Below, one piece after another: positions 1 through 64,000 of a DNA stretch of 64,000 nucleotides. A program made the position numbers and the translations under genes. How positions within the stretch are numbered: the first letter of the stretch is position 1; each line of letters starts with the position of its first letter. The DNA is from Microglena sp. YARC (taxonomy: Eukaryota > Chlorophyta > Chlorophyceae > Chlamydomonadales > Chlamydomonadaceae). The notes below the pieces were generated by a model that had not been told where the DNA came from, ran no database searches, and saw only the letters and a program-made list of their open reading frames with translations. The stretch is taken from assembly GCA_022414725.1 (NCBI GenBank), contig CM039462.1:95091363-95155362 (forward strand). Reading direction: 5' to 3'.

Positions 1-1123
1 TTGTATTTAATGTTGTGTTATTTTAATTCGATTTATTCCTTTCCATTTAATTTAATTAACGTGATTTGAATGCATGTAATTGCTTTAAATTGAATCAATT
101 CGAATAGGATAAAAATTGAATGGCGCCTGGAGGCTTTAAATTAATAGAATTCCAATGAATCGATTGATGATTTAGCATCGTTAACTATAAAGTGACGAAA
201 AAGAGAGTTGTTGAAGGGTAGTTGATTTTTATGCAGTATTGAACGTTTCTGTAATGTAATGAAATGCGAGTATGTAGATTGACTTTTTCTATAATTTTAT
301 GCAAGAAAAATGAGGCCAATCAGGTGTCTGATTGATTTTACGGAATTTGCACAAGTTAAGGTATTGCATGTTTCGGCCCAGCCCAGACGTGAACGGTATG
401 TCCCGTCCTCCTGAACGGGTTTTTGGCCAGCGGCAGGTGGCGTGGCTTGCCCCTGCCCCCGCCCACCGGCCCCCGCCCGGTGGCCCGTGGCCCCGCCCCC
501 GCCCGGTGCCCCCGGCCCCACGCACGGCCCTGAGGTGGGGTCTGTGGGCTAATTATAGCACAAGTGCCCTAGGGGATTGTTTCGTCAATTATGATGCGTA
601 CATGTTGCGCCTTGTTTTTTTGACGACTATTCTGTTCCCTAACCTATGTACACGCACATGTTGAAGTGCTTCAAATGTGAAATGTTAGCTCAGAACACCC
701 TGAAATCAAATTGTTAACCGTTAACTGTAGCTAGAATTGCGATGCTCATATGTGCTCTGGTCGGAATTTGTCCGGTATAAATAAGTCTTATAATTCATCA
801 AAAATATAGAATGTTCGACTTTTTTTGTGGTTTTCATAAAACCTGAAAATTTGGTTTGTGACACACGGACGGACGAACGAACGAACGGACATTTTAATGG
901 GGCTAATCCCTCTTCAAAAAATCTGGAGATTTTTTTCATTCGGGTATGAGATTGGCTTCTCCGAATAGCCTATAACCAACTCGAACTGGGTTAAATAGCC
1001 TCAGCCAGCAATTTGGCTGCTCGTCGTCTCAGCAGTAAAAACAAATTACCAGGAAAAATGTAAACGCAGACATTGCTTTATTTATAATCACCTCGAGTTC
1101 CGTATTTGGGGGTGGGCAAGTCT
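1..1123. other. No recognisable gene
   Basis: AT-rich sequence with a GC-rich patch at about 415-535. A short tandem of ACGA-type tetranucleotides lies near 862-890. I expected the last UMP synthase exon (the final 15 or so residues and the stop) here, downstream of 1,528 on the minus strand, but could not identify it. Confidence 0.5.
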
Positions 1124-1139
1124 CTAAGCCTTGGGGCCA

Positions 1140-1527
1140 AGCACACAACTTCCAACACCAACCCTTCCCCTTCCTTCACAAACCCAACCCCTTCCTACAC
1201 AAACCCCTAAACCTACCTTGGCAGCGGCAACAGGGTCAGCAGCCTTGACGATTCCCCTACCCACAATGATGACGTCACTGCCACGGGGGCCAAGCACAAA
1301 ACTCCCCACCCCACCCCTTCCACTTCCTACACCAACCCCACCCCTTCCTACACAAACCCCCAAACCTACCTTGGCAGCGGCAGCAGGGTCAGCAGCCTTG
1401 ATGATTCCCCTGCCTACAATGATGACGTCACTGCCACGGGGGCCAAGCACAAAACTCCTCACCCCACCGCACCCCTTCCACTTCCTACACCAACCCCACC
1501 CCTTCCTACCCAAACCCCCAAACCTAC
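1140..1527 (-). repeat. Two extra tandem copies of the 3' edge of the last identified UMPS exon
   Basis: The exon end from GPRGSD to AAAK plus its donor (AAG|GTAGGT) and about 70 nt of intron recurs as roughly 150-bp units centred near 1,250 and 1,400. Both copies keep the open frame (with GRGIVKAADPV in one), and both keep a usable donor. Confidence 0.85.
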
Positions 1528-1823
1528 CTTGGCAGCGGCAGCAGGGTCAGCAGCCTTGATGATTCCCCTGCCCACAATGATGACGTCACTGCCTCGGGGT
1601 CCCAGTACATCTGCGGGGGTGTTGTACTGCTGTCCTAGGGCGTCGCCCCCCTTGGCCAGCTGTACACCAGGGGTCATGTGGATTAGGCCAGGAGAGGTAG
1701 TGACCCCCCAACCAGCGGGGTTGACTGAGATGAATCCCATCACAAAGTCTTGCTGCTCTTCTGCGATCTCAGCCACTGAGGTGGTGTAGTCGCCAGTGGC
1801 CAGGGTGCCCTTGGAGCTCATCT
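1528..1823 (-). CDS. UMPS: UMPS exon: OMPDC C-terminal barrel strands
   Basis: A 296-nt open exon, acceptor CCCCAG|AGATGAG and donor GCCAAG|GTAGGT (donor at 1,527). Encodes [48 protein letters not shown] and [17 protein letters not shown]. The GVQL, QQY and GRGI elements form the phosphate/UMP-binding end of OMPDC. About 15 further residues and the stop are expected in another exon, not found. Confidence 0.95.
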
Positions 1824-4211
1824 CTGGGGGAAGAGGGGGGTGAGGGTGTGGGTGTGTCAGAGGGGTGTGGTATGCTATCTTAGCCACTGAGGTGGTGTAG
1901 TCGCCATTGGCCAGGGTGCCCTTGGAGCTCATCTCTGGGGGAAGAGGGGGGTGGGTGTGTGGGTGTGTCAGAGGGCGGTGGTATGCGATCTTAGCCACTG
2001 AGGTGGTGTAGTCGCCATTGGCCAGGGTGCCCTTGGAGCTCATCTCTGGGGGAAGAGGGGGTGGGTGTGTGGGTGTGTCAGAGGGCGGTGGTATGCGATC
2101 TTAGCCACTGAGGTGGTGTAGTCGCCATTGGCCAGGGTGCCCTTGGAGCTCATCTCTGGGGGAAGAGGGGGGTGGGTGTGTGGGTGTGTCAGAGGGCGGT
2201 GGTATGCGATCTTAGCTACTGAGGTGGTGTAGTCGCCATTGGCCAGGGTGCCCTTGGAGCTCATCTCTGGGGGAAGAGGGGGGTGGGTGGGTGTAGAGGG
2301 TGCGTGTTGGTGTGTGTTTTGGTGTGTCTGTGTGTATGGGGTGATATTGCAATCTTGGCTACTAAGGTGGTGTAGTCGCCAGTAGCCAGGGTGCCAAAAA
2401 AGCTCAATTCTAGGGGGAGAGGTGTGTGTGTGTGTTAGGGTGTGTTTGGGTGTGTCTGTGTTTGGATGTGTTAGGGTGTGTGTGTTTGGGTGTGTCTGTG
2501 TTTGGGTGTGTCTGTGTTTGGGTGTGTCTGTGTTTGGGTGTGTGTGGGGTGATATTGCTATCTTGGCTACTGAGGTGGTGTAGGTGCCGGTGGCCAGGGT
2601 GCCCTTGAAGCTCATCAATGGTGGAAGAGGGGTGTATGTATGAGTTTGTATTTGTATGTGTCTGTGTATACATGAGTGTGTGTAGGTGTGAGTGCTGGGG
2701 GGGGGGGGGGGGGGGGGGTATTGCTATCTTAGCTATTGGTTTAGGTGCCATTGGCCAGGGTGCCCTTGCAACTTATCCCCGGGTGAAGAGGGGTTTTGAG
2801 TGTGGCCTGGCAACATGTGTGGGTGTGTCGGGACATGTTAGAATGTGTGTATGGGGGGGGTGGGGGGGTGGGGGGTGGGGGGGGGGTGGGGGGGGGGCGT
2901 ACACACCTGCAAGTAACAAGCATCCACGTCTCCTGAGCCAGCCTACCATACTGTACCCCACCCCACCCTCCGGCCATGCTGTGTGACCCTCTCTTCCAAT
3001 CAAACACCTGCAAGTAACAAGTAACATCCACGCCCCTCAGGCAAGCCTACCATCCTGTACCCCAACCCCACCCCTCCGGCCATCCTGTGACCCCCCCTCT
3101 TCCAGTCACACACACCTGCAAGTAACACGCATCCACGTCTGACCATCCTGTACCCCACCCACCTCACACCTCCACCCCATGGAACACACCTGCAAGTTAC
3201 AAGCATCCACGACCCTTGGGCAAGCCTACCCCCCCCCCCCCCCCCTCTTTCCAATCACACACACCTGCAAGTAACAAGCATCCACGACCCTTGGGCAAGC
3301 CTACTTGCTTGAGGCCGTCTATGATACCAGGGCCAGGCACCAAGTGAGCGTTGGTGATGTCGGACCAATCGGCAATCTTGTAGATCCCACCAGCGTACTG
3401 TGACACCACGGTGTTACCGATGTCGGCAAACTTGCGATCCTCAAAGATAAGGAAGTCTGCAGTGGGAGAAACAGATGGATGGAATGAGGTGGTTGGGTAG
3501 TCAGGTATGTAGGCCATTAGGTATTTAGATGGGTGTTTGGGTAGGGAGTTGGGCAGTAAGTTGGGTGTTTAGGTAGGTGCCTGGGTAGTTAGACAAGATG
3601 TGGGCATTCATGAAGTATGTTGCCATGAAAAAAGAAATGTACAGTGGGTAGATAGGCATGTAGGTGGATGGGTACGTAGGTAGATGGGCAGATGGGTAGG
3701 TGGGTAGGTAAGAGGTAGATAGGTAGGTGGGTAGGTGGATGGGTAGGTGGGAAGGTAGATAGGCATGTAGACGGATGGGTAGGTGGTTGGATGGGTAGGT
3801 AAGAGGTAGATAGGCATGCAGGTGGGTAGGTGGATGGGTAGGTAGATAGGCATGTAGGCAGATGGGTAGGTAGGTGAATGGGTAGGTAAGAGGTAGATAG
3901 GCATGCAGGTGGGTAGGTGGATGGGTAGGTGGATGGGTAGGTAGATAGGCATGTGGGTAGGTGGATGGGTAGGTGGGTAGGTAGATAGGCATGTAGGCGG
4001 ATGGGTAGGTAGGTGGATAGGCAGGTGGGCAGGTAAGTAGCTAGGTAGGACGGGGTATTGATGAGGAAGAGAACTTTCTGTACCATACTTTTTATAAATT
4101 TCTCAGCAGCTTCTTCCCCCAGCCGACTTGCCCTAAATACTAAGATTCACTATGATGCTTCTTAGCTATCTCCAGCAACTTGACAGCAATGGATTCTTCG
4201 CTTCTGACTCC

Positions 4212-4242
<31 letters not shown>

Positions 4243-4581
4243 ACAACCACATACAAACACCCACCATCCCACCCAAGACACCCCTTCCCTACCATTCTTC
4301 TTATCTATCTCTTGCAATTTGTCAGCGATGGATTCTTCACCTCTGACCCCCCCCCCCCCCAATCAAGACACCCGTTCCATACCATGCTTCTTAGCTATCT
4401 ACTGCAACTTGTCAGCAACGGATTCCTCACTTCTGACCCCCCCCCCCCCCCCACAACACACACACACACACACACACACACAACCACATACAAACACCCA
4501 CAATCCCACCCAAAACACCCCTTCCCTACCATTCTTCTTAGCTATCTCTTGCAATTGTCGGCGATGGATTCTTCACTTCTG

Positions 4582-4630
<49 letters not shown>

Positions 4631-6173
4631 ACACACCACCACACACACACGAACACCCACCCCACCACCCACCACCCAAGACACCCCTTCCCTACCATGC
4701 TTCTTAGCTAGTTCCTGCAACTTGTCAGCGATGGAGACATCCCACTTGTCGAAGATGTCCACATGGGTCTTAAACACACAGATGTGGGGACCCACCTGAA
4801 TGAGGGGGGGTGGGGTGGAGTGGGTGGGGGATGGGGTAGAGTTGGAGGGGGGGTCATTGCGCTTGTCAAAGAAGACTGAATGGGTGGGCTGGGTGGAGTG
4901 GGCTGGGGGTGGGGGATGAGGTGGGCAGGGGGTGGAGTGGGGGCTGGGGTGGCATCCCACTTGTCAAAGATGTCTGCATGGGTGGGCTAGAGTGGAGTGG
5001 GCTGGAGTGGGTGGGCTGGGGTTGGAGTGGACTGGGGTGGGTGAGCTGGGTGGGGGGAGGATGGGGTGGAGAGGGATGGTGTGGCATCCAACTTGTCGAA
5101 GATGTCTGCATGGGTGGGCAAGGGTGGAGTGGGCTGGGTGGGTGGGGATGTGAAGGGGTGGAGTGGACTGGGGTGGGTGGGATGGGGTGAGCTGGGGTGG
5201 GGAGTGGGGGTGGGATGGGGTGGAGTGGAATGGAGTGGAATCCCACTTGTCAAAGATGTCCGCATGGGTGGGATGGGGGGTGGGATGGAGTAGAGTGGAG
5301 TGGACAGGGATGGGTGGGATAGGGGGTGGGATGGGGTGGAGTGGAGTGGACAGGGTGGGATGGGGGTGGGATGGAGTGGACTGGGGTGGCTGGGATGAGG
5401 TGGAGTGGAGTGGACTGGGGTGGGATGGGGGGGGGATGGAGTAGAGTGGAGTGGGGTGGCTGGGATGGGATGGGGGGTGGGATGAGGTGGAGTGGAGTGG
5501 AGTGAACTGGGTGGGATGGAGTGGAGTGGACTGGGTGGGATGGGGGGTGGATGGAGTAGAGTGGAGTGGAGTGGGGTGGGATGGGGGTGGGATGAGGTGG
5601 AGTGGAGTTGACTGGGGTGGGATGGGGGGTGGGATGGAGTAGAGTGGAGTGGAGTGGGTGGCTGGATGGGGGGTGGGATGAGGTGGAGTGGAGTGGACTT
5701 GGGTGGGATGGGGGGGGGGGGGCAGCATTGATTATATACATAATACCAAATCACTAATATGGATGGCCAGAGGAAAAACTAACAAATAGACTTACTAAAC
5801 AAAAACAAAAATGGACGAACAAAACAAACAAATGGACAAACAAATACTTAAATATCTCAATAAACAAAAATGCAGATAAATGCAGAAAGCAATACATTAC
5901 CATCTCAGCCATGGCAAGCATCTCCTCCGCTGTGTCGACATCAGCAGCGATAGATGAACCAAATGAACATAATAAAGGTACAACATCCCCCCTGCAAGAC
6001 TGTCCATTACCATCTCCGCCATGGCAAGCATCTCCTCCGCCGTGTCGACATCAGCAGCAACGGAGAGGTTGGTCTTCTTCTTTGCCATCAGCTCCAGGCA
6101 CTTCTTGGCCATTGGGTTCTTGGCTACCTTGGCGCGCTCCTCGTAACGCATCCTCCTGCACACAGCAAGCAAT

Positions 6174-6217
<44 letters not shown>

Positions 6218-6876
6218 GTGTGTGTGTGGGAGGGCAAGGAGGTGGGAGAGGGGGGGGTAACGTGTGTGTGTGTGTGGGGGGTGGGGGGTAGGGGGTGGGG
6301 GGTGGGGGGCAAGGGAGGACGGGCAGGGGTCAACTCTTCCAGCTTATACCACACACCACCGCCACACATATCAGCCGTCTGATTGGCCGTCACCTCCCCC
6401 CCACACACACACCCACACACATACACCACCCACATCTCTAGATTGGAGAGAAGTGGTAGCCTCCACCTTGGCGTTGGGATCAGCCGTCTGATCGGCGGCC
6501 TCAAACTTGTGTTGGGATCAGCCGTCTGATTGGTTGTCACGCCCCCCCGCCCACCCACATCCTACCCCCCCCTCCCCCCCCCCCCCCCCCCCCCCCCCAT
6601 CTCTCCCGCCCCCTAACCACTACCAGCCACTCCCTTCCTTACTTGACAGGTTCAGCAGTTGAGGGGAGGGAAGTAGCAGCCTCCACCTTAGCGTTGGGAT
6701 CAGCCGTCTGATGGTGGTCACGAAGTCCTTCACCTTCTTGGCAGTTTCCTCACTGACCTTCTTGTGCTTCAGCAGCACCTACAAGCAACAACAGGTGACA
6801 GGTGTGTGTGTGTGCATGTGTACTTGGGTGCGTGCGTGTTTGGTTGCATGGTTGTGTGCGTGGTGGTGGTGGTTTT

Positions 6877-6922
<46 letters not shown>

Positions 6923-8508
6923 GTGGGGGATCGGATGAGGCAAGCAGGGAGGTGACGGGGGTGTGGGTGTGTGCACTGCTCCTTTTTTGTGGTACTCATG
7001 GCAGCTTCCTGCCAGCCCCATTAGCCAGCCACTGGGTCAAATCCAAAGCTTGCAGCTGCATTGGAATGCCTGTCATGTCAGCTTTCATACGCAATAGCAA
7101 GCTTCAAGTTTGGCCCAAGGACAGGTAAAGGGAATTGCCTAGAAGCTGGTACGCGTTTGTTTACATGGAGAAATAAAAATAGTGCTGGCAAAAATGCTTG
7201 CTTGCTTCAATTTTGCTTGCTTGCTGCACTATTACCTGTCTACTTTGGAGGATTAATTGAAAATCCCTCCCGGATGTTGTGGAGCGGGCTTGTCTTGGGT
7301 CAACAATGGCGTGTTGATGACAACAGAACGTCATGTAGCCCAAAACAATTACAGTGGTCGGGGCGGTAGCAACTGTGCGAGCGTTTGTGAGAATGAGGTG
7401 AGAGCTAAGAGACTGAGCTAAGAGACTGAGGTAAGAGCTATTAGTAATGTGAACAGCTCAGCCCCCCCCCCCCCCCCCCCCCCCCCCCCAAGATGCTGCC
7501 ATTGTACATTTATAAGACGAGCATGACAAGTAGTGCAAAAGCAGTACAAGCTTCTAGGCAAGGCAAGGCAACTTGAGGGGTTTGGGTGGAGGGACAGGTA
7601 GAGATGCAAGAGCTCTGATTAATGTGAACGGCTCGGCACCCTTTTTAAGATGCAGCGATTGTACATATAAAAGACAAGGCAAGGCAACTTGAGGGGTTAG
7701 GCAGAGGTACATGTAGATATGTTAGAGCTCTGAGTAATGTGAACGGCTCGGCACTCCTTTTAAGATGCAGCAATTGTATATTTCCAAGACGGGCATGACA
7801 AGCAGTACAAGCTTCTAGGCAAGGCAAGGCAACTAGAGGGGTTTCGGAGGAGGGACAGGTAGCGAGGTAAGAGCTATGGGTAATGTGAACGGCTCAGCAA
7901 CCCTAATGAGATGCAGCGACTGTCCATTTCCAAGAGCATGACAAGCAGTACAAGCTTCTGGGCAAGGCAAGGCAACTGGAGGGGTTTAGGAGGAGGGACA
8001 GGTACAGAGGTAAGAGCTATGGGTAATATGAACAGCTCAGCAACCCTTTTAAGATACAGCGATTGTACATTTATAAGACTGGCATGACAAGCAATACAAG
8101 AGCAATACAAGCTTATAGGCAAGGCAAGGCAACTGGAGGGGTTTAGGAGGAGAGACAGGTAGAGATGTACGAGGTATGACTCCTATGACTAATGTGAACG
8201 GCTCAGCACCCCTCATATTGTACATATACAAGACAAGGCAAGACAACTGGAGGGGTTTAGGAGGAGGGACAGGTAGAGATGTACGAGCTATGAGTAATGT
8301 ACAAAGCAAACAAGAAGACTGCCGTACATGTCCGCAAATGGCTCGGGTGTGATCTAGCCAGAAAAACAAAGGCTACCGTCAGGAGAGGGTTCGGGTTGCC
8401 CAGATTCGAGCGGCTGTGTTTGTCTGTTGTTTATCTGATGTTTGTCTCATATTTGTTTGTCTCATATTTGTGTATCTGATGTTTGTCTCATATTTGTGTG
8501 TGCTTGTG

Positions 8509-8545
<37 letters not shown>

Positions 8546-11275
8546 CACCCCCCCTCCCCTTCTTCCATACACCCCCCTCCAATAGCTTTGCCCCCCACCC
8601 CACCCCCCACCCCGACACACACACCCCTTCACCCACCTCCAGCAACTGTGTAAGAGTGAAGGCGGCATGCAGCTTGAGCCCATTCTTCTCCAAGTGCTGA
8701 GGTCCACCCTGCTCCCTATCGATGGAGCTCACACCACGTCAGTTGTCACCAGCTTCACGTTCCAGTGAGGGTCTCCACTGTTTCCAGAACGGATGCACCG
8801 GAGGTGACCAGGTCTTCTACGATGAGACAGTTCTGGCCGCGGCTTGAAAAGCACCCTGGATTTACAATGGTGGGGAAGAGGAGAGTGGGGACAGGGGCAG
8901 GGGCAGAGTAGTAGAGGGGCAGGGGCAGGGGCAGAGTAGTAGAGATGGGTTTGGGTGACTCTTGTAATTAGAGTCTGGTATGATGAGACAGTTCTGGCCG
9001 GGTTTGAAAGGCACCCTGGATTTACATAGTGGGGGAAAGGAGAAAGGGGGTAGATTCAGATCGCATTTAAAGGATTCAGTAGAAGACAAACAAGTCGATA
9101 AAAACAAACAAACAAGTCCGTGAAAAAATAAAAAGTTCTTAGTTAAAAAGTAAAACAAGTCGGTAAAAAAGAAAAAGGGTAAAAGAACAAACTACTCAGT
9201 AAAAGGCAGACACTCTACAGAAGCCCAACGTTTTGATACTGACCTTCAATGGGCCTTAGTTGGTGCCATAGTCCCCACCCCACTCCCCACCCACACCCAC
9301 ACAGACACAGCCTCCACCTCCCTCCTCAAAGGCTTGCTGCAATCTGCTGCAATATTAAAACAATATAAAATATACAAAATAACAATGACCCCCTCTCAAG
9401 CCCCAACCCTTGATACTGGTGCTTCACCTCAATCGCTTTCTTGGTTCCATAATCCTTCACCCCAATGGTGCCTTAGCCCCCACCCACCCCAACCCACCCA
9501 CCCACACAGTCACAGCCTCCACCTTCCCCCGCAAAAGACTTCCTGCATTATTGAATTACAAAATGAAAATAGACAACAACAATGACCCTCTCAAGGCCCC
9601 ACCCTTGACACTGGTTCTCTCCTCAAAAGCCTTCTTAGTTCCATAGTCCTTCACCTCAATGGTGCCATACTGGTGCCTAAAGTTGGTGCCATAGTCCCCC
9701 ACCCACCCCACCCACACCACACGAAGACACAGCATCCACCTCCATCCTTACAGGCTTCCTGCATTATTTAACAAGAAAAATGGAAAAAGACAACAATGAC
9801 ATTGCAAGCCCCCACCCTTGATACCAGTGCTCACCTCAATCGCCTTCTTAGTCCCATAGTCCTTCACCTCCTTCCTTCGCATCACCATGGGCAGTCCAAA
9901 GCCCAGAGACATGCAAGTGGCGATGGGCAAGGCGGTGTAGGGCACACCTGATTGATGGTAAGGGTGGTTGAGGACAGAGGGGAGGGGTAAGGTGGTGGGT
10001 GGGTGTGCTTTTTGTGTGTGCCTTGTGGGTGTGTGGATGTGTGTTGGCAGTGGTGCCAGGGACATGCAAGTGGCGATGGGCAAGGCCGATCGTAGGGCAC
10101 ACCTGGTACAGTGGCAAGGGTGGTGTGAGGGACAGTGCGGGTGGGTGTGAATGTTTTGGTGCAGCGTTGTTCTAGGGTGGGTGGGTGGGGGGGGAGGGAG
10201 CCGCACCACCATGGGCAGTCCAAACCCAGAGACATGCAAGTGCAATGGGGCAAGGCCGTTGTAGGACACCACCTGATTGATGGTAAGGGTGGCGTGAGGA
10301 CAGACGGGAGGGGTAAGGGGCGATAAAGCTACTAGGTGGGTGTGCCTTTGTGTGTGCTTGTAAGTGTGTGGATGTGTGTTGGCAGTGAGTGGACCAGGGA
10401 CATGCAAGTGGCGATAAGGGCGAAGGCCGAATTGTAGGGCACACCTGGTACGTGGCAAGGGTGGTGATGAGGCAGGGACAGTGCGGTGTGGTGTGAATGT
10501 TTGGGTGGCAGTGCGTGTTTTCTGGGGGGGGGGGGGGGGGGGCGGGGGGCATCACCATGGGCAGTCCAAAGCCCAGAGACATGTTAGTAGGGACAGCCAA
10601 CAGTGAGTGGCGGAAGGGTGCGTCCGTGGGTGGGTGTGGTGTGGTTGCGCTTGTGGGTGGGTTGTGAACATGTGTAAGTAGTGGGCGGCCAGGGACATGA
10701 AAGTGGTGATGGACAAAGCGGTGTATTAAGGTACACCTAGTAGATGGGTGAGGGTGGGTGAGGGACAGACGAACAGTGAGGTGGTAGGTGGTGAGGGTGG
10801 GTGCTTGTGGGTTCGCTTGTGGGTGTGGGTGAATGTGTGTTTGTGCGTAGTGGGGCCAGGGAACTTTCAAGGGGCGATGGCAAGGCGGTGTAGGGCAAAC
10901 CTGGTATGTGGCAAGGGTGGGAAGAGGTGTGGGGTGGGTGGTGGGGCGGGGGGGTGTGTGTGGGGGGGATGGGTATGTATGTGGTGGGTGGGTGGGTGGG
11001 TGGGGAAGTCAACACTCACCGCACATTAGTGTCAAAACTTGAAATCCTTGCACACACTCCACATCATTCGATCACCCACCCACTTACACCCACCACTCAC
11101 CGCACATAATGTCGAACTTGACATCCTTGCACACACTCCACATCATTCGAGACACCTGCTCCAGAATGTCTGGGGAAGGACACAATCATCCTCAGGTCAA
11201 TGTAGACGAAGGGGACATGAGACCACTCTTAAGCGAACTCGCCGAATTTAACCGCCGGGGGCGGGAATTCGTGGG
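1528..11275 (-). CDS. UMPS: UMP synthase gene (OPRT-OMP decarboxylase fusion), split into at least eight exons
   Basis: The bifunctional enzyme for the last two steps of pyrimidine synthesis: orotate plus PRPP gives OMP, then OMP is decarboxylated to UMP. Read on the minus strand, exons encode in order an OPRT N-terminal segment ([27 protein letters not shown]), the [10 protein letters not shown] and [15 protein letters not shown] segments, the PRPP loop (EDLVTSGAS), a linker, and then OMPDC ([53 protein letters not shown]). Splice phases match across every junction I checked (for example GCAG joins AGATGAGC to give LAEMSS). OPRT first, OMPDC second is the plant and animal order. The first dozen or so residues and the last exon were not found. 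Several one-base indels break the frame at 6.71, 8.7-8.86 and 11.17-11.25 kb; sequencing error or decay cannot be separated here. Introns are packed with copies of exon edges. Confidence 0.92.
1824..2790 (-). repeat. Tandem copies of an exon start (acceptor + EMSSKG...) and GT-rich microsatellite
   Basis: Units of about 119 bp repeat the acceptor CCCCAG|AGATGAG and the next 60 nt of the exon, coding [14 protein letters not shown] and TSVAKIA, at about 1,870-2,280 (four close copies) and three diverged ones near 2,345-2,410, 2,560-2,620 and 2,730-2,780. None has a donor. Between them lie TGTGTTTGGG-type microsatellites (2,420-2,550) and a G run at 2,698-2,718. Confidence 0.85.
2850..3264 (-). 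repeat. Copies of the exon end [12 protein letters not shown] plus donor, with G/C runs
   Basis: Three or four units repeat the 3' edge of the 3,265-3,456 exon, seen on the plus strand as CACACCTGCAAGTAACA followed by AGCATCCACG, near 2,905, 3,003, 3,112 and 3,185. Each carries a CAG|GTGTG donor. G-rich (2,848-2,897) and C-rich (3,230-3,244) runs separate them. Confidence 0.8.
3265..3456 (-). CDS. UMPS: UMPS exon: OMPDC catalytic core DRKFADIG
   Basis: A 192-nt open exon with acceptor CTGCAG|ACTTCC and donor TTGCAG|GTGTGT. Encodes [35 protein letters not shown] and [12 protein letters not shown]. The D-x-K-x2-D array in DRKFADIG is the catalytic signature of OMP decarboxylase. Fully in frame. 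Confidence 0.96.
3480..4060. repeat. GGTA/GATG tetranucleotide minisatellite inside a UMPS intron
   Basis: Near-uniform arrangement of GTAGGTGGGTAGGTGGATGG-like blocks with interspersed AGATAGGCATGTAGG. Long open frames here on the minus strand (Pro/Tyr/Thr/Leu-rich) are simple-sequence artefacts. Confidence 0.85.
4130..4690 (-). repeat. Four copies of the exon end (SIADKLQE...KK.G + donor) with poly-C and (CA)n
   Basis: Units of 110-190 bp at about 4,150-4,200, 4,285-4,345, 4,377-4,435 and 4,525-4,580 repeat the last 45 nt of the 4,696-4,795 exon. Three retain a GGTAGGGAA or GGTATGG donor. Each copy is followed by a C run and CA repeats. Confidence 0.85.
4696..4795 (-). CDS. UMPS: UMPS exon: KTHVDIF motif
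   Basis: A 100-nt open exon, acceptor ATTCAG|GTGGGT, donor GCATG|GTAGGG. Encodes [19 protein letters not shown] and [14 protein letters not shown]. The Lys of KTHVDI is an OMPDC active-site residue. The split His-Asp junction (CAT G|AC) joins exactly to [10 protein letters not shown] of the next exon. Confidence 0.93.
4801..5725 (-). repeat. TGGAGTGGGGTGGGA minisatellite carrying copies of the FDKWD exon segment
   Basis: A G-rich minisatellite on the plus strand about 900 bp long. Embedded at about 4,950-4,980, 5,085-5,115 and 5,238-5,265 are short segments matching HADIFDKWD of the neighbouring exon. Very long Pro/Ser/His-rich open frames on the minus strand are artefacts of the repeat. Confidence 0.85.
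5726..6010 (-). repeat. AT-rich intron part and a partial exon copy
   Basis: 5,740-5,890 is A-rich intron. 5,897-5,960 repeats the 3' end of the 6,011-6,155 exon ([10 protein letters not shown] in one frame, [15 protein letters not shown] in the exon frame) with its GAGATG|GTAATG donor kept. Confidence 0.8.
6011..6155 (-). CDS. UMPS: UMPS exon: start of OMP decarboxylase domain
   Basis: A 145-nt open exon with acceptor GTGCAG|GAGGAT and donor GAGATG|GTAATG. Encodes [38 protein letters not shown] and EEMLAMAEM. The [10 protein letters not shown] stretch supplies the first active-site Asp region of OMPDC. A partial copy of the exon's 3' end lies at 5,897-5,960. Confidence 0.92.
6170..6642 (-). 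repeat. G/C runs and copies of the linker exon segment NQTADPN
   Basis: Plus-strand G run at about 6,173-6,217 and C run at about 6,570-6,597. Between them, the 30-nt segment coding TNQTADPN recurs near 6,362-6,392, 6,470-6,500 and 6,515-6,545. Confidence 0.8.
6643..6778 (-). CDS. UMPS: UMPS exon: OPRT end and inter-domain linker
   Basis: Reads [22 protein letters not shown], then [18 protein letters not shown], then AEPVK. Acceptor TTGTAG|GTGCTG and donor GTCAA|GTAAGG join in phase to KRMRYEER of the next exon. One A is missing near 6,713 compared with the intron copies at 6,380 and 6,530, which keep the open frame, so the break is probably local or an assembly error. Confidence 0.85.
6995..7155 (+). 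mobile_element. MITE-like dispersed repeat, family 2
   Basis: Starts ATGGCAGCTTCCTGCCAG and ends CCTAGAAGCTGGTACGCG, so its ends are an imperfect inverted repeat (core GCAGCTTC). Related copies lie near 12,174, 15,277, 37,981 and 39,345. No coding capacity and no clear target duplication. It sits in a UMPS intron. Confidence 0.6.
7375..8330. repeat. About 145-bp tandem repeat, seven copies
   Basis: Units hold TAATGTGAACGGCTCAGCA, then AAGATGCAGCGATTGTACAT, then GGCAAGGCAAGGCAACT and GGGACAGGTAGAG. Copies start near 7,445, 7,620, 7,737, 7,880, 8,027, 8,190 and 8,290. A C run (7,460-7,489) lies in the first. Located in the UMPS intron between 6,778 and 8,637; no match to an exon seen. Confidence 0.8.
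8385..8636. repeat. TTTGTCTCATAT repeats and C run in a UMPS intron
   Basis: Short tandem of TGTTTGTCTCATATTTGTG near 8,410-8,505 followed by about 36 C (8,510-8,545) and C-rich sequence reaching the exon donor at 8,636. Confidence 0.75.
8637..8855 (-). CDS. UMPS: UMPS exon: PRPP-binding loop
   Basis: Contains [16 protein letters not shown] and [10 protein letters not shown], the phosphoribosyltransferase signature (acidic pair, then TSG-S loop), followed by [25 protein letters not shown]. Donor is CTGGAG|GTGGGT; acceptor AATCCAG|GGTGC. The reading frame shifts three times (about 8,845, 8,755 and 8,735); an added or missing base each time restores similarity. A partial second copy of the exon start lies at 8,980-9,022 with a different base count in the same stretch. 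Confidence 0.85.
8856..9834 (-). repeat. UMPS intron with copies of the KPGQNCLI and [10 protein letters not shown] exon edges
   Basis: 8,980-9,022 repeats the following exon's start ([11 protein letters not shown]) with its AATCCAG acceptor. The segment coding [11 protein letters not shown] with its GAG|GTGA donor recurs near 9,420-9,475, 9,610-9,662 and, shortened, near 9,240-9,275. The rest is A-rich (9,060-9,200) or CACCC-rich. Confidence 0.8.
9835..9947 (-). CDS. UMPS: UMPS exon: OPRT core ([10 protein letters not shown]...[10 protein letters not shown])
   Basis: A 113-nt exon with acceptor ATCAG|GTGTGCC and donor ATTGAG|GTGAGC. It encodes [19 protein letters not shown], then [18 protein letters not shown], the OPRT segment carrying the Arg-Lys-Glu and KDYGTK residues that contact PRPP in this family. 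The frame is open and both splice phases fit the neighbours. Degenerate copies of both halves fill the introns on either side. Confidence 0.88.
9948..11100 (-). repeat. Six or seven copies of the [10 protein letters not shown] exon start, plus a KDVKFD copy
   Basis: Units of about 155-170 bp recur near 10,050, 10,210, 10,395, 10,560, 10,690 and 10,860. Each carries an acceptor-like ACCAG|GTGTGCCC and parts of [17 protein letters not shown]. Between copies lie GGTGGGTGTG repeats and a G run (10,525-10,543). A copy of the upstream exon end (KDFKF..., donor retained) lies at 11,030-11,075. Indels between copies are frequent. Confidence 0.85.
11101..11275 (-). CDS. UMPS: UMPS exon: OPRT N-terminal part
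   Basis: Reads [44 protein letters not shown] and ends in FDIMCG. This is the substrate-facing start of plant/animal OPRT domains. The donor is TGTGCG|GTGAGT at 11,101/11,100, and its phase joins the next exon to make CGVPY. The frame changes at least twice (near 11,170 and near 11,240), each time fixable by one base. The upstream splice site is not clear, so the left limit of the exon is approximate. Confidence 0.8.
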
Positions 11276-11525
11276 TTGTCGGGAGTCGTGGGTGTGTGGT
11301 GGGTGGTGTGGGTGTGTGGGCGGGGTGAGGGTGTGTTGGTGTGTTGGTGTGTGTGTGTGTTGTGTTTCTTGTTCTTGTTCTTGTTCTTGGTTTGGGACTG
11401 AATTCATTTGTTTTTGCACAGGCTTGGTTTGGGGATAGGTGTTGGTGGTTGCGGACGTCGACAATCATCCTCAGTTAACTGTAGACAGGGACTCCACGGA
11501 GGGGGGGGGGGGGGGGGGGGGGCGT
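11276..11525 (-). repeat. GT-rich intron, second copy of VYSxLRMIV exon segment, G run
   Basis: 11,440-11,500 on the minus strand repeats the coding segment PVYS-LRMIV seen near 11,190-11,220. It contains a stop and is probably a broken duplicate. A G run spans 11,499-11,522. Confidence 0.65.
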
Positions 11526-11529
11526 AACA

Positions 11530-12344
11530 AAGGTGGCCCAGCGGCAAGGCCTCATGGTGACCTTGAGCCAAGGTATGGCCGGTGCGCTTGGCCCTGTGGG
11601 CAAGGTGCACTTGGTGGCTTAGCCACATGGGGCAAGGTACCCGCGGCTTGGCCCCATGGGGCTGGCTGGAAGCTGCCATGCGAAAGCCAAATTGATACAG
11701 TGGGGCAAGGTTCCCCTGAGGCTTGGCCCTTGGGGGCGCTAGCTGGGAAGCTGCCATACGTAGCGCCAAAAAATGAACAGTGGGCAAGGTATCCTGTGGC
11801 TTGGCCCTATGGGGCCCTGTTCTGGGAAGCTGGCCATTCGTAACTCGGAAAATGATTACATGTGCGCAGGGTGCCCCTGTGGCTTGGCCTCTATGGGGCT
11901 GGCTGGAAGCTGCCATGCGTAGCCCCAAAATGAACAGTAGACAGGGTGCCGCCCCCTGTGCGCTTGGGCCCATGGGGCTGGCTGGAAGCTGCCATGCATA
12001 GCCCAAACATGAATAGTGGGCAGGTGCCCCCCTGTGGCTTGACCCCGTGGGGCTGGTGGAAGCTGCCATGCATAGCCCAAAAATGGAACAGTAGGCAGGG
12101 TCCCCTGTTGGCCCTTAGGTCCCCATGGGCTAGGTCGCCATCGCGCAGGTCACCATCACTGTTTTTTTGTTGGGTACGAGTGTAGCAGCTTCTAGGCACC
12201 TCCCTTCCCCGTCCTTAGGCCCAAACCTGAAGCTAGCTTCCGTGCGTTATTAACGCTGACGTGAAAGACATTCCAACGCAGCTACAAGCTTGGGGTTGGA
12301 CCCAGTGGCTGCCTCATGGGGCTGGCTGGAAGCTGCCATGCGTA
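11530..12344. repeat. Tandem array of a MITE end, then a full family-2 copy
   Basis: Six or seven units of 70-85 bp each contain CTGGCTGGAAGCTGCCATGC and GTAGCCCAAA, the terminal part of the family-2 MITE, spaced near 11,660, 11,745, 11,830, 11,900, 11,980 and 12,050. A full-length minus-orientation copy follows at 12,174-12,344 (TAGCAGCTTCTAGGCA ... GGAAGCTGCCATGCGTAG). Open frames across it are by-products. Confidence 0.75.
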
Positions 12345-13065
12345 GCCCCAAAAGTGAGACAGTGGACAGGGCGACCATGTGGCTTTACCCCGTGGGCAAG
12401 GTCGTCATGGGGAAGGCCCCCTTGTGGGAACCTTGCCCCAATGCGGCGGTCGCAACGTGGGCAAGTGTCGCCGTGTGAGACCTTGCCCCCATGTGGCGCA
12501 TGACCCCAACACAGGTAACCGCAGTGGGCAAGGCCCCCTGTGGAGACCCTTGCCCCCATGTGGCGGTGACCCAACACAGGTAACTGCAGTGGCAGAGGCC
12601 CCCTTGTGGCAGACCTCGCCCCCATGTGGCGTGACCCCCAACAAGGTAACGCAGTGGGCAAGGCACCCGTGGAGACCTTGCCCCCATGTGGCGTGACCCC
12701 AACACAGGTAAACTGCAGGTGGGCATAGGACCCCCTGTGGGAGACCTCGCCCCCATGTGGCGTGACCCCAACACAGGTAACTGCAAGTGGGCATAGGCCC
12801 CCTTGTGGAGACCTTGCCCCATGTGGCTGTGACCCAACACAGGTAACTGCAGTGGGCATGGCCCCCTGTGGAGACCTTGCCCCCATGCGCGTTGACCCAA
12901 CACAGGTAACTGCAAGTGGGCAATGGCCCCACTTGTGGAGACCTTGCCCACAGCGGCGTGACCCCAACACAGGTGAACTGCAGTGGGCAAGGCCCCCTTG
13001 TGGAACCTTGCCCCCTATGCGGCGTGACCCCAACACAGGTAACTGCAGTGCTGACAGCCATACCA
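12345..13065. repeat. 70-bp tandem repeat, about ten copies
   Basis: Unit reads CCCCATGTGGCGTGACCCC, AACACAGGTAACTGCAGTGG, GCAAGGCCCCCTGTGGAGACC. Indels of one or two bases vary the copies. Each contains CAG|GTAACT, a good plus-strand donor, and TTACCTG on the other strand. No protein similarity seen. Confidence 0.8.
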
Positions 13066-13500
13066 CATATAATCCCAGAGCATTTCATTTCAGCTACTAG
13101 CAGCAGCTACTCATAAGCAGCTACCTACGGGCGCACCTCTCTTCCAACCTTGCAGCAACCCTAGTGGCACCTTGCGAAAATGCACCTGCCAGCTGCCAGC
13201 TTCCAGCTGCCAGCTTTCGAGTGCTACTGGAATATTTGGGTTTGGCCCAGAGGCAGTCTCAGAGAGCTGCCTATAACTGAATGCTTGGTGCTAGACCGAA
13301 AAACGCAAGTGTGGAATCTAACGAACGGCATTTGCTGCTCTGTCTACTGAGCATGGTTTTGGTTACCAGCGATGCATAATGCCCTTTTTTTTTTGCTACC
13401 TGTACCCCATGATTTTATCATTTGACGGGATGGAAGTCACTTGACCCGCACCCCTTGATTGTTGTAGATGGGCCTTTTCTAATTGGTCAAGCTGATGGAC
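13066..13500. other. No gene seen; possible decayed family-2 MITE
   Basis: 13,170-13,275 has CAGCTGCCAGCTTCCAGC and TTTGGCCCAGAGGCAG, resembling the family-2 repeat, but its ends are not intact. The rest shows nothing I recognise. Confidence 0.4.
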
Positions 13501-14048
13501 GTCCATAGACAATGTCAATGAGGACTTAGATGGATATGGTGATGATGACGATCAATGTCAATGAGGTAAGGGATGGTCATGCTGATGGATGGATGGATGT
13601 ATGGATGGAATGCATGGAATGGATGGATGGATGCATTGATGGACTGGAATGGATTGCATGAGATGCATAGGATGCATGCATGCATGAGAATACATGAATG
13701 AGATGAAACGATACGAACGAATAGGTAATGAATGCAGCGAACGAGCAATAGACAACGAATAGACGAATATGATTGAAGTATGTATGATGAGAATGGACAT
13801 GACTATGAATGAATGACATGAATGAGATGAATGAATTGACATGAAGGATATGGTATAGAGTGATGATAACTGGAATTGATGCATGATGATATGAAATGAA
13901 TGAATGACATGAAATGAAAATGATGATGATGAATGATGCAATGATGAATGATGAATGAATGAATGGAATGAATGAATGAAGAATAAATGAAAATGACATG
14001 AAATGATGATCGAAATGAATGAATGATAAATGAAAAGGATGGTACAAA
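13501..14048. repeat. GATG/AATG simple repeat region
   Basis: Degenerate runs of GATG, AATGA and GATGATGA. His/Ser/Phe-rich open frames on the minus strand come from the repeat and are not genes. Confidence 0.85.
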
Positions 14049-15276
14049 TAATATGATGCTCTATATTTTGCATTGATTTTGGAGGCCAGTCAACACCTGA
14101 GGTTTTGTGGGTTGTATCGTGTGTGGAACCAACATCTACTCCCATGCAACAGAATTATGGGGGGACTAGCTACTCAATTCGGATTGAGAAAGCAAGCACC
14201 AGTCTCGCCATCTCCTTACCTCTTGTCAATTGGATGGCTCTCTGGAAAATCTTGAAGAACGGCAGCGGCGGGGGGGGGGGGGCACATGAAGAAGCGGTTT
14301 CGTGGACAAATGGGGTAGCAGATCCAAATTCATGTTATTACACGCGCATGATTAGGTAAGCCGCGATGAATAGAAGCAGTGATCTGGATTAGAAACCTTT
14401 TACGCGTCAGCTGATGGTGGACAGAAGGACTCGATTTCCCCCTGACACACGGTGAGTGGTTGGGAGCAGGGCTTTTTGTCGTCAGCATAAGTGCGTTGCT
14501 TGTACCGAATGCAATGCCAAGGGATGCAATAGAGCAGCCTCGTGTAAAGGGCGCAGTCTGATCACGAGCTGCAGGGAGGACACTTACAGAAGAAGCATTG
14601 GTCCTGGTTGCGACTTTGGCCTTGGTCACCCCTGGCGGCGTAAACGGGGCCGAGACAGCCCTACCGATTTGCGCGAAATGGCAGAAAGATGGTCCATTGG
14701 AGCGAAGGTGTGTTGCCTATTAATCGCTTTAGCAGGGGCTGGTCCCGCGTTAAGGAGGGACGAGGCGAGGGACGCTTGGGGTCGTCTTTAGATTTGCGGA
14801 TTTGGCCGGCACCTGCCAGAGCATTAAGATAGTCGTTAACTGGTTCGTGCTTCGAAGGTGGCCCGCAACGCAAGCAGCTTGTCTAGCCGGAACTGAAGTC
14901 CGCCGTGTACCGGACACGAAGTACATTCAAACCGCAAATTTGAATTGCGACAGGCTGGGCCTTGATGATATCAATCAGATATCAATTGACATGTGATGGA
15001 GGCCCGGGGAGGGAGCGCCCGGTCTTGGCTGGCTTTGCTTTTGACCAATCTCCAAGCTCCAGCATGCATCCGCGCCTTAGCATCGGGAACCCTCCCCCTA
15101 CTTCAAACCATCCATGGCGCGCAGACAAGCTGCCCTTGCACCCTAGAGCAATCAGAGTTGTCCCACCAAGCTCCAAACCACAGGTGGTAGTCCATGGTAT
15201 TCACCCTCTTCTGGGCCCAAATTATCCTCAGACCAGCCATTGCTGCGGTTCCTTCCACAGTCTTCCTTATGGGGGC
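14049..15276. other. No recognisable gene
   Basis: Mixed-composition DNA, more GC-rich at 14,440-14,990. Short open frames exist on both strands but none shows a family signature or splice pattern I can support. A short G run is at 14,271-14,281. Confidence 0.4.
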
Positions 15277-15443
15277 CACGCGTAGCACTTCTAGGGCAGA
15301 TCCTCTCTCTTCCTGTCCTTGGGCCCAAACCTGAAGCAGCTATGTGTATGAAAGCTGGACACAACAGGCATTCCAGTGCGGCTGCAAGCTTTGCGGTTGT
15401 AATATACACACAATGGTTTATGGGCTACTGGAAGCTGCCATGC
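15277..15443 (-). mobile_element. MITE-like repeat, family 2, reverse copy
   Basis: Begins CGCGTAGCACTTCTAGG and ends TACTGGAAGCTGCCATGC, the reverse of the copies at 6,995 and 37,981. The central TTGGGCCCAAACCTGAAGC and CATTCCAGTGCGGCTGCAAG are shared with the 12,174 copy. Confidence 0.6.
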
Positions 15444-15469
15444 TAAACAAAGAAGAAACAGTGTAGAAA

Positions 15470-15570
15470 TTTGAAAATTGAAATTGTTACATCCGTGCAA
15501 TACCGTTACCTCAGCAGGGACGTGAATGTTAAGGACACCATTAGCTGTAAGCGGAGCTAGCATATAGATC
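15470..15570 (+). repeat. Dispersed repeat ATTGAAATTGTTACATCCGTG
   Basis: About 90 bp from ATTGAAATTGTTACATCC to GGAGCTAGC, also at 39,575-39,665 and 45,705-45,805. This copy runs into the assembly gap. Confidence 0.65.
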
Positions 15571-16570
15571 NNNNNNNNNNNNNNNNNNNNNNNNNNNNNN
15601 NNNNNNNNNNNNNNNNNNNNNNNNNNNNNNNNNNNNNNNNNNNNNNNNNNNNNNNNNNNNNNNNNNNNNNNNNNNNNNNNNNNNNNNNNNNNNNNNNNNN
15701 NNNNNNNNNNNNNNNNNNNNNNNNNNNNNNNNNNNNNNNNNNNNNNNNNNNNNNNNNNNNNNNNNNNNNNNNNNNNNNNNNNNNNNNNNNNNNNNNNNNN
15801 NNNNNNNNNNNNNNNNNNNNNNNNNNNNNNNNNNNNNNNNNNNNNNNNNNNNNNNNNNNNNNNNNNNNNNNNNNNNNNNNNNNNNNNNNNNNNNNNNNNN
15901 NNNNNNNNNNNNNNNNNNNNNNNNNNNNNNNNNNNNNNNNNNNNNNNNNNNNNNNNNNNNNNNNNNNNNNNNNNNNNNNNNNNNNNNNNNNNNNNNNNNN
16001 NNNNNNNNNNNNNNNNNNNNNNNNNNNNNNNNNNNNNNNNNNNNNNNNNNNNNNNNNNNNNNNNNNNNNNNNNNNNNNNNNNNNNNNNNNNNNNNNNNNN
16101 NNNNNNNNNNNNNNNNNNNNNNNNNNNNNNNNNNNNNNNNNNNNNNNNNNNNNNNNNNNNNNNNNNNNNNNNNNNNNNNNNNNNNNNNNNNNNNNNNNNN
16201 NNNNNNNNNNNNNNNNNNNNNNNNNNNNNNNNNNNNNNNNNNNNNNNNNNNNNNNNNNNNNNNNNNNNNNNNNNNNNNNNNNNNNNNNNNNNNNNNNNNN
16301 NNNNNNNNNNNNNNNNNNNNNNNNNNNNNNNNNNNNNNNNNNNNNNNNNNNNNNNNNNNNNNNNNNNNNNNNNNNNNNNNNNNNNNNNNNNNNNNNNNNN
16401 NNNNNNNNNNNNNNNNNNNNNNNNNNNNNNNNNNNNNNNNNNNNNNNNNNNNNNNNNNNNNNNNNNNNNNNNNNNNNNNNNNNNNNNNNNNNNNNNNNNN
16501 NNNNNNNNNNNNNNNNNNNNNNNNNNNNNNNNNNNNNNNNNNNNNNNNNNNNNNNNNNNNNNNNNNNNNN
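15571..16570. other. Assembly gap of 1,000 N
   Basis: Exactly 1,000 undetermined bases, a conventional scaffold spacer. The 522-residue open frame running through it is meaningless. Confidence 0.99.
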
Positions 16571-16659
16571 CCCCCAGAAAGGGGAGGAAGAAACAAAATT
16601 AATGTGGGGGGGGGTGGGGTTTGGTTGTGGTGGGGGTAAAGTGGGTGGGGATGGGTTGG

Positions 16660-17285
16660 TGGTGGGGGACCTGTGGCGTCAAAAGTACTGGCAACAACTA
16701 AAGGATGGTTGAGTGTGGGTGGTGGGGTCCCAATGTGTGGTTGTGTGGTTGTGTGTGTAATGTGGTTGTGTGTGGGGTGTGGTGACCTGGTGGCGTCAAG
16801 GTCCAGCTGACTGCCCAAACAAACTAAGGGAATGATGAGTGGTGGTTGTGTCAATGTGTGTGGTGTGTGTGTGTAAGTGGGTGGGTGGTGGTGGTGACCT
16901 GTGGCGTCAAGGTCACTGCAAACACTAAGGATGGTGGAGTGTGTGTTGTATGTGTGTGTGTGGTGGTGTGTAAGTTGGTATGGTGTGACTGTGGCGTCAA
17001 GGTCAACTGGCCAAACACTAAAGGATGGTGAGTGTGTGTTGTCATGTGTGGTGTGTGGTGTGTAAGTGTGGATGGTGTGTGACTGTGGCGTCAAGGTCAC
17101 TGCCAACACTAAGGATGGTGAGTGTGTGTGTCATGTGTGTGTGTGTGTGTAAGTGGGTGTGGGGTGTGAAATGTTTGTGTCAAGGTCACTGCCAACACTA
17201 AGGATGTGAGTATTGTTTGCTTGGCCCACCCCCCACTCGGTGTGTGACTAGGGGGTACGCCAACACAGAGATGGTGAGTAGGGGG
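16660..17285 (+). repeat. Six or so tandem copies of exon A with donor
   Basis: Units of 75-125 bp each hold GTGGCGTCAAGGTCACTGCC, AACACTAAGGATG|GTGAGT (exon A with its donor), separated by GTGTGTG tracts. Many copies have one-base indels. Two A copies in better context are at about 17,555-17,590 and 19,526-19,559. Confidence 0.8.
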
Positions 17286-18934
17286 GGGGGGAGAGGGGAA
17301 AGGGGGGGAGGTTTCTTGGTTTAAAAAAGAAAGTTTCAGCATGGAGTCAAGCTTTGACTCGCATGGGCCGGCGTGGTTGAATTGAATTCGAATTCTGAAT
17401 CTGAATTTAAATGAGCTGTCCTACAAATTCCTGACCGTTGCATGGGCCGGGTGCTGAATTTGAAATTTTGGAATGCTGAATTAAATTTGAATTTCCATAC
17501 GACTTCCTGGACTCGCGTTGGCCGGCGGTGACTGAATTCTTGGAAGTTCATCAAACAGTGGGGTCAGTCAACTGCCACACTAAGGATGGTGAGTAGGGGC
17601 GGCCAATCATTCTGGTTAATGGAGTAGGGGCCGGCCAACACTCTGGGTATGTGAGTAGGGGGTGGCCAACAATCTGGGTATGTTGAGAGGGGCGGCCCAA
17701 CACTCTGGGTATGTGAGTAGGGGCGCCACACTCTGGGTCATGTGAGTAGGGGCGGCCAACACTTCCTGGGTAATTGAGTAGGGGCGGCCAACAATCTGGG
17801 TATGTAGTAGGGGCGGCCACATACATCTGGGTATGTTGAGTAGGGGCGCAACACTCTGGGTATGTGAGTAAGGGGCGGCCACACTCTGGGTATGTGATAG
17901 GGGCGGCCACCTCTGCGGTATGTTGAGTAGGCGGAGCGGCCAACACTCTGGGTAATATGTGAGTAGGGGCGGCCAACACTTGGGTAATGGTGAGTTAGTT
18001 TTGGGCGGCCAACACTTTGGGGTATGTGAGTAGAGGCGGCCAACATCTGGTAGTGAGTAGGGGCGCCAACACTCTGGGTATGTGCAGTAGGGGCGGCCCA
18101 ACACTCTGGTATGGAGTAGGGGGCGGCAACACTCTGGTATGTTGAGTAGGGGCGCCAACACTCTGGTATAGTGAGTAGGAGGGCGGCCACACTCTGGGTA
18201 TGTGAGTAGGGCGGCCAACACTGCTGGGTAATGTGAGTAGGGGCGGCCAACACTCTGGGTATGTGAGTAGGGGCGGCCAACACTCTGGGTATGTGAGTAG
18301 GGGCGGCCAACCACTCTGGTATGTGAGTAGGTGGCGGCCAACACTCCTGGGTATGTGTGAGTAGGGGCGGGCACACTCTGGGTATGTGAGTAGGGGCGGC
18401 CAACACTCTGGGTAATGGGTGAGTCAGGGCCGGCAACACTCGGGGTTATGTGAGTAGGCGGCGGGCCAACCACTAAGGATGGTGAGTAGGGGGCGGGCAA
18501 ATCACTCTGGGTTATGTGAGTTTATGATTTTGGAGACTTAAGGGGCTACTAGAATAAGGTGATTCCTGGCACGTCATTGGCACGGTGTCCTTTGAATTTC
18601 AAAACTGAATTTAAATTTGAAATTCTGTGGCCTCCTGACTTAAGCCGTTGGGCCCGGTGAACTGAATTCTTGGAGGCATCAAACAGTGGACGTCAAGAGT
18701 CACTGCAACACTAAGGAATGGTGAGCAAAAAAAAAAAAAAAACGGGAATAAAGTAACCACCAGACCACCCACCACCCACAAAGAAGTTTTTTGGAACGTT
18801 TGAAGCACGATGGCGATGCTGTCCTAACGACTTCTAACCTGCGCATGGCCGGGTGACTGAATTATTTGAAGTGTAAAAATGACCAGTGGGCGTTCAACGG
18901 TCAAATTGGCCACACACTAAGGATGGGAGTAGCA

Positions 18935-18976
<42 letters not shown>

Positions 18977-21900
18977 GGGGGGGGGGGGGGGGGGGAGGGG
19001 GGGGGGGGGGGGGAGGGGGGGGGGGGGGAGGGGGGGGGGGGCGGGGGGGGGGGAGGGGGGGGGGTGGGAGGGGTGGGGGGGGGCGGAGGGGGGGAGGGGG
19101 GGGAGGGGCCGGGGGCGGGGGGGGGGGGGGGGGGGGGGGGGGTGGGGGGGGCGGAGTTATGATTACAGGTCAGGGTACTTCAAAATGGTCCAAATTGGCC
19201 AGCGCTTAAGCGCACTTGAAACAAAAAAAACTGCGCTTTGTAGTGCAAAAAAGCGCAAAAAATGCTTGCTGCGCCCACGAGGGGTTCAAAAAATTCGCTT
19301 AAAAGCGCAGAGGGGGTCAAAAAAGTCAGCGCTGAAAAAGGCGCAAAGCGCGCGCCTTTGAATACCCCTGATTAGGTGTGACTAGGGGCACTTGTTTAAA
19401 AGTATTTCCTGCACGCATTGGTATGGTGTCTGAAATTGAAATTTTGAATCTGAATTTAATGAGCTGTCTACGACTTCTTAACCTCGCATTGGCCGGGTGA
19501 CTGAATTCTTGAGTTCACAAGACAGTGGGTGTCAAGGTCACTGCCCAACACTAAGGATGGTGAGTAGGGGGGTTAGGGCAGTGGGGAGGGGAGGGGAGGT
19601 GTAAGTTTTCTTGGGTTTTGAAATGAAAAGTTTCAGATGAGGACGAAGCTGTCCATCTAGAAAAAAAAAGTTTCAAAGGATGAGGGACGACCTGTCCTAA
19701 TAAAAAAAAAGAAGATTAAAAACCCAGATGAACAAGGGAGTGACACGCCCTTAGTGTTTGGAGTTGGACCAATTGGAACAAGGATTTCACGCTGTGCTGG
19801 GGATGGGGAATGGGTAGCCTCGCTGTAAACTATGGAGGGAGCGTAACTAGGTTGTTATGTTGTGCAATGTGCGGTGTGTGTCACCTTGTTTGCTGAACCT
19901 CGTCAAACCTTGTTCTGTAACACTCCGTGGCTGTCTCGCGTTCTTTGGCGTGCAACCTGTTTTCTGCCCTCGTGCTGTTCTCTCGGCTGTTCTTGCATGC
20001 CAACCTTGTTGCTGCCCTCATCGTGCTGTTTCTCGGCGGTTCTTGCGGAATGTGGTCTCGTATACCGCGCTTTGGTACAAAAAGCAGACAAGTGGGCCGC
20101 AGTTGCCTTAATAAACTGGGCTGTGCACCCTCTGGCTGTGACTAGGCCAGTCTCCTTCGGGATGACTTTGACTGTCAAATCTCCAACATCAAAGTGGTTT
20201 GGGGGCGGCAGTTTGAACTATCAATCTACCTGAAGAATGAGGTGACGTGACTGAAAAATGCAACTTGTCTGAAACTTTGCTTTCGAGTCGGAGAAAACAG
20301 GTGACTGTAATTTGTGGCGAGTTTATCGAGCTGCCTGTCGTTTGCCAAACGTCATTTGGTACGGTCCCAAATGCAATTTGTAGGGCGAAACTTACCTTAG
20401 GTTTCCCTAGCGTCATTCCGTTTGGCCGGCATCCGTAGCCGCACCCCCAATTTCGCTGCCAACGCTCGTTAGCGCACAGCCGTTTGGCGCACCACTGTTC
20501 GCGGCCAACCGTTCGCGCTCATCCCGTTAGCCGCACCCTGTTCGCCGTTACGCCGACCGTTAGCGCACCCTGTTCCGCGCCAACCTCCGTTGCGGCACGC
20601 TGTTCGCCTGCCACCTCTTAGCGGCACCCTGTTCCGCAGCCAACCGTTAGCCAGGCACCCTGTTCGGTGCCACCTTGCGTTAGGCGCACATACAGTTTTT
20701 CGCGCACAACCGTTAGCGCACACCGTTTGGCGCCCTGTCGCCCACCGTTAGCGCACACCTGTTCGTCCGCCACTCACGTTAGCGCAACCCTGTTCGCGGG
20801 CCAAACCAGCCGTTAAGCCGCACTCCTGTTTTCGCGCCACCCGTTACCGGCACCCTGTTCGCGCCATCCCGTTAGCGACTCCGTTTGCGCCCTGTCCCGC
20901 GCCACCACGTTACGCAACACCTGTTCGCGGCCACCCGTTAGCGCACCCTGTTCGCAGCCAACCCCGTTAGCGCACCCTGTTCGCCCACCGCGTTACCTGC
21001 ACCCGTTTGGCGCCCCTGTTCGCGGCCAACCCGACGTTAGAAGCACCCTGTTCGCAGAGCCACCGTTACGCAACCCGCACCGTTTGCGCCCCGTTCTTGC
21101 TCATGGTGGCGTTTTGCTCGTCCGGCAGTAACGTCCTGAATGTACCGAAGTCTCTAGAACCCATGGAGGGCGGTAAAAGTTCCTCCTTCCAGAAAAAATC
21201 CAACTCACCCCCTCTGCACGCACTCCCAGGTGCATCGGGTGCTACGGTGACACCCCTTACCCTACCAACAACCCACAGCCACGCCATGTCCGCACATCCC
21301 CACTCCTCCACCCCACCCTACCACCAGCACGCAGCATCCAACCATCCTTTGTCTTTGGACTCTCCCCCCCCACAACACACCCAAACCCCTCACCCCTCCA
21401 CGACCCAACCCCACCACCCAGGTCAACGGTGTTCTATGGTGACATTTAAGCAGAAGCTTAGTCGGAAGTTAAGAAAGCTGTGGTATAAGCTGGTGGGTGT
21501 GAGCAACAGCCCCCTAAATAAGCAGTTCCAGCACGAAACAAAATCCCACCCCCAGGCCAACGCCTAAACCAAAAGGTTGCCCCGCCCTAAAAATTGTAAA
21601 TAAAAGCTCTAAACTTCCCACCCTCGACCCACCCACCCCCCAGGTGCTATGGTGACATTAGCAACAAAAGTAAAGCAGGCAGGCCGGGTGTAAGCTTGTG
21701 GTGTGAGCAACAGCCCCCTAAAAACCAGTTTCCCCCCAATTACAAAATGCCCACGCCAACCAAGCATGAGCAGCCCCCCCCCCCAAAAAAACGGTTCCAC
21801 CCCTAAAAAAACAACTCCACCCCACCCCAACCCCCTCCCACTTCACCCCACCCACCCACACAGGAGCATCAGGGGCTATGGTGACATTGAGACACGAAAG

Positions 21901-24900
21901 TAAAAGGCAGCCGTGTGTAAGCTGGTGGTGCAGCAACAGCACCCTAAAAAAAAAGAAGTTTCCCACCCAAAGAAGAAAACAAACTCCACCCCATCCACCC
22001 ATCCCACCCACCCCACCCACCACCCACCCCACCGCAATAAGGAAGCAGTCAAGGTCTTGGTTACATTGAGCACGGAAATTAAAGCAGCCTGGTGTAAGCT
22101 GGTGGTGTAAAGCAACAGCCCCCGCACTGGGGCCATCGCTTCTACGAGGCCGAAGCCCTCCAAAGTGTCTGGACTTCAAGGGCGATTAATGTTTTTCTCA
22201 AAGAAGGAGATGACTGCTCATTGGGGATGAAATTTTTCAGCTCAAAGCAGTGGGCTGTTTCTTGGTTGTTGTTGTTTGGTTGTTTTCTGGTTGTTGGCTG
22301 TTTGTCTGGTTGTTGGTTGTTCTGGTTGTTTTGGTTGTTGGCTGGTTGTTGGCTTGTTTGTTGGTTGTTGTTGCTCGCTTTGTGCTCATTCTCATGCTTT
22401 TCTGTATTTCTTAGCCTATATAAAATAACCCTCCTTCAGTGTCTCGACTTCAAGGGCGATTAAATGTTTACTATGTTTGCTCACAGAAGGAGATGACCCG
22501 CCTCATTGGGGATGAAGTTCTCTCAGGCTGAGCGCAGGAGGGCCTGTTTTATTGTTGTTGCTAATTTTGTGTTCCAATTCTCTTTGCTTTCTGTTATTCT
22601 TTGGCCCAATGTCAAAGCCTCACAAGTGTCTCAACTTCCAGGCGATTATGTTTTTTTCTCACAGAAGGACGATGAGAACCGCCGTCATTGTGGATGAAGT
22701 TCTCAGCTGAGAGCAGGAGGGGCTGTTTTCATTGTTTTCTTTCTGGCATGGCTCGGTTTTTGTCCAATTTCATGTTGTCAGTTTTTTCAGTTTTTCAGAT
22801 TTTTACAGTTCTATTCAGATTTTTTTCCTCTGTCAGTTTTGACTTGATGGAGGAACTAAAATTTTTCTCAAAAGAAGGAGATGACCGCCTCATTGGGGAT
22901 GAAGTTTCCGGCTGAAAGCAAGGTGGGCTTCTTTTCCTTTCCTCTCAGTCATAGCATCGTTTTTTTGTCCAATTTCCGGGGTTTTTTTCCGACTTGTTTT
23001 CCCAGCTTCGTTTTCCAGCTTTGTCTTAGGTTTTTTTTTATGTTTTGTTTGAAATGTCGAAAGCTCAATCTTCAGACTTCAAAGCGATTACGTTTCTCAA
23101 AGAAGGAGATGACAGCTCATTGGGGGATGCAATTCTCAGCTCACAGCAGGTGGCGTTATTCCTTTTTTACTTATGTTCAGCTCGTTTGTTGTTCCAATTC
23201 AGGTCATGCACTTTTTTGTATATTCCTTTCAGTTTTTAGCCTCTTTAGCGGTAACAATGGTCTAGTGGTATACCAGATTGCTAAAGAATGAAGAGTCGGT
23301 TTTCGACTCCACACCTTCAGTCGCTCTTGGCGTTGGCAGGTCGCGTCACGCGGCGATGTAGCTTTGTCCATCGTGGTAGGAGACCGCTCCCACCCGCGTA
23401 ACGACGGGCTAAGCCTTAAAACCACGCCCCACCAGGCGTCTATCTACTGACCTTATCTCCTTCAACGTTTTTCCTCAGCTTGTTTGACAGCTCAAGTATT
23501 TGGAACAACCAGGGTAGAAGCAAGTTTTCTCAAAGAAGGAGAAACATGACCGCCTTATTGGGGATGAAACTCTCAGCTGAGAGGGGGGGTCCAGAAGTGG
23601 TGGTCAGGCTCTCGTTAATTGTAGGTCGGCAGCGTACGTTACGGAAACATGAGGGATCGGTTTGTCCAGATAGTGTCGCAGAAGTAGGAAGGGTAGGGAG
23701 ACAAATGCACGGGAAGGTAATACGACCCTATGGATCCCATTATTTGTATGGCAGTGACATGTTGCTCATTAAAATTTGTTTTCAGATTTGTTTCAGCTAG
23801 TTTCGAATCATATTTGGATCACAAGGGTAGAAGCAAGTTTTCTCAAAGAAGGAGATGAACGCCTCATTGGGGATGAAATTCTCAGCTGAGAGCAGGTGGG
23901 CTGTTTTGCTCTCTTTGTCATAGCTCGGTTTTTTGCCCAAATTTCAGGTTTTTTCCGGCTTGTTTCCAGCTCTGTATTTTGACAGATTTCAGGTTATTAG
24001 TTTTTTGTTTTGTTTTCTTCAGCCCGTTTTCAGCTCATATTTGGATCACAAGGGCAAAAGCAAGTTTTCTCAAAGAAGGAGATGACCGCCTCATTGGGAA
24101 TGAAGTTTTCAGCTGGGAGCAGGTGGGCGTTTTCCTTCTGGATAGCTCGTTTGTTTTGTCCAATTTCAGTTTTTTTTTCCGAGGCTCGTTTTTCAGCTTG
24201 TCTTATTTTGTTTTTTTTTATGTTTTGTTGAAATGTCTAAAGCTCATCTCGGACTCCACGGGCGATTATGTTTTCTCTCAAAGAAGGAGATTGCCTACCA
24301 CCCCCGGGATAAATTCTCAGCTGAGAGCAAGGTGGGCTTTTTTCCTCTCTGTCATAGCTCGGTTTTTGTCCAATTCAGTTTTTTCCCGCTGTTTCCAGTC
24401 GTTTTCAGCTTGTCTTAGGTTTTTTCATGTTTTTATTTGTATGTCTAAAGCTAATCTTCGGACTTCAAGGGCGATTCAAGGGCGATTTTCCATCCAAAGC
24501 TAAATTTTGTGTTTCTCTTTAATTTTGTGTTCATTCTCTAGCTTTCTATTATTTCTTTAGCCTATGTCGAGCCCTCAAAGTGTCTCAACTTCCAGGGCGC
24601 TATGTTTCTCTCAGAGAAGGAGATGATCGCCTCATTGGGGATGAAGTCTCGGCTGAGAGCAGGTTGGGTTGTTTCTGTTGTTGCTAATTTATGTGTTCAT
24701 TCTTGCTTTTCTGTTATTCTTTATTAGCCTACGTGTCGAGCCCTCAAAGTGTCCAACTTCCAGGGCGATTATTTTTCTCTCAGAGAAGCAGATGATCGCC
24801 TCATTGGGGATGAAGTTCTCGCTGAGAGCAGGGTGGGTTGTTCTGCGTTGTTGCCTAATTTTGTTCATTCTCTTGCTTTCTGTTATTTTCTTTAGCCTAT

Positions 24901-27900
24901 GTCGAGCCCTCAAAGTGTCTCAACTCCAGGGCGATTATGTTTCTTTTCTCTCAGAGAAGGAGATGATCGCCTCATTGGGATGAAGTTCTCGGCTGAGAGC
25001 AGGTGGGTTGTTTTCCTCTGGTTGTTGCTAATTTGTGTTCATTCTCTTGCTTCTGTTATTTTCTTTAGCCTTATGTCGGAGCCCTCAAAAGTGTCTCAAC
25101 TTCCAGGGGCGATTTTTCTCTCAGAGAAGGAGAATGATCGCCTCATTGGGATGAAGTTCTCGGCTGAGAGCAGTGGGTTGTTTTCTCGTTGTTGCTAATT
25201 TTGTGTTCATTTCTCTTGTGCTGTAATTTCTTTAGCCGTATGTCGAGCCCTCAAAAGTGTCTCAACTTCCAGGGCGCTAATGTTTTCTCTCAGAGAAGGA
25301 GATGATCGCCTCATTGGGGAAGAATGAAGTTCTCGGCTGAGAGCAGGTGGGTGTTTCTGGTTGTGTGCTAATTTGTGTTTCCATTCTCTTGCTTTCTGTT
25401 ATTTCTCAGCCTATGTCGAGCCCTCAAAGTGTCCTCAACTTCCAGGCGATTATGTTTCTCTCAGAGAAGGAGATGATCCTCATTGCCTCATTGGGGGATG
25501 AAGTCGGCTGAGAGCAGGTCTGGTTGTTTGCTAAATTTTGAGATGAGATGATCTTTCATTGTTAGAGAAAATTAAGAACCCCTATCCAGCCCTCAAAGTG
25601 TCTCAAACTTGTGTTTTCAGAGAAGGAGATGATTCGCCTCATGGGGATGCAGTTTTCTCGGCTTTGCTCTGTGTTCATCTCTAGTTTTTTCTCTGTTAGC
25701 CTATGTCGAGCCCTCAAAAGTCTCAAATTCCAGGCGATGTTTTCTCATGATCGCCTCATTGGGGATGAAGTTCTCGGCTGAGAGCAGGCGATTGAGATTT
25801 CTCAAATGTCGAGGGTGGGCCGCTGTTTTTCTGCGCTGAGAGCTGGGTTGTTTCTGGTTGTTGCTATTTTTTTTCATTCTCATTGCTTTCTGTTTTATTT
25901 CTTTAAGCCTATGTCGATGTGTCTCAAGGGGCGGATTATGTTTTTCTCGGAAGGAGATGATCTGAGGAGCTCGGCTGAGGTGGGTTGTTTTCTGTTGTTG
26001 CTAATTGTGTTCATGTCTTCTTGCTTTCTGTTAATTCTTTAGCCTATGTCGAGCCTCAAAGTGTCTCAACTTCCAGGCGATTTCATGTTTTCTCTCAGAG
26101 AAGGAGATGATCGCCTCATTGGGGATGAAGTTCTCGCTGAGAGCAGGTGGGTTGTTTTCTGGTTGTTTGCTAATTTTGTGTTCATTCTCTGCTTTCTGTT
26201 ATTTTCTTTAGCCTATGTCGAGCCCGTCAAGTCTCTCAGAGAAAAGGAGATGTCGCCTCAATGAAGTTCTTGAGAGAGGTGGGTTGTTTTCTGGTTGTTG
26301 CAGGTTCATTCTGCGCTTTTTCTGTTTATTAGCGGCTGTTCAAAGTGTCTCTCAGAGAAGGAGATGATCGCCATCATTGGGATAAAAAGTCTCATTTGGG
26401 TGTTGCTAATTTTGAAATCTCATTGTTCTCGGCTGAGAGCAGGTGGGTTTGAGAAGCAGGTTTGTTTTCTGGTTGTTGCTAATTTTGTGTTCATTCTCTT
26501 GCTTTTCTGTTATTTCTTTAGCCTATGTCTCAACTTCCAGATTATGTTTTCTCTCAGAGAAAGGAGATGGATGCCCTCATTGGGGGAAGTGTGAGAGCAG
26601 GTTGGGTTGTTTTCTCAACTTCCTTGCTTTTGTTAGGGCCCTCAAAAGTGTCTCATTCCAAATGTTTTCTCTCAGAAGAAGGAGATGATCGCCTCATTGG
26701 GGATGAAGTTTCTCGGCTGAGAGCAGGTGGGTTGTTTTCTGGTTGTTGCTAATTTTGTGTTCATTCTCTTTTGCTTTCTGTTATTTCTTTAGCCTATGTT
26801 CGAGCCCTCAAAGTGTCTCAACTTCCAGGGCGATTATGTTTTCTCTCAGAGAAGGAGATGATCGCCTCATTGGGATCGCTCGGGGGATGAAGTTCTCGCT
26901 AGAGCAGGTGGGTTGTTTTCTGGTTGTTGCTAATTTTGTGTTCATTCTCTTGCTTTCTGTTATTTCTTTAGCCTATGTCGAGCCCTCAAAGTGTCTCAAC
27001 TTCCAGGGCGATTATGTTTTCTCTCAGAGAAGGAGATGATCGCCTCATTGGGGATGAAGTTCTCGGCTGAGAGCAGGTGGGTTGTTTTCTGGTTGTTGCT
27101 AATTTTGTGTTCATTCTCTTGCTTTCTGTTATTTCTTTAGCCTATGTTCGAGCCCTTCAAAGTGTCTCAACTTCCAGGGCGATTAATGTTTCTCTCAGAG
27201 AAGGAGATGATCGCCTCATTGGGGATGAAGTTCTCGGCTGAGAGCAGGTGGGTTGTTTTCTGGTTGTTGCTAATTTTGTGTTCATTCTCTTGCTTTCTGT
27301 TATTTCTTTAGCCTATGTCGAGCCCTCAAAGTGTCTCAACTTCCAGGGCGATTATGTTTTCTCTCAGAGAAGGAGATGATCGCCTCATTGGGGATGAAGT
27401 TCTCGGCTGAGAGCAGGTGGTTGTTTTCTGGTTGTTGCTAATTTTGTGTTCATTCTCTTGCTTTCTGTTATTTCTTTAGCCTATGTCGAGCCCTCAAAGT
27501 GTCTCAACTTCCAGGGCGATTATGTTTTCTCTCAGAGAAGGAGATGAATCGCCTCATTGGGGATGAAGTTCTCGGCTGAGAGCAGTGGGTTGTTTTCTGG
27601 TTGTTGCTAATTTTGTGTTCATTCTCTTGCTTTCTGTTATTTCTTTAGCCTATGTCGAGCCCTCTGTGTCTCAACTTCCAGGGCGATTATGTTTTCTCTC
27701 AGAGAAGGAGATGATCGCCTCATTGGGGATGAAGTTCTCGGCTGCAGAGCAGCGCCTCAGGGATGAAGTTGGCTTTTGTTTTCTGGTTGTTGCTAATTTT
27801 GTGTTCATTCTCTTGCTTTCTGTTATTTCTTTAGCCTATGTCGAGCCCTCAAAGTGTCTCAACTTCCAGGGCGATTATGTTTTCTCTCAGAGAAGGAGAT

Positions 27901-30900
27901 GATCGCCTCATTGGGATGAAGTTCTCGGCTGAGAGCAGGTGGTTGTTTTCTGGTTGTTGCTAATTTTGTGTTCATTCTCTTGCTTTCTGTTATTTCTTTA
28001 GCCTATGTCGAGCCCTCAAAGTGTCTCAACTTCCAGGGCGAATTATGTTTTCTCTCAGAGAAGGAGATGATCGCCTCATTGGGGATGAAGTTCTCGGCTG
28101 AGAGCAGGTGGGTTTGTTTTCTGGTTGTTGCTAATTTTGTGTTCATTCTCTTGCTTTCTGTTATTTCTTTAGCCTATGTCGAGCCCTCAAAGTGTCTCAA
28201 CTTCCAGGGCGATTATGTTTTCTCTCAGAGAAGGAGATGATCGCCTCATTGGGGATGAAGTTCTCGGCTGAGAGCAGGTGGGTTGTTTTCTGGTTGTTGC
28301 TAATTTTGTGTTCATTCTCTTGCTTTCTGTTATTTCTTTAGCCTATGTCGAGCCCTCAAAGTGTCTCAACTTCCAGGGCGATTATGTTTTCTCTCAGAGA
28401 AGGAGATGATCGCCTCATTGGGGATGAAGTTCTCGGCTGAGAGCAGGTGGGTTGTTTTCTGGTTGTTGCTAATTTTGTGTTCATTCTCTTGCTTTCTGTT
28501 ATTTCTTTAGCCTATGTCGAGCCCTCAAAGTGTCTCAACTTCCAGGGCGATTATGTTTTCTCTCAGAGAAGGAGATGATCGCCTCATTGGGGATGAAGTT
28601 CTCGGCTGAGAGCAGGTGGGTTGTTTTCTGGTTGTTGCTAATTTTGTGTTATTCTCTTGGGCGAGCCTTTCTCTCAGTGTCGCCTCATTGGATTCTTTAG
28701 TGTTCCTATATAGCCTATGTCGAGCCCTCAAAGTGTCTCAACTTCCAGGGCGATTATGTTTTCTCTCAGAGAAGGAGATGATCGCCTCATTGGGGATGAA
28801 GTTCTCGGCTGAGAGCAGGTGGGTTGTTTTCTGGTTGTTGCTAATTTTGTGTTCATTCTCTTGCTTTCTGTTATTTCTTTAGCCTATGTCGAGCCCTCAA
28901 AGTGTCTCAACTTCCAGGGCGATTATGTTTTCTCTCAGAGAAGGAGATGATCGCCTCATTGGGGATGAAGTTCTCGGCTGAGAGCAGGTGGTTGTTTTCT
29001 GGTTGTTGCTAATTTTGTGTTCATTCTCTTGCTTTCTGTTATTTCTTTAGCCTATGTCGAGCCCTCAAAGTGTCTCAACTTCCAGGGCGATTATGTTTTC
29101 TCTCAGAGAAGGAGATGATCGCCTCATTGGGGATGAAGTTCTCGGCTGAGAGCAGGTGGGTTGTTTTCTGGTTGTTGCTAATTTTGTGTTCATTCTCTTG
29201 CTTTCTGTTATTTCTTTAGCCTATGTCGAGCCCTCAAAGTGTCTCAACTTCCAGGCGATTATGTTTTCTCTCAGAGAAGGAGATGATCGCCTCATTGGGG
29301 ATGAAGTTCTCGGCTGAGAGCAGGTGGGTTGTTTTCTGGTTGTTGCTAATTTTGTGTTCATTCTCTTGCTTTCTGTTATTTCTTTAGCCTATGTCGAGCC
29401 CTCAAAGTGTCTCAACTTCCAGGGCGATTATGTTTTTCTCTCAGAGAAGGAGATGATCGCCTCATTGGGGATGAAGTTCTCGGCTGAGAGCAGGTGGGTT
29501 GTTTTCTGGTTGTTGCTAATTTTGTGTTCATTCTCTTGCTTTCTGTTATTTCTTTAGCCTATGTCGAGCCCTCAAAGTGTCTCAACTTCCAGGGCGATTA
29601 TGTTTTTCTCTCAGAGAAGGAGATGATCGCCTCATTGGGGATGAAGTTCTCGGCTGAGAGCAGGTGGGTTGTTTTCTGGTTGTTGCTAATTTTGTGTTCA
29701 TTCTCTTGCTTTCTGTTATTTCTTTAGCCTATGTCGAGCCCTCAAAGTGTCTCAACTTCCAGGGCGATTATGTTTTCTCTCAGAGAAGGAGATGATCGCC
29801 TCATTGGGGATGAAGTTCTCGGCTGAGAGCAGGTGGGTTGTTTTCTGGTTGTTGCTAATTTTGTGTTCATTCTCTTGCTTTCTGTTATTTCTTTAGCCTA
29901 TGTCGAGCCCTCAAAAGTGTCTCAACTTCCAGGGCGATTATGTTTTCTCTCAGAGAAGGAGATGATCGCCTCATTGGGGATGAAGTTCTCGGCTGAGAGC
30001 AGGTGGGTTGTTTTCTGGTTGTTGCTAATTTTGTGTTCATTCTCTTGCTTTCTGTTATTTCTTTAGCCTATGTCGAGCCCTCAAAGTGTCTCAACTTCCA
30101 GGGCGATTATGTTTTTCTCTCAGAGAAGGAGATGATCGCCTCATTGGGATGAAGTTCTCGGCTGAGAGCAGGTGGGTTGTTTTCTGGTTGTTGCTAATTT
30201 TGTGTTCATTCTCTTGCTTTCTGTTATTTCTTTAGCCTATGTCGAGCCCTCAAGTGTCTCAACTTCCAGGGCGCTATTATGTTTTTCTCTCAGAGAAGGA
30301 GATGATCGCCTCATTGGGGATGAAGTTCTCGCTGAGAGCAGGTGGGTTGTTTTCTGGTTGTTGCTAATTTTGTGTTCATTCTCTTGCTTTCTGTTATTTC
30401 TTTAGCCTATGTCGAGCCCTCAAAGTGTCTCAACTTCCAGGGCGATTATGTTTTTCTCTCAGAGAAGGAGATGATCGCCTCATTGGGGATGAAGTTCTCG
30501 GCTGAGAGCAGGTGGGTTGTTTTCTGGTTGTTGCTAATTTTGTGTTCATTCTCTTGCTTTCTGTTATTTCTTTAGCCTATGTCGAGCCCTCAAAAGTGTC
30601 TCAACTTCCAGGGCGATTATGTTTTCTCTCAGAGAAGGAGATGATCGCCTCATTGGGGATGAAGTTTCTCGGCTGAGAGCAGGTGGGTTGTTTTCTGGTT
30701 GTTGCTAATTTTGTGTTCATTCTCTTGCTTTCTGTTATTTCTTTAGCCTATGTCGAGCCCTCAAAGTGTCTCAACTTCCAGGGCGATTATGTTTTCTCTC
30801 AGAGAAGGAGATGATCGCCTCATTGGGGATGAAGTTCTCGGCTGAGAGCAGGTGGGTTGTTTTCTGGTTGTTGCTAATTTTGTGTTCATTCTCTTGCTTT

Positions 30901-33900
30901 CTGTTATTTCTTTAGCCTATGTCGAGCCCTCAAAGTGTCTCAACTTCCAGGGCGATTATGTTTTCTCTCAGAGAAGGAGATGATCGCCTCATTGGGGATG
31001 AAGTTCTCGGCTGAGAGCAGGTGGGTTGTTTTCTGGTTGTTGCTAATTTTGTGTTCATTCTCTTGCTTTCTGTTATTTCTTTAGCCTATGTCGAGCCCTC
31101 AAAGTGTCTCAACTTCCAGGGCGAATTATGTTTTCTCTCAGAGAAGGAGATGATCGCCTCATTGGGGATGAAGTTCTCGGCTGAGAGCAGGTGGGTTGTT
31201 TTCTGGTTGTTGCTAATTTTGTGTTCATTCTCTTGCTTTCTGTTATTTCTTTAGCCTATGTCGAGCCCTCAAAGTGTCTCAACTTCCAGGGCGATTATGT
31301 TTTCTCTCAGAGAAGGAGATGATCGCCTCATTGGGGATGAAGTTCTCGGCTGAGAGCAGGTGGGTTGTTTTCTGGTTGTTGCTAATTTTGTGTTCATTCT
31401 CTTGCTTTCTGTTATTTCTTTAGCCTATGTCGAGCCCTCAAAGTGTCTCAACTTCCAGGGCGATTATGTTTTCTCTCAGAGAAGGAGATGATCGCCTCAT
31501 TGGGGATGAAGTTCTCGGCTGAGAGCAGGTGGGTTGTTTTCTGGTTGTTGCTAATTTTGTGTTCATTCTCTTGCTTTCTGGTTATTTCTTTAGCCTATGT
31601 CGAGCCCTCAAAGTGTCTCAACTTCCAGGGCGCTAATGTTTTCTCTCAGAGAAGGAGATGATCGCCTCATTGGGGATGAAGTTCTCGGCTGAGAGCAGGT
31701 GGGTTGTTTTCTGGTTGTTGCTAATTTTGTGTTCATTCTCTTGCTTTCTGTTATTTCTTTAGCCTATGTCGAGCCCTCAAAGTGTCTCAACTTCCAGGGC
31801 GATTATGTTTTCTCTCAGAGAAGGAGATGATCGCCTCATTGGGGATGAAGTTCTCGCTGAGAGCAGGTGGGTTGTTTTCTGGTTGTTGCTAATTTTGTGT
31901 TCATTCTCTTGCTTTCTGTTATTTCTTTAGCCTATGTCGAGCCCTCAAAGTGTCTCAACTTCCAGGGCGATTATGTTTTCTCTCAGAGAAGGAGATGATC
32001 GCCTCATTGGGGATGAAGTTCTCGGCTGAGAGCAGGTGGGTTGTTTTCTGGTTGTTGCTAATTTTGTGTTCATTCTCTTGCTTTCTGTTATTTCTTTAGC
32101 CTATGTCGAGCCCTCAAAGTGTCTCAACTTCCAGGGCGATTATGTTTTCTCTCAGAGAAGGAGATGATCGCCTCATTGGGGATGAAGTTCTCGGCTGAGA
32201 GCAGGTGGGTTGTTTTCTGGTTGTTGCTAATTTTGTGTTCATTCTCTTGCTTTCTGTTATTTCTTTAGCCTATGTCGAGCCCTCAAAGTGTCTCAACTTC
32301 CAGGGCGATTATGTTTTCTCTCAGAGAAGGAGATGATCGCCTCATTGGGGATGAAGTTCTCGGCTGAGAGCAGGTGGGTTGTTTTCTGGTTGTTGCTAAT
32401 TTTGTGTTCATTCTCTTGCTTTCTGTTATTTCTTTAGCCTATGTCGAGCCCTCAAAGTGTCTCAACTTCCAGGGCGATTATGTTTTCTCTCAGAGAAGGA
32501 GATGATCGCCTCATTGGGGATGAAGTTCTCGGCTGAGAGCAGGTGGGTTGTTTTCTGGTTGTTGCTAATTTTGTGTTCATTCTCTTGCTTTCTGTTATTT
32601 CTTTAGCCTATGTCGAGCCCTCAAAGTGTCTCAACTTCCAGGGCGATTATGTTTTCTCTCAGAGAAGGAGATGATCGCCTCATTGGGGATGAAGTTCTCG
32701 CTGAGAGCAGGTGGGTTGTTTTCTGGTTGTTGCTAATTTTGTGTTCATTCTCTTGCTTTCTGTTATTTCTTTAGCCTATGTCGAGCCCTCAAAGTGTCTC
32801 AACTTCCAGGGCGATTATGTTTTCTCTCAGAGAAGGAGATGATCGCCTCATTGGGGATGAAGTTCTCGGCTGAGAGCAGGTGGGTTGTTTTCTGGTTGTT
32901 GCTAATTTTGTGTTCATTCTCTTGCTTTCTGTTATTTCTTTAGCCTATGTCGAGCCCTCAAAGTGTCTCAACTTCCAGGGCGATTATGTTTTCTCTCAGA
33001 GAAGGAGATGATCGCCTCATTGGGGATGAAGTTCTCGGCTGAGAGCAGGTGGGTTGTTTTCTGGTTGTTGCTAATTTTGTGTTCATTCTCTTGCTTTCTG
33101 TTATTTCTTTAGCCTATGTCGAGCCCTCAAAGTGTCTCAACTTCCAGGGCGATTATGTTTTCTCTCAGAGAAGGAGATGATCGCCTCATTGGGGATGAAG
33201 TTCTCGGCTGAGAGCAGGTGGGTTGTTTTCTGGTTGTTTGCTAATTTTGTGTTCATTCTCTTGCTTTCTGTTATTTCTTTAGCCTATGTCGAGCCCTCAA
33301 AGTGTCTCAACTTCCAGGGCGATTATGTTTTCTCTCAGAGAAGGAGATGATCGCCTCATTGGGATGAAGTTCTCGGCTGAGAGCAGGTGGGTTGTTTTCT
33401 GGTTGTTGCTAATTTTGTGTTCATTCTCTTGCTTTCTGTTATTTCTTTAGCCTATGTCGAGCCCTCAAAGTGTCTCAACTTCCAGGGCGATTATGTTTTC
33501 TCTCAGAGAAGGAGATGATCGCCTCATTGGGGATGAAGTTCTCGGCTGAGAGCAGGTGGGTTGTTTTCTGGTTGTTGCTAATTTTGTGTTCATTCTCTTG
33601 CTTTCTGTTATTTCTTTAGCCTATGTCGAGCCCTCAAAGTGTCTCAACTTCCAGGGCGATTATGTTTTCTCTCAGAGAAGGAGATGATCGCCTCATTGGG
33701 GATGAAGTTCTCGGCTGAGAGCAGGTGGGTTGTTTTCTGGTTGTTGCTAATTTTGTGTTCATTCTCTTGCTTTCTGTTATTTCTTTAGCCTATGTCGAGC
33801 CCTCAAAGTGTCTCAACTTCCAGGGCGATTATGTTTTCTCTCAGAGAAGGAGATGATCGCCTCATTGGGGATGAAGTTCTCGGCTGAGAGCAGGTGGGTT

Positions 33901-36900
33901 GTTTTTCTGGTTGTTGCTAATTTTGTGTTCATTCTCTTGCTTTCTGTTATTTCTTTAGCCTATGTCGAGCCCTCAAAGTGTCTCAACTTCCAGGGCGATT
34001 ATGTTTTCTCTCAGAGAAGGAGATGATCGCCTCATTGGGGATGAAGTTCTCGGCTGAGAGCAGGTGGGTTGTTTTCTGGTTGTTGCTAATTTTTGTGTTC
34101 ATTCTCTTGCTTTCTGTTATTTCTTTAGCCTATGTCGAGCCCTCAAAGTGTCTCAACTTCCAGGGCGATTATGTTTTCTCTCAGAGAAGGAGATGATCGC
34201 CTCATTGGGGATGAAGTTCTCGGCTGAGAGCAGGTGGGTTGTTTTTCTGGTTGTTGCTAATTTTGTGTTCATTCTCTTGCTTTCTGTTATTTCTTTAGCC
34301 TATGTCGAGCCCTCAAAGTGTCTCAACTTCCAGGGCGATTATGTTTTCTCTCAGAGAAGGAGATGATCGCCTCATTGGGGATGAAGTTCTCGGCTGAGAG
34401 CAGGTGGGTTGTTTTCTGGTTGTTGCTAATTTTGTGTTCATTCTCTTGCTTTCTGTTATTTCTTTAGCCTATGTCGAGCCCTCAAAGTGTCTCAACTTCC
34501 AGGGCGATTATGTTTTCTCTCAGAGAAGGAGATGATCGCCTCATTGGGGATGAAGTTCTCGGCTGAGAGCAGGTGGGTTGTTTTCTGGTTGTTGCTAATT
34601 TTGTGTTCATTCTCTTGCTTTCTGTTATTTCTTTAGCCTATGTCGAGCCCTCAAAGTGTCTCAACTTCCAGGGCGATTATGTTTTCTCTCAGAGAAGGAG
34701 ATGATCGCCTCATTGGGGATGAAGTTCTCGCTGAGAGCAGGTGGGTTGTTTTCTGGTTGTTGCTAATTTTGTGTTCATTCTCTTGCTTTCTGTTATTTCT
34801 TTAGCCTATGTCGAGCCCTCAAAGTGTCTCAACTTCCAGGGCGATTATGTTTTCTCTCAGAGAAGGAGATGATCGCCTCATTGGGATGAAGTTCTCGCTG
34901 AGAGCAGGTGGGTTGTTTTCTGGTTGTTGCTAATTTTGTGTTCATTCTCTTGCTTTCTGTTATTTCTTTAGCCTATGTCGAGCCCTCAAAGTGTCTCAAC
35001 TTCCAGGGCGATTATGTTTTTCTCTCAGAGAAGGAGATGATCGCCTCATTGGGGATGAAGTTCTCGGCTGAGAGCAGGTGGGTTGTTTTCTGGTTGTTGC
35101 TAATTTTGTGTTCATTCTCTTGCTTTCTGTTATTTCTTTAGCCTATGTCGAGCCCTCAAAGTGTCTCAACTTCCAGGGCGATTATGTTTTCTCTCAGAGA
35201 AGGAGATGATCGCCTCATTGGGGATGAAGTTCTCGGCTGAGAGCAGGTGGGTTGTTTTCTGGTTGTTGCTAATTTTGTGTTCATTCTCTTGCTTTCTGTT
35301 ATTTCTTTAGCCTATGTCGAGCCCTCAAAGTGTCTCAACTTCCAGGGCGATTATGTTTTCTCTCAGAGAAGGAGATGATCGCCTCATTGGGTATGAAGTT
35401 CTCGGCTGAGAGCAGGTGGGTTGTTTTCTGGCTGTTGCTAATTTTGTGTTCATTCTCTTGCTTTCTGTTATTTCTTTAGCCTATGTCGAGCCCTCAAAGT
35501 GTCTCAACTTCCAGGGCGATTATGTTTTCTCTCAGAGAAGGAGATGACTGCCTCATTGGGGATGAAATTATCAGCTGAGAGCAGGTGGGCTGTTTTATTG
35601 TTTTTCTTTCTGGCATGGCTCGGTTTTTATCCAATTTCATGTTGTCAGTTTTTTCAGGTTTTCAGGTTTATACAATTGTCTTCAGAATTTTTCCTGTCAT
35701 GTTTTGACTTGTAGGGAGAAGCTAAATTTTCTCAAAGAAGGAGATGACCGCCTCATTGAGGATGAAGTTCTCAGCTGAGAGCAGGAGGGCTGTTTTCTTG
35801 TTTTTCTTTCTGGCATGGCTCGGTTTTGTCCAATTTCATGTTGTCAATTTTTCAGTTTTTACAGTTTTATACAGTTTTGTTCAGATTTTTTCCTGTCATG
35901 TTTTGACTTGTTGGGAGAAGCTAAATTTTCTCAAAGAAGGAGATGACCGCCTCATTGAGGATGAAATTCTCAGCTGAGAGCAGGTGGGTTGTTTTCAGGT
36001 TGTTGTCAGCTATTTTGAGGTTGTGAGGTGGTGGGTGTGAGCAACAGCCCCAGGACTGGTGCCATTGATTTATGATGGAGTTCTCAGTTGAGAGCTGGTT
36101 GGTTGTTTTCTGGTTGTTGCCAGCTCATTCTTTTGTTCATTTCAGATTGTTTTTGCAGCCATGTTGAGGTTATTAGGTGGTGGTTGTAATCAACAGCCCA
36201 AGGACTGGTCCCATTGGTTTATGATGAAGTTTTCAGCCAAGAGCAGTTTGGTTGTTTTCTGGTTGTTGCCAGCTCATTATTTTGTCCATTTAAGGGTTTT
36301 TTCAGCTGTTTTAGGTTATTATTATTAGGTGGTGGGTGTGAGCAACAGCCCCAGGACTGGTCCCATTAGTTTATGATGAAGATTTCAGCTGAGAGCAGGT
36401 GGGTTGTTTTCTGGTTGTTGGTTGTTTTCTGGTTGTTGTCAGCTCGTTTTTGTCAGTGCCACTACACTGCCACCACCCACCACCCCAACTCCCTTAGAAC
36501 ACTTAGAGTGACTGCTGCCCTAAGGGGAGGCAGTCGCTACCACTTGTTAACTAACCATGGGTCAAACCATGTCTGCTCGCAATTATCCCCACCCCACCGC
36601 CAAGTCTCACATCTCACAGGTCGAAGCTTAAGTTGTATTTTGAATTTGAATTTGAATGTTAATGTTACTGCCCACACAGGACGAAGCTGAAGGTAGATGC
36701 ACGTTTTGGGAAGGAGAGACCTGTCACCACCACCACCACTGCTACTACCACTACCACCACCACCACCACCACTGCTACTACCACTACCACCACCACCACC
36801 ACCACCACTACCACTACTTTGTCGGCCACCAATACTTACAAAGCCGCCAACCTCCACCACACCACCATCACCACCACTGCTACCACCACTACCACCACCA

Positions 36901-37748
36901 CCACCACTACCACTACCACTACTTCGTCGGCCACCAATACTAACAATGACGCCACCCTCACCACCACCACCATCACCACCAATACCACCACCAATACCAC
37001 CACCACCGCCAATACCACCACCACCGCCAATACCACCACCACCACCACCACCATCACCGCCAATACCACCACCACCGCCAATACCACCACCACCACCACC
37101 ACCATCACCGCCAATACCACCATCACCCTCACCGCCAATACCACCATTACCCTCACCGCCACCACCCTGTGCCATGGGTCAAAGCTGAAGGTGGATGCAT
37201 GCGTTGGGAAGGTCGGATCCTTCACCACCACTGCTACCACCACCACCACCACCACCACCTCTTCAGCCACCTTGTCGACTACCAATACCAACAACAACAA
37301 CAACAACTAACAACAACAACAACACCCATACCACCACTATGAATTGAATTTGAATGTTGATGTTACTGCTACCACAAGACGGAGCTGAAGGTGGATGCAC
37401 GCGTTGTGATGGAGGTACCCTTCTCCACCACCACCACTTTTGAACTTGAATTTGAATTTGATTATTAATATTACTGCCGCCACAGGACGAAGCTGAAGGT
37501 GGATGCACGTTTTGGGAAGGTGGGACCCTTCACCACCACTGCTACCACCACCACCACCACCACCTCTTCAGCCACCTCGTCGACCACCATTACGAACAAC
37601 AACACCAATACCACCACCACTATGAATTTAATTTGATTATTGATGTTACTGCCGCCACAGGACGAAGCTGAAGGTGAATGCTCGTTTTGGGAAGGAGGGA
37701 CCCATGAAGCCTGCTTTGAACTTTGGCGTGAATATCGACATGAAATAA
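16670..37748 (+). CDS. Unidentified strand-rich protein gene with massively duplicated exons (types A-D)
   Basis: Four exon types splice in phase. A (GVKVTANTKD, ending GATG|GTGAGT) joins B (CAG|GTGCATCG, giving KDGASGAMVTL). B reads on to KLVGVSNSPRTGAI and then exon C (GRLMFFSKKEM, ASLGMKFSAES). C's donor GAGCAG|GTGGG joins D (CACAG|GACGAAG) to give ESRTKLKVDARFGKEG and, in the last copy, MKPALNFGVNIDMK and stop TAA at 37,746-37,748. I do not recognise the family. Alternating hydrophobic/polar residues and the C-terminal strand suggest a beta-barrel of an outer membrane or plastid envelope; the last 28 residues faintly resemble the end of OEP24-type pores, a weak guess. The 5' end is not found and may lie in the gap. 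Which duplicated exons are used cannot be told from DNA alone. Confidence 0.5.
17340..17595 (+). repeat. Exon A copies with their natural upstream intron
   Basis: GGCCGGGTGCTGAATTTGAA-type intron sequence, repeated near 17,365-17,425, 17,445-17,500 and 17,520-17,560, precedes exon A. The same upstream block recurs at 18,600-18,725, 18,850-18,930 and 19,425-19,560, so the repeated unit is intron plus exon. Confidence 0.7.
17596..18530 (+). repeat. 30-bp minisatellite derived from the exon A/donor junction, about 30 copies
   Basis: Unit is GTGAGTAGGGGCGGCC, AACACTCTGGGTAT. It contains the exon A end (GCCAACACT) and the donor with its intron start (GTGAGTAGGGG), so the array probably grew from that splice site. 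Units differ mainly by single-base indels. Confidence 0.85.
18531..18930 (+). repeat. Two further exon A copies with upstream intron
   Basis: Exon A copies end near 18,722 (CTAAGGAATG|GTGAGC, one extra A) and 18,926 (CTAAGGATG|GGAGT, donor T lost). A-run at 18,727-18,742. Confidence 0.7.
18931..19155. repeat. About 220-bp near-pure G tract
   Basis: Mostly G with scattered A, C or T. Starts just after the broken donor of an exon A copy, as other G/C runs here do. It has strong potential for G-quadruplexes; its length may be unreliable. Open frames of poly-Gly are artefacts. Confidence 0.9.
19171..19370 (+). mobile_element. hAT-type MITE, copy 1
   Basis: About 200 bp, from CAGGGTACTTCAAAA to TTTGAATACCCCTG: a 14-bp imperfect terminal inverted repeat. 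Interior shows the family's nested GCGC blocks (GCGCTTAAGCGCACTTGAAA, AAAAGCGCAAAAA). No perfect 8-bp duplication (TTACAGGT versus ATTAGGTG). Confidence 0.75.
19420..19570 (+). CDS. Exon A, best-preserved copy
   Basis: Exon 19,526-19,559 between AAGACAG|TGGGTG and GGATG|GTGAGT. Encodes GVKVTA and NTKD, but one extra C (GCCCAAC) shifts this copy. The upstream intron (TGAATTTAATGAGCTGTC... GGCCGGGTGACTGAATTCTTG) matches the other A copies. Confidence 0.5.
19571..20440. other. Intron-like sequence, no recognised exon
   Basis: Lies between exon A and exon B of the plus-strand gene. Contains GAGG/AAAG-rich stretches (19,575-19,720) and ordinary mixed DNA with short open frames of no recognisable family. 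Confidence 0.4.
20441..21090. repeat. 27-bp minisatellite CCGTTAGCGCACCCTGTTCG, about 22 copies
   Basis: Unit CCGTTAGCGCACCCTGTTCG followed by CGGCCAA. Indels are frequent. It ends directly upstream of the first exon B copy block and may lie in an intron. Confidence 0.85.
21230..22135 (+). CDS. Exon B, five tandem copies
   Basis: Copies start at about 21,230, 21,421, 21,641, 21,863 and 22,045, each after a CCCAG or CACAG acceptor. They read GASGAMVTLS, TKVKAA, KLVGVSNSP with variation; the second has KQKLSRKLRKLWYKLVGVS. Spacing is about 200 bp. The introns between are C-rich (CCACCCC). The last copy runs directly into PRTGAIAST and exon C. Several have indels. Confidence 0.55.
22136..24500 (+). 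repeat. Diverged copies of exon C at the array's left flank
   Basis: About nine or ten units near 22,165, 22,430, 22,620, 22,850, 23,070, 23,520, 23,840, 24,065, 24,270 and 24,465 keep the core CTCAAAGAAGGAGATGACCG, CCTCATTGGGGATGAA and GCTGAGAGCAG|GTGGGC. Their introns are longer than in the array (about 150-250 bp) and T-rich. This suggests an older layer of duplication than the homogenised array that follows. Confidence 0.8.
23251..23456 (+). mobile_element. tRNA-derived SINE, copy 1
   Basis: Has an A box (TGGTCTAGTGGTA) and a decayed B box (GGTTTTCGACTCC), then GTCGCTCTTGGCG, GTAGGAGACCGCTCCC and ACCACGCCCCACCAGGCGT, matching the copy at 40,554. It sits in an intron between diverged exon C copies. 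No clear target duplication. Confidence 0.8.
24501..35565 (+). repeat. 169-bp tandem array, about 65 units, each an exon C plus intron
   Basis: Unit = 105-nt exon (CCTATGTCGAGC to GCTGAGAGCAG) + 64-nt intron (GTGGGTTG to TTTCTTTAG). The intron has a branch-point-like GCTAAT and a pyrimidine tract. One exon frame is fully open, 35 codons, reading RALKVSQLPGRLCFLSE, KEMIASLGMKFSAES; because 105 is divisible by three, successive exons stay in phase. About 50 copies from 26.9 kb on are nearly identical; those at 24.5-26.9 kb are shuffled and truncated. Exon and intron are equally conserved, so homogenisation rather than selection on the protein explains the uniformity. The other two frames contain stops. 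Confidence 0.9.
35566..36015 (+). repeat. Diverged exon C copies at the array's right flank
   Basis: Three copies near 35,540, 35,740 and 35,935 keep TCTCAAAGAAGGAGATGACCG and AGCTGAGAGCAG but have long T-rich introns with GGCATGGCTCGGTTTT, like the copies at 22.7-24.4 kb. The array thus has old flanks and a young centre. Confidence 0.8.
36016..36460 (+). repeat. Three hybrid units joining exon B end to exon C end
   Basis: Units of about 150 bp near 36,030, 36,180 and 36,335 read GGTGGGTGTGAGCAACAGCC, CCAGGACTGGTGCCATT (VGVSNSPRTGAI), then GATGAAGTTCTCAGCTGAGA. They lack the middle of exon C, so they look like deletion products of a B-C block. Confidence 0.75.
36680..37600 (+). repeat. Exon D copies 1-4 separated by (ACC)n
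   Basis: Copies begin at 36,680, about 37,168, about 37,376 and 37,486, reading TKLKVDARFGK with variants. Acceptors CACAG or CACAAG precede three of them. After each, ACC/ATC trinucleotide runs (36,725-37,160, 37,225-37,320, 37,425-37,440, 37,530-37,620) give poly-Thr, poly-His or poly-Pro frames that I do not count as coding. Confidence 0.75.
37661..37748 (+). CDS. Terminal exon D with stop codon
   Basis: After GCCGCCACAG the exon reads TKLKVNARFGKEGPMKP, ALNFGVNIDMK, TAA. The G|ACG phase matches the end of exon C (AGC AG|). This is the only D copy with the full tail, so it is the likely real C-terminus of the plus-strand gene. An A-rich stretch follows at 37,745-37,770; no clear poly(A) signal. 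Confidence 0.65.
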
Positions 37749-37980
37749 AACAAAACAAAAAAAGATAATGCCTGGAGGGGCGTGGTGTTAAGGGGACCCT
37801 CCTGTACGCCGCAGCTGGGGAAAGTCACCATGGCAGATATAGTATGTGTCACCCTTCAGGCGGTAGGGACTCCTTCATGCGACGTGTGGCAAGAATACTG
37901 GTACAAGAGGCGATATAATCTTTGAACTAACATTAACTAAATCAACTCAATTTGTTGAAGGAAGTGTTTCCTTTTTGGTC

Positions 37981-38185
37981 TACGCGTGGCAGCTTCCAGC
38001 CAGCTCCATTGGCCAGCCACTGGGCCAATTCCAAAGCTCGCAGCTGCATTCAAATTGCAAAGCTCGCAACTCCATTCAAATTCGAATTCCAAAGCTCGCA
38101 GCTGCCTTTGAATGCCCTTTATGCTGTCAGGCACATTATTAGCTAGCTTTAGTTCTGGCCCAAAGACAGGGAAAGGGATCTCCCT
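37981..38185 (+). mobile_element. MITE-like repeat, family 2
   Basis: Starts TACGCGTGGCAGCTTCCAGC and contains TTCTGGCCCAAAGACAGGG. The centre has three short tandem AAAGCTCGCAGCTGC/CATTCAAATT units. The 3' end differs from the other copies. Confidence 0.6.
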
Positions 38186-38253
38186 TCATGGTCAGGAAAG
38201 TCCCTTTCGACTATTTGGCCTAGCCCTGGTCTGTAACAACTACCGGTAACAAC

Positions 38254-38272
38254 CAGGGTACTTCAAACGGAC
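38254..38272 (+). mobile_element. Isolated end of the hAT-type MITE
   Basis: CAGGGTACTTCAAA, identical to the family terminal repeat, then unrelated sequence. It abuts the repeat region that follows. Confidence 0.45.
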
Positions 38273-39110
38273 CCCAGGGGTTGCGTCCTGGGACGCACAC
38301 TAATTCAGTAGGTTGCTTCCTGGGACGCACCCAAGTCGGTAGGTTGCGTCCTGGGACGCACTCGACCCTTCAGGCTGCGTCTCAGTGCCAACAGAACCCA
38401 TAGCCCACGGCAATGGAGTGGTGGTGGGCTAGTCAACTGATGGGTGAGACGCAACCAACATCCTGAACCTGCGTCCGGGACTCAACGGACCCTCCCATGT
38501 TACGTCTGCGACCGGCTGGGACTCAACGGACCCTCCCATGTTGCGTCTGCGACCGGCTGGGACTCAACGGACTTTTACCGGCATGGTACCGGTAACTTTG
38601 GAAATGCACGGTACCATGTCCAAATGCACCGTACCGGCCGGGACTCAACGGACCCTCCCATGTTACGTCTGCGACCGGCTGGGACTCAACGAACTTTTAC
38701 CGGCATGGTACCGGTAACTTTGGAAATGCACGGTACCATGTCCAAATGCACCGTACCGGCTGGGACTCAACGGACCCTCCCATGTTGCGTCTGCGACCGG
38801 CTGGGACTCAACGGACCCTCCCATGTTACGTCTGCGACCGGCTGGGACTCAACGGACCCTCCCATGTAGCGTCTGCGACCGGCTGGGACTCAACGGACCC
38901 TCCCATGTTGCGTCTGCGACCGGCTGGGACTCAACGGACTTTTACCGGCATGGTACCGGTAACTTTGGAAATGCACGGTACCATGTCCAAATGCACCGTA
39001 CCGGCCGGGACTCAACGGACCCTCCCATGTTGCGTCTGCGACGCAACGGACCCTCCCCATGTTGCGTCCTGCGACGCAGGACGCTGCGTCCTGCACTACC
39101 TCGGTAACAA
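38273..39110. repeat. 41-bp tandem repeat with a 77-bp-type insert unit
   Basis: Basic unit GGCTGGGACTCAACGGACCC, TCCCATGTTGCGTCTGCGACC is 41 bp. Three units carry an inserted segment with TTTTACCGGCATGGTACCGG and GCACGGTACCATGTCCAAAT. The left part (38,275-38,460) has GTTGCGTCCTGGGACGCAC units. Open frames on both strands follow the period and are not counted as genes. Confidence 0.85.
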
Positions 39111-39344
39111 CATGCTTTAGGCCTAGCTTTATTAGTATTAGGCGGATTATACCCATATTTTGGCCTAGCCCTGGGCTGTAACAACTACCGGTAACAACAT
39201 GCTTTTCCAGCCAACTCTGGGTTGCTCACCGTCTTCCAATTCCAAGTTCTCCCTTGCGATACCCATGGAAAACAGAGATCACACTTAACAGATTACACAA
39301 TTTAAAGACTTATCGAGGTGAGGGGGGGGAAATAAGGAGTCAGG

Positions 39345-39414
39345 CACATTAGCTAGCTTCAGCTCTGGCCCAAAGACAGGGAAAGGGAGCTGCCTAGAAG
39401 CTGCTACGCATAGC
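39345..39414 (+). mobile_element. 3' part of a family-2 MITE
   Basis: AGCTCTGGCCCAAAGACAGG to GCCTAGAAGCTGCTACGCA; the 5' part is missing. Confidence 0.55.
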
Positions 39415-39419
39415 AAAAA

Positions 39420-39490
39420 AAGTGGTCGAAGGATGGACCCATCGGGCTTACCTTGAACTTCAGAGTGAACATCGTCATGATCTAAATGAA
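39420..39490 (+). pseudogene. Diverged second copy of terminal exon D
   Basis: Reads KWSKDGPIGLTLNFRVNIVMI then TAA, aligned to KEGPMKPALNFGVNIDMK of 37,661-37,748. There is no acceptor: it directly follows the end of a MITE. It may be a duplicated 3' end whose upstream part was replaced. Confidence 0.5.
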
Positions 39491-39574
39491 CTCGATATGT
39501 TGACTGATGAGGGATGTGCCCCTCAAGCTTCACTGCATTCAACTTGTGGCATTTTTTAAAGAAATAAATAGTTC

Positions 39575-39665
39575 CTTGTTGAAATTGAAATTGTTACATC
39601 CGTGTAATGCAGTTATTCACAGGACGTGAAGTTAAGGACACCACCGCGTAGCTGGAGCTAGCAGT
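39575..39665 (+). repeat. Dispersed repeat ATTGAAATTGTTACATCCGTG
   Basis: Second of three copies, ending GGAGCTAGC, as at 15,470 and 45,705. Confidence 0.65.
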
Positions 39666-39724
39666 AGTCACCGTAAAAAAAAAGTGCCTTACCAGTTACC
39701 CTTCATATGACTTTGTGAATTGTT

Positions 39725-39782
39725 TTCAATTATTTCTTTATTTTATATACCGTTATTTTATATACCGTTATTTTATATACCA
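39725..39782. repeat. 16-bp AT-rich tandem repeat, three copies
   Basis: TTATTTTATATACCG repeated three times. Confidence 0.85.
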
Positions 39783-39942
39783 GGCGCATGATATGTTGGC
39801 GGATGAGATGGCGGGCACCTGTCCGCCATCAATCATTGGGGCCAGGCGGGAATTGGGCCATCCGCCAACATTTCGCCAGGCCAATACAGTCAGTGCAGTA
39901 TACACATTTAGGGGGGGTACCAAGCTGGCTCAGTTCTGTTAT

Positions 39943-40012
39943 AATTCAGTTTGGCAAACGGTCGTTTGCCAACCCATTTGCCAATACTTCCTGCGCCTAC
40001 GGTATACACAGT
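39943..40012 (+). repeat. Palindromic repeat, inverted partner of 45,812-45,880
   Basis: Contains TTGGCAAACGGTCGTTTGCC, a 10-bp perfect hairpin, followed by AATACTTCCTGCGCCTACGG. The reverse complement of the whole block of about 65 bp occurs 5.9 kb downstream. Confidence 0.8.
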
Positions 40013-40536
40013 TGGGTAGTAACTCCCTTTGGATAATTTCCTTAATTCCTGACGGCTGCTCATTTCTTTTCATTTTATTTTCGTTCTAGCCCTCGAGTTG
40101 ATGAATCCTCGACCAGCTTTGGGCGCTCAGGCGTCGCCAGACCCTGGTTTGGCTCCTCCCTCTGTCTCTCAGCCTACTGTTGCCCCCCTCCATTCATTCA
40201 TTCCAAATCAGAGAAGGTATCATTTGCTAACCAAAGGAGTTTCCCCCGCTGCTTCATAAATTTGCCTATGAGGGTACAGAATTTATGAGGTACTTCCAGT
40301 GTCTCATTAAAAAAGAACTTGGCAGTGGGAACTGCTGCTTCTGCTAAGGTATCTTGTTAGAAGGGGCCGTGCAAGACCTGTGTCAATGGGAAAAAAATGA
40401 GGGAGAAGAACTAAAGTGGAACGCAGTAAGGCAAGATTAAGTGCATGGACAGTGGTGTATATGCAAATATAATTTGCCTAAAGGCACTACAAGTTAAATC
40501 CTAGAGTGTTCAATCTACACAAGGGGCCAGGTAATG
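40013..40536. other. No recognisable gene
   Basis: Mixed-composition sequence with only short open frames. Confidence 0.4.
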
Positions 40537-40777
40537 CTATGGATCATGGCTGTGTGTACAATGGTCTAGTGGTAGACCAGATCGCTATAGAATGAAGAGT
40601 CGGGGGTTCGACTCCCCCTTCGGTCGCTCTTGGCGTTGCAGGTCGTCGTCAATCGCGATGGTAGCTTGTCCAGTTGAGGTAGGAGACCGCTCCCCACCCG
40701 CGTACGACGGGCTCCCTTAACACCACGCCCCATCAGGCGTTATCATTACCTTATCATTACCTATGGATCATGGCTGT
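40537..40777 (+). mobile_element. tRNA-derived SINE, copy 2, with 17-bp target duplication
   Basis: Element 40,554-40,760 (207 bp). The 5' tRNA-like head has A box TGGTCTAGTGGTA and perfect B box GGTTCGACTCC, 36 bp apart as in tRNA genes, which would recruit RNA polymerase III. The body has GTAGGAGACCGCTCC and the 3' tail is two TTATCATTACC units. CTATGGATCATGGCTGT is duplicated on both sides (40,537-40,553 and 40,761-40,777), the mark of LINE-driven insertion. Confidence 0.93.
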
Positions 40778-41200
40778 TAAGTGCCATGTGCAGGGTAACC
40801 ATCCAGTTCTAGTTGCTGGCTGACTTTGGTGAGGTAGGGCCCAATGGATCTGGAGGGCAGTTTGGGTGGGTATAGCACGCCCATGAGAATGAAGTCCATA
40901 GGGTTCCAATCCATGCTCAGATGGTTTACACATGTCATTTTCCCCCCCGGGAGGACACAGCTATGAGAGTCCATCAACATCTTGGGGTGGTGAGCAAGGA
41001 CTACGGCATGGGCTTGGACCATGGAAGCTTGTAGGCAGATAGCCCACGCACTCAGGGTAAGTGGATCCGCATGGAAGCTGCATAGTAGCTGCATAGTAAC
41101 AGAATGCAAACACGTCTGTTTGAGAGGGTCAGGGGCAGACAGGCAGGTCAATCACACAATGATGCGTGATCGGTGTATTCTGTCTATCAGTTCCCATTCA

Positions 41201-41271
41201 GGGTAATTCAAAGCGCGCGCTTTTGAGCGCTGACTTTTTGACCCCCTATGCGCTTCAAGCGCAGTTTTTTG
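41201..41271 (-). mobile_element. hAT-type MITE, truncated copy 2
   Basis: From CAGGGTAATTCAAAGCGCGC to GCGCAGTTTTTTG; only one end is present. Confidence 0.75.
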
Positions 41272-41379
41272 TTGGTGCCTCGGTGCTATTCGTGGATTCA
41301 GTGCAGGGGGGGTCTGGGGAAGGGGGTGGAGTCTTGGAGGCGTTAGTTAGATAAAATCCATGTCTTACTTTTGGGCCAG

Positions 41380-41591
41380 GTGAGAAGCAGGGTACTTCAA
41401 ATTGCCAAATTGGCCAGCGCTTTAGTGCACTACTTGAAAACAAATTAACTGCGCTTTGTAGTGCAAAAAGCGCAAAATTGCTTGCTGCGCCCACAGGGAG
41501 TTGCAAAAGCTGCGCTTAAAGCGCAGAGGGGGTCAAAAAGTCAGCGCTCAAAAGCGCAAAAGCGCGCGCTTTGAATTACCCTGGTGAGAAG
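41380..41591 (+). mobile_element. hAT-type MITE, copy 3, perfect target duplication
   Basis: Element 41,388-41,583 (196 bp), ends CAGGGTACTTCAAA and TTTGAATTACCCTG. The 8-bp flank GTGAGAAG is repeated exactly on both sides. 8-bp duplications and CAGGG termini are typical of hAT transposons. No coding capacity. Confidence 0.95.
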
Positions 41592-41830
41592 CAGCTTGGT
41601 ACCAGACTTTCTAGGGATGGAGAGTGTTGCAGCAGTCTTGGACAGGCTAACTTGGAGGTCATGAAATAGGTTGGTGGCTGCATGGATACTGAGGATGTTG
41701 GCTGTTGTCTTGGGGGGGGCAAGGAGCACATCATTAAGGATAATCAGTGACCCTCTATGTGTGAATTTCCGGAGTATGTGCAGAGCACAGAGACGAGGGG
41801 AAGACGGTAAGGATAAGATCTTTACAGTTA

Positions 41831-42540
41831 GATAAGCATTCGATCAATGCGCTAGGAGGAAGTACTGAGATGGCGCGGCACCTCAGGGTACCGGCATCAG
41901 AGTCCGTGCCATAGCTGGCAGCGGCATCGCAGTACAGTGCAGCAGGGAGGTAGTCCTGTGCACTCTAAGTCACTCTAGGTGAACCGGTGAAACCCGGTAA
42001 ATAACACTATGGCCCCTGAGCTGGGCCTTGCCCATCTGGTGACAGATGATAGGTGGAGCTCCCTGCCAGCTGTACCGGTAGTCTAAAAGGATGGGGGAGA
42101 TCCTGAACATCACGCAGGTTGGTTGGAGGGGTTACTTGTGACATGAACATGGGCGGCATGAACATGGGCGGCAGAGTCTAAGATCCATGATGTCTGCAAG
42201 GCTGATTAAAAGTCATCACTGTCATCAGAGTAGTCAGAGTCTGCAGCCAGTGCTGGCAGGTCATCGAGGTCAGATTCTTTACTGAACGATGCGGCAGACA
42301 ACACGGGACCTGGAGGGGACAGGAACCGGTGTGTACTTTGCCTACTCAGGTGCCGACGCATAAGTCGGTGTGTACTTTGCCTACTCAGGTGCTGACGCAT
42401 AAGTCGGACAATAACCAACAACCATATCACCATATGCGCCCCATCCCCAGAAGTAAAGGGGGGGTTCAGATGAAATACAGAGAGTCCGGAAACCAATCCT
42501 AGCAAGACTTAGCAAGCAGGCACACATGACAGGGGCGAGA
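41831..42540. other. No clear gene; short 39-bp duplication
   Basis: CGGTGTGTACTTTGCCTACT with AGGTG(C)CGACGCATAAGT is repeated twice at 42,329-42,406. A minus-strand open frame (42,206-42,505) ends in an acidic Asp/Ser tail but has no recognised family. Confidence 0.4.
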
Positions 42541-42839
42541 GAATGAAGGGCAGGCATCAGGGATTTTTATTTCCGCTATATACAGCGATCGCTAGTTTTG
42601 ACCCCGTTTTAGCGAAATTCTCGTTATAAAAAAAGTAAAAAAAGCTGTTTTTTTGTTTTGCCCTCAATGGCCCTAAAAAGCTACAAAAAGCTACAGAAAG
42701 CACTAAAACGCTGTCCCTGGAGGAGGCCTAAAACCATAAAGCTAGAAGAAACCCACTTTCAGATTTGAAAAAAATCACTGGCAGGCATGTTGGCTATACG
42801 CATCTGATTGATTACATTTTTTTAAATTTGAGAGCGGGT

Positions 42840-43195
42840 ATTGTTACATACTCAGCATAAATCAATGCCGAGACTGAACAGCGCCGGGGCAGCTGGACAG
42901 TTTCATAACAGTAAGGGGTTTGGCAACATACACCTCAGAAACTGGTCCAGGAAGTTACCTCCAATAAGGGCAAGGAAATGCAAAATAAAATTATTTACAA
43001 AAAAGCAGAGCGAACTACAAAGGCATGGAGAAAACAATAGAAGTAGGTGTATCTTGTAGGAGGGCTAAGAGTTGCTGTGGCCTAATGAGGTAGATTCCAC
43101 AAGAAGACGTAACAGGACAAAAGGCACAGGATATCCACCAGACAAACAAGGAGATAGGCATGGAGCTCTTAAAAGGTGGCCTTGACATTCCCCAT
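42840..43195 (+). repeat. About 355-bp direct repeat, copy 1
   Basis: From GTTACATACTCA and GCCGAGACTGAACAGCGCC to ACATTCCCCATCTAAAGGC. Its partner is 43,378-43,735. No coding potential recognised. Confidence 0.8.
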
Positions 43196-43214
43196 CTAAA
43201 GGCCAATACGAAAT

Positions 43215-43372
43215 GAAAAAAAAATTGCAAGGGGCTCATGTCTTCGTAGTGAAACAACACCGCCCTAAAGTCGGACTCGAGAAACCACCCGCCGTTTTCC
43301 GGCAGCGGGGCTCCAACTCCGGTGGCCGAAACCTGAACCACCGAGTCTAGACCATACCGCCCTCAAGGGAGA
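43215..43372 (-). repeat. Possible tRNA-derived repeat between the two direct repeats
   Basis: On the minus strand GGTATGGTCTAGACTCGGTGG resembles an A box and GGAGTTGGAGCCCC a B box with one mismatch, about 35 bp apart. It could be a SINE head unlike the 40,554 family. Confidence 0.35.
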
Positions 43373-43377
43373 GGATA

Positions 43378-43735
43378 CAGTTACATACTCAAATCAAATC
43401 AATGCCGAGACTGAACAGCGCCGAGGCAGCTGGACAGTTTTATAACAGTGAGGGTTTGGGCAACACACCCCTCAGAACCTGGTCCAGGAGGTGACCTCCA
43501 AAAAGGCGTACGAAAGAGCAAATAAAAGGCTTGACAACAAGCAATGCGAACTACCAAGGCATAGAGAAACTAGCGAATTAAGTGTATATCGTAGAAGGGC
43601 TGAGAGTTGCCGAGGCCTAAAAAGCGAGATTCTACAAGAAGACGTGAAGGACAAAAGGCGCAGGAAAATCACCAAACAAACAAGGAGAGAGGCATAGAGC
43701 TCTAAAAAGGCGGCCTTAACACTCCCTATCTAAAG
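43378..43735 (+). repeat. About 355-bp direct repeat, copy 2
   Basis: Diverged copy of 42,840-43,195, ending ACACTCCCTATCTAAAGGC. Confidence 0.8.
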
Positions 43736-43909
43736 GCAAACACAAGGCCAAGCCGTCAGCCAAAACGCCACAAGGAAAAGCACAGCTAAGAAAGGACACT
43801 TAACAACCTAAGCAGAACTACTAACACGATAAAAAGTGTGAGGAAAAGCGAAAGACCAAGACCAGCGGGGAAAAGCAAAGAGAGTCCATAGCCTACCTTT
43901 CAAAAAACC

Positions 43910-43959
43910 AAAATTGGTCTCGTATTGCCCTCAAGACTGGCCAATACGAGACCAATTTT
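43910..43959. repeat. 18-bp perfect hairpin
   Basis: AAAATTGGTCTCGTATTG, a 14-base loop, then CAATACGAGACCAATTTT. Its role is unknown; it may be the pair of ends of a very small element. Confidence 0.85.
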
Positions 43960-44029
43960 AGAACAGGAAGTTTTTAATTTTTGTGAATTATAGTATGTAA
44001 ATTATTTTGGAATGCATCGATGCCGCCAT

Positions 44030-44108
44030 AGTCTAGTTGGCCAAGGATACTCGGCTCCCACACCGCTCCACCTCAAAAGGGTGCAGCACCCGAGCAACGG
44101 TGGCGGAA
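44030..44108 (+). other. tRNA-Glu-like relic
   Basis: GCCGCCATAGTCTAGTTGG, then AGGATACTCGGCT matches the 5' half of eukaryotic tRNA-Glu; CACCCGAG and AACGGTGGCGG resemble the anticodon stem 3' side and acceptor. In place of a standard variable/T arm there is CCACCTCAAAAGGGTG and no GTTCGA box. Probably a broken tRNA or SINE head, not a working tRNA. Confidence 0.35.
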
Positions 44109-44149
44109 TATTTTGTTGATTTACGCCCTACTTTGTGTCGTACAACAGA

Positions 44150-44275
44150 CAAGTACTAAGTGCGTGGTATATCTGTACGCAAACGAACGTGCGTGGTGTA
44201 TCCGAACACGAGTGCGTGGTAATATCCGTGCGAAGTGCGTGGTATATCCGTACGCAAACGAACACACTTGTTTCC
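44150..44275. repeat. Short tandem repeat GTGCGTGGTATATCCGTACG
   Basis: Four imperfect copies of GTGCGTGGTATATC(T/C)GTAC with CGCAAACGAAC. Confidence 0.7.
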
Positions 44276-44399
44276 CGCTCAATCAAACGAATGCACAAGT
44301 TGGCCGATTGCCGTACTAATGACCTACGTAGTACACAATCCATGAACGCTGGCCGCAGATGGACCACTCGCAAGAATCCTTGAAAAGGTCGTCCTCGCT

Positions 44400-45075
44400 A
44401 GACTCAAACCCGAGGACCCCCTTTGTACAGCTTCCTTTATCACGCCGAATTGGGGTACTGCCTTTCTTTTCTTTCCTTTTCAAACCCTTTACTTACAGCA
44501 GTCGCCAGCAGGGTAATTCAAAGCGCGCGCTTTTGCGCTTATGAGCGCTGACTTTTTGACCCCCTCTGCGCTTTAAGCGCAGTTTTTTGTAACGCCCTGT
44601 GGGCGCAGCAAGCAATTTTTGCGCTTCTTGCACTACGAAGCGCAGTCTTTTTGTTTTCAAGTGCGCTAAAGCGCTGGCCAATTTAGCCATACCCGAATGA
44701 ATTTTTTTGGCCATTTAAAGTACCCTGGTCGCCAGACGGACAGAGGGGACTACGTTAAATAACCTCAGTCACCGTGGGGGGTACCGCCCCCCCTAGCCAC
44801 CACCCCGGTTTGATGGTGTTGTCCGAGGACCCCCTTTGGACAGCTTCCTTAATCACGCCGAATTGGCGTACTGCTTTTCTTTTCTTTTCTTTTCAAACCC
44901 GTTACTTATAGCAGTCGCCAAACAGACAGAGGGAACTACGTTAAATAACCTCAGTCACCGGCTATCGTGGGGGGTACCGCCCCCCCTAGCCACCACCCCG
45001 GTTTGATGGTGTTGTCCGAGGACCCCCTTTGGACAGCTTCCTTAATCACGCCGAATTAGCGTACAGCTTTTCTTT
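44400..45075. repeat. About 190-bp tandem repeat, three copies, first split by a MITE
   Basis: Units share GAGGACCCCCTTTGGACAGC, TTCCTTAATCACGCCGAATT, CAGTCGCCAGACGGACAGAG and the palindromic GGGGGGTACCGCCCCCC. Copy 1 begins near 44,405 and is broken by the MITE at 44,509-44,727; copies 2 and 3 run to about 45,075. Confidence 0.85.
44501..44735 (-). mobile_element. hAT-type MITE, copy 4, perfect target duplication
   Basis: Element 44,509-44,727 (219 bp), CAGGGTAATTCAAAG to TTTAAAGTACCCTG. GTCGCCAG is repeated on both sides (44,501-44,508 and 44,728-44,735). It interrupts the 190-bp tandem repeat, so it is younger than that. Confidence 0.95.
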
Positions 45076-45136
45076 TCTTTTCTTAAATAACCTTAGTAAA
45101 GCAATGCTGTAATAGGACTGCAGCACAACCCCGTTT

Positions 45137-45237
<101 letters not shown>

Positions 45238-45456
45238 CCGCCGCGGTTTGTGGGGGTGCCTCAAAACACACATCCTGTTATAAAACTGGACAGTTGACGG
45301 GTTGTAAAAAACAAAGTAGGCCAGTCAAAAAAAGGAAACAAACTAGAGGCTGAAAGAAGAGCGGAAAGGAGAGCGGAAAGGGAAGGGATGCGGAGGCAAA
45401 CAATCCAGAGCACCAAGCCCAACAAACACAAGAGAGGAGGGCTGAAACAAACAGAA

Positions 45457-45666
45457 CTAACCACCAGGGGAATTCAAAGCGCTCGCTTTTGCGCTTTTGA
45501 GCGCTGACTTTTTGACCCCCTCTGCGCTTTAAGCGCAGTTTTTTGCAACCCTCTGTGGGCGCTGCAAGCATTTTTTCGTTTTTTGCACTACGAAGCGCAG
45601 TTTTTTTGTTTTCAAGTGCGCTAAAGCGCTGGCCAATTTGGCCGTTTGAAGTACCCTGCTAACCAC
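45457..45666 (-). mobile_element. hAT-type MITE, copy 5, perfect target duplication
   Basis: Element 45,465-45,658 (194 bp), CAGGGGAATTCAAAG to TTTGAAGTACCCTG, flanked by CTAACCAC on both sides. Confidence 0.95.
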
Positions 45667-45704
45667 CCCCAAGGGCATGCGTTATGTGCACCTTAATATG
45701 CAGC

Positions 45705-45805
45705 AAGAATTGAAATTGAAATTGAAATTGAAATTGTTACATCCGTGTAGAACCGTTACTCACTGGACGTGAAGTTAAAGACACCATAGCGTAAGCCGGA
45801 GCTAG
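45705..45805 (+). repeat. Dispersed repeat ATTGAAATTGTTACATCCGTG
   Basis: Third copy, here with four ATTGAA units at its start, ending GGAGCTAGC. It is directly followed by the palindromic repeat. Confidence 0.65.
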
Positions 45806-45811
45806 CTATAC

Positions 45812-45880
45812 CGTAGGCGCAGGAAGTATTGGCAAATGGGTTGGCAAACGACCGTTTGCCAAACTGAATTATACCAGAAC
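45812..45880 (-). repeat. Palindromic repeat, inverted copy of 39,943-40,012
   Basis: CCGTAGGCGCAGGAAGTATT, then TTGGCAAACGACCGTTTGCC. Related palindromes with the TTTGCCAA motif occur near 45,917 and at 46,403-46,428. Confidence 0.8.
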
Positions 45881-45899
45881 TGAGCCAGCTGGGTGGGTC

Positions 45900-46510
45900 G
45901 TTAGCTGCCTAGCGTTTGCCAAGTTTATCCAACACCTTCGATTCAAACAAACTCAGTTCGACTGGTCCAGATCGCCTTGATCGTTCCTTGCATGCTCTGA
46001 TTTCGAGATGCACTGAGCTGGTCGCGCCTATCGAAGGTGGTCGCGCATGTCGAAGCTGGTCGCGCATGTTTCACTGACTGGTTTGACCGCCAGCGGTTTT
46101 GAGCGGCAGCGATTTGAACGCTAGTCGGATGCCACGTTTCCATGTCCCAGACCCGAAGGCGGTCCGGCCCATCAACCATTTTATCCGGGTGATTCGCCCA
46201 CCGTCGTTCCGTTGCATGGATCTGCTCCGAGCCTGGCGTAGTACCTTTGGAGGAGGTTTCATCAGTCATAACTGTCTTTCAAAGAAAATGAGTTGCATCG
46301 ACCGTCCCCCACCAAATAAAAAAACAAAAACACCACCAAAAATACTAACTTACTCTCTCCCTGGCTAGCTGGTGATGATAAACATGTACCAAGGGAATAT
46401 AATTTGGCAAATTTCCATTTGCCAAATGTTTTCCAGGTCTAAACCTGAGTAACTTTATTCAGGGCAAGTAACAATCACGTGTGCCAAGTTCTTCTTGCCA
46501 TTCTATTTCG
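45900..46510. other. No clear gene
   Basis: Minus-strand open frame at 45,943-46,269 has no recognisable motif. At 46,403-46,428 TTTGGCAAAT, TTCC, ATTTGCCAAA is a perfect 10-bp hairpin. Confidence 0.4.
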
Positions 46511-46726
46511 AGACATCAAAAATGGAAAAAAGAACCATTTGCCAACTCTTAATCTTGCCAATTAATACTGCGCCTACGGTAGTCACCCCAGGACCATCGC
46601 AGTAAAAAGAATTACCAACTACATCATACCAGTGCAGCTTAATACGGGGGTTTTTCACCCCGGTTGGGAAGCACCGGCACAATTCAGCTGGTAAGACAAA
46701 ACCTGAGAGGGGGGACGCTCTGTGTG

Positions 46727-48617
46727 CTAGTCCCCGGGTATAGACCCGGGGTGTGCTTCCATAAAGCGTCTGCACTGTAAAATACTCTGAAAGCTAGTAA
46801 TGGTGTGAGAGTGGACTGTGTCTGCCAGTTTGAGGGCACAGGTTCTCTGGAGTCCAAGAGTGGTCATAGAAGTCAAAAAAGAGGTAGGAATAGTACCAGT
46901 TGTTCCAACGGTGATAACTTCATAATGAACAAGGTATCCAGCCGATCGGAGGCCATTTACTAATTCAACATGCTGGGCGTGTTCAGTGATAAACTTAGTA
47001 GCATGGTTGGTATCAGAGCAGTATCCAAGCTCAAGAACCCAGAGTTCTTTATCAGACATACAGGTAGGGGAGACTATGTCAGGTAGGACGGCAAGATCAG
47101 GTCTCATTCTCTTCCAGTCCGCTACAGTAATAGTGGAGGGGCGTAACCAGTCAGGGAGACGTTTGCCCAGGACCCCCCTGGGGAGGTCCTCTTCCTTGCT
47201 AGCGTCCATGATCATTCTGTGGGATCCCAGGGCGCCGGTGCAAATGGCCTTGTGGATGAGTCGCACTGCGGCGTCATGTCTTTTGATATAGAGCCCCTTG
47301 AAAGTCCGGTGTGTGCAGCCCGCCAGGATGTGGCCCGCTCCGTCCTCACAGGTGTGGCAAATGGGCATAGGGAGTTCGTGGGGGGTGAGTGCTGGTAATA
47401 TAAGGGAGTTTCCAGCGGAATGCAAGTTTACGGTTCCATAGTCTACCCCAGCGGGCTTTAAGGATGTGGAATTTAGTTTTATGTTGGATAAGGGTTGAGG
47501 TCCAGAATTTGTTACTTGCTTGAGGAAGTTGGTGGGGAGTGTTATCAGCCCAGGTGGTTGCATAGATCCCTTTAAGAGGGTGTTGACCAAGGTGGCAGCT
47601 AGTGGGCAGGTTAGAGGTGATACCTTGTGTAAGGTTAGGTGCTAAAATTCGTGGGGGAATATCTCCCATGGGTGTGCGAGGAGGTTGAACTGTGAGCCAG
47701 TAAACATTGTGGCGGGGGATTTCCCCAGTGGTGTCAGTCAAATTGGTTAAGGTGGGGTGCTCAGCTGCTTTGCGTGCCAGAGTGTCTGCTCTGTCATTTC
47801 CAAGGATACCTGTGTGGGAACGGACTTTGCAAAGAGTGGTGTGTGAGCCATGCAGGATGCGTTGAATGAGGTGTTTTTGAATTGATTGCAGTAATGCAGT
47901 ATGAATAGAACGGGTTGTAGTGGTAGGGTCGTGAATCATTTTTTTTATAAGTTGAAGAGAGCAGAGGCTGTCTGTATGGAGGGTAAGAGATTTGTCATAA
48001 TCAATGTTGAGAAGGGCTTGGTGAATGGCTACCAATTCTGCCCGGTTGTTAGTTTTGGTGGCCCCTATTCCCCCAGGGTTGATGGTGTAACTTTGCCCTG
48101 CAGCCGGGACATAGACTGCAGCACCTATTTTGCTAGGATGCCCTGGTTTACCTTTTATTAGACTGCCATCTGTGTAGACCTGGAGGCCTGAGGAGGGGGT
48201 AGCTAGGTAAAGACAAGGGTGGGTAATGGTAAGAGGGGAGGAAGGAGGGTGTTGGTGGAGTGGAGTTTGCCAAGGATTTTTGGCAAGAGATTTAAGTTTC
48301 CGAGGGTAGGTGATGACAATGTCAGAGAAGGTAAGAGTGGGAGGTGGTGTGATAGTAGAGGGCTCCCAGGATGAGGAAAAGGCTTTGCATGTAGTATGTC
48401 CATTGGTCAAGAAAAATCTGGAAAGTTTAGGCAAGTAAGTAGCTTGGCTGTGGGGGTTGCATATAAGAATGAGATGTAGTTTTTGAGTGGAGGGTGGAGT
48501 GTGAGATTTGCTGCCAAGCCAAATTTCAGAGGTAGTATAAAATTCAGACTGTGGTCTAGAGTCAATATAGTGAATCCAGGAGTGATGGAGAAGAGTTTGT
48601 AAGGGCAGCAAGATCAT
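46727..48617 (-). CDS. LINE polyprotein: RNase H and C-terminal zinc-finger/nuclease-like domain
   Basis: RNase H has all four acidic residues: LQVYTDGSL (about 48,165), NNRAELVAIHQAL, LHTDSLCSLQLI and RSHTGILGNDRAD. After one frameshift near 47,350 follow a CHTCEDGAGHILAGCTH zinc-finger-like motif, RLPDWLRP, RPDLAVLPDI and KELWVLELGYCSD, which together resemble a PD-(D/E)xK arrangement (PD...ExE/LELG). That would make a restriction-like second endonuclease, an inference from spacing only. The frame ends at the stop at 46,727. Confidence 0.75.
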
Positions 48618-48688
48618 CAGGGAGGAGCATCAGGGTGCAGGTAGGCTGAGAGTATTTTCAGCATGGTCAGCACTGGCTAGGGCCCACC

Positions 48689-49693
48689 TTAGAGCTTGGT
48701 GTGCTTGTGTGGTGGAGTTGGGAACGTCACCAGTGAGCCCCCAGTCCAGGTGGTAAGAAAGGGGTCTTGGTTGGAGCCAAAGAGCTGGTCAGCAGGGCTG
48801 GTAGAAGAGAAGCTGGTGAGGCTTTGGTCGTAGCTAAGGGGGTTAGAAGTACGATGGTGAGTAATGCCCAGAGCAGCTGCTGCTTGGTAGAGAAAAGGAG
48901 AAAGAATGTTGGTGGCGGCAGGGGCAGCTCTGTATCTGGTTAAGAGGGCAGCTAAGTCAGTGTGGTATGTTCCTCCTTGAGTCAGTTGGTTCCATTTGGT
49001 GGGGTGGTGGTTTTTAAAATGGTCATAGTTTTGTTTAAGAGAGGTGAGTCTGTCGTTGGGTATGTGCCCAAGACAGTGACCAGTGGGGTTATAAAGATAT
49101 GAGGCGTTGGTGTGTGTGTGTGTGGATTGGCCATCCAGAGTAGTGAGGATGCCTGTCTGTATAGTATAGGCTGAGGGTGGTTGAATGTCCCAGTCTGGGT
49201 GCCTGTCGTGTGTGACAATTTTCAAAAGTTTGTGAACAAGGTTATGGTTGTCAGCATTAAATCCTGGCGAGGTGGCCCATTGGCCTTGTTGCTGGAGGTT
49301 AGTGAGGTGGATGTCCTTCCTGGGGTTGAAGTGTGTGGTTGTTGGGGGAGTGGTTTTAAAAGTGTGGGTTAATTGGGCATATGCTGGTTGTCCCACCAGT
49401 TCAGCAAGATGAGCCGCATGGTGAGATTGAGGTTTCCAATATATGGTGGAGGTAGTGGAGGTAAGAGGTGTGCTGTGGTGGATGCTGTATCCCATGTGTG
49501 TGTAGGAGTTGATATGGTCGTTGTGCATAATTGTTGGGGCCCATTGGACGTGGACAACGGTAGTGGTGGCAAGTTTGTCGTCGTTGTTAGAGCGCTTGCC
49601 CCGCCAGCTCGTAATGTGCAGGGCTTTGTACTGGGATCCGTAGGTAAGGTGGAGCAGGCACGCCGGTGGTGCGCTGCTGTCGGGAAATGTCAT
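48689..49693 (-). CDS. LINE polyprotein: region between RT and RNase H
   Basis: A 334-residue frame, His/Thr/Asn-rich, with no domain I recognise (WAPTIMHNDHINSYTHMGY, HDRHPDWDIQPPSAYTIQ, YRAAPAATNILSPFLYQAA). It follows the RT and precedes RNase H on the same strand, so it belongs to the LINE rather than to a host gene. Frame breaks with the neighbours on both sides. Confidence 0.6.
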   Translation of the reverse strand: MTFPDSSAPPACLLHLTYGSQYKALHITSWRGKRSNNDDKLATTTVVHVQWAPTIMHNDHINSYTHMGYSIHHSTPLTSTTSTIYWKPQSHHAAHLAELVGQPAYAQLTHTFKTTPPTTTHFNPRKDIHLTNLQQQGQWATSPGFNADNHNLVHKLLKIVTHDRHPDWDIQPPSAYTIQTGILTTLDGQSTHTHTNASYLYNPTGHCLGHIPNDRLTSLKQNYDHFKNHHPTKWNQLTQGGTYHTDLAALLTRYRAAPAATNILSPFLYQAAAALGITHHRTSNPLSYDQSLTSFSSTSPADQLFGSNQDPFLTTWTGGSLVTFPTPPHKHTKL

Positions 49694-49728
49694 GGCCTCG
49701 CGGATCCTGTCAGGATGTGAAGTGGGAG

Positions 49729-51142
49729 TTATTTTATATGCGCGGTAAAATTTAGAAGTGGAGGAGTGTCGAATCCAAGATTTGCACTAGTAGTGGCGTG
49801 CTGACCAGGTGGCATCACTGCTGGGGCAGCCCCATGCTTGGTGCGCGTGTCTGCCTGCGATCTGCGTGGGCCACGCCCACCATTGGTTTCCTTCCAGGTC
49901 CCCAGTGGGATCCGCCTCGTAGTCTGAATCAGTAACGGTGGCGTGAGGTTGGTAGCGCTGGGTGAGTGGAGTAGAGGGTTCGTTAGGAGCGGGAGATTTA
50001 ACGTTGTCCGTTGTGTTCTGCGCAATTGCGTAACCAGGCGCAAGTTGTCGGTGAGAGAGAGGAAGTGGGTCAGAGTGTACTAGAGGACCGACGGTTTGGA
50101 GGGAAGAGAGGTGAGCGGTGAGGCGGTTCAGAGATCGTTTGTGGTGTTTAGTAATTTTGTGTAAGATGATAAGGGAGAGATCTGTAGTGCTGATAAGATG
50201 GGTTCCCATAGGGTGACCAGGTCATGGTATGAGTAAATGTCCAGGTCATGAAATGGAGTCATGAGTGAGACAGGAATTGCCTGTGGGGGGAGAGGGAGAG
50301 AGTGTATGTTAAGTTTGTCAAGAAGTTCTGTGTCATTCCAAGAAATTATTATGTCAGATTTTTTAATAATTTCCAGCTGGCGGGCTAGGGACATATATTT
50401 AAGTTGCTTGCGGGAGAGAGAGAGAGGATCTAGAGTGGTCATGGTGGAGGTTGATTTGTTAAGAAGAGCCCTGGTGAGGATTCCCAGGTGACCTTGGTCG
50501 TTCATGGACTGGGTGAGGGCTGTTGCAGTAATTTGGGTGTATTCAGTGAGTAGAGAGGGCACCCCTAGTCCTGCCTCTGTTTTGGGGAGGTGGAGTGCTC
50601 TTGTCGGAAAAGATCTAGGAAGGGAGCAGCAGATTTTAACTGTTTTTAATACTGCTCTGTCAATGACATGAATGTCGTTTAGTGAGAAGGGGGCTACTAT
50701 CATCGGGTATTTAATAGCTGCTCTGACACATTGTGAAATTATTCGTAAGCATTGAGTGGGAGTTGCCCTGTTTTTAGCTTTAGTCAGGATGCTCAAGCCT
50801 TTGTTGTGAATGGTTTCAATAGTAGAGTGGAGTTGAGTTTTCCAATTTAAGGTAAGTGAGATGTGAACCCCCAAGTATTTGTAGGCTTGGTCTGGTAGGA
50901 AGGAGGCTGGTAGGTAGCATAGGAATTTCTTAAGGGAATTTTTTCCAACCTTTGTTTAAGAATGTTGTTGTGAGTAGGTTGTGAGGGGTGTGATTTGTGG
51001 AGTATGCCACTGACCACACATTTAGTGGCGTTAAGAGGAATGCCCGACCAGATGCTAAAAGTTTGGACTTTACCACATTGGATACGAAGGTCCTCTGAGC
51101 TGCCGGTTAGGACGGCAGTGTCGTCAGCATACCCCAAGCTCT
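49729..51142 (-). CDS. LINE reverse transcriptase, C-terminal part (YADD onward)
   Basis: Starts at the other copia border with LGYADDTAVLTGSSEDL: YADD is the RT catalytic motif C. Then FSIWSGIPLNATKCVV and, after a frameshift near 50,890, LGVHISLTLNWK (motif E and thumb region) and a long helical stretch (AIKYPMIVAPFSLNDI, LPKTEAGLGVPSLL). A further shift leads to 49,729-50,209, which is basic and polar. The two RT halves meet one base out of frame at GGGG, possibly a homopolymer error. Confidence 0.85.
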
Positions 51143-51144
51143 AG

Positions 51145-51335
51145 CTTTAGCTGTTCATTGGTTCTACCTGGCCTATTGGCTACGCAACCTATCGCGTCTG
51201 TCCTTTCCCGTAACCTAAGGGTTTTGGGGTTTGCCGTCAGGACTACTCTCTCAAGAGGCGTCCCTCGGCTCTTTTAACTGTCCAGTTGTCTAAACACTTC
51301 GTTCCTGGTCTCCTCACGTCCCCTGAACTCTGTCA
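51145..51335 (+). repeat. Copia 5' LTR
   Basis: Identical to the 3' LTR except GGACTACTC versus GGACTCCTC. It contains CAGTTGTCTAAACACTTCG and ends CTCTGTCA. If the LTR starts at the first TG it would be 184 bp (51,152), but identity continues seven or more bases further out. Confidence 0.93.
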
Positions 51336-51348
51336 GGTTATAGGTCTC
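51336..51348 (+). other. Probable primer-binding site for half-tRNA initiator Met
   Basis: GGTTATAGGTCT directly follows the LTR and matches GGTTATGGGCCC, the complement of the initiator tRNA-Met anticodon region, at 9 of 12 bases. Drosophila copia primes from such an internal tRNA cut; the usual 3'-end site TGGTATCAGAGC is absent. Confidence 0.55.
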
Positions 51349-51399
51349 ATCAGTTGCGCTAAAGCGTACGCCACTGCGGACGTTGAGAAGCTCGGCATC

Positions 51400-52980
51400 A
51401 TGTCGTCAGTCAACCTGTCGATGATTAAGGACCTCGCCAAACTCGACTACGAGAATTACGAGGAGTGGCTGTTCAATGTCATTCCTGCGTTACGTTTGGC
51501 GAACCTTGGCAACCATGTTGTCCCGAGCGCTGTGCCTGCAGTTGCACAGTGGCTACAACGTTGTGTTACGGCTGGATCGACCTCCCGACAACAAGCGGGA
51601 GCGCCTTCAACCATGCGGTCAATGTGGACACGCGCTGGCGGGGTAAACCCTGGCCGGCCATTTCATCGCTCTATTTCTCCGCCCAGGGGCTCTGCCCACG
51701 CTGGAGGAGCCGGACCTTCGGCATCGTCTGTGACCGCTGGAGTCCTCGCTGCCGGTGGCTCTGTTTCAATGAGGACCTTCGGCCCTACAGGAAGCTCCGG
51801 CAGGCCTACTCCTGCCGATCTGGAGGAGCGAGCTAGGAACGAGCCTCTCCCTGAGGACTCGTCTGAGGTCTCTTCTGTGACAGGCATTGCTGGTGAAGAA
51901 GGTGGAGGTGAACCGGGGATTGATGCTGAGAATGCCGCCAGGCGTTCTTGGGTCAATCCCCTCGCGGGTAAGACGTCCGCGAGTGCAGTGCTCAAGTGGG
52001 ATTTGAGGGGTGACCCTGATTTGATTCCGTTGACGGAGGAAGAGATGGATAGGAATGTAGAGGCGTACCGAGTTGAACTGAATCAGCAGATGTCAAAATT
52101 GCAGCGCCTCAAGCAGGCTTCTAGGACACCCCTGCCTCCTGTTGACTTTCATTTTCCTGATCGTGTTTCTGATGCTGAGGCCATCAGGGCTCTAGATGGG
52201 GCTGAGGCCAGGCTTAGGTTACATGATGGCTCTGATGTGTGGGTTAGCAATGAGGAAAAGGCTTTTTCCTACATGTTACTCACAATGAGCAAGGAGTTAC
52301 AGGAGGTCTTTAGGCACTATGGTTCTTGTCAGGAGATCTATGATGAGGTGGAGTCGTGGGCAGTGCAGCATGCTCGTAGATTGGGACCGAAACTGGTAGC
52401 TGATTTGAGGGCGGTTCAGATGACCTACTCTGAATCCCCTACAACCTATTTCAATAGGGTGAAAAGGTTGGCACTCATGCTACTCAAATCGGGTACAACA
52501 GTTTCCGAATTTCAATGTATTGAGATCGCGATCGCTGGTGCATCTCATCCTCGATTTTCTGGTTTGCTGACCATGTTCAGTGGTCCTGAGTTTGTTGAGA
52601 ATCAGATCACGTTTGCTGAAGTGCAATATCGTTATGAGTCCATAGACACAGCAAACCAGAGGCTGCTGTCTAATCACCCTCACTACCCACCATGGGTCAA
52701 ATCAACCCCCACTCACCTACCCTCCCCTTTGCCAGCAATGGCTGCTGCAGGATTACCTCAGGGCAGTGGAGTGCCGCAGTGCATCTACTGCCCTCGCCCT
52801 GGACACGCTTCGGAAACTTGCTGGACGCAGTTCCCGAAGCTTCGCCCTCGTGGTGCTGCTCGTGGAGGTCGTGGCGGTCAGAAGAAGCCACCACCACGAG
52901 GTGGAGGAGGAGCTGCACCAGTCAGCCGTGCTGAATATACCGCATTGATGGCTCAGATGGCTCTACTTGCAAAGAAGTGA
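51400..52980 (+). CDS. gag: Copia Gag
   Basis: First ATG at 51,400 (MSSVNLSMIKDLAKLDYEN) gives 526 residues. LDYENYEEWLFNVIPALRL is the usual copia Gag start; the middle is Gly/Ser/Pro-rich, then YSESPTTYFNRVKRLALMLL of the UBN2-like Gag region. A CCHC zinc knuckle CIYCPRPGHASETC (52,780-52,821) binds RNA, followed by Arg/Gly-rich sequence. Ends at TGA 52,978-52,980; the protease continues in the same frame, so Gag and Pol are separated by one stop codon. The frame is open upstream into the LTR, without an ATG. Confidence 0.9.
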   Translation: MSSVNLSMIKDLAKLDYENYEEWLFNVIPALRLANLGNHVVPSAVPAVAQWLQRCVTAGSTSRQQAGAPSTMRSMWTRAGGVNPGRPFHRSISPPRGSAHAGGAGPSASSVTAGVLAAGGSVSMRTFGPTGSSGRPTPADLEERARNEPLPEDSSEVSSVTGIAGEEGGGEPGIDAENAARRSWVNPLAGKTSASAVLKWDLRGDPDLIPLTEEEMDRNVEAYRVELNQQMSKLQRLKQASRTPLPPVDFHFPDRVSDAEAIRALDGAEARLRLHDGSDVWVSNEEKAFSYMLLTMSKELQEVFRHYGSCQEIYDEVESWAVQHARRLGPKLVADLRAVQMTYSESPTTYFNRVKRLALMLLKSGTTVSEFQCIEIAIAGASHPRFSGLLTMFSGPEFVENQITFAEVQYRYESIDTANQRLLSNHPHYPPWVKSTPTHLPSPLPAMAAAGLPQGSGVPQCIYCPRPGHASETCWTQFPKLRPRGAARGGRGGQKKPPPRGGGGAAPVSRAEYTALMAQMALLAKK

Positions 52981-55900
52981 GATGCAAACCCCCCCTTACC
53001 CGTTCTCATTAGTGTTGAAACAGCCTGGGCGCCTGCTCAGGCTGATGATTGTGTCGAAGCTACCTGGTACTTAGACAGTGGGGCTAGTCGGAGTTTGACT
53101 GGGGACGTCACCCTCTTTAAATCCATCAGATATCAGGCAAATTGCCCCTCTGTTAGATTTGGAGATGGTGTTGTTCAGCAGGCAGTTGGTATTGGAACCA
53201 TTGAACTATGTAATGAGTGGCTTGAGGCCCCCATTACCATAGACAATGTGCTCTACATACCTAATTGTCCTGTTAACCTTCTCAGTGTAAATGCTACGGC
53301 TAGGTCCCAGGGTTGTATCATTAGTTTTGATGCAGATCGTTGTATTGCCACCAGAGGGTCTAGAACTCTTTGGACTGCTGCAGCCACCACGTATGGTGTT
53401 TACCACTTCGAATCGGTACAATGCCCTGTCCCTGATTCTCATCCGCGGGCGTCGCGAGTGCGACCCTCTCCTGCGGCGTTTTCTGCTGAAACTGTTACTC
53501 CTGGTCAAGTCGATCCTACAGTTACTTGTCGTGACAGTGCGAAACTATGGCACCGCAGATTTGGCCATCCTGGTCAACCTGCTATGCACATGTTGTCGCA
53601 CTCCGGCACTGCTACTGGCGGACCCAACTTTACCAGGGCTGCACTTTAAAAGTTCTCACAGGACCCTTGTGATGCATGTTGTTTGGGTAAGGCCATAAGC
53701 AAACCATACCTAAATCGTACTAGGAGTACTCACGCGCCGCTCGAATTGATACATATTGATATCATGGGGCCGTTCAGTGCTGGGTTGAGAGGGGAACTTT
53801 ATCTTCTTGTCATAGTTGATGATTTTTCTGGGTGGAGTGCGGTTATTCCGATTAGACTGAAATCGGATGCTGCATGGCAGATCCAATTTACGATTAAGAA
53901 GTGGAGTGCGGAACTTTTAGGGGTAGCATTTCGAGCGCTTAGGGGGGACCAAGCAAAAGAGTTTTTGGTCAAATGGTTTGTTGACTGGCTTCATGAGGTA
54001 AATGCGACGTACGAACATAGTAGCGTGTATTGCCCACAGCAAAACGGGGTTGCTGAGAGGTTCAATGGGGTAGTTGCTGCTATGGCTCGTACGATGCTGA
54101 TAGAATCAGGGATGAGCAAGGGTTTCTGGCCCTGGACTGCTTCGTACCTTCGAAATCGGTTACCCACAAAGACGAAAGATGGAAAGACTCCGTATGAGCT
54201 TTTCTATCAGCGCGTCCCCGAGGTGTCCCACCTCCGCGTCTTTGGGTGTATAGCCTATGTAACCCTACTAGATGGGAAGAAGCGGGGGAAATTAGATCCT
54301 AAGAGTATCCAGGGTAGACTGGTGGGGTATAGTGTGGTGTCGAAGGCCTACCAGGTCTGGATTCCAAAGTTGCACAAAGTGATTGAGGCTCGTGACGTGA
54401 CCTTTTTTGAGGGCACTGGCCCAGTGCCCGTCGATGGGCAATTGGTGTATGATGGGAGTTCTTTTGCTTCTGGTTCTCCCTTGGCCGTCACTGAGGGGCG
54501 TACTGAACCGGCAGCATTAGAATATCTTCTACAGGACTCAGGGCAGATGGAAACAGATGTGGGAGCAGTTTTCCATATGAACCTACGTTCTCGGCAGGCT
54601 GCTGCCCCCAATGTCTCCCCTGTTTTTGTGCCTGACACTAAGACTGCGGAAATTATCCCGACTCGCTGCCTTCCATTCTCTATCCTCCCACCCTCTGTCC
54701 TGGCTGTTAGTGATTTAAGGGGAGAAGGTGGAGCTAGCGGCCTAGATAAAATTGTAGAGACTCCTTTCCTTGTTAGTGGTAACCCATTGTTCGAGCCTGA
54801 GGTTCTGCAGCTTCCTATTGCTCGGGATGAGCAACTGCCTAGTGACTTAGGTAATGTTGACTCTAGTGATACAGCCAGTGATTCTACTCTAGCGTCTGCT
54901 ATGAGCATGCCAGCCCCAGGTTGGATTGGGTTAGGTGATGTGGGAGATGCGCCGGACGTTCGACGTCCAGAGCTACCTCCTGGGAGAGTGATACAATCAC
55001 TGCTCTCAAAGGTTACACCTCGGGAGCCTCGTCCACCCCCTCTTCCTTCTGCTCTTGGAGTTAGATCAAGTGGGAGGATGCGTGGGGAGGTTCCTGAGTT
55101 TGGTTTATTAGATGAATCGGTATTGAAGCGATACCCTTCAGTGCCAGATGTTACGGTTCCTGATGTTTTAGTTACTTCCCCTTCTCCTTCTATTGCTGGT
55201 GATACTTCTGATGAGGTGGAGCGATCCCCTTCATCCCCGTCTGTTGATGGTTCTGCAGAAGAGGTACCAGAACCAGTTGGTGCTGCTTTTATCTCCATCC
55301 AGTGTGAGCTTTCTTATGCTCAAGCTATAGCGCTCGATAACCCTGAGAGGGAAGAGTGGCAGCTAGCAATGAGAGATGAAATCGCTTCCCTCGAGGGTCA
55401 TGGTACTTGGATTCTGGAGCCTCATCCTGGGGATGAGTACAGACTTATGTCTGCCAGATGGTTATTTACTAAAAAGTTGGGTAAGGATGGAAGAGTGGAG
55501 CGCTACAAAGCGCGTTTTGTGGCTAGAGGTTACATGCAGCGTCCTGGTATTGAGTACGACCAGACTTTTGCTCCGGTCACCTCTAAAGCGACTTTGAGGG
55601 TGTTACTTGCAGGTGTTGTTCATCGTAAGATGTTCTCCAGGCAAATTGATGTGAAGACTGCATTCCTTCATGGAGTGATAGATCCCAACCTCAAATTGTA
55701 CTTGAGGCAGCCTGACGGCTTCATCAAGGTTGGGCCTAATGGAAAACCCCTGGTTTGTCGCATTGTGAAGAGCTTGTATGGATTGAAGCAGGCCCCTAGA
55801 GCTTGGCATGACAATGTCCTGCAGGTTCTTCGCCTTGCAGGTTTCCGACCGACGCTCTCTGATCCAGCACTTTTTGTGCGCCTGGATGCTGATGGCTTGT

Positions 55901-56931
55901 GGTCCTGGGTCCTGACATATGTCGACGACTTTTGGATTGCTGTTGATGAGCTCGTGCTCTATGATGCACTTATTACCATCTTGCGTAATAACGGGTGGGT
56001 TATTACAGAAATGGGAGTACCTGAACAGTTCCTCTCTTTGGACTGTAATGTTACCCTTGATGATGAGGGGCGGTGTGTGAAGATTGTACTCAGTCAGCAT
56101 AATGCTGTTAATGGGATGGTTGAGCGGTTCAAGCTTAATGCAGGGGAAGAGAAGTTGAAGGCTACGTCTGAGGTGCCCATGGTGTCTAAGTCAGTTACAG
56201 TTCATGCCATTGGCAGTCCTGTTCTACCTAACAACACTTTGTACGCATCTCTGGTTGGTAGCCTCATCTACTTGTCCACGTGCACAAGACCTGATATTGC
56301 TTTTGCTGTTAGTCAACTTTTTAGATTCACAGCAGCACCTACTCAGGCTCACTGGAATGCAGCTCTGAGGGTTCTGGTGTACCTTTGCAAGCATACTTAT
56401 ATTGGTATTGCCTACACTCATGACCCAAAATTTGAGCTCCTTGCTTACAGTGATGCATCTTTTGGTGAGGATCCGGAGGACAGGAGATCTCAAACTGGTC
56501 TTGCTTTTCTAGCTTCTGGTGGAATTGTCAATTGGGTATCCAAGCGACAAATCACCCCTGCAGTTAGTACTGGGGAAGCTGAGTATCAAGCTTTGGCTGG
56601 TTGTGCGAGGGAAGTTCAGTGGCTCAAGCATCTTAGGGTAGACCTGGGATTGCCTGTTCACTTGATTACTATCAAATGTGATGCCACGGTAGCTCTGTCC
56701 TGGACAGAGGACTACAAGCTTGAAAGCAAGGCTAAACACATAGATATAATGCATCACTACATCAAGGATTTGGTTATAAGCCAGCGCATCGGTGTTACTA
56801 AGGTGCATACCTCCTTGCAGTTGGCTGATACTTTCACTAAGCCTCTCCCCGCAGAGGTTTTTTGGAGTATGAATGGTATGCTTGGTTTGGTCAAGTACAA
56901 GCTTCGCCCTAGGTTTATTGATTTACAGTGA
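52981..56931 (+). CDS. pol: Copia Pol (protease, integrase, RT, RNase H), one internal stop
   Basis: In frame with Gag after its TGA. Protease: TWYLDSGASRSLTGD (catalytic Asp at 53,074). Pre-integrase finger: LWHRRFGH ... CDACCLGK, broken by TAA at 53,647-53,649. Integrase from 53,683: Asp26 (HIDIMGPF), Asp89 (RGDQAKEF), Glu125 (GVAERFNG), the last two 35 residues apart (D,D35E). RT: RQIDVKTAFLHG, SLYGLKQAPRAWH and YVDD at 55,918-55,929. RNase H: YSDASFGED, STGEAEYQAL, KAKHIDIMHHYIKD, LADTFTKPLP. Ends TGA at 56,931. Two stops make it non-functional unless read through. Confidence 0.93.
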
Positions 56932-57565
56932 TTTTTCTGCAGTTCAGGTTTGTGCTCTCTGCGGGAGTCGCGGGTTTCGATGCCCACCTGCGGTGATTTC
57001 AGAATATTAATTTGCTTCAGGTCTACTGCCCCTTGCTTCACCTCGAGTGTTGTACGACTCCAATCCTGTAGCGATGGTGAATGGGTATGTAGTTTGTATA
57101 GACCTGTCGCACTGGATTTTGGGGGTTGATTTTACCTCGAGTCTCTGGTCATGACTACCTCGCTGGTAGATCTGTTTGGAATTATTATTATTTTTTGTTT
57201 GATTTCCCCTCTTTTGGGTAGAAATTGCACCTGGTTTTGGGATTGTTACACCTGCGGTCCAAGGATGGAGCCTGCAAGGTCTGAGTAACTGTTTTACCTC
57301 TTTTAGCCCTGATTGGCGTAAATAGAGTTTGCTTCAGTTAGGTGGAGTGTGGTACTATTCTGCGCTCTTTCCCCTCCTTAGATGAACATTTAGGTTGGTT
57401 AAATCTTAGAATGATATTGGAAGTATCGGTGTCGCCCTTGAGGATGTCTCTCTCTATTAGATTTATTTTCTGCTTGCTTTTGAGTTTCAGATTTCTTTTT
57501 CGAAGTTTATTGTTAAAGGTTTGAAGGTATAATTTTCTTGACAGTTAGAACAGGTGGAGTGTCAG
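56932..57565 (+). other. Copia 3' untranslated region
   Basis: About 630 bp between Pol and the 3' LTR, long for copia. No open frame of note. The presumed polypurine tract is weak (CAGGTGGAGTG at 57,551-57,561). Confidence 0.7.
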
Positions 57566-57756
57566 CTTTAGCTGTTCATTGGTTCTACCTGGCCTATTGG
57601 CTACGCAACCTATCGCGTCTGTCCTTTCCCGTAACCTAAGGGTTTTGGGGTTTGCCGTCAGGACTCCTCTCTCAAGAGGCGTCCCTCGGCTCTTTTAACT
57701 GTCCAGTTGTCTAAACACTTCGTTCCTGGTCTCCTCACGTCCCCTGAACTCTGTCA
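57566..57756 (+). repeat. Copia 3' LTR
   Basis: 191 bp, one difference from the 5' LTR, ending CTCTGTCA next to the CTAG flank. Confidence 0.93.
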
Positions 57757-58798
57757 CTAGTGTGATTTTCATCTGCTGTTTTGGGGGGTAGGGATGCTGC
57801 TCTGTATCCTCGTCCCCCAGAACGGAGCCATCTGTGTAGGGGTTCTAGAAAAATAATGAAGAGTAAGGGGGAGAGAGTGTCTCCCTGGATAGTGCCCCTG
57901 GTGATGGGGATAGGGGAGCCAGATGTATTGTTGAGGAGGATATATATGTGTAGTAGAGTTTGTGTAAATTCCTTTAATAGTGTCTATAGTGTCGTGGGTG
58001 TAACCCAAGCTGTGCATGATGCAAAGAAGTTTGTGGTGGTCAATCATGTTGAAAGCAGAGCTAAAGTCAAAGTAGGCATCATAGAGGTCCTGGTGGAAGA
58101 GGGCAGCATCCTCAATGTTGTGGAGTAGGGTAAAGAGTTGTCTATAGGTACTTTTGTCTTTTCTGAAACCCTCTTGGCAGGCACTAAGAATGTGGTTGGT
58201 TTCAGAGTAGGTAGTAACAGTGTTAGTGACAAGAGAGGTCCAGAGTTTGGCTACAGCATTGTTAAGGCCTATTGGCCTGTAGTTTTGAGGCAAGCAAGGA
58301 TCTGATTTTTTGTAGAGCATGACTGTGTGTGAGGTTTTCCAGCAGTCTGGTGTTTCTCCCAGGATCCATACTAGCTGCATGCGTTTGTGTATGGTGAGGT
58401 GCATTTCCTGTGGGAGGCACATAAGTAGTTCATTAGGTATTCCGTCTGGGCCTGTGGCTTTGTTGGTGGAGAGTTTCCTAATACAGTCATCATAGGTGGT
58501 TGAGGAGGAGAGATAGGTGTAAGGGGAGGCAGTGTTTTGTATGGAGTTGGCTGGGGTTTCAAGGTGATATTTATCCGTGTGTGTTTCCCATGGTGGGGGG
58601 GTGGCATGTCGTGTATAGTCATCTGAGATGGGCGGTGTGGGAGGTGACATAAGTTTACATAAGTGTTTAGTCATAACTTCCAGGAGACCCTGGGTGCTAG
58701 TGCTAAGTGTGTTTGAGGATGCGTCCAGTAGAGCAGTGGGTGTATGTGTGTAATTTTCAGGAGAGAAAATATACCTGTGAGTTTGTCGTGCCTGTGCA
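57757..58798 (-). CDS. LINE reverse transcriptase, N-terminal part
   Basis: Continues from the endonuclease linker (IFSPENYTHTPTALLDA). RT landmarks: NKATGPDGIPNELL, WKTSHTVMLYKKSDP, NYRPIGLNNAVAKLW, QEGFRKDKSTYRQLF, YFDFSSAFNMIDHHKLL (motif A Asp), then after a frameshift at the ATATATAT run near 57,940, TRGTIQGDTLSPLLF. The part ends at 57,757 at the border of the copia insertion, just before the catalytic YADD motif. Confidence 0.88.
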
Positions 58799-58809
58799 CT
58801 ATGAATAAA

Positions 58810-59055
58810 ACAGCATTTTACGAACTAGAATTTGGCTTGGAAAATTCTACGAACCCCCCTCGTAAAATGTTGGGCTCTACTTCGTAAAAAGCGGACACCC
58901 CCTCGTAATTTAAGGTTTACGAACTAGGATTTGATGGTTCGTAAACTGAATGGAGCTGGTTCGTAAAATTCCGGCACCCTTTTATTACGAACTAGGATTT
59001 GACAGTTTGTAAACTAAATGGTGCTGGTTCGTAAAATACCGGGCACCCTTCGTGG
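58810..59055. repeat. About 66-bp repeat TTACGAACTAGGATTTGA, two to three copies
   Basis: TTACGAACTAGGATTTGA with GTTCGTAAAAT occurs at 58,915-58,975 and 58,985-59,045, and partly at 58,815-58,865. Confidence 0.75.
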
Positions 59056-59819
59056 AATAACCCTCCTAGAATACAGGGAATTTGGTCCCGGATTGTAGTA
59101 TTTAATACTGGACCGACCCTTTTCTTATTCTGTAAATTCGGGACCTGGGCTCCGGGCTAGGTTAGGTTCCGGGTATTTGAGGGATTGGGTCCCGGTTTTT
59201 TTCCAGGCAGTGCTTGCACTGGAGACTTTGGATCATACGAGATGTATAGATGGATTGCACTGTTTTATTTACAGAGATTTTGAAGACTGAAAAATTCGAA
59301 TTCAAAAAAGCAATATTGAACAATAGCTATTATAATTTGGCCATTTACAAATTCTCCTCATTTGTGGGAGAAATTGTACCCATGAATTGGGCCTAGAAAA
59401 TGGTAATAATCAGAAGTATGAGTACCCTCTGCTCTGACTACTAAAATAATAAGTACCAGGGTACCCTGATGAGCTCTGACTAGCTATATGGTCTGTATTC
59501 TGTCCCTGCCCCCCCCCCGGCCACCCCCACTGGCTAGTCTAGCTATAGCTACTATTATATGATGAGTGATAGCAGCAGGTGCAGTGCCATCATCAGGCTT
59601 CTTGATCTTGTCCCTCTACTCATCCCAGCATGCTGATGACTTGCTCCTTGTCCACCATGCCGCAATATGTGGAAGTCACTGCCTGCCAGAGCTGCAGCAG
59701 CATGAAAGGAAGGAGGTGGAGTTAGAAGATTATTAGTTGCTTGACCAAGCACAAGCCACTTGAATAATCAACGAATCAGCAAGCAAGAAAGCGTTCACGT
59801 GGTAGCAATTACGATGATG
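59056..59819. other. No gene seen inside the 2.56-kb insertion
   Basis: AT-rich part followed by mixed sequence with a short C run near 59,511. Only short open frames. Confidence 0.5.
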
Positions 59820-60390
59820 AGACAGATAGATGGTGCAGCATATAAGACACATGGTGCAACATACAAGACAGATTGTGCAGCATACAAGACATATGGTGCA
59901 ATGTACAAGACAAATGGTGCAGCGTACAAGACACATGGTGCAGCGTACAAGACAGATGGTGCAGCATACATTACACATGGTGCAGCATACATGACACATG
60001 GTGCAGCATACAAGACAGATGGTGCAGCATACAAGACATACGGTGCAACTAACGTACAAGACAAATGGTGCAGCGTACAAGACACATGGTGTAGCATACA
60101 AGATAGATGGTGCATCATATACGACACATGGCGCAGCATACAAGACACATGGTGCAGCAAGGCAAATCATGCTGCATACAAGTCAAATGGTGCAGCATAC
60201 AAGACACATGGTGCAGCATACAAGACACATTGGTGCAGCATACGAGACATATGGTGCAACGTACAAGACAAATGGTTCAGCATACACGACAAATGGTGCA
60301 CCGTACAAGACAGATGGTTCAACATACAAGACAAATGGTGCAGCGTACATGACATATGGTACAGCATACAAGACAGATGATTCAGATCTA
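59820..60390. repeat. 21-bp minisatellite, about 27 copies
   Basis: Unit ATGGTGCAGCATACAAGACAC. The period is seven codons, so several frames stay open on both strands (AAYKTHG repeats on plus, CCTMCLV on minus) without implying a gene. Confidence 0.93.
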
Positions 60391-61361
60391 CTCACATGTG
60401 TTGGTTCTATAACAACATATTGCCACTATGTAGCCTAGTCAGGGGAGACTTCTTCGTGTTGTTCTCCCATTGTCTTCAAGGTACATACACCTCTTGTCGT
60501 CGCTTGCGTCAGGAGCAGGAACCTAGTTAACAGGCAGGTGTCAATAATCAGACAGCAGGCAGGCATTTGTCAATCATGGAGGTACATAGACATGCATGCA
60601 GGTGTGAAGCAGGCAGGCAGCAGAGAGAATTCAAGCAGGCGAGCAGGTAACTAAGCGGGCAAGCATGCAGGCAAGCAGGCATTTAATTGACAAACAAGGA
60701 GGCACCTCGTACCTCTGATGCAACAGCTGGAAGTAATCAGCTAGGATGTACTGGTGCCCTGAACACATCAGGTGGGCGCATCATGGACAGCAACAGGTGG
60801 GAGTGCAGGAAGTTGGGGGAGGGGAAGGAAGATGAGGTAGGGCAAACAGGAAGTTGAGGTAGGGCAACAGCAGGAGGTGTGAGGTAGGGCAGGAAGTTGA
60901 GGTAGGGCAACAGCAGCAGGAAGTTGAGGTAGGGCAACAGCAGCAGGTGTGAGTGCAGGAGGTTGGCCAGGAGGAGGTACGGCCACTGCATGTGGAGGTG
61001 GACCAGGTTGCAGCAACCGAGCAAGCGGCTGAGCCGCAGGTTCGGCGTCTGAGTCATGGATTGCTTGTCGACCTTGGCCTGAACACAATGAGCATTGGAT
61101 CGGGTCGTTAGCATTACTGTTCCGCGTCAGAAAAACGATTGCAAGGAAATCAGGCAAGAAAGGACCAGCAGCGATTCAAACCTTCGACTTTCAAACCTGC
61201 GCAACTACCTAGGGCATTCGAATCCTCCCTCCCCATCCGCAACACTCAATTGCAACACTCAATCGGCTTGCCTGAAAGCATGACATTCGCCCAAGTAAAG
61301 CTGTGTACTAATCGACGAATTGAATATGGTCCAGCAGGTAGCATGGTTGAAGACAGCGGCT
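60391..61361. repeat. Right part of the insertion: CAGG-rich and GTAGGGCAACAGCAG repeats
   Basis: 60,530-60,690 has repeated CAGGCAGGCA/AGCAGGC. 60,830-60,960 has five copies of AAGTTGAGGTAGGGCAACAG. No coding signal recognised. Confidence 0.65.
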
Positions 61362-61368
61362 CTGTGCA

Positions 61369-63031
61369 GGAGTACAGCAGTAGTGGTTTGGTTCAGTGAT
61401 GCGAAGCATTGTTTAGAAGGCGCACGCAATCGTCGTGTGCTGAGGCGGCGTCGGAATTTCTTGATGGAGGCGGTTGCTCTCTCCTCTTTGAGTGCAGCCT
61501 GCATGTTACGTAGTTCTGTAATACTTTGTTTAATATCAGCAGTTAGAGAGAGGCAGTAGTCAGGGAGGAGTGAGTTTTGTAGGTGTTGTTGTATTTTAAT
61601 TTTAGTGGTAGGTGAGTATGTGCCTGCCGTGTGAGGTGTGCTTCTAAGCTCCATGTATTGTTGTTGGTCAAGATGGTTGGAGGCTGTTCGAAGTGCTTTA
61701 ATGTGTTTAATATGGTAGTTAAGACGTCTGTAAGTTTTAGCAGTTTGCCTGGGCAAGAAAGTGCCTGGTGTGCTAGGCTTAGTGGGGCAGGTGTCAGTCA
61801 TGATGGAGAGAGCTTGGTGAAGAGTGATCATGAGATGATCTGCCATGCTGTTAAGGTTTTCTGGCATGGTGGCTGTGAGTTCTTGTCTAATAGATTGAAT
61901 GTGTGCAGATGTTTTATCTTCTCCCAGTAAAGTTTGTGCTATAGTCCAGCAGGATTTATTTATGTTGATGTGGCTGTGCTGAAATTGATGGAGAAATTGA
62001 TTTGAAATGGCCTCTTTAGCTTTGGCCATGTCCTGTTGTTTGAGAGGAAGTTGCAGTTGGGGTGTTGGATTGTGAGGTGGTGTGTCCAGGTTGGGAGGGG
62101 GAAAGAGAGAGGAGGTAATTTGTTGTTCCAGGCTCAAGTGGTCAAGTGTGTCTTCCATTTGGTGTGTGGTTTCTGTCACCGTGGTTGCAGGTGGGGGGTT
62201 GATGATAATGATGTCATCTATCCTGCTGCTGTATGAAGTGTTGTATGAGTAAGTATGGGGGCGTGGTGATGGTTGAATGTGAATTGGGTTTTTATTAAGA
62301 TGCTGATAGTGAGGCTGGTCCTCCAGGTGCTGGACTGTGTTGCTTCTATCAGTGAGGTAGTAAGCTGCATTCCAGTCTCCCCCTGCAATATAGTGGTGAG
62401 AGGGGTTCTGGGATATGATGTGTTCATAGATACGGGCTCTTTTGGCAGAGTCATTGCAGGGCATGTAGACGCCTAAAATGTGAGTGATGTTGTTAATAGT
62501 TTGATGAGTGAGATGACCAGCTATGTCAGTGGGGATTTCATGTTTAATTGGGTGGGTAGTAAGAGTCTTTTTTATGAGTGTGATAACTCCAGCTGAGCGG
62601 GTAACAATGTTGTCTGCATTGGTAGCTTGCTTAATGGTTTTGCTGCTGTGATGGAAGTGGTAGTCAGAAAAGTCTTGTTTGATCATATTAATTATACCTG
62701 TGTTGTTGGAGATGAGTTTTGTTTCGGTGAGAATAGCAATATCTGGCTCATTAGTTCGAATATGGTCATAGAGTGTTTCCCAGGATGAGAAGATGCCTCT
62801 GCAGTTGGAGGTGATAATGTAAGTGAGATATAGTGCAGTTTGCTGTTGTTGAACAGGATGTAAGGTAGTATGAATTATTTTAATTCTTTTCGTTGGCAGG
62901 GTTTTAGTAGTGGGTCTGAAAGGAGCAGGTTTCTTGGTAGGAGGTTCTGCTCCAAAGATTCTGCATTGGCGAAACTTAGTGAAGTCAGGAAGGACGACTT
63001 TGCTAGGTATAGGGAGAGGTGTGTTGTGCAT
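61369..63031 (-). CDS. LINE polyprotein: APE-type endonuclease and linker
   Basis: Residues 70-290 form an exonuclease-endonuclease-phosphatase domain: ITSNCRGIFSSW, DIAILTETKL (metal-binding Glu), GVYMPCNDSAKRARIYEH, IAGGDWNAAYYL (Asp-Trp-Asn), TYSYNTSYSSRIDDIII (Asp, substrate loop). Such domains nick target DNA for target-primed reverse transcription. The next 250 residues are a helical, Lys/Arg-rich linker ending in SLNQTTTAVLLH, where a 2.56-kb insertion cuts the frame at 61,368. Across the insertion the frame continues into RHDKLTGIFSPEN of the RT part. Earlier Met codons are absent because the frame is entered by shift. Confidence 0.85.
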
Positions 63032-63389
63032 CTGATGTGTGCAGGAGTGTGAGCGTTGTAGTTAAATAATTTTTCTTTGTAGAGGATGTTTTTTGTTTTG
63101 ATCTGGGAGGTTCCTCATCTTCAGAGACTAGGTAAATAGTTTCTGTGAGGTCTTTTTGATTTAAAGAAGGAGGATCTATGAGGTCTTCGTGATCTGAGAA
63201 AGTGGAGTCTAGGAGAGTGAGATCTGGGAAGGTGAGATCTGAGGAGTTGTCCTGATCTGGTAAATTGTGATCTGTGAGTTCTGCAGGCCATGGGGAATTT
63301 ATGTGGTCCATACTGTAGGGAGAGTCAGGATGGTTGTGAGTGGGTGTGGTGCTACTAGTAGGGAAGACCATGTCAACATTCTGCCTCAT
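63003..63389 (-). CDS. LINE polyprotein: acidic linker
   Basis: A 128-residue open frame rich in Asp, Ser and Leu (DLTFPDLTLLDSTFSDHEDL) with a basic end (PPRSKQKTSSTKKN). It overlaps the frames on both sides by a few codons, so frameshifts separate it from the protease and the endonuclease. No domain recognised; probably a spacer. Confidence 0.6.
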   Translation of the reverse strand: MRQNVDMVFPTSSTTPTHNHPDSPYSMDHINSPWPAELTDHNLPDQDNSSDLTFPDLTLLDSTFSDHEDLIDPPSLNQKDLTETIYLVSEDEEPPRSKQKTSSTKKNYLTTTLTLLHTSDAQHTSPYT

Positions 63390-63998
63390 AGGTGGCCTAG
63401 TGTGTGGTTAATTTCTGGTTGAAAGGGGTAGGATAGGAAGGAGGTTGGTGTTTTAGTAAGAGTGTAGATGTGCCCTTGGAGTTTTATCCAGTCTTGTGAG
63501 TGGAGGAGACTAGGGCCGTTGTGTTCAGAGTTCATGTCCCACCACTTACCATTTATTTGCTTAATGGTGCTAGCATGTCCATATCCACAGTTGTAGTGGA
63601 GGATAAACCTTGAGCAGCTAGGAGGAAGTCGAGAAAAGATTTGCTGTTTTGTGCTGCCAGGCATAATTCCTACAGAATAATTCTCAGATGTGTCTTCAGT
63701 TGTTGAGTGGTGTAGTGGTGGGAGGATGGGATGGGATGTATGTTTGTGAGTTTCTGTGGCCAGTGAGAAAGCCTAAGTGAGATTTCCTTTTAGCCAGATA
63801 GTAGTTGACTAAAGGGATTGTGTAGTTACCGGTTAGTTTGTTAAAATAGCAATGTTCTAGATCCCATTCATGTTGAGTGTAGTTAGTGACGTGTGTATTG
63901 AGGTTTATGGAGAACTGTAGGACATCTTTGTAGTCCAGGGCCTTGTATCCGAGGTAGGCGTTAATAGAATGAATTTGACAGTGAGAGGATATTTGAGG
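63386..63998 (-). CDS. LINE polyprotein N-terminal part: Josephin-like cysteine protease
   Basis: Two frames joined by one shift near 63,720. The first (63,998-63,696) has SSHCQIHSINAYLGYKALDY; the second has LHYNCGYGHASTIKQINGK then WWDMNSEHNGP. Spacing is Josephin-like: C-x2-H-x2-N-x2-L around the Cys at 63,978-63,980, and exactly 15 residues from the His (63,574-63,576) to the Asn of WDMN, as in ataxin-3. This predicts a papain-fold deubiquitinase or self-processing protease. The Cys-His distance (about 135 residues) is longer than in ataxin-3, and the N-terminus lies beyond the window. Confidence 0.65.
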
Positions 63999-64000
63999 TT

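Follow-up and report, generated by a model that had tools for sequence, protein, structure and literature searches.

The 169-bp tandem array in the analysed window, a stretch of 64,000 nucleotides, is best explained as an intronic tandem repeat that arose from duplications across splice junctions and is tolerated since splicing uses the exon-proximal site; we give this reading a probability of about 0.82. The array lies between the full-length penultimate exon and the last exon of a gene encoding a small protein of unknown function, which places it, by homology with the related EukProt protein P0001, inside the predicted last intron. The following features were annotated on the plus strand in and around this intron:

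16857..17211, plus strand: 94-bp array of 3.9 copies; each unit carries the preceding exon's 3' end (VKVTANTKDG) and the donor GGTGAGT
21231..21930, plus strand: partial copies of the penultimate exon's 5' end with acceptors (exon B of the initial annotation), with P0001 matches at 21454, 21631 and 21845
~22042..22250, plus strand: full-length penultimate exon, from tblastn of P0001 residues 148-188 (at 22060-22182) and an alignment with the exon of the paralog; ends approximate, with small indels in the assembled sequence
about 22,251 to 37,660, plus strand: last intron, between the penultimate and last exons
22399..24350, plus strand: diverged copies of the exon's 3' end and its donor, with longer introns in between, from alignment to the paralog exon
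24480..35640, plus strand: 169-bp array of 67 units, each with the penultimate exon's truncated 3' part, the donor and the first 64 nt of the intron, the last bases being TTTCTTTAG
24,480-26,792, 26,793-35,479 and the right edge: 15 degraded units, 51 core units and 1 unit of this array, respectively, as divided by wraparound alignment
35530..36420, plus strand: diverged copies flanking the array on the right, from TRF and alignment
36651..37525, plus strand: partial copies of the last exon's 5' end with acceptors
37661..37748, plus strand: last exon (TKLKVNARFGKEGPMKPALNFGVNIDMK, stop), from homology to P0001

The origin of the unit was traced through a related gene. When the last-exon peptide was searched against the genome, it matched one place besides the window (C1:179,944,834-179,944,917, 64% identical), and the 10 kb upstream of this match at C1:179.94 Mb held further parts of the related gene. 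The protein search returned a single relative, the 238-aa P0001, and a second protein search for relatives of P0001 returned P0001 alone. P0001 matched the C1 locus from about residue 58 to its end, with residues 119-142, 141-210 and the last exon being exact, and residues 58-118 matching in fragments that extend into intron at their ends; the C1 region used for comparison begins downstream of residues 1-57. The match to the C1 locus therefore indicates that EukProt includes this species. The related protein had no Pfam match above the cut-off and no PDB sequence match, and a porin or plastid OEP24, which we had taken the protein to resemble, was dropped on these grounds. The penultimate exon of P0001 forms a single 70-residue piece (TGAAGASVKLQ...KMKADSK) joined to the last exon (TKLKVDARIGK...). 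Comparison with the related gene indicated that the array units are partial exons derived from the 3' part of this piece, so that what the initial annotation had described as a complete exon in each unit is a truncated segment of a longer one. Exons 1-3 of the array-bearing gene were not found in the window by comparison with P0001; the window has a 1000-N gap at 15,571-16,570. This gene copy may itself have decayed.

The same junction of the related gene carries an array of its own. Directly downstream of its penultimate exon TRF reported 21.7 copies of a different, 83-bp unit with a degenerate form of LASTFEIKMKADSK, and the P0001 protein model contains none of these units. The intron parts of the 169-bp and 83-bp arrays shared a 22-nt similarity that was reached by 4 of 2000 shuffles, which is most simply explained by shared intron ancestry.

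The initial annotation had placed about 65 tandem 169-bp units at 24501..35565, and this description stood well: wraparound alignment gave 67 units of ~169 bp between 24,480 and 35,640, 51 of them well preserved, and TRF called repeats of period 169 at 24,524-25,528 and 26,662-35,596. Related copies also occur outside the stated interval, at 22.4-24.3 kb and 35.5-36.4 kb. A donor and an acceptor had been ascribed to every unit; GT...AG was present in 50 of the 51 core units, but in only 8 of the 15 degraded ones. The consensus was matched exactly by 20 of the 51 core units. Within the window's last intron the motif AGCAGGTGGG[TC] occurred 56 times and TTTCTTTAG 57 times. Unlike most arrays examined, the 169-bp unit also has a good acceptor (TTTCTTTAG), and cassette inclusion is conceivable. 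A genome search with the array unit, using a tool that passes over very common words, gave four matches, all within this locus.

The same pattern was found at other exons of the genome. The UMP synthase gene of the window, whose named relatives are from green algae (e.g. Chlamydomonas eustigma, C. reinhardtii and Dunaliella salina), provided the following examples:

1217..11255, minus strand: UMP synthase gene, with partial copies of several exons in adjacent introns
1762-2293: intronic 111-bp array of 4.8 copies in this gene (TRF)
1133-1599: intronic 153-bp array of 3 copies in this gene (TRF)

Partial exon copies flank the UMP synthase exons both in the window and on C5, where the locus is matched by EukProt P0048, in whose model each exon occurs once. 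Both the P0001 and the P0048 models are possibly predictions. Two TCP-1 genes likewise had partial copies beside their exons. A Copia-like frame with two internal stops (TGA and TAA) was also present; an alternative genetic code was rejected, as no single reassignment explains both stops.

Partial copies were counted at a threshold of E 0.05 for 25 exons of six gene loci from three families, comprising both UMP synthase loci (window and C5), the gene related to the array-bearing one, the last exon in the window and two TCP-1 genes (found via PF00118). In one TCP-1 gene a doubled partial exon was already visible in the PF00118 search before its inclusion. The count left out the 169-bp array, the window's penultimate exon, the paralog's last exon, the UMP synthase exon at ~6,780-6,640 and the first exons of that gene, and a TCP-1 match with an internal stop (2458-2856 of L043). 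Nearby sense partial copies were found for 18 of the 25 exons, and by strand there were 80 sense copies versus 3 antisense ones. Among the sense copies, 39 lay upstream of the exon and carried its 5' end and 32 lay downstream and carried its 3' end, the rest being internal (7), holding both ends (1) or contrary (1). The association between side and exon end gave a Fisher p of about 1e-19, with the copies not being independent of each other. Tandem duplication across a splice junction necessarily produces this geometry. As protein comparison detects exon-derived copies only, and some arrays have no recognised exon portion, a preference of duplication for junctions is not claimed here. Of the 10-kb stretches sampled along C1, 18 of 20 contained TRF repeats of period 60-1000; the assembly comprises 568 Mb and the window lies on a 195-Mb contig. 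A donor-like motif was found in 8 of 57 arrays from random stretches, compared to 4.4 (sd 1.9) in shuffles, a count reached by 18 of 300 shuffles, while reversed units gave 2 of 57; this enrichment is weak.

The copied splice sites were mostly intact. For 11 donors and 11 acceptors, placed by eye, GT was kept in 31 of 32 copied donors downstream and AG in 34 of 38 copied acceptors upstream. Decay at the rate of the other 38 junction bases predicts ~26.7 donors and ~31.5 acceptors intact; this expectation is rough, the alignment being free within 130 nt. Taken together, GT or AG was kept in 65 of 70 copied junctions at other exons versus ~58 under equal decay, which is at most slight evidence that selection keeps the copied sites. 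The small excess, together with the intact donors and TTTCTTTAG acceptors of the array, would fit units that serve as occasional cassette exons or decoy donors, with array length tuning expression or splicing. We consider such a role unlikely, since the excess is small, the expectation is rough, and the P0001 and P0048 models hold one copy per exon.

The initial annotation had further proposed that the locus is either a giant, copy-number-variable repeat protein or a satellite of a splice-competent exon unit. The satellite branch comes close to the evidence presented here. In the other branch all or many of the 105-nt units would be spliced serially, and this appears very improbable. In its favour, GT...AG is kept in 50 of the 51 core units, the consensus exon is phase-symmetric (1 + 102 + 2 nt) and open, as had been claimed, and the exon was 105 nt long and open in the proposed frame in 30 of the 51 core units; it was scored open in 4 of the 15 degraded ones. 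The unit, however, did not keep the frame of the parent protein but was shifted by 2 nt relative to P0001. The spacing from GGGCGA to AAGGAG is 30 nt in the related gene and 32 nt in the array consensus; EPSKCLNFQGDYVF and KEMIASLGMKFSAES of the consensus therefore lie in different frames when compared with the related protein. As a consequence of this shift, about half of the 35-residue open frame is out of frame with that protein. In 51 measured copies, which include the window's full penultimate exon, the spacing was 32 nt in 43 and 33 nt in 5, with 28, 36 and 41 nt in one copy each. Because the full penultimate exon also has 32 nt in this assembly, via different bases, and the diverged copy at ~24.3 kb carries the same extra TC, the parent exon may already have had the frameshift before the array arose, or the shift may be a polishing fault. 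In dinucleotide shuffles (n = 2000) of the 105-nt exon, 60% had one or more open frames and the particular frame proposed earlier was open in 23%; the open frame is thus weak evidence for coding. The initial annotation was correct in describing exon and intron as equally conserved (4 and 3 substitutions, respectively, across the 51 core units). This likeness reflects the young age or homogenisation of the copies and is no evidence for or against coding. Against a giant protein stand, in addition to the frame shift, the array-free model of the related gene and the truncated copies that likewise flank ordinary exons of other genes in this genome.

The state of the copies also bears on whether the array is largely an assembly artefact. 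Across the 51 core units there were 108 indel bases, 60 of which fell in homopolymers, and many of the remaining 48 fell in a small number of units that have longer insertions (26,793, 27,649 and 28,511); much of the difference between core units thus resembles long-read noise. The left part (24.48-26.79 kb, 15 units) is rich in indels as well, with 365 indel bases versus 160 substitutions. Both observations would fit an artefact, but the diverged copies on both sides of the array are unlike read noise, as are the arrays of other units in the related gene, the UMP synthase genes (C1, C5) and the TCP-1 genes, which makes a largely artefactual array extremely improbable. The exact copy number of the array is uncertain. 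A spliced-leader or other small-RNA gene array, to which the unit size, the tandem donors and the AATTTTGTG stretch (which we take to resemble an Sm site) could have pointed, was rejected as most improbable, as no Rfam match was found in the window at gathering thresholds and the unit derives from a coding exon.

We therefore favour an intronic repeat built by duplications across splice junctions. The founding event would have been a tandem duplication that crossed the penultimate exon's 5' splice junction, and every later copy would have inherited the truncated exon end together with the donor and the beginning of the intron. The ~51 near-identical copies could then reflect a recent burst or strong homogenisation, and the same type of duplication, across either donors or acceptors, would have acted in other genes of the genome. 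Slippage or unequal exchange is the probable mechanism. Splicing would connect the authentic donor of the full exon with the authentic acceptor of the last exon, and the copies would be removed with the intron. If tandem duplications are frequent, those that cross a junction would be tolerated as long as the site of the full exon wins, and further expansion would be nearly free. The data show where the unit comes from and where it lies, the geometry of the copies, their intact sites and protein models with a single copy per exon; use of the exon-proximal site by the spliceosome in vivo, the way in which the duplications arise and the neutrality of the arrays are what we infer.

In tandem exon duplications and repeat proteins whole exons are copied in frame, together with both splice sites. 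The present arrays share the tandem arrangement of exon sequence with them, whereas nearly all copies are truncated. A single tandem duplication across an exon-intron boundary has been described to copy the splice signals and create a new intron (PMC3443670). According to the available text of that review, the boundary-crossing duplication and the copied splice signals are common to both cases; there one duplication resulted in a new intron, whereas here existing introns would grow by many junction copies, and no new intron appears in the protein models. The 38-bp VNTR6-1 in intron 6 of TERT (PMC11830802) is, from the accessible part of the report, also a tandem repeat within an intron with a possible effect on splicing, but the units found here contain an exon edge and a splice site and occur at many exons of several genes. 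The genome of the related green alga Haematococcus lacustris is likewise rich in tandem repeats, with short repeats forming complex patterns over tens of kilobases, and the accessible portion of its description mentions no splice-junction copies (PMC7617258). A literature search, which had most subscription journals outside its reach, returned no description of such junction-copy arrays, and their novelty is provisional.

In the gene loci examined here, the authentic splice sites face near-identical copies in their own introns, and the P0001 and P0048 models use one copy per exon. Extended to the whole genome, this would mean that in many genes the introns harbour series of intact duplicates of the very splice sites that bound them, tens of them at this locus, produced by continual duplication across junctions, and that the spliceosome dependably picks the exon-proximal member from near-identical competitors; some arrays may have been co-opted as cassette exons or decoys. 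We regard this generalisation as somewhat less likely than not. If RNA data confirm the proposed splicing, the effect of position could be tested against that of strength in splice-site choice, a concrete and ongoing route of intron growth would be at hand, and genomes of this kind would be prone to false predictions of multi-exon repeat proteins. Were strings of intact copies indeed present in many introns, the genome would constitute a natural experiment on splice-site choice and intron growth.

Partial exon copies, truncated exon ends with one splice site that are repeated in introns beside the parent exon, were present at two UMP synthase loci, one in the window and one on contig C5 of the same genome. 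The features were located as follows:

1217-11255, minus strand: UMP synthase locus with partial exon copies
C5:14437001-14441000: second UMP synthase locus, with partial exon copies
17589-18521: array of 30 31-bp units
23245-23430: short dispersed element inside the last intron, which also holds the 169-bp array
51214-56931: Copia-like element with RVT_2 and integrase core domains
57769-63061, minus strand: RVT_1 reverse transcriptase and endonuclease/exonuclease domains, non-LTR type

The same junctions carried the partial copies at both UMP synthase loci, and the unit length differed between them. The EukProt protein model P0048, which contains each exon once, matched the C5 locus at 100% over residues 154-214 and 215-285.

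The 31-bp array started with a GTGAGT donor immediately 3' of the exon end AAGGATG, and AAGGATGGTGAGT occurred five times at 16.8-21.2 kb. On contig C1, tandem repeats occupied >80% of the stretch in three of the 20 samples (L021, L022 and L024), for instance as 81 copies of a 98-bp unit in L021 and 37 copies of a 104-bp unit in L024.

The Copia-like element contained two in-frame stops (TGA at 52,978 and TAA at 53,647). For the short dispersed element, a first look gave 1871 candidates, and among the 40 scored the 39 others were 85-87% identical. ARAGORN found no tRNA. The element carries tRNA-like A and B boxes and is probably a SINE.
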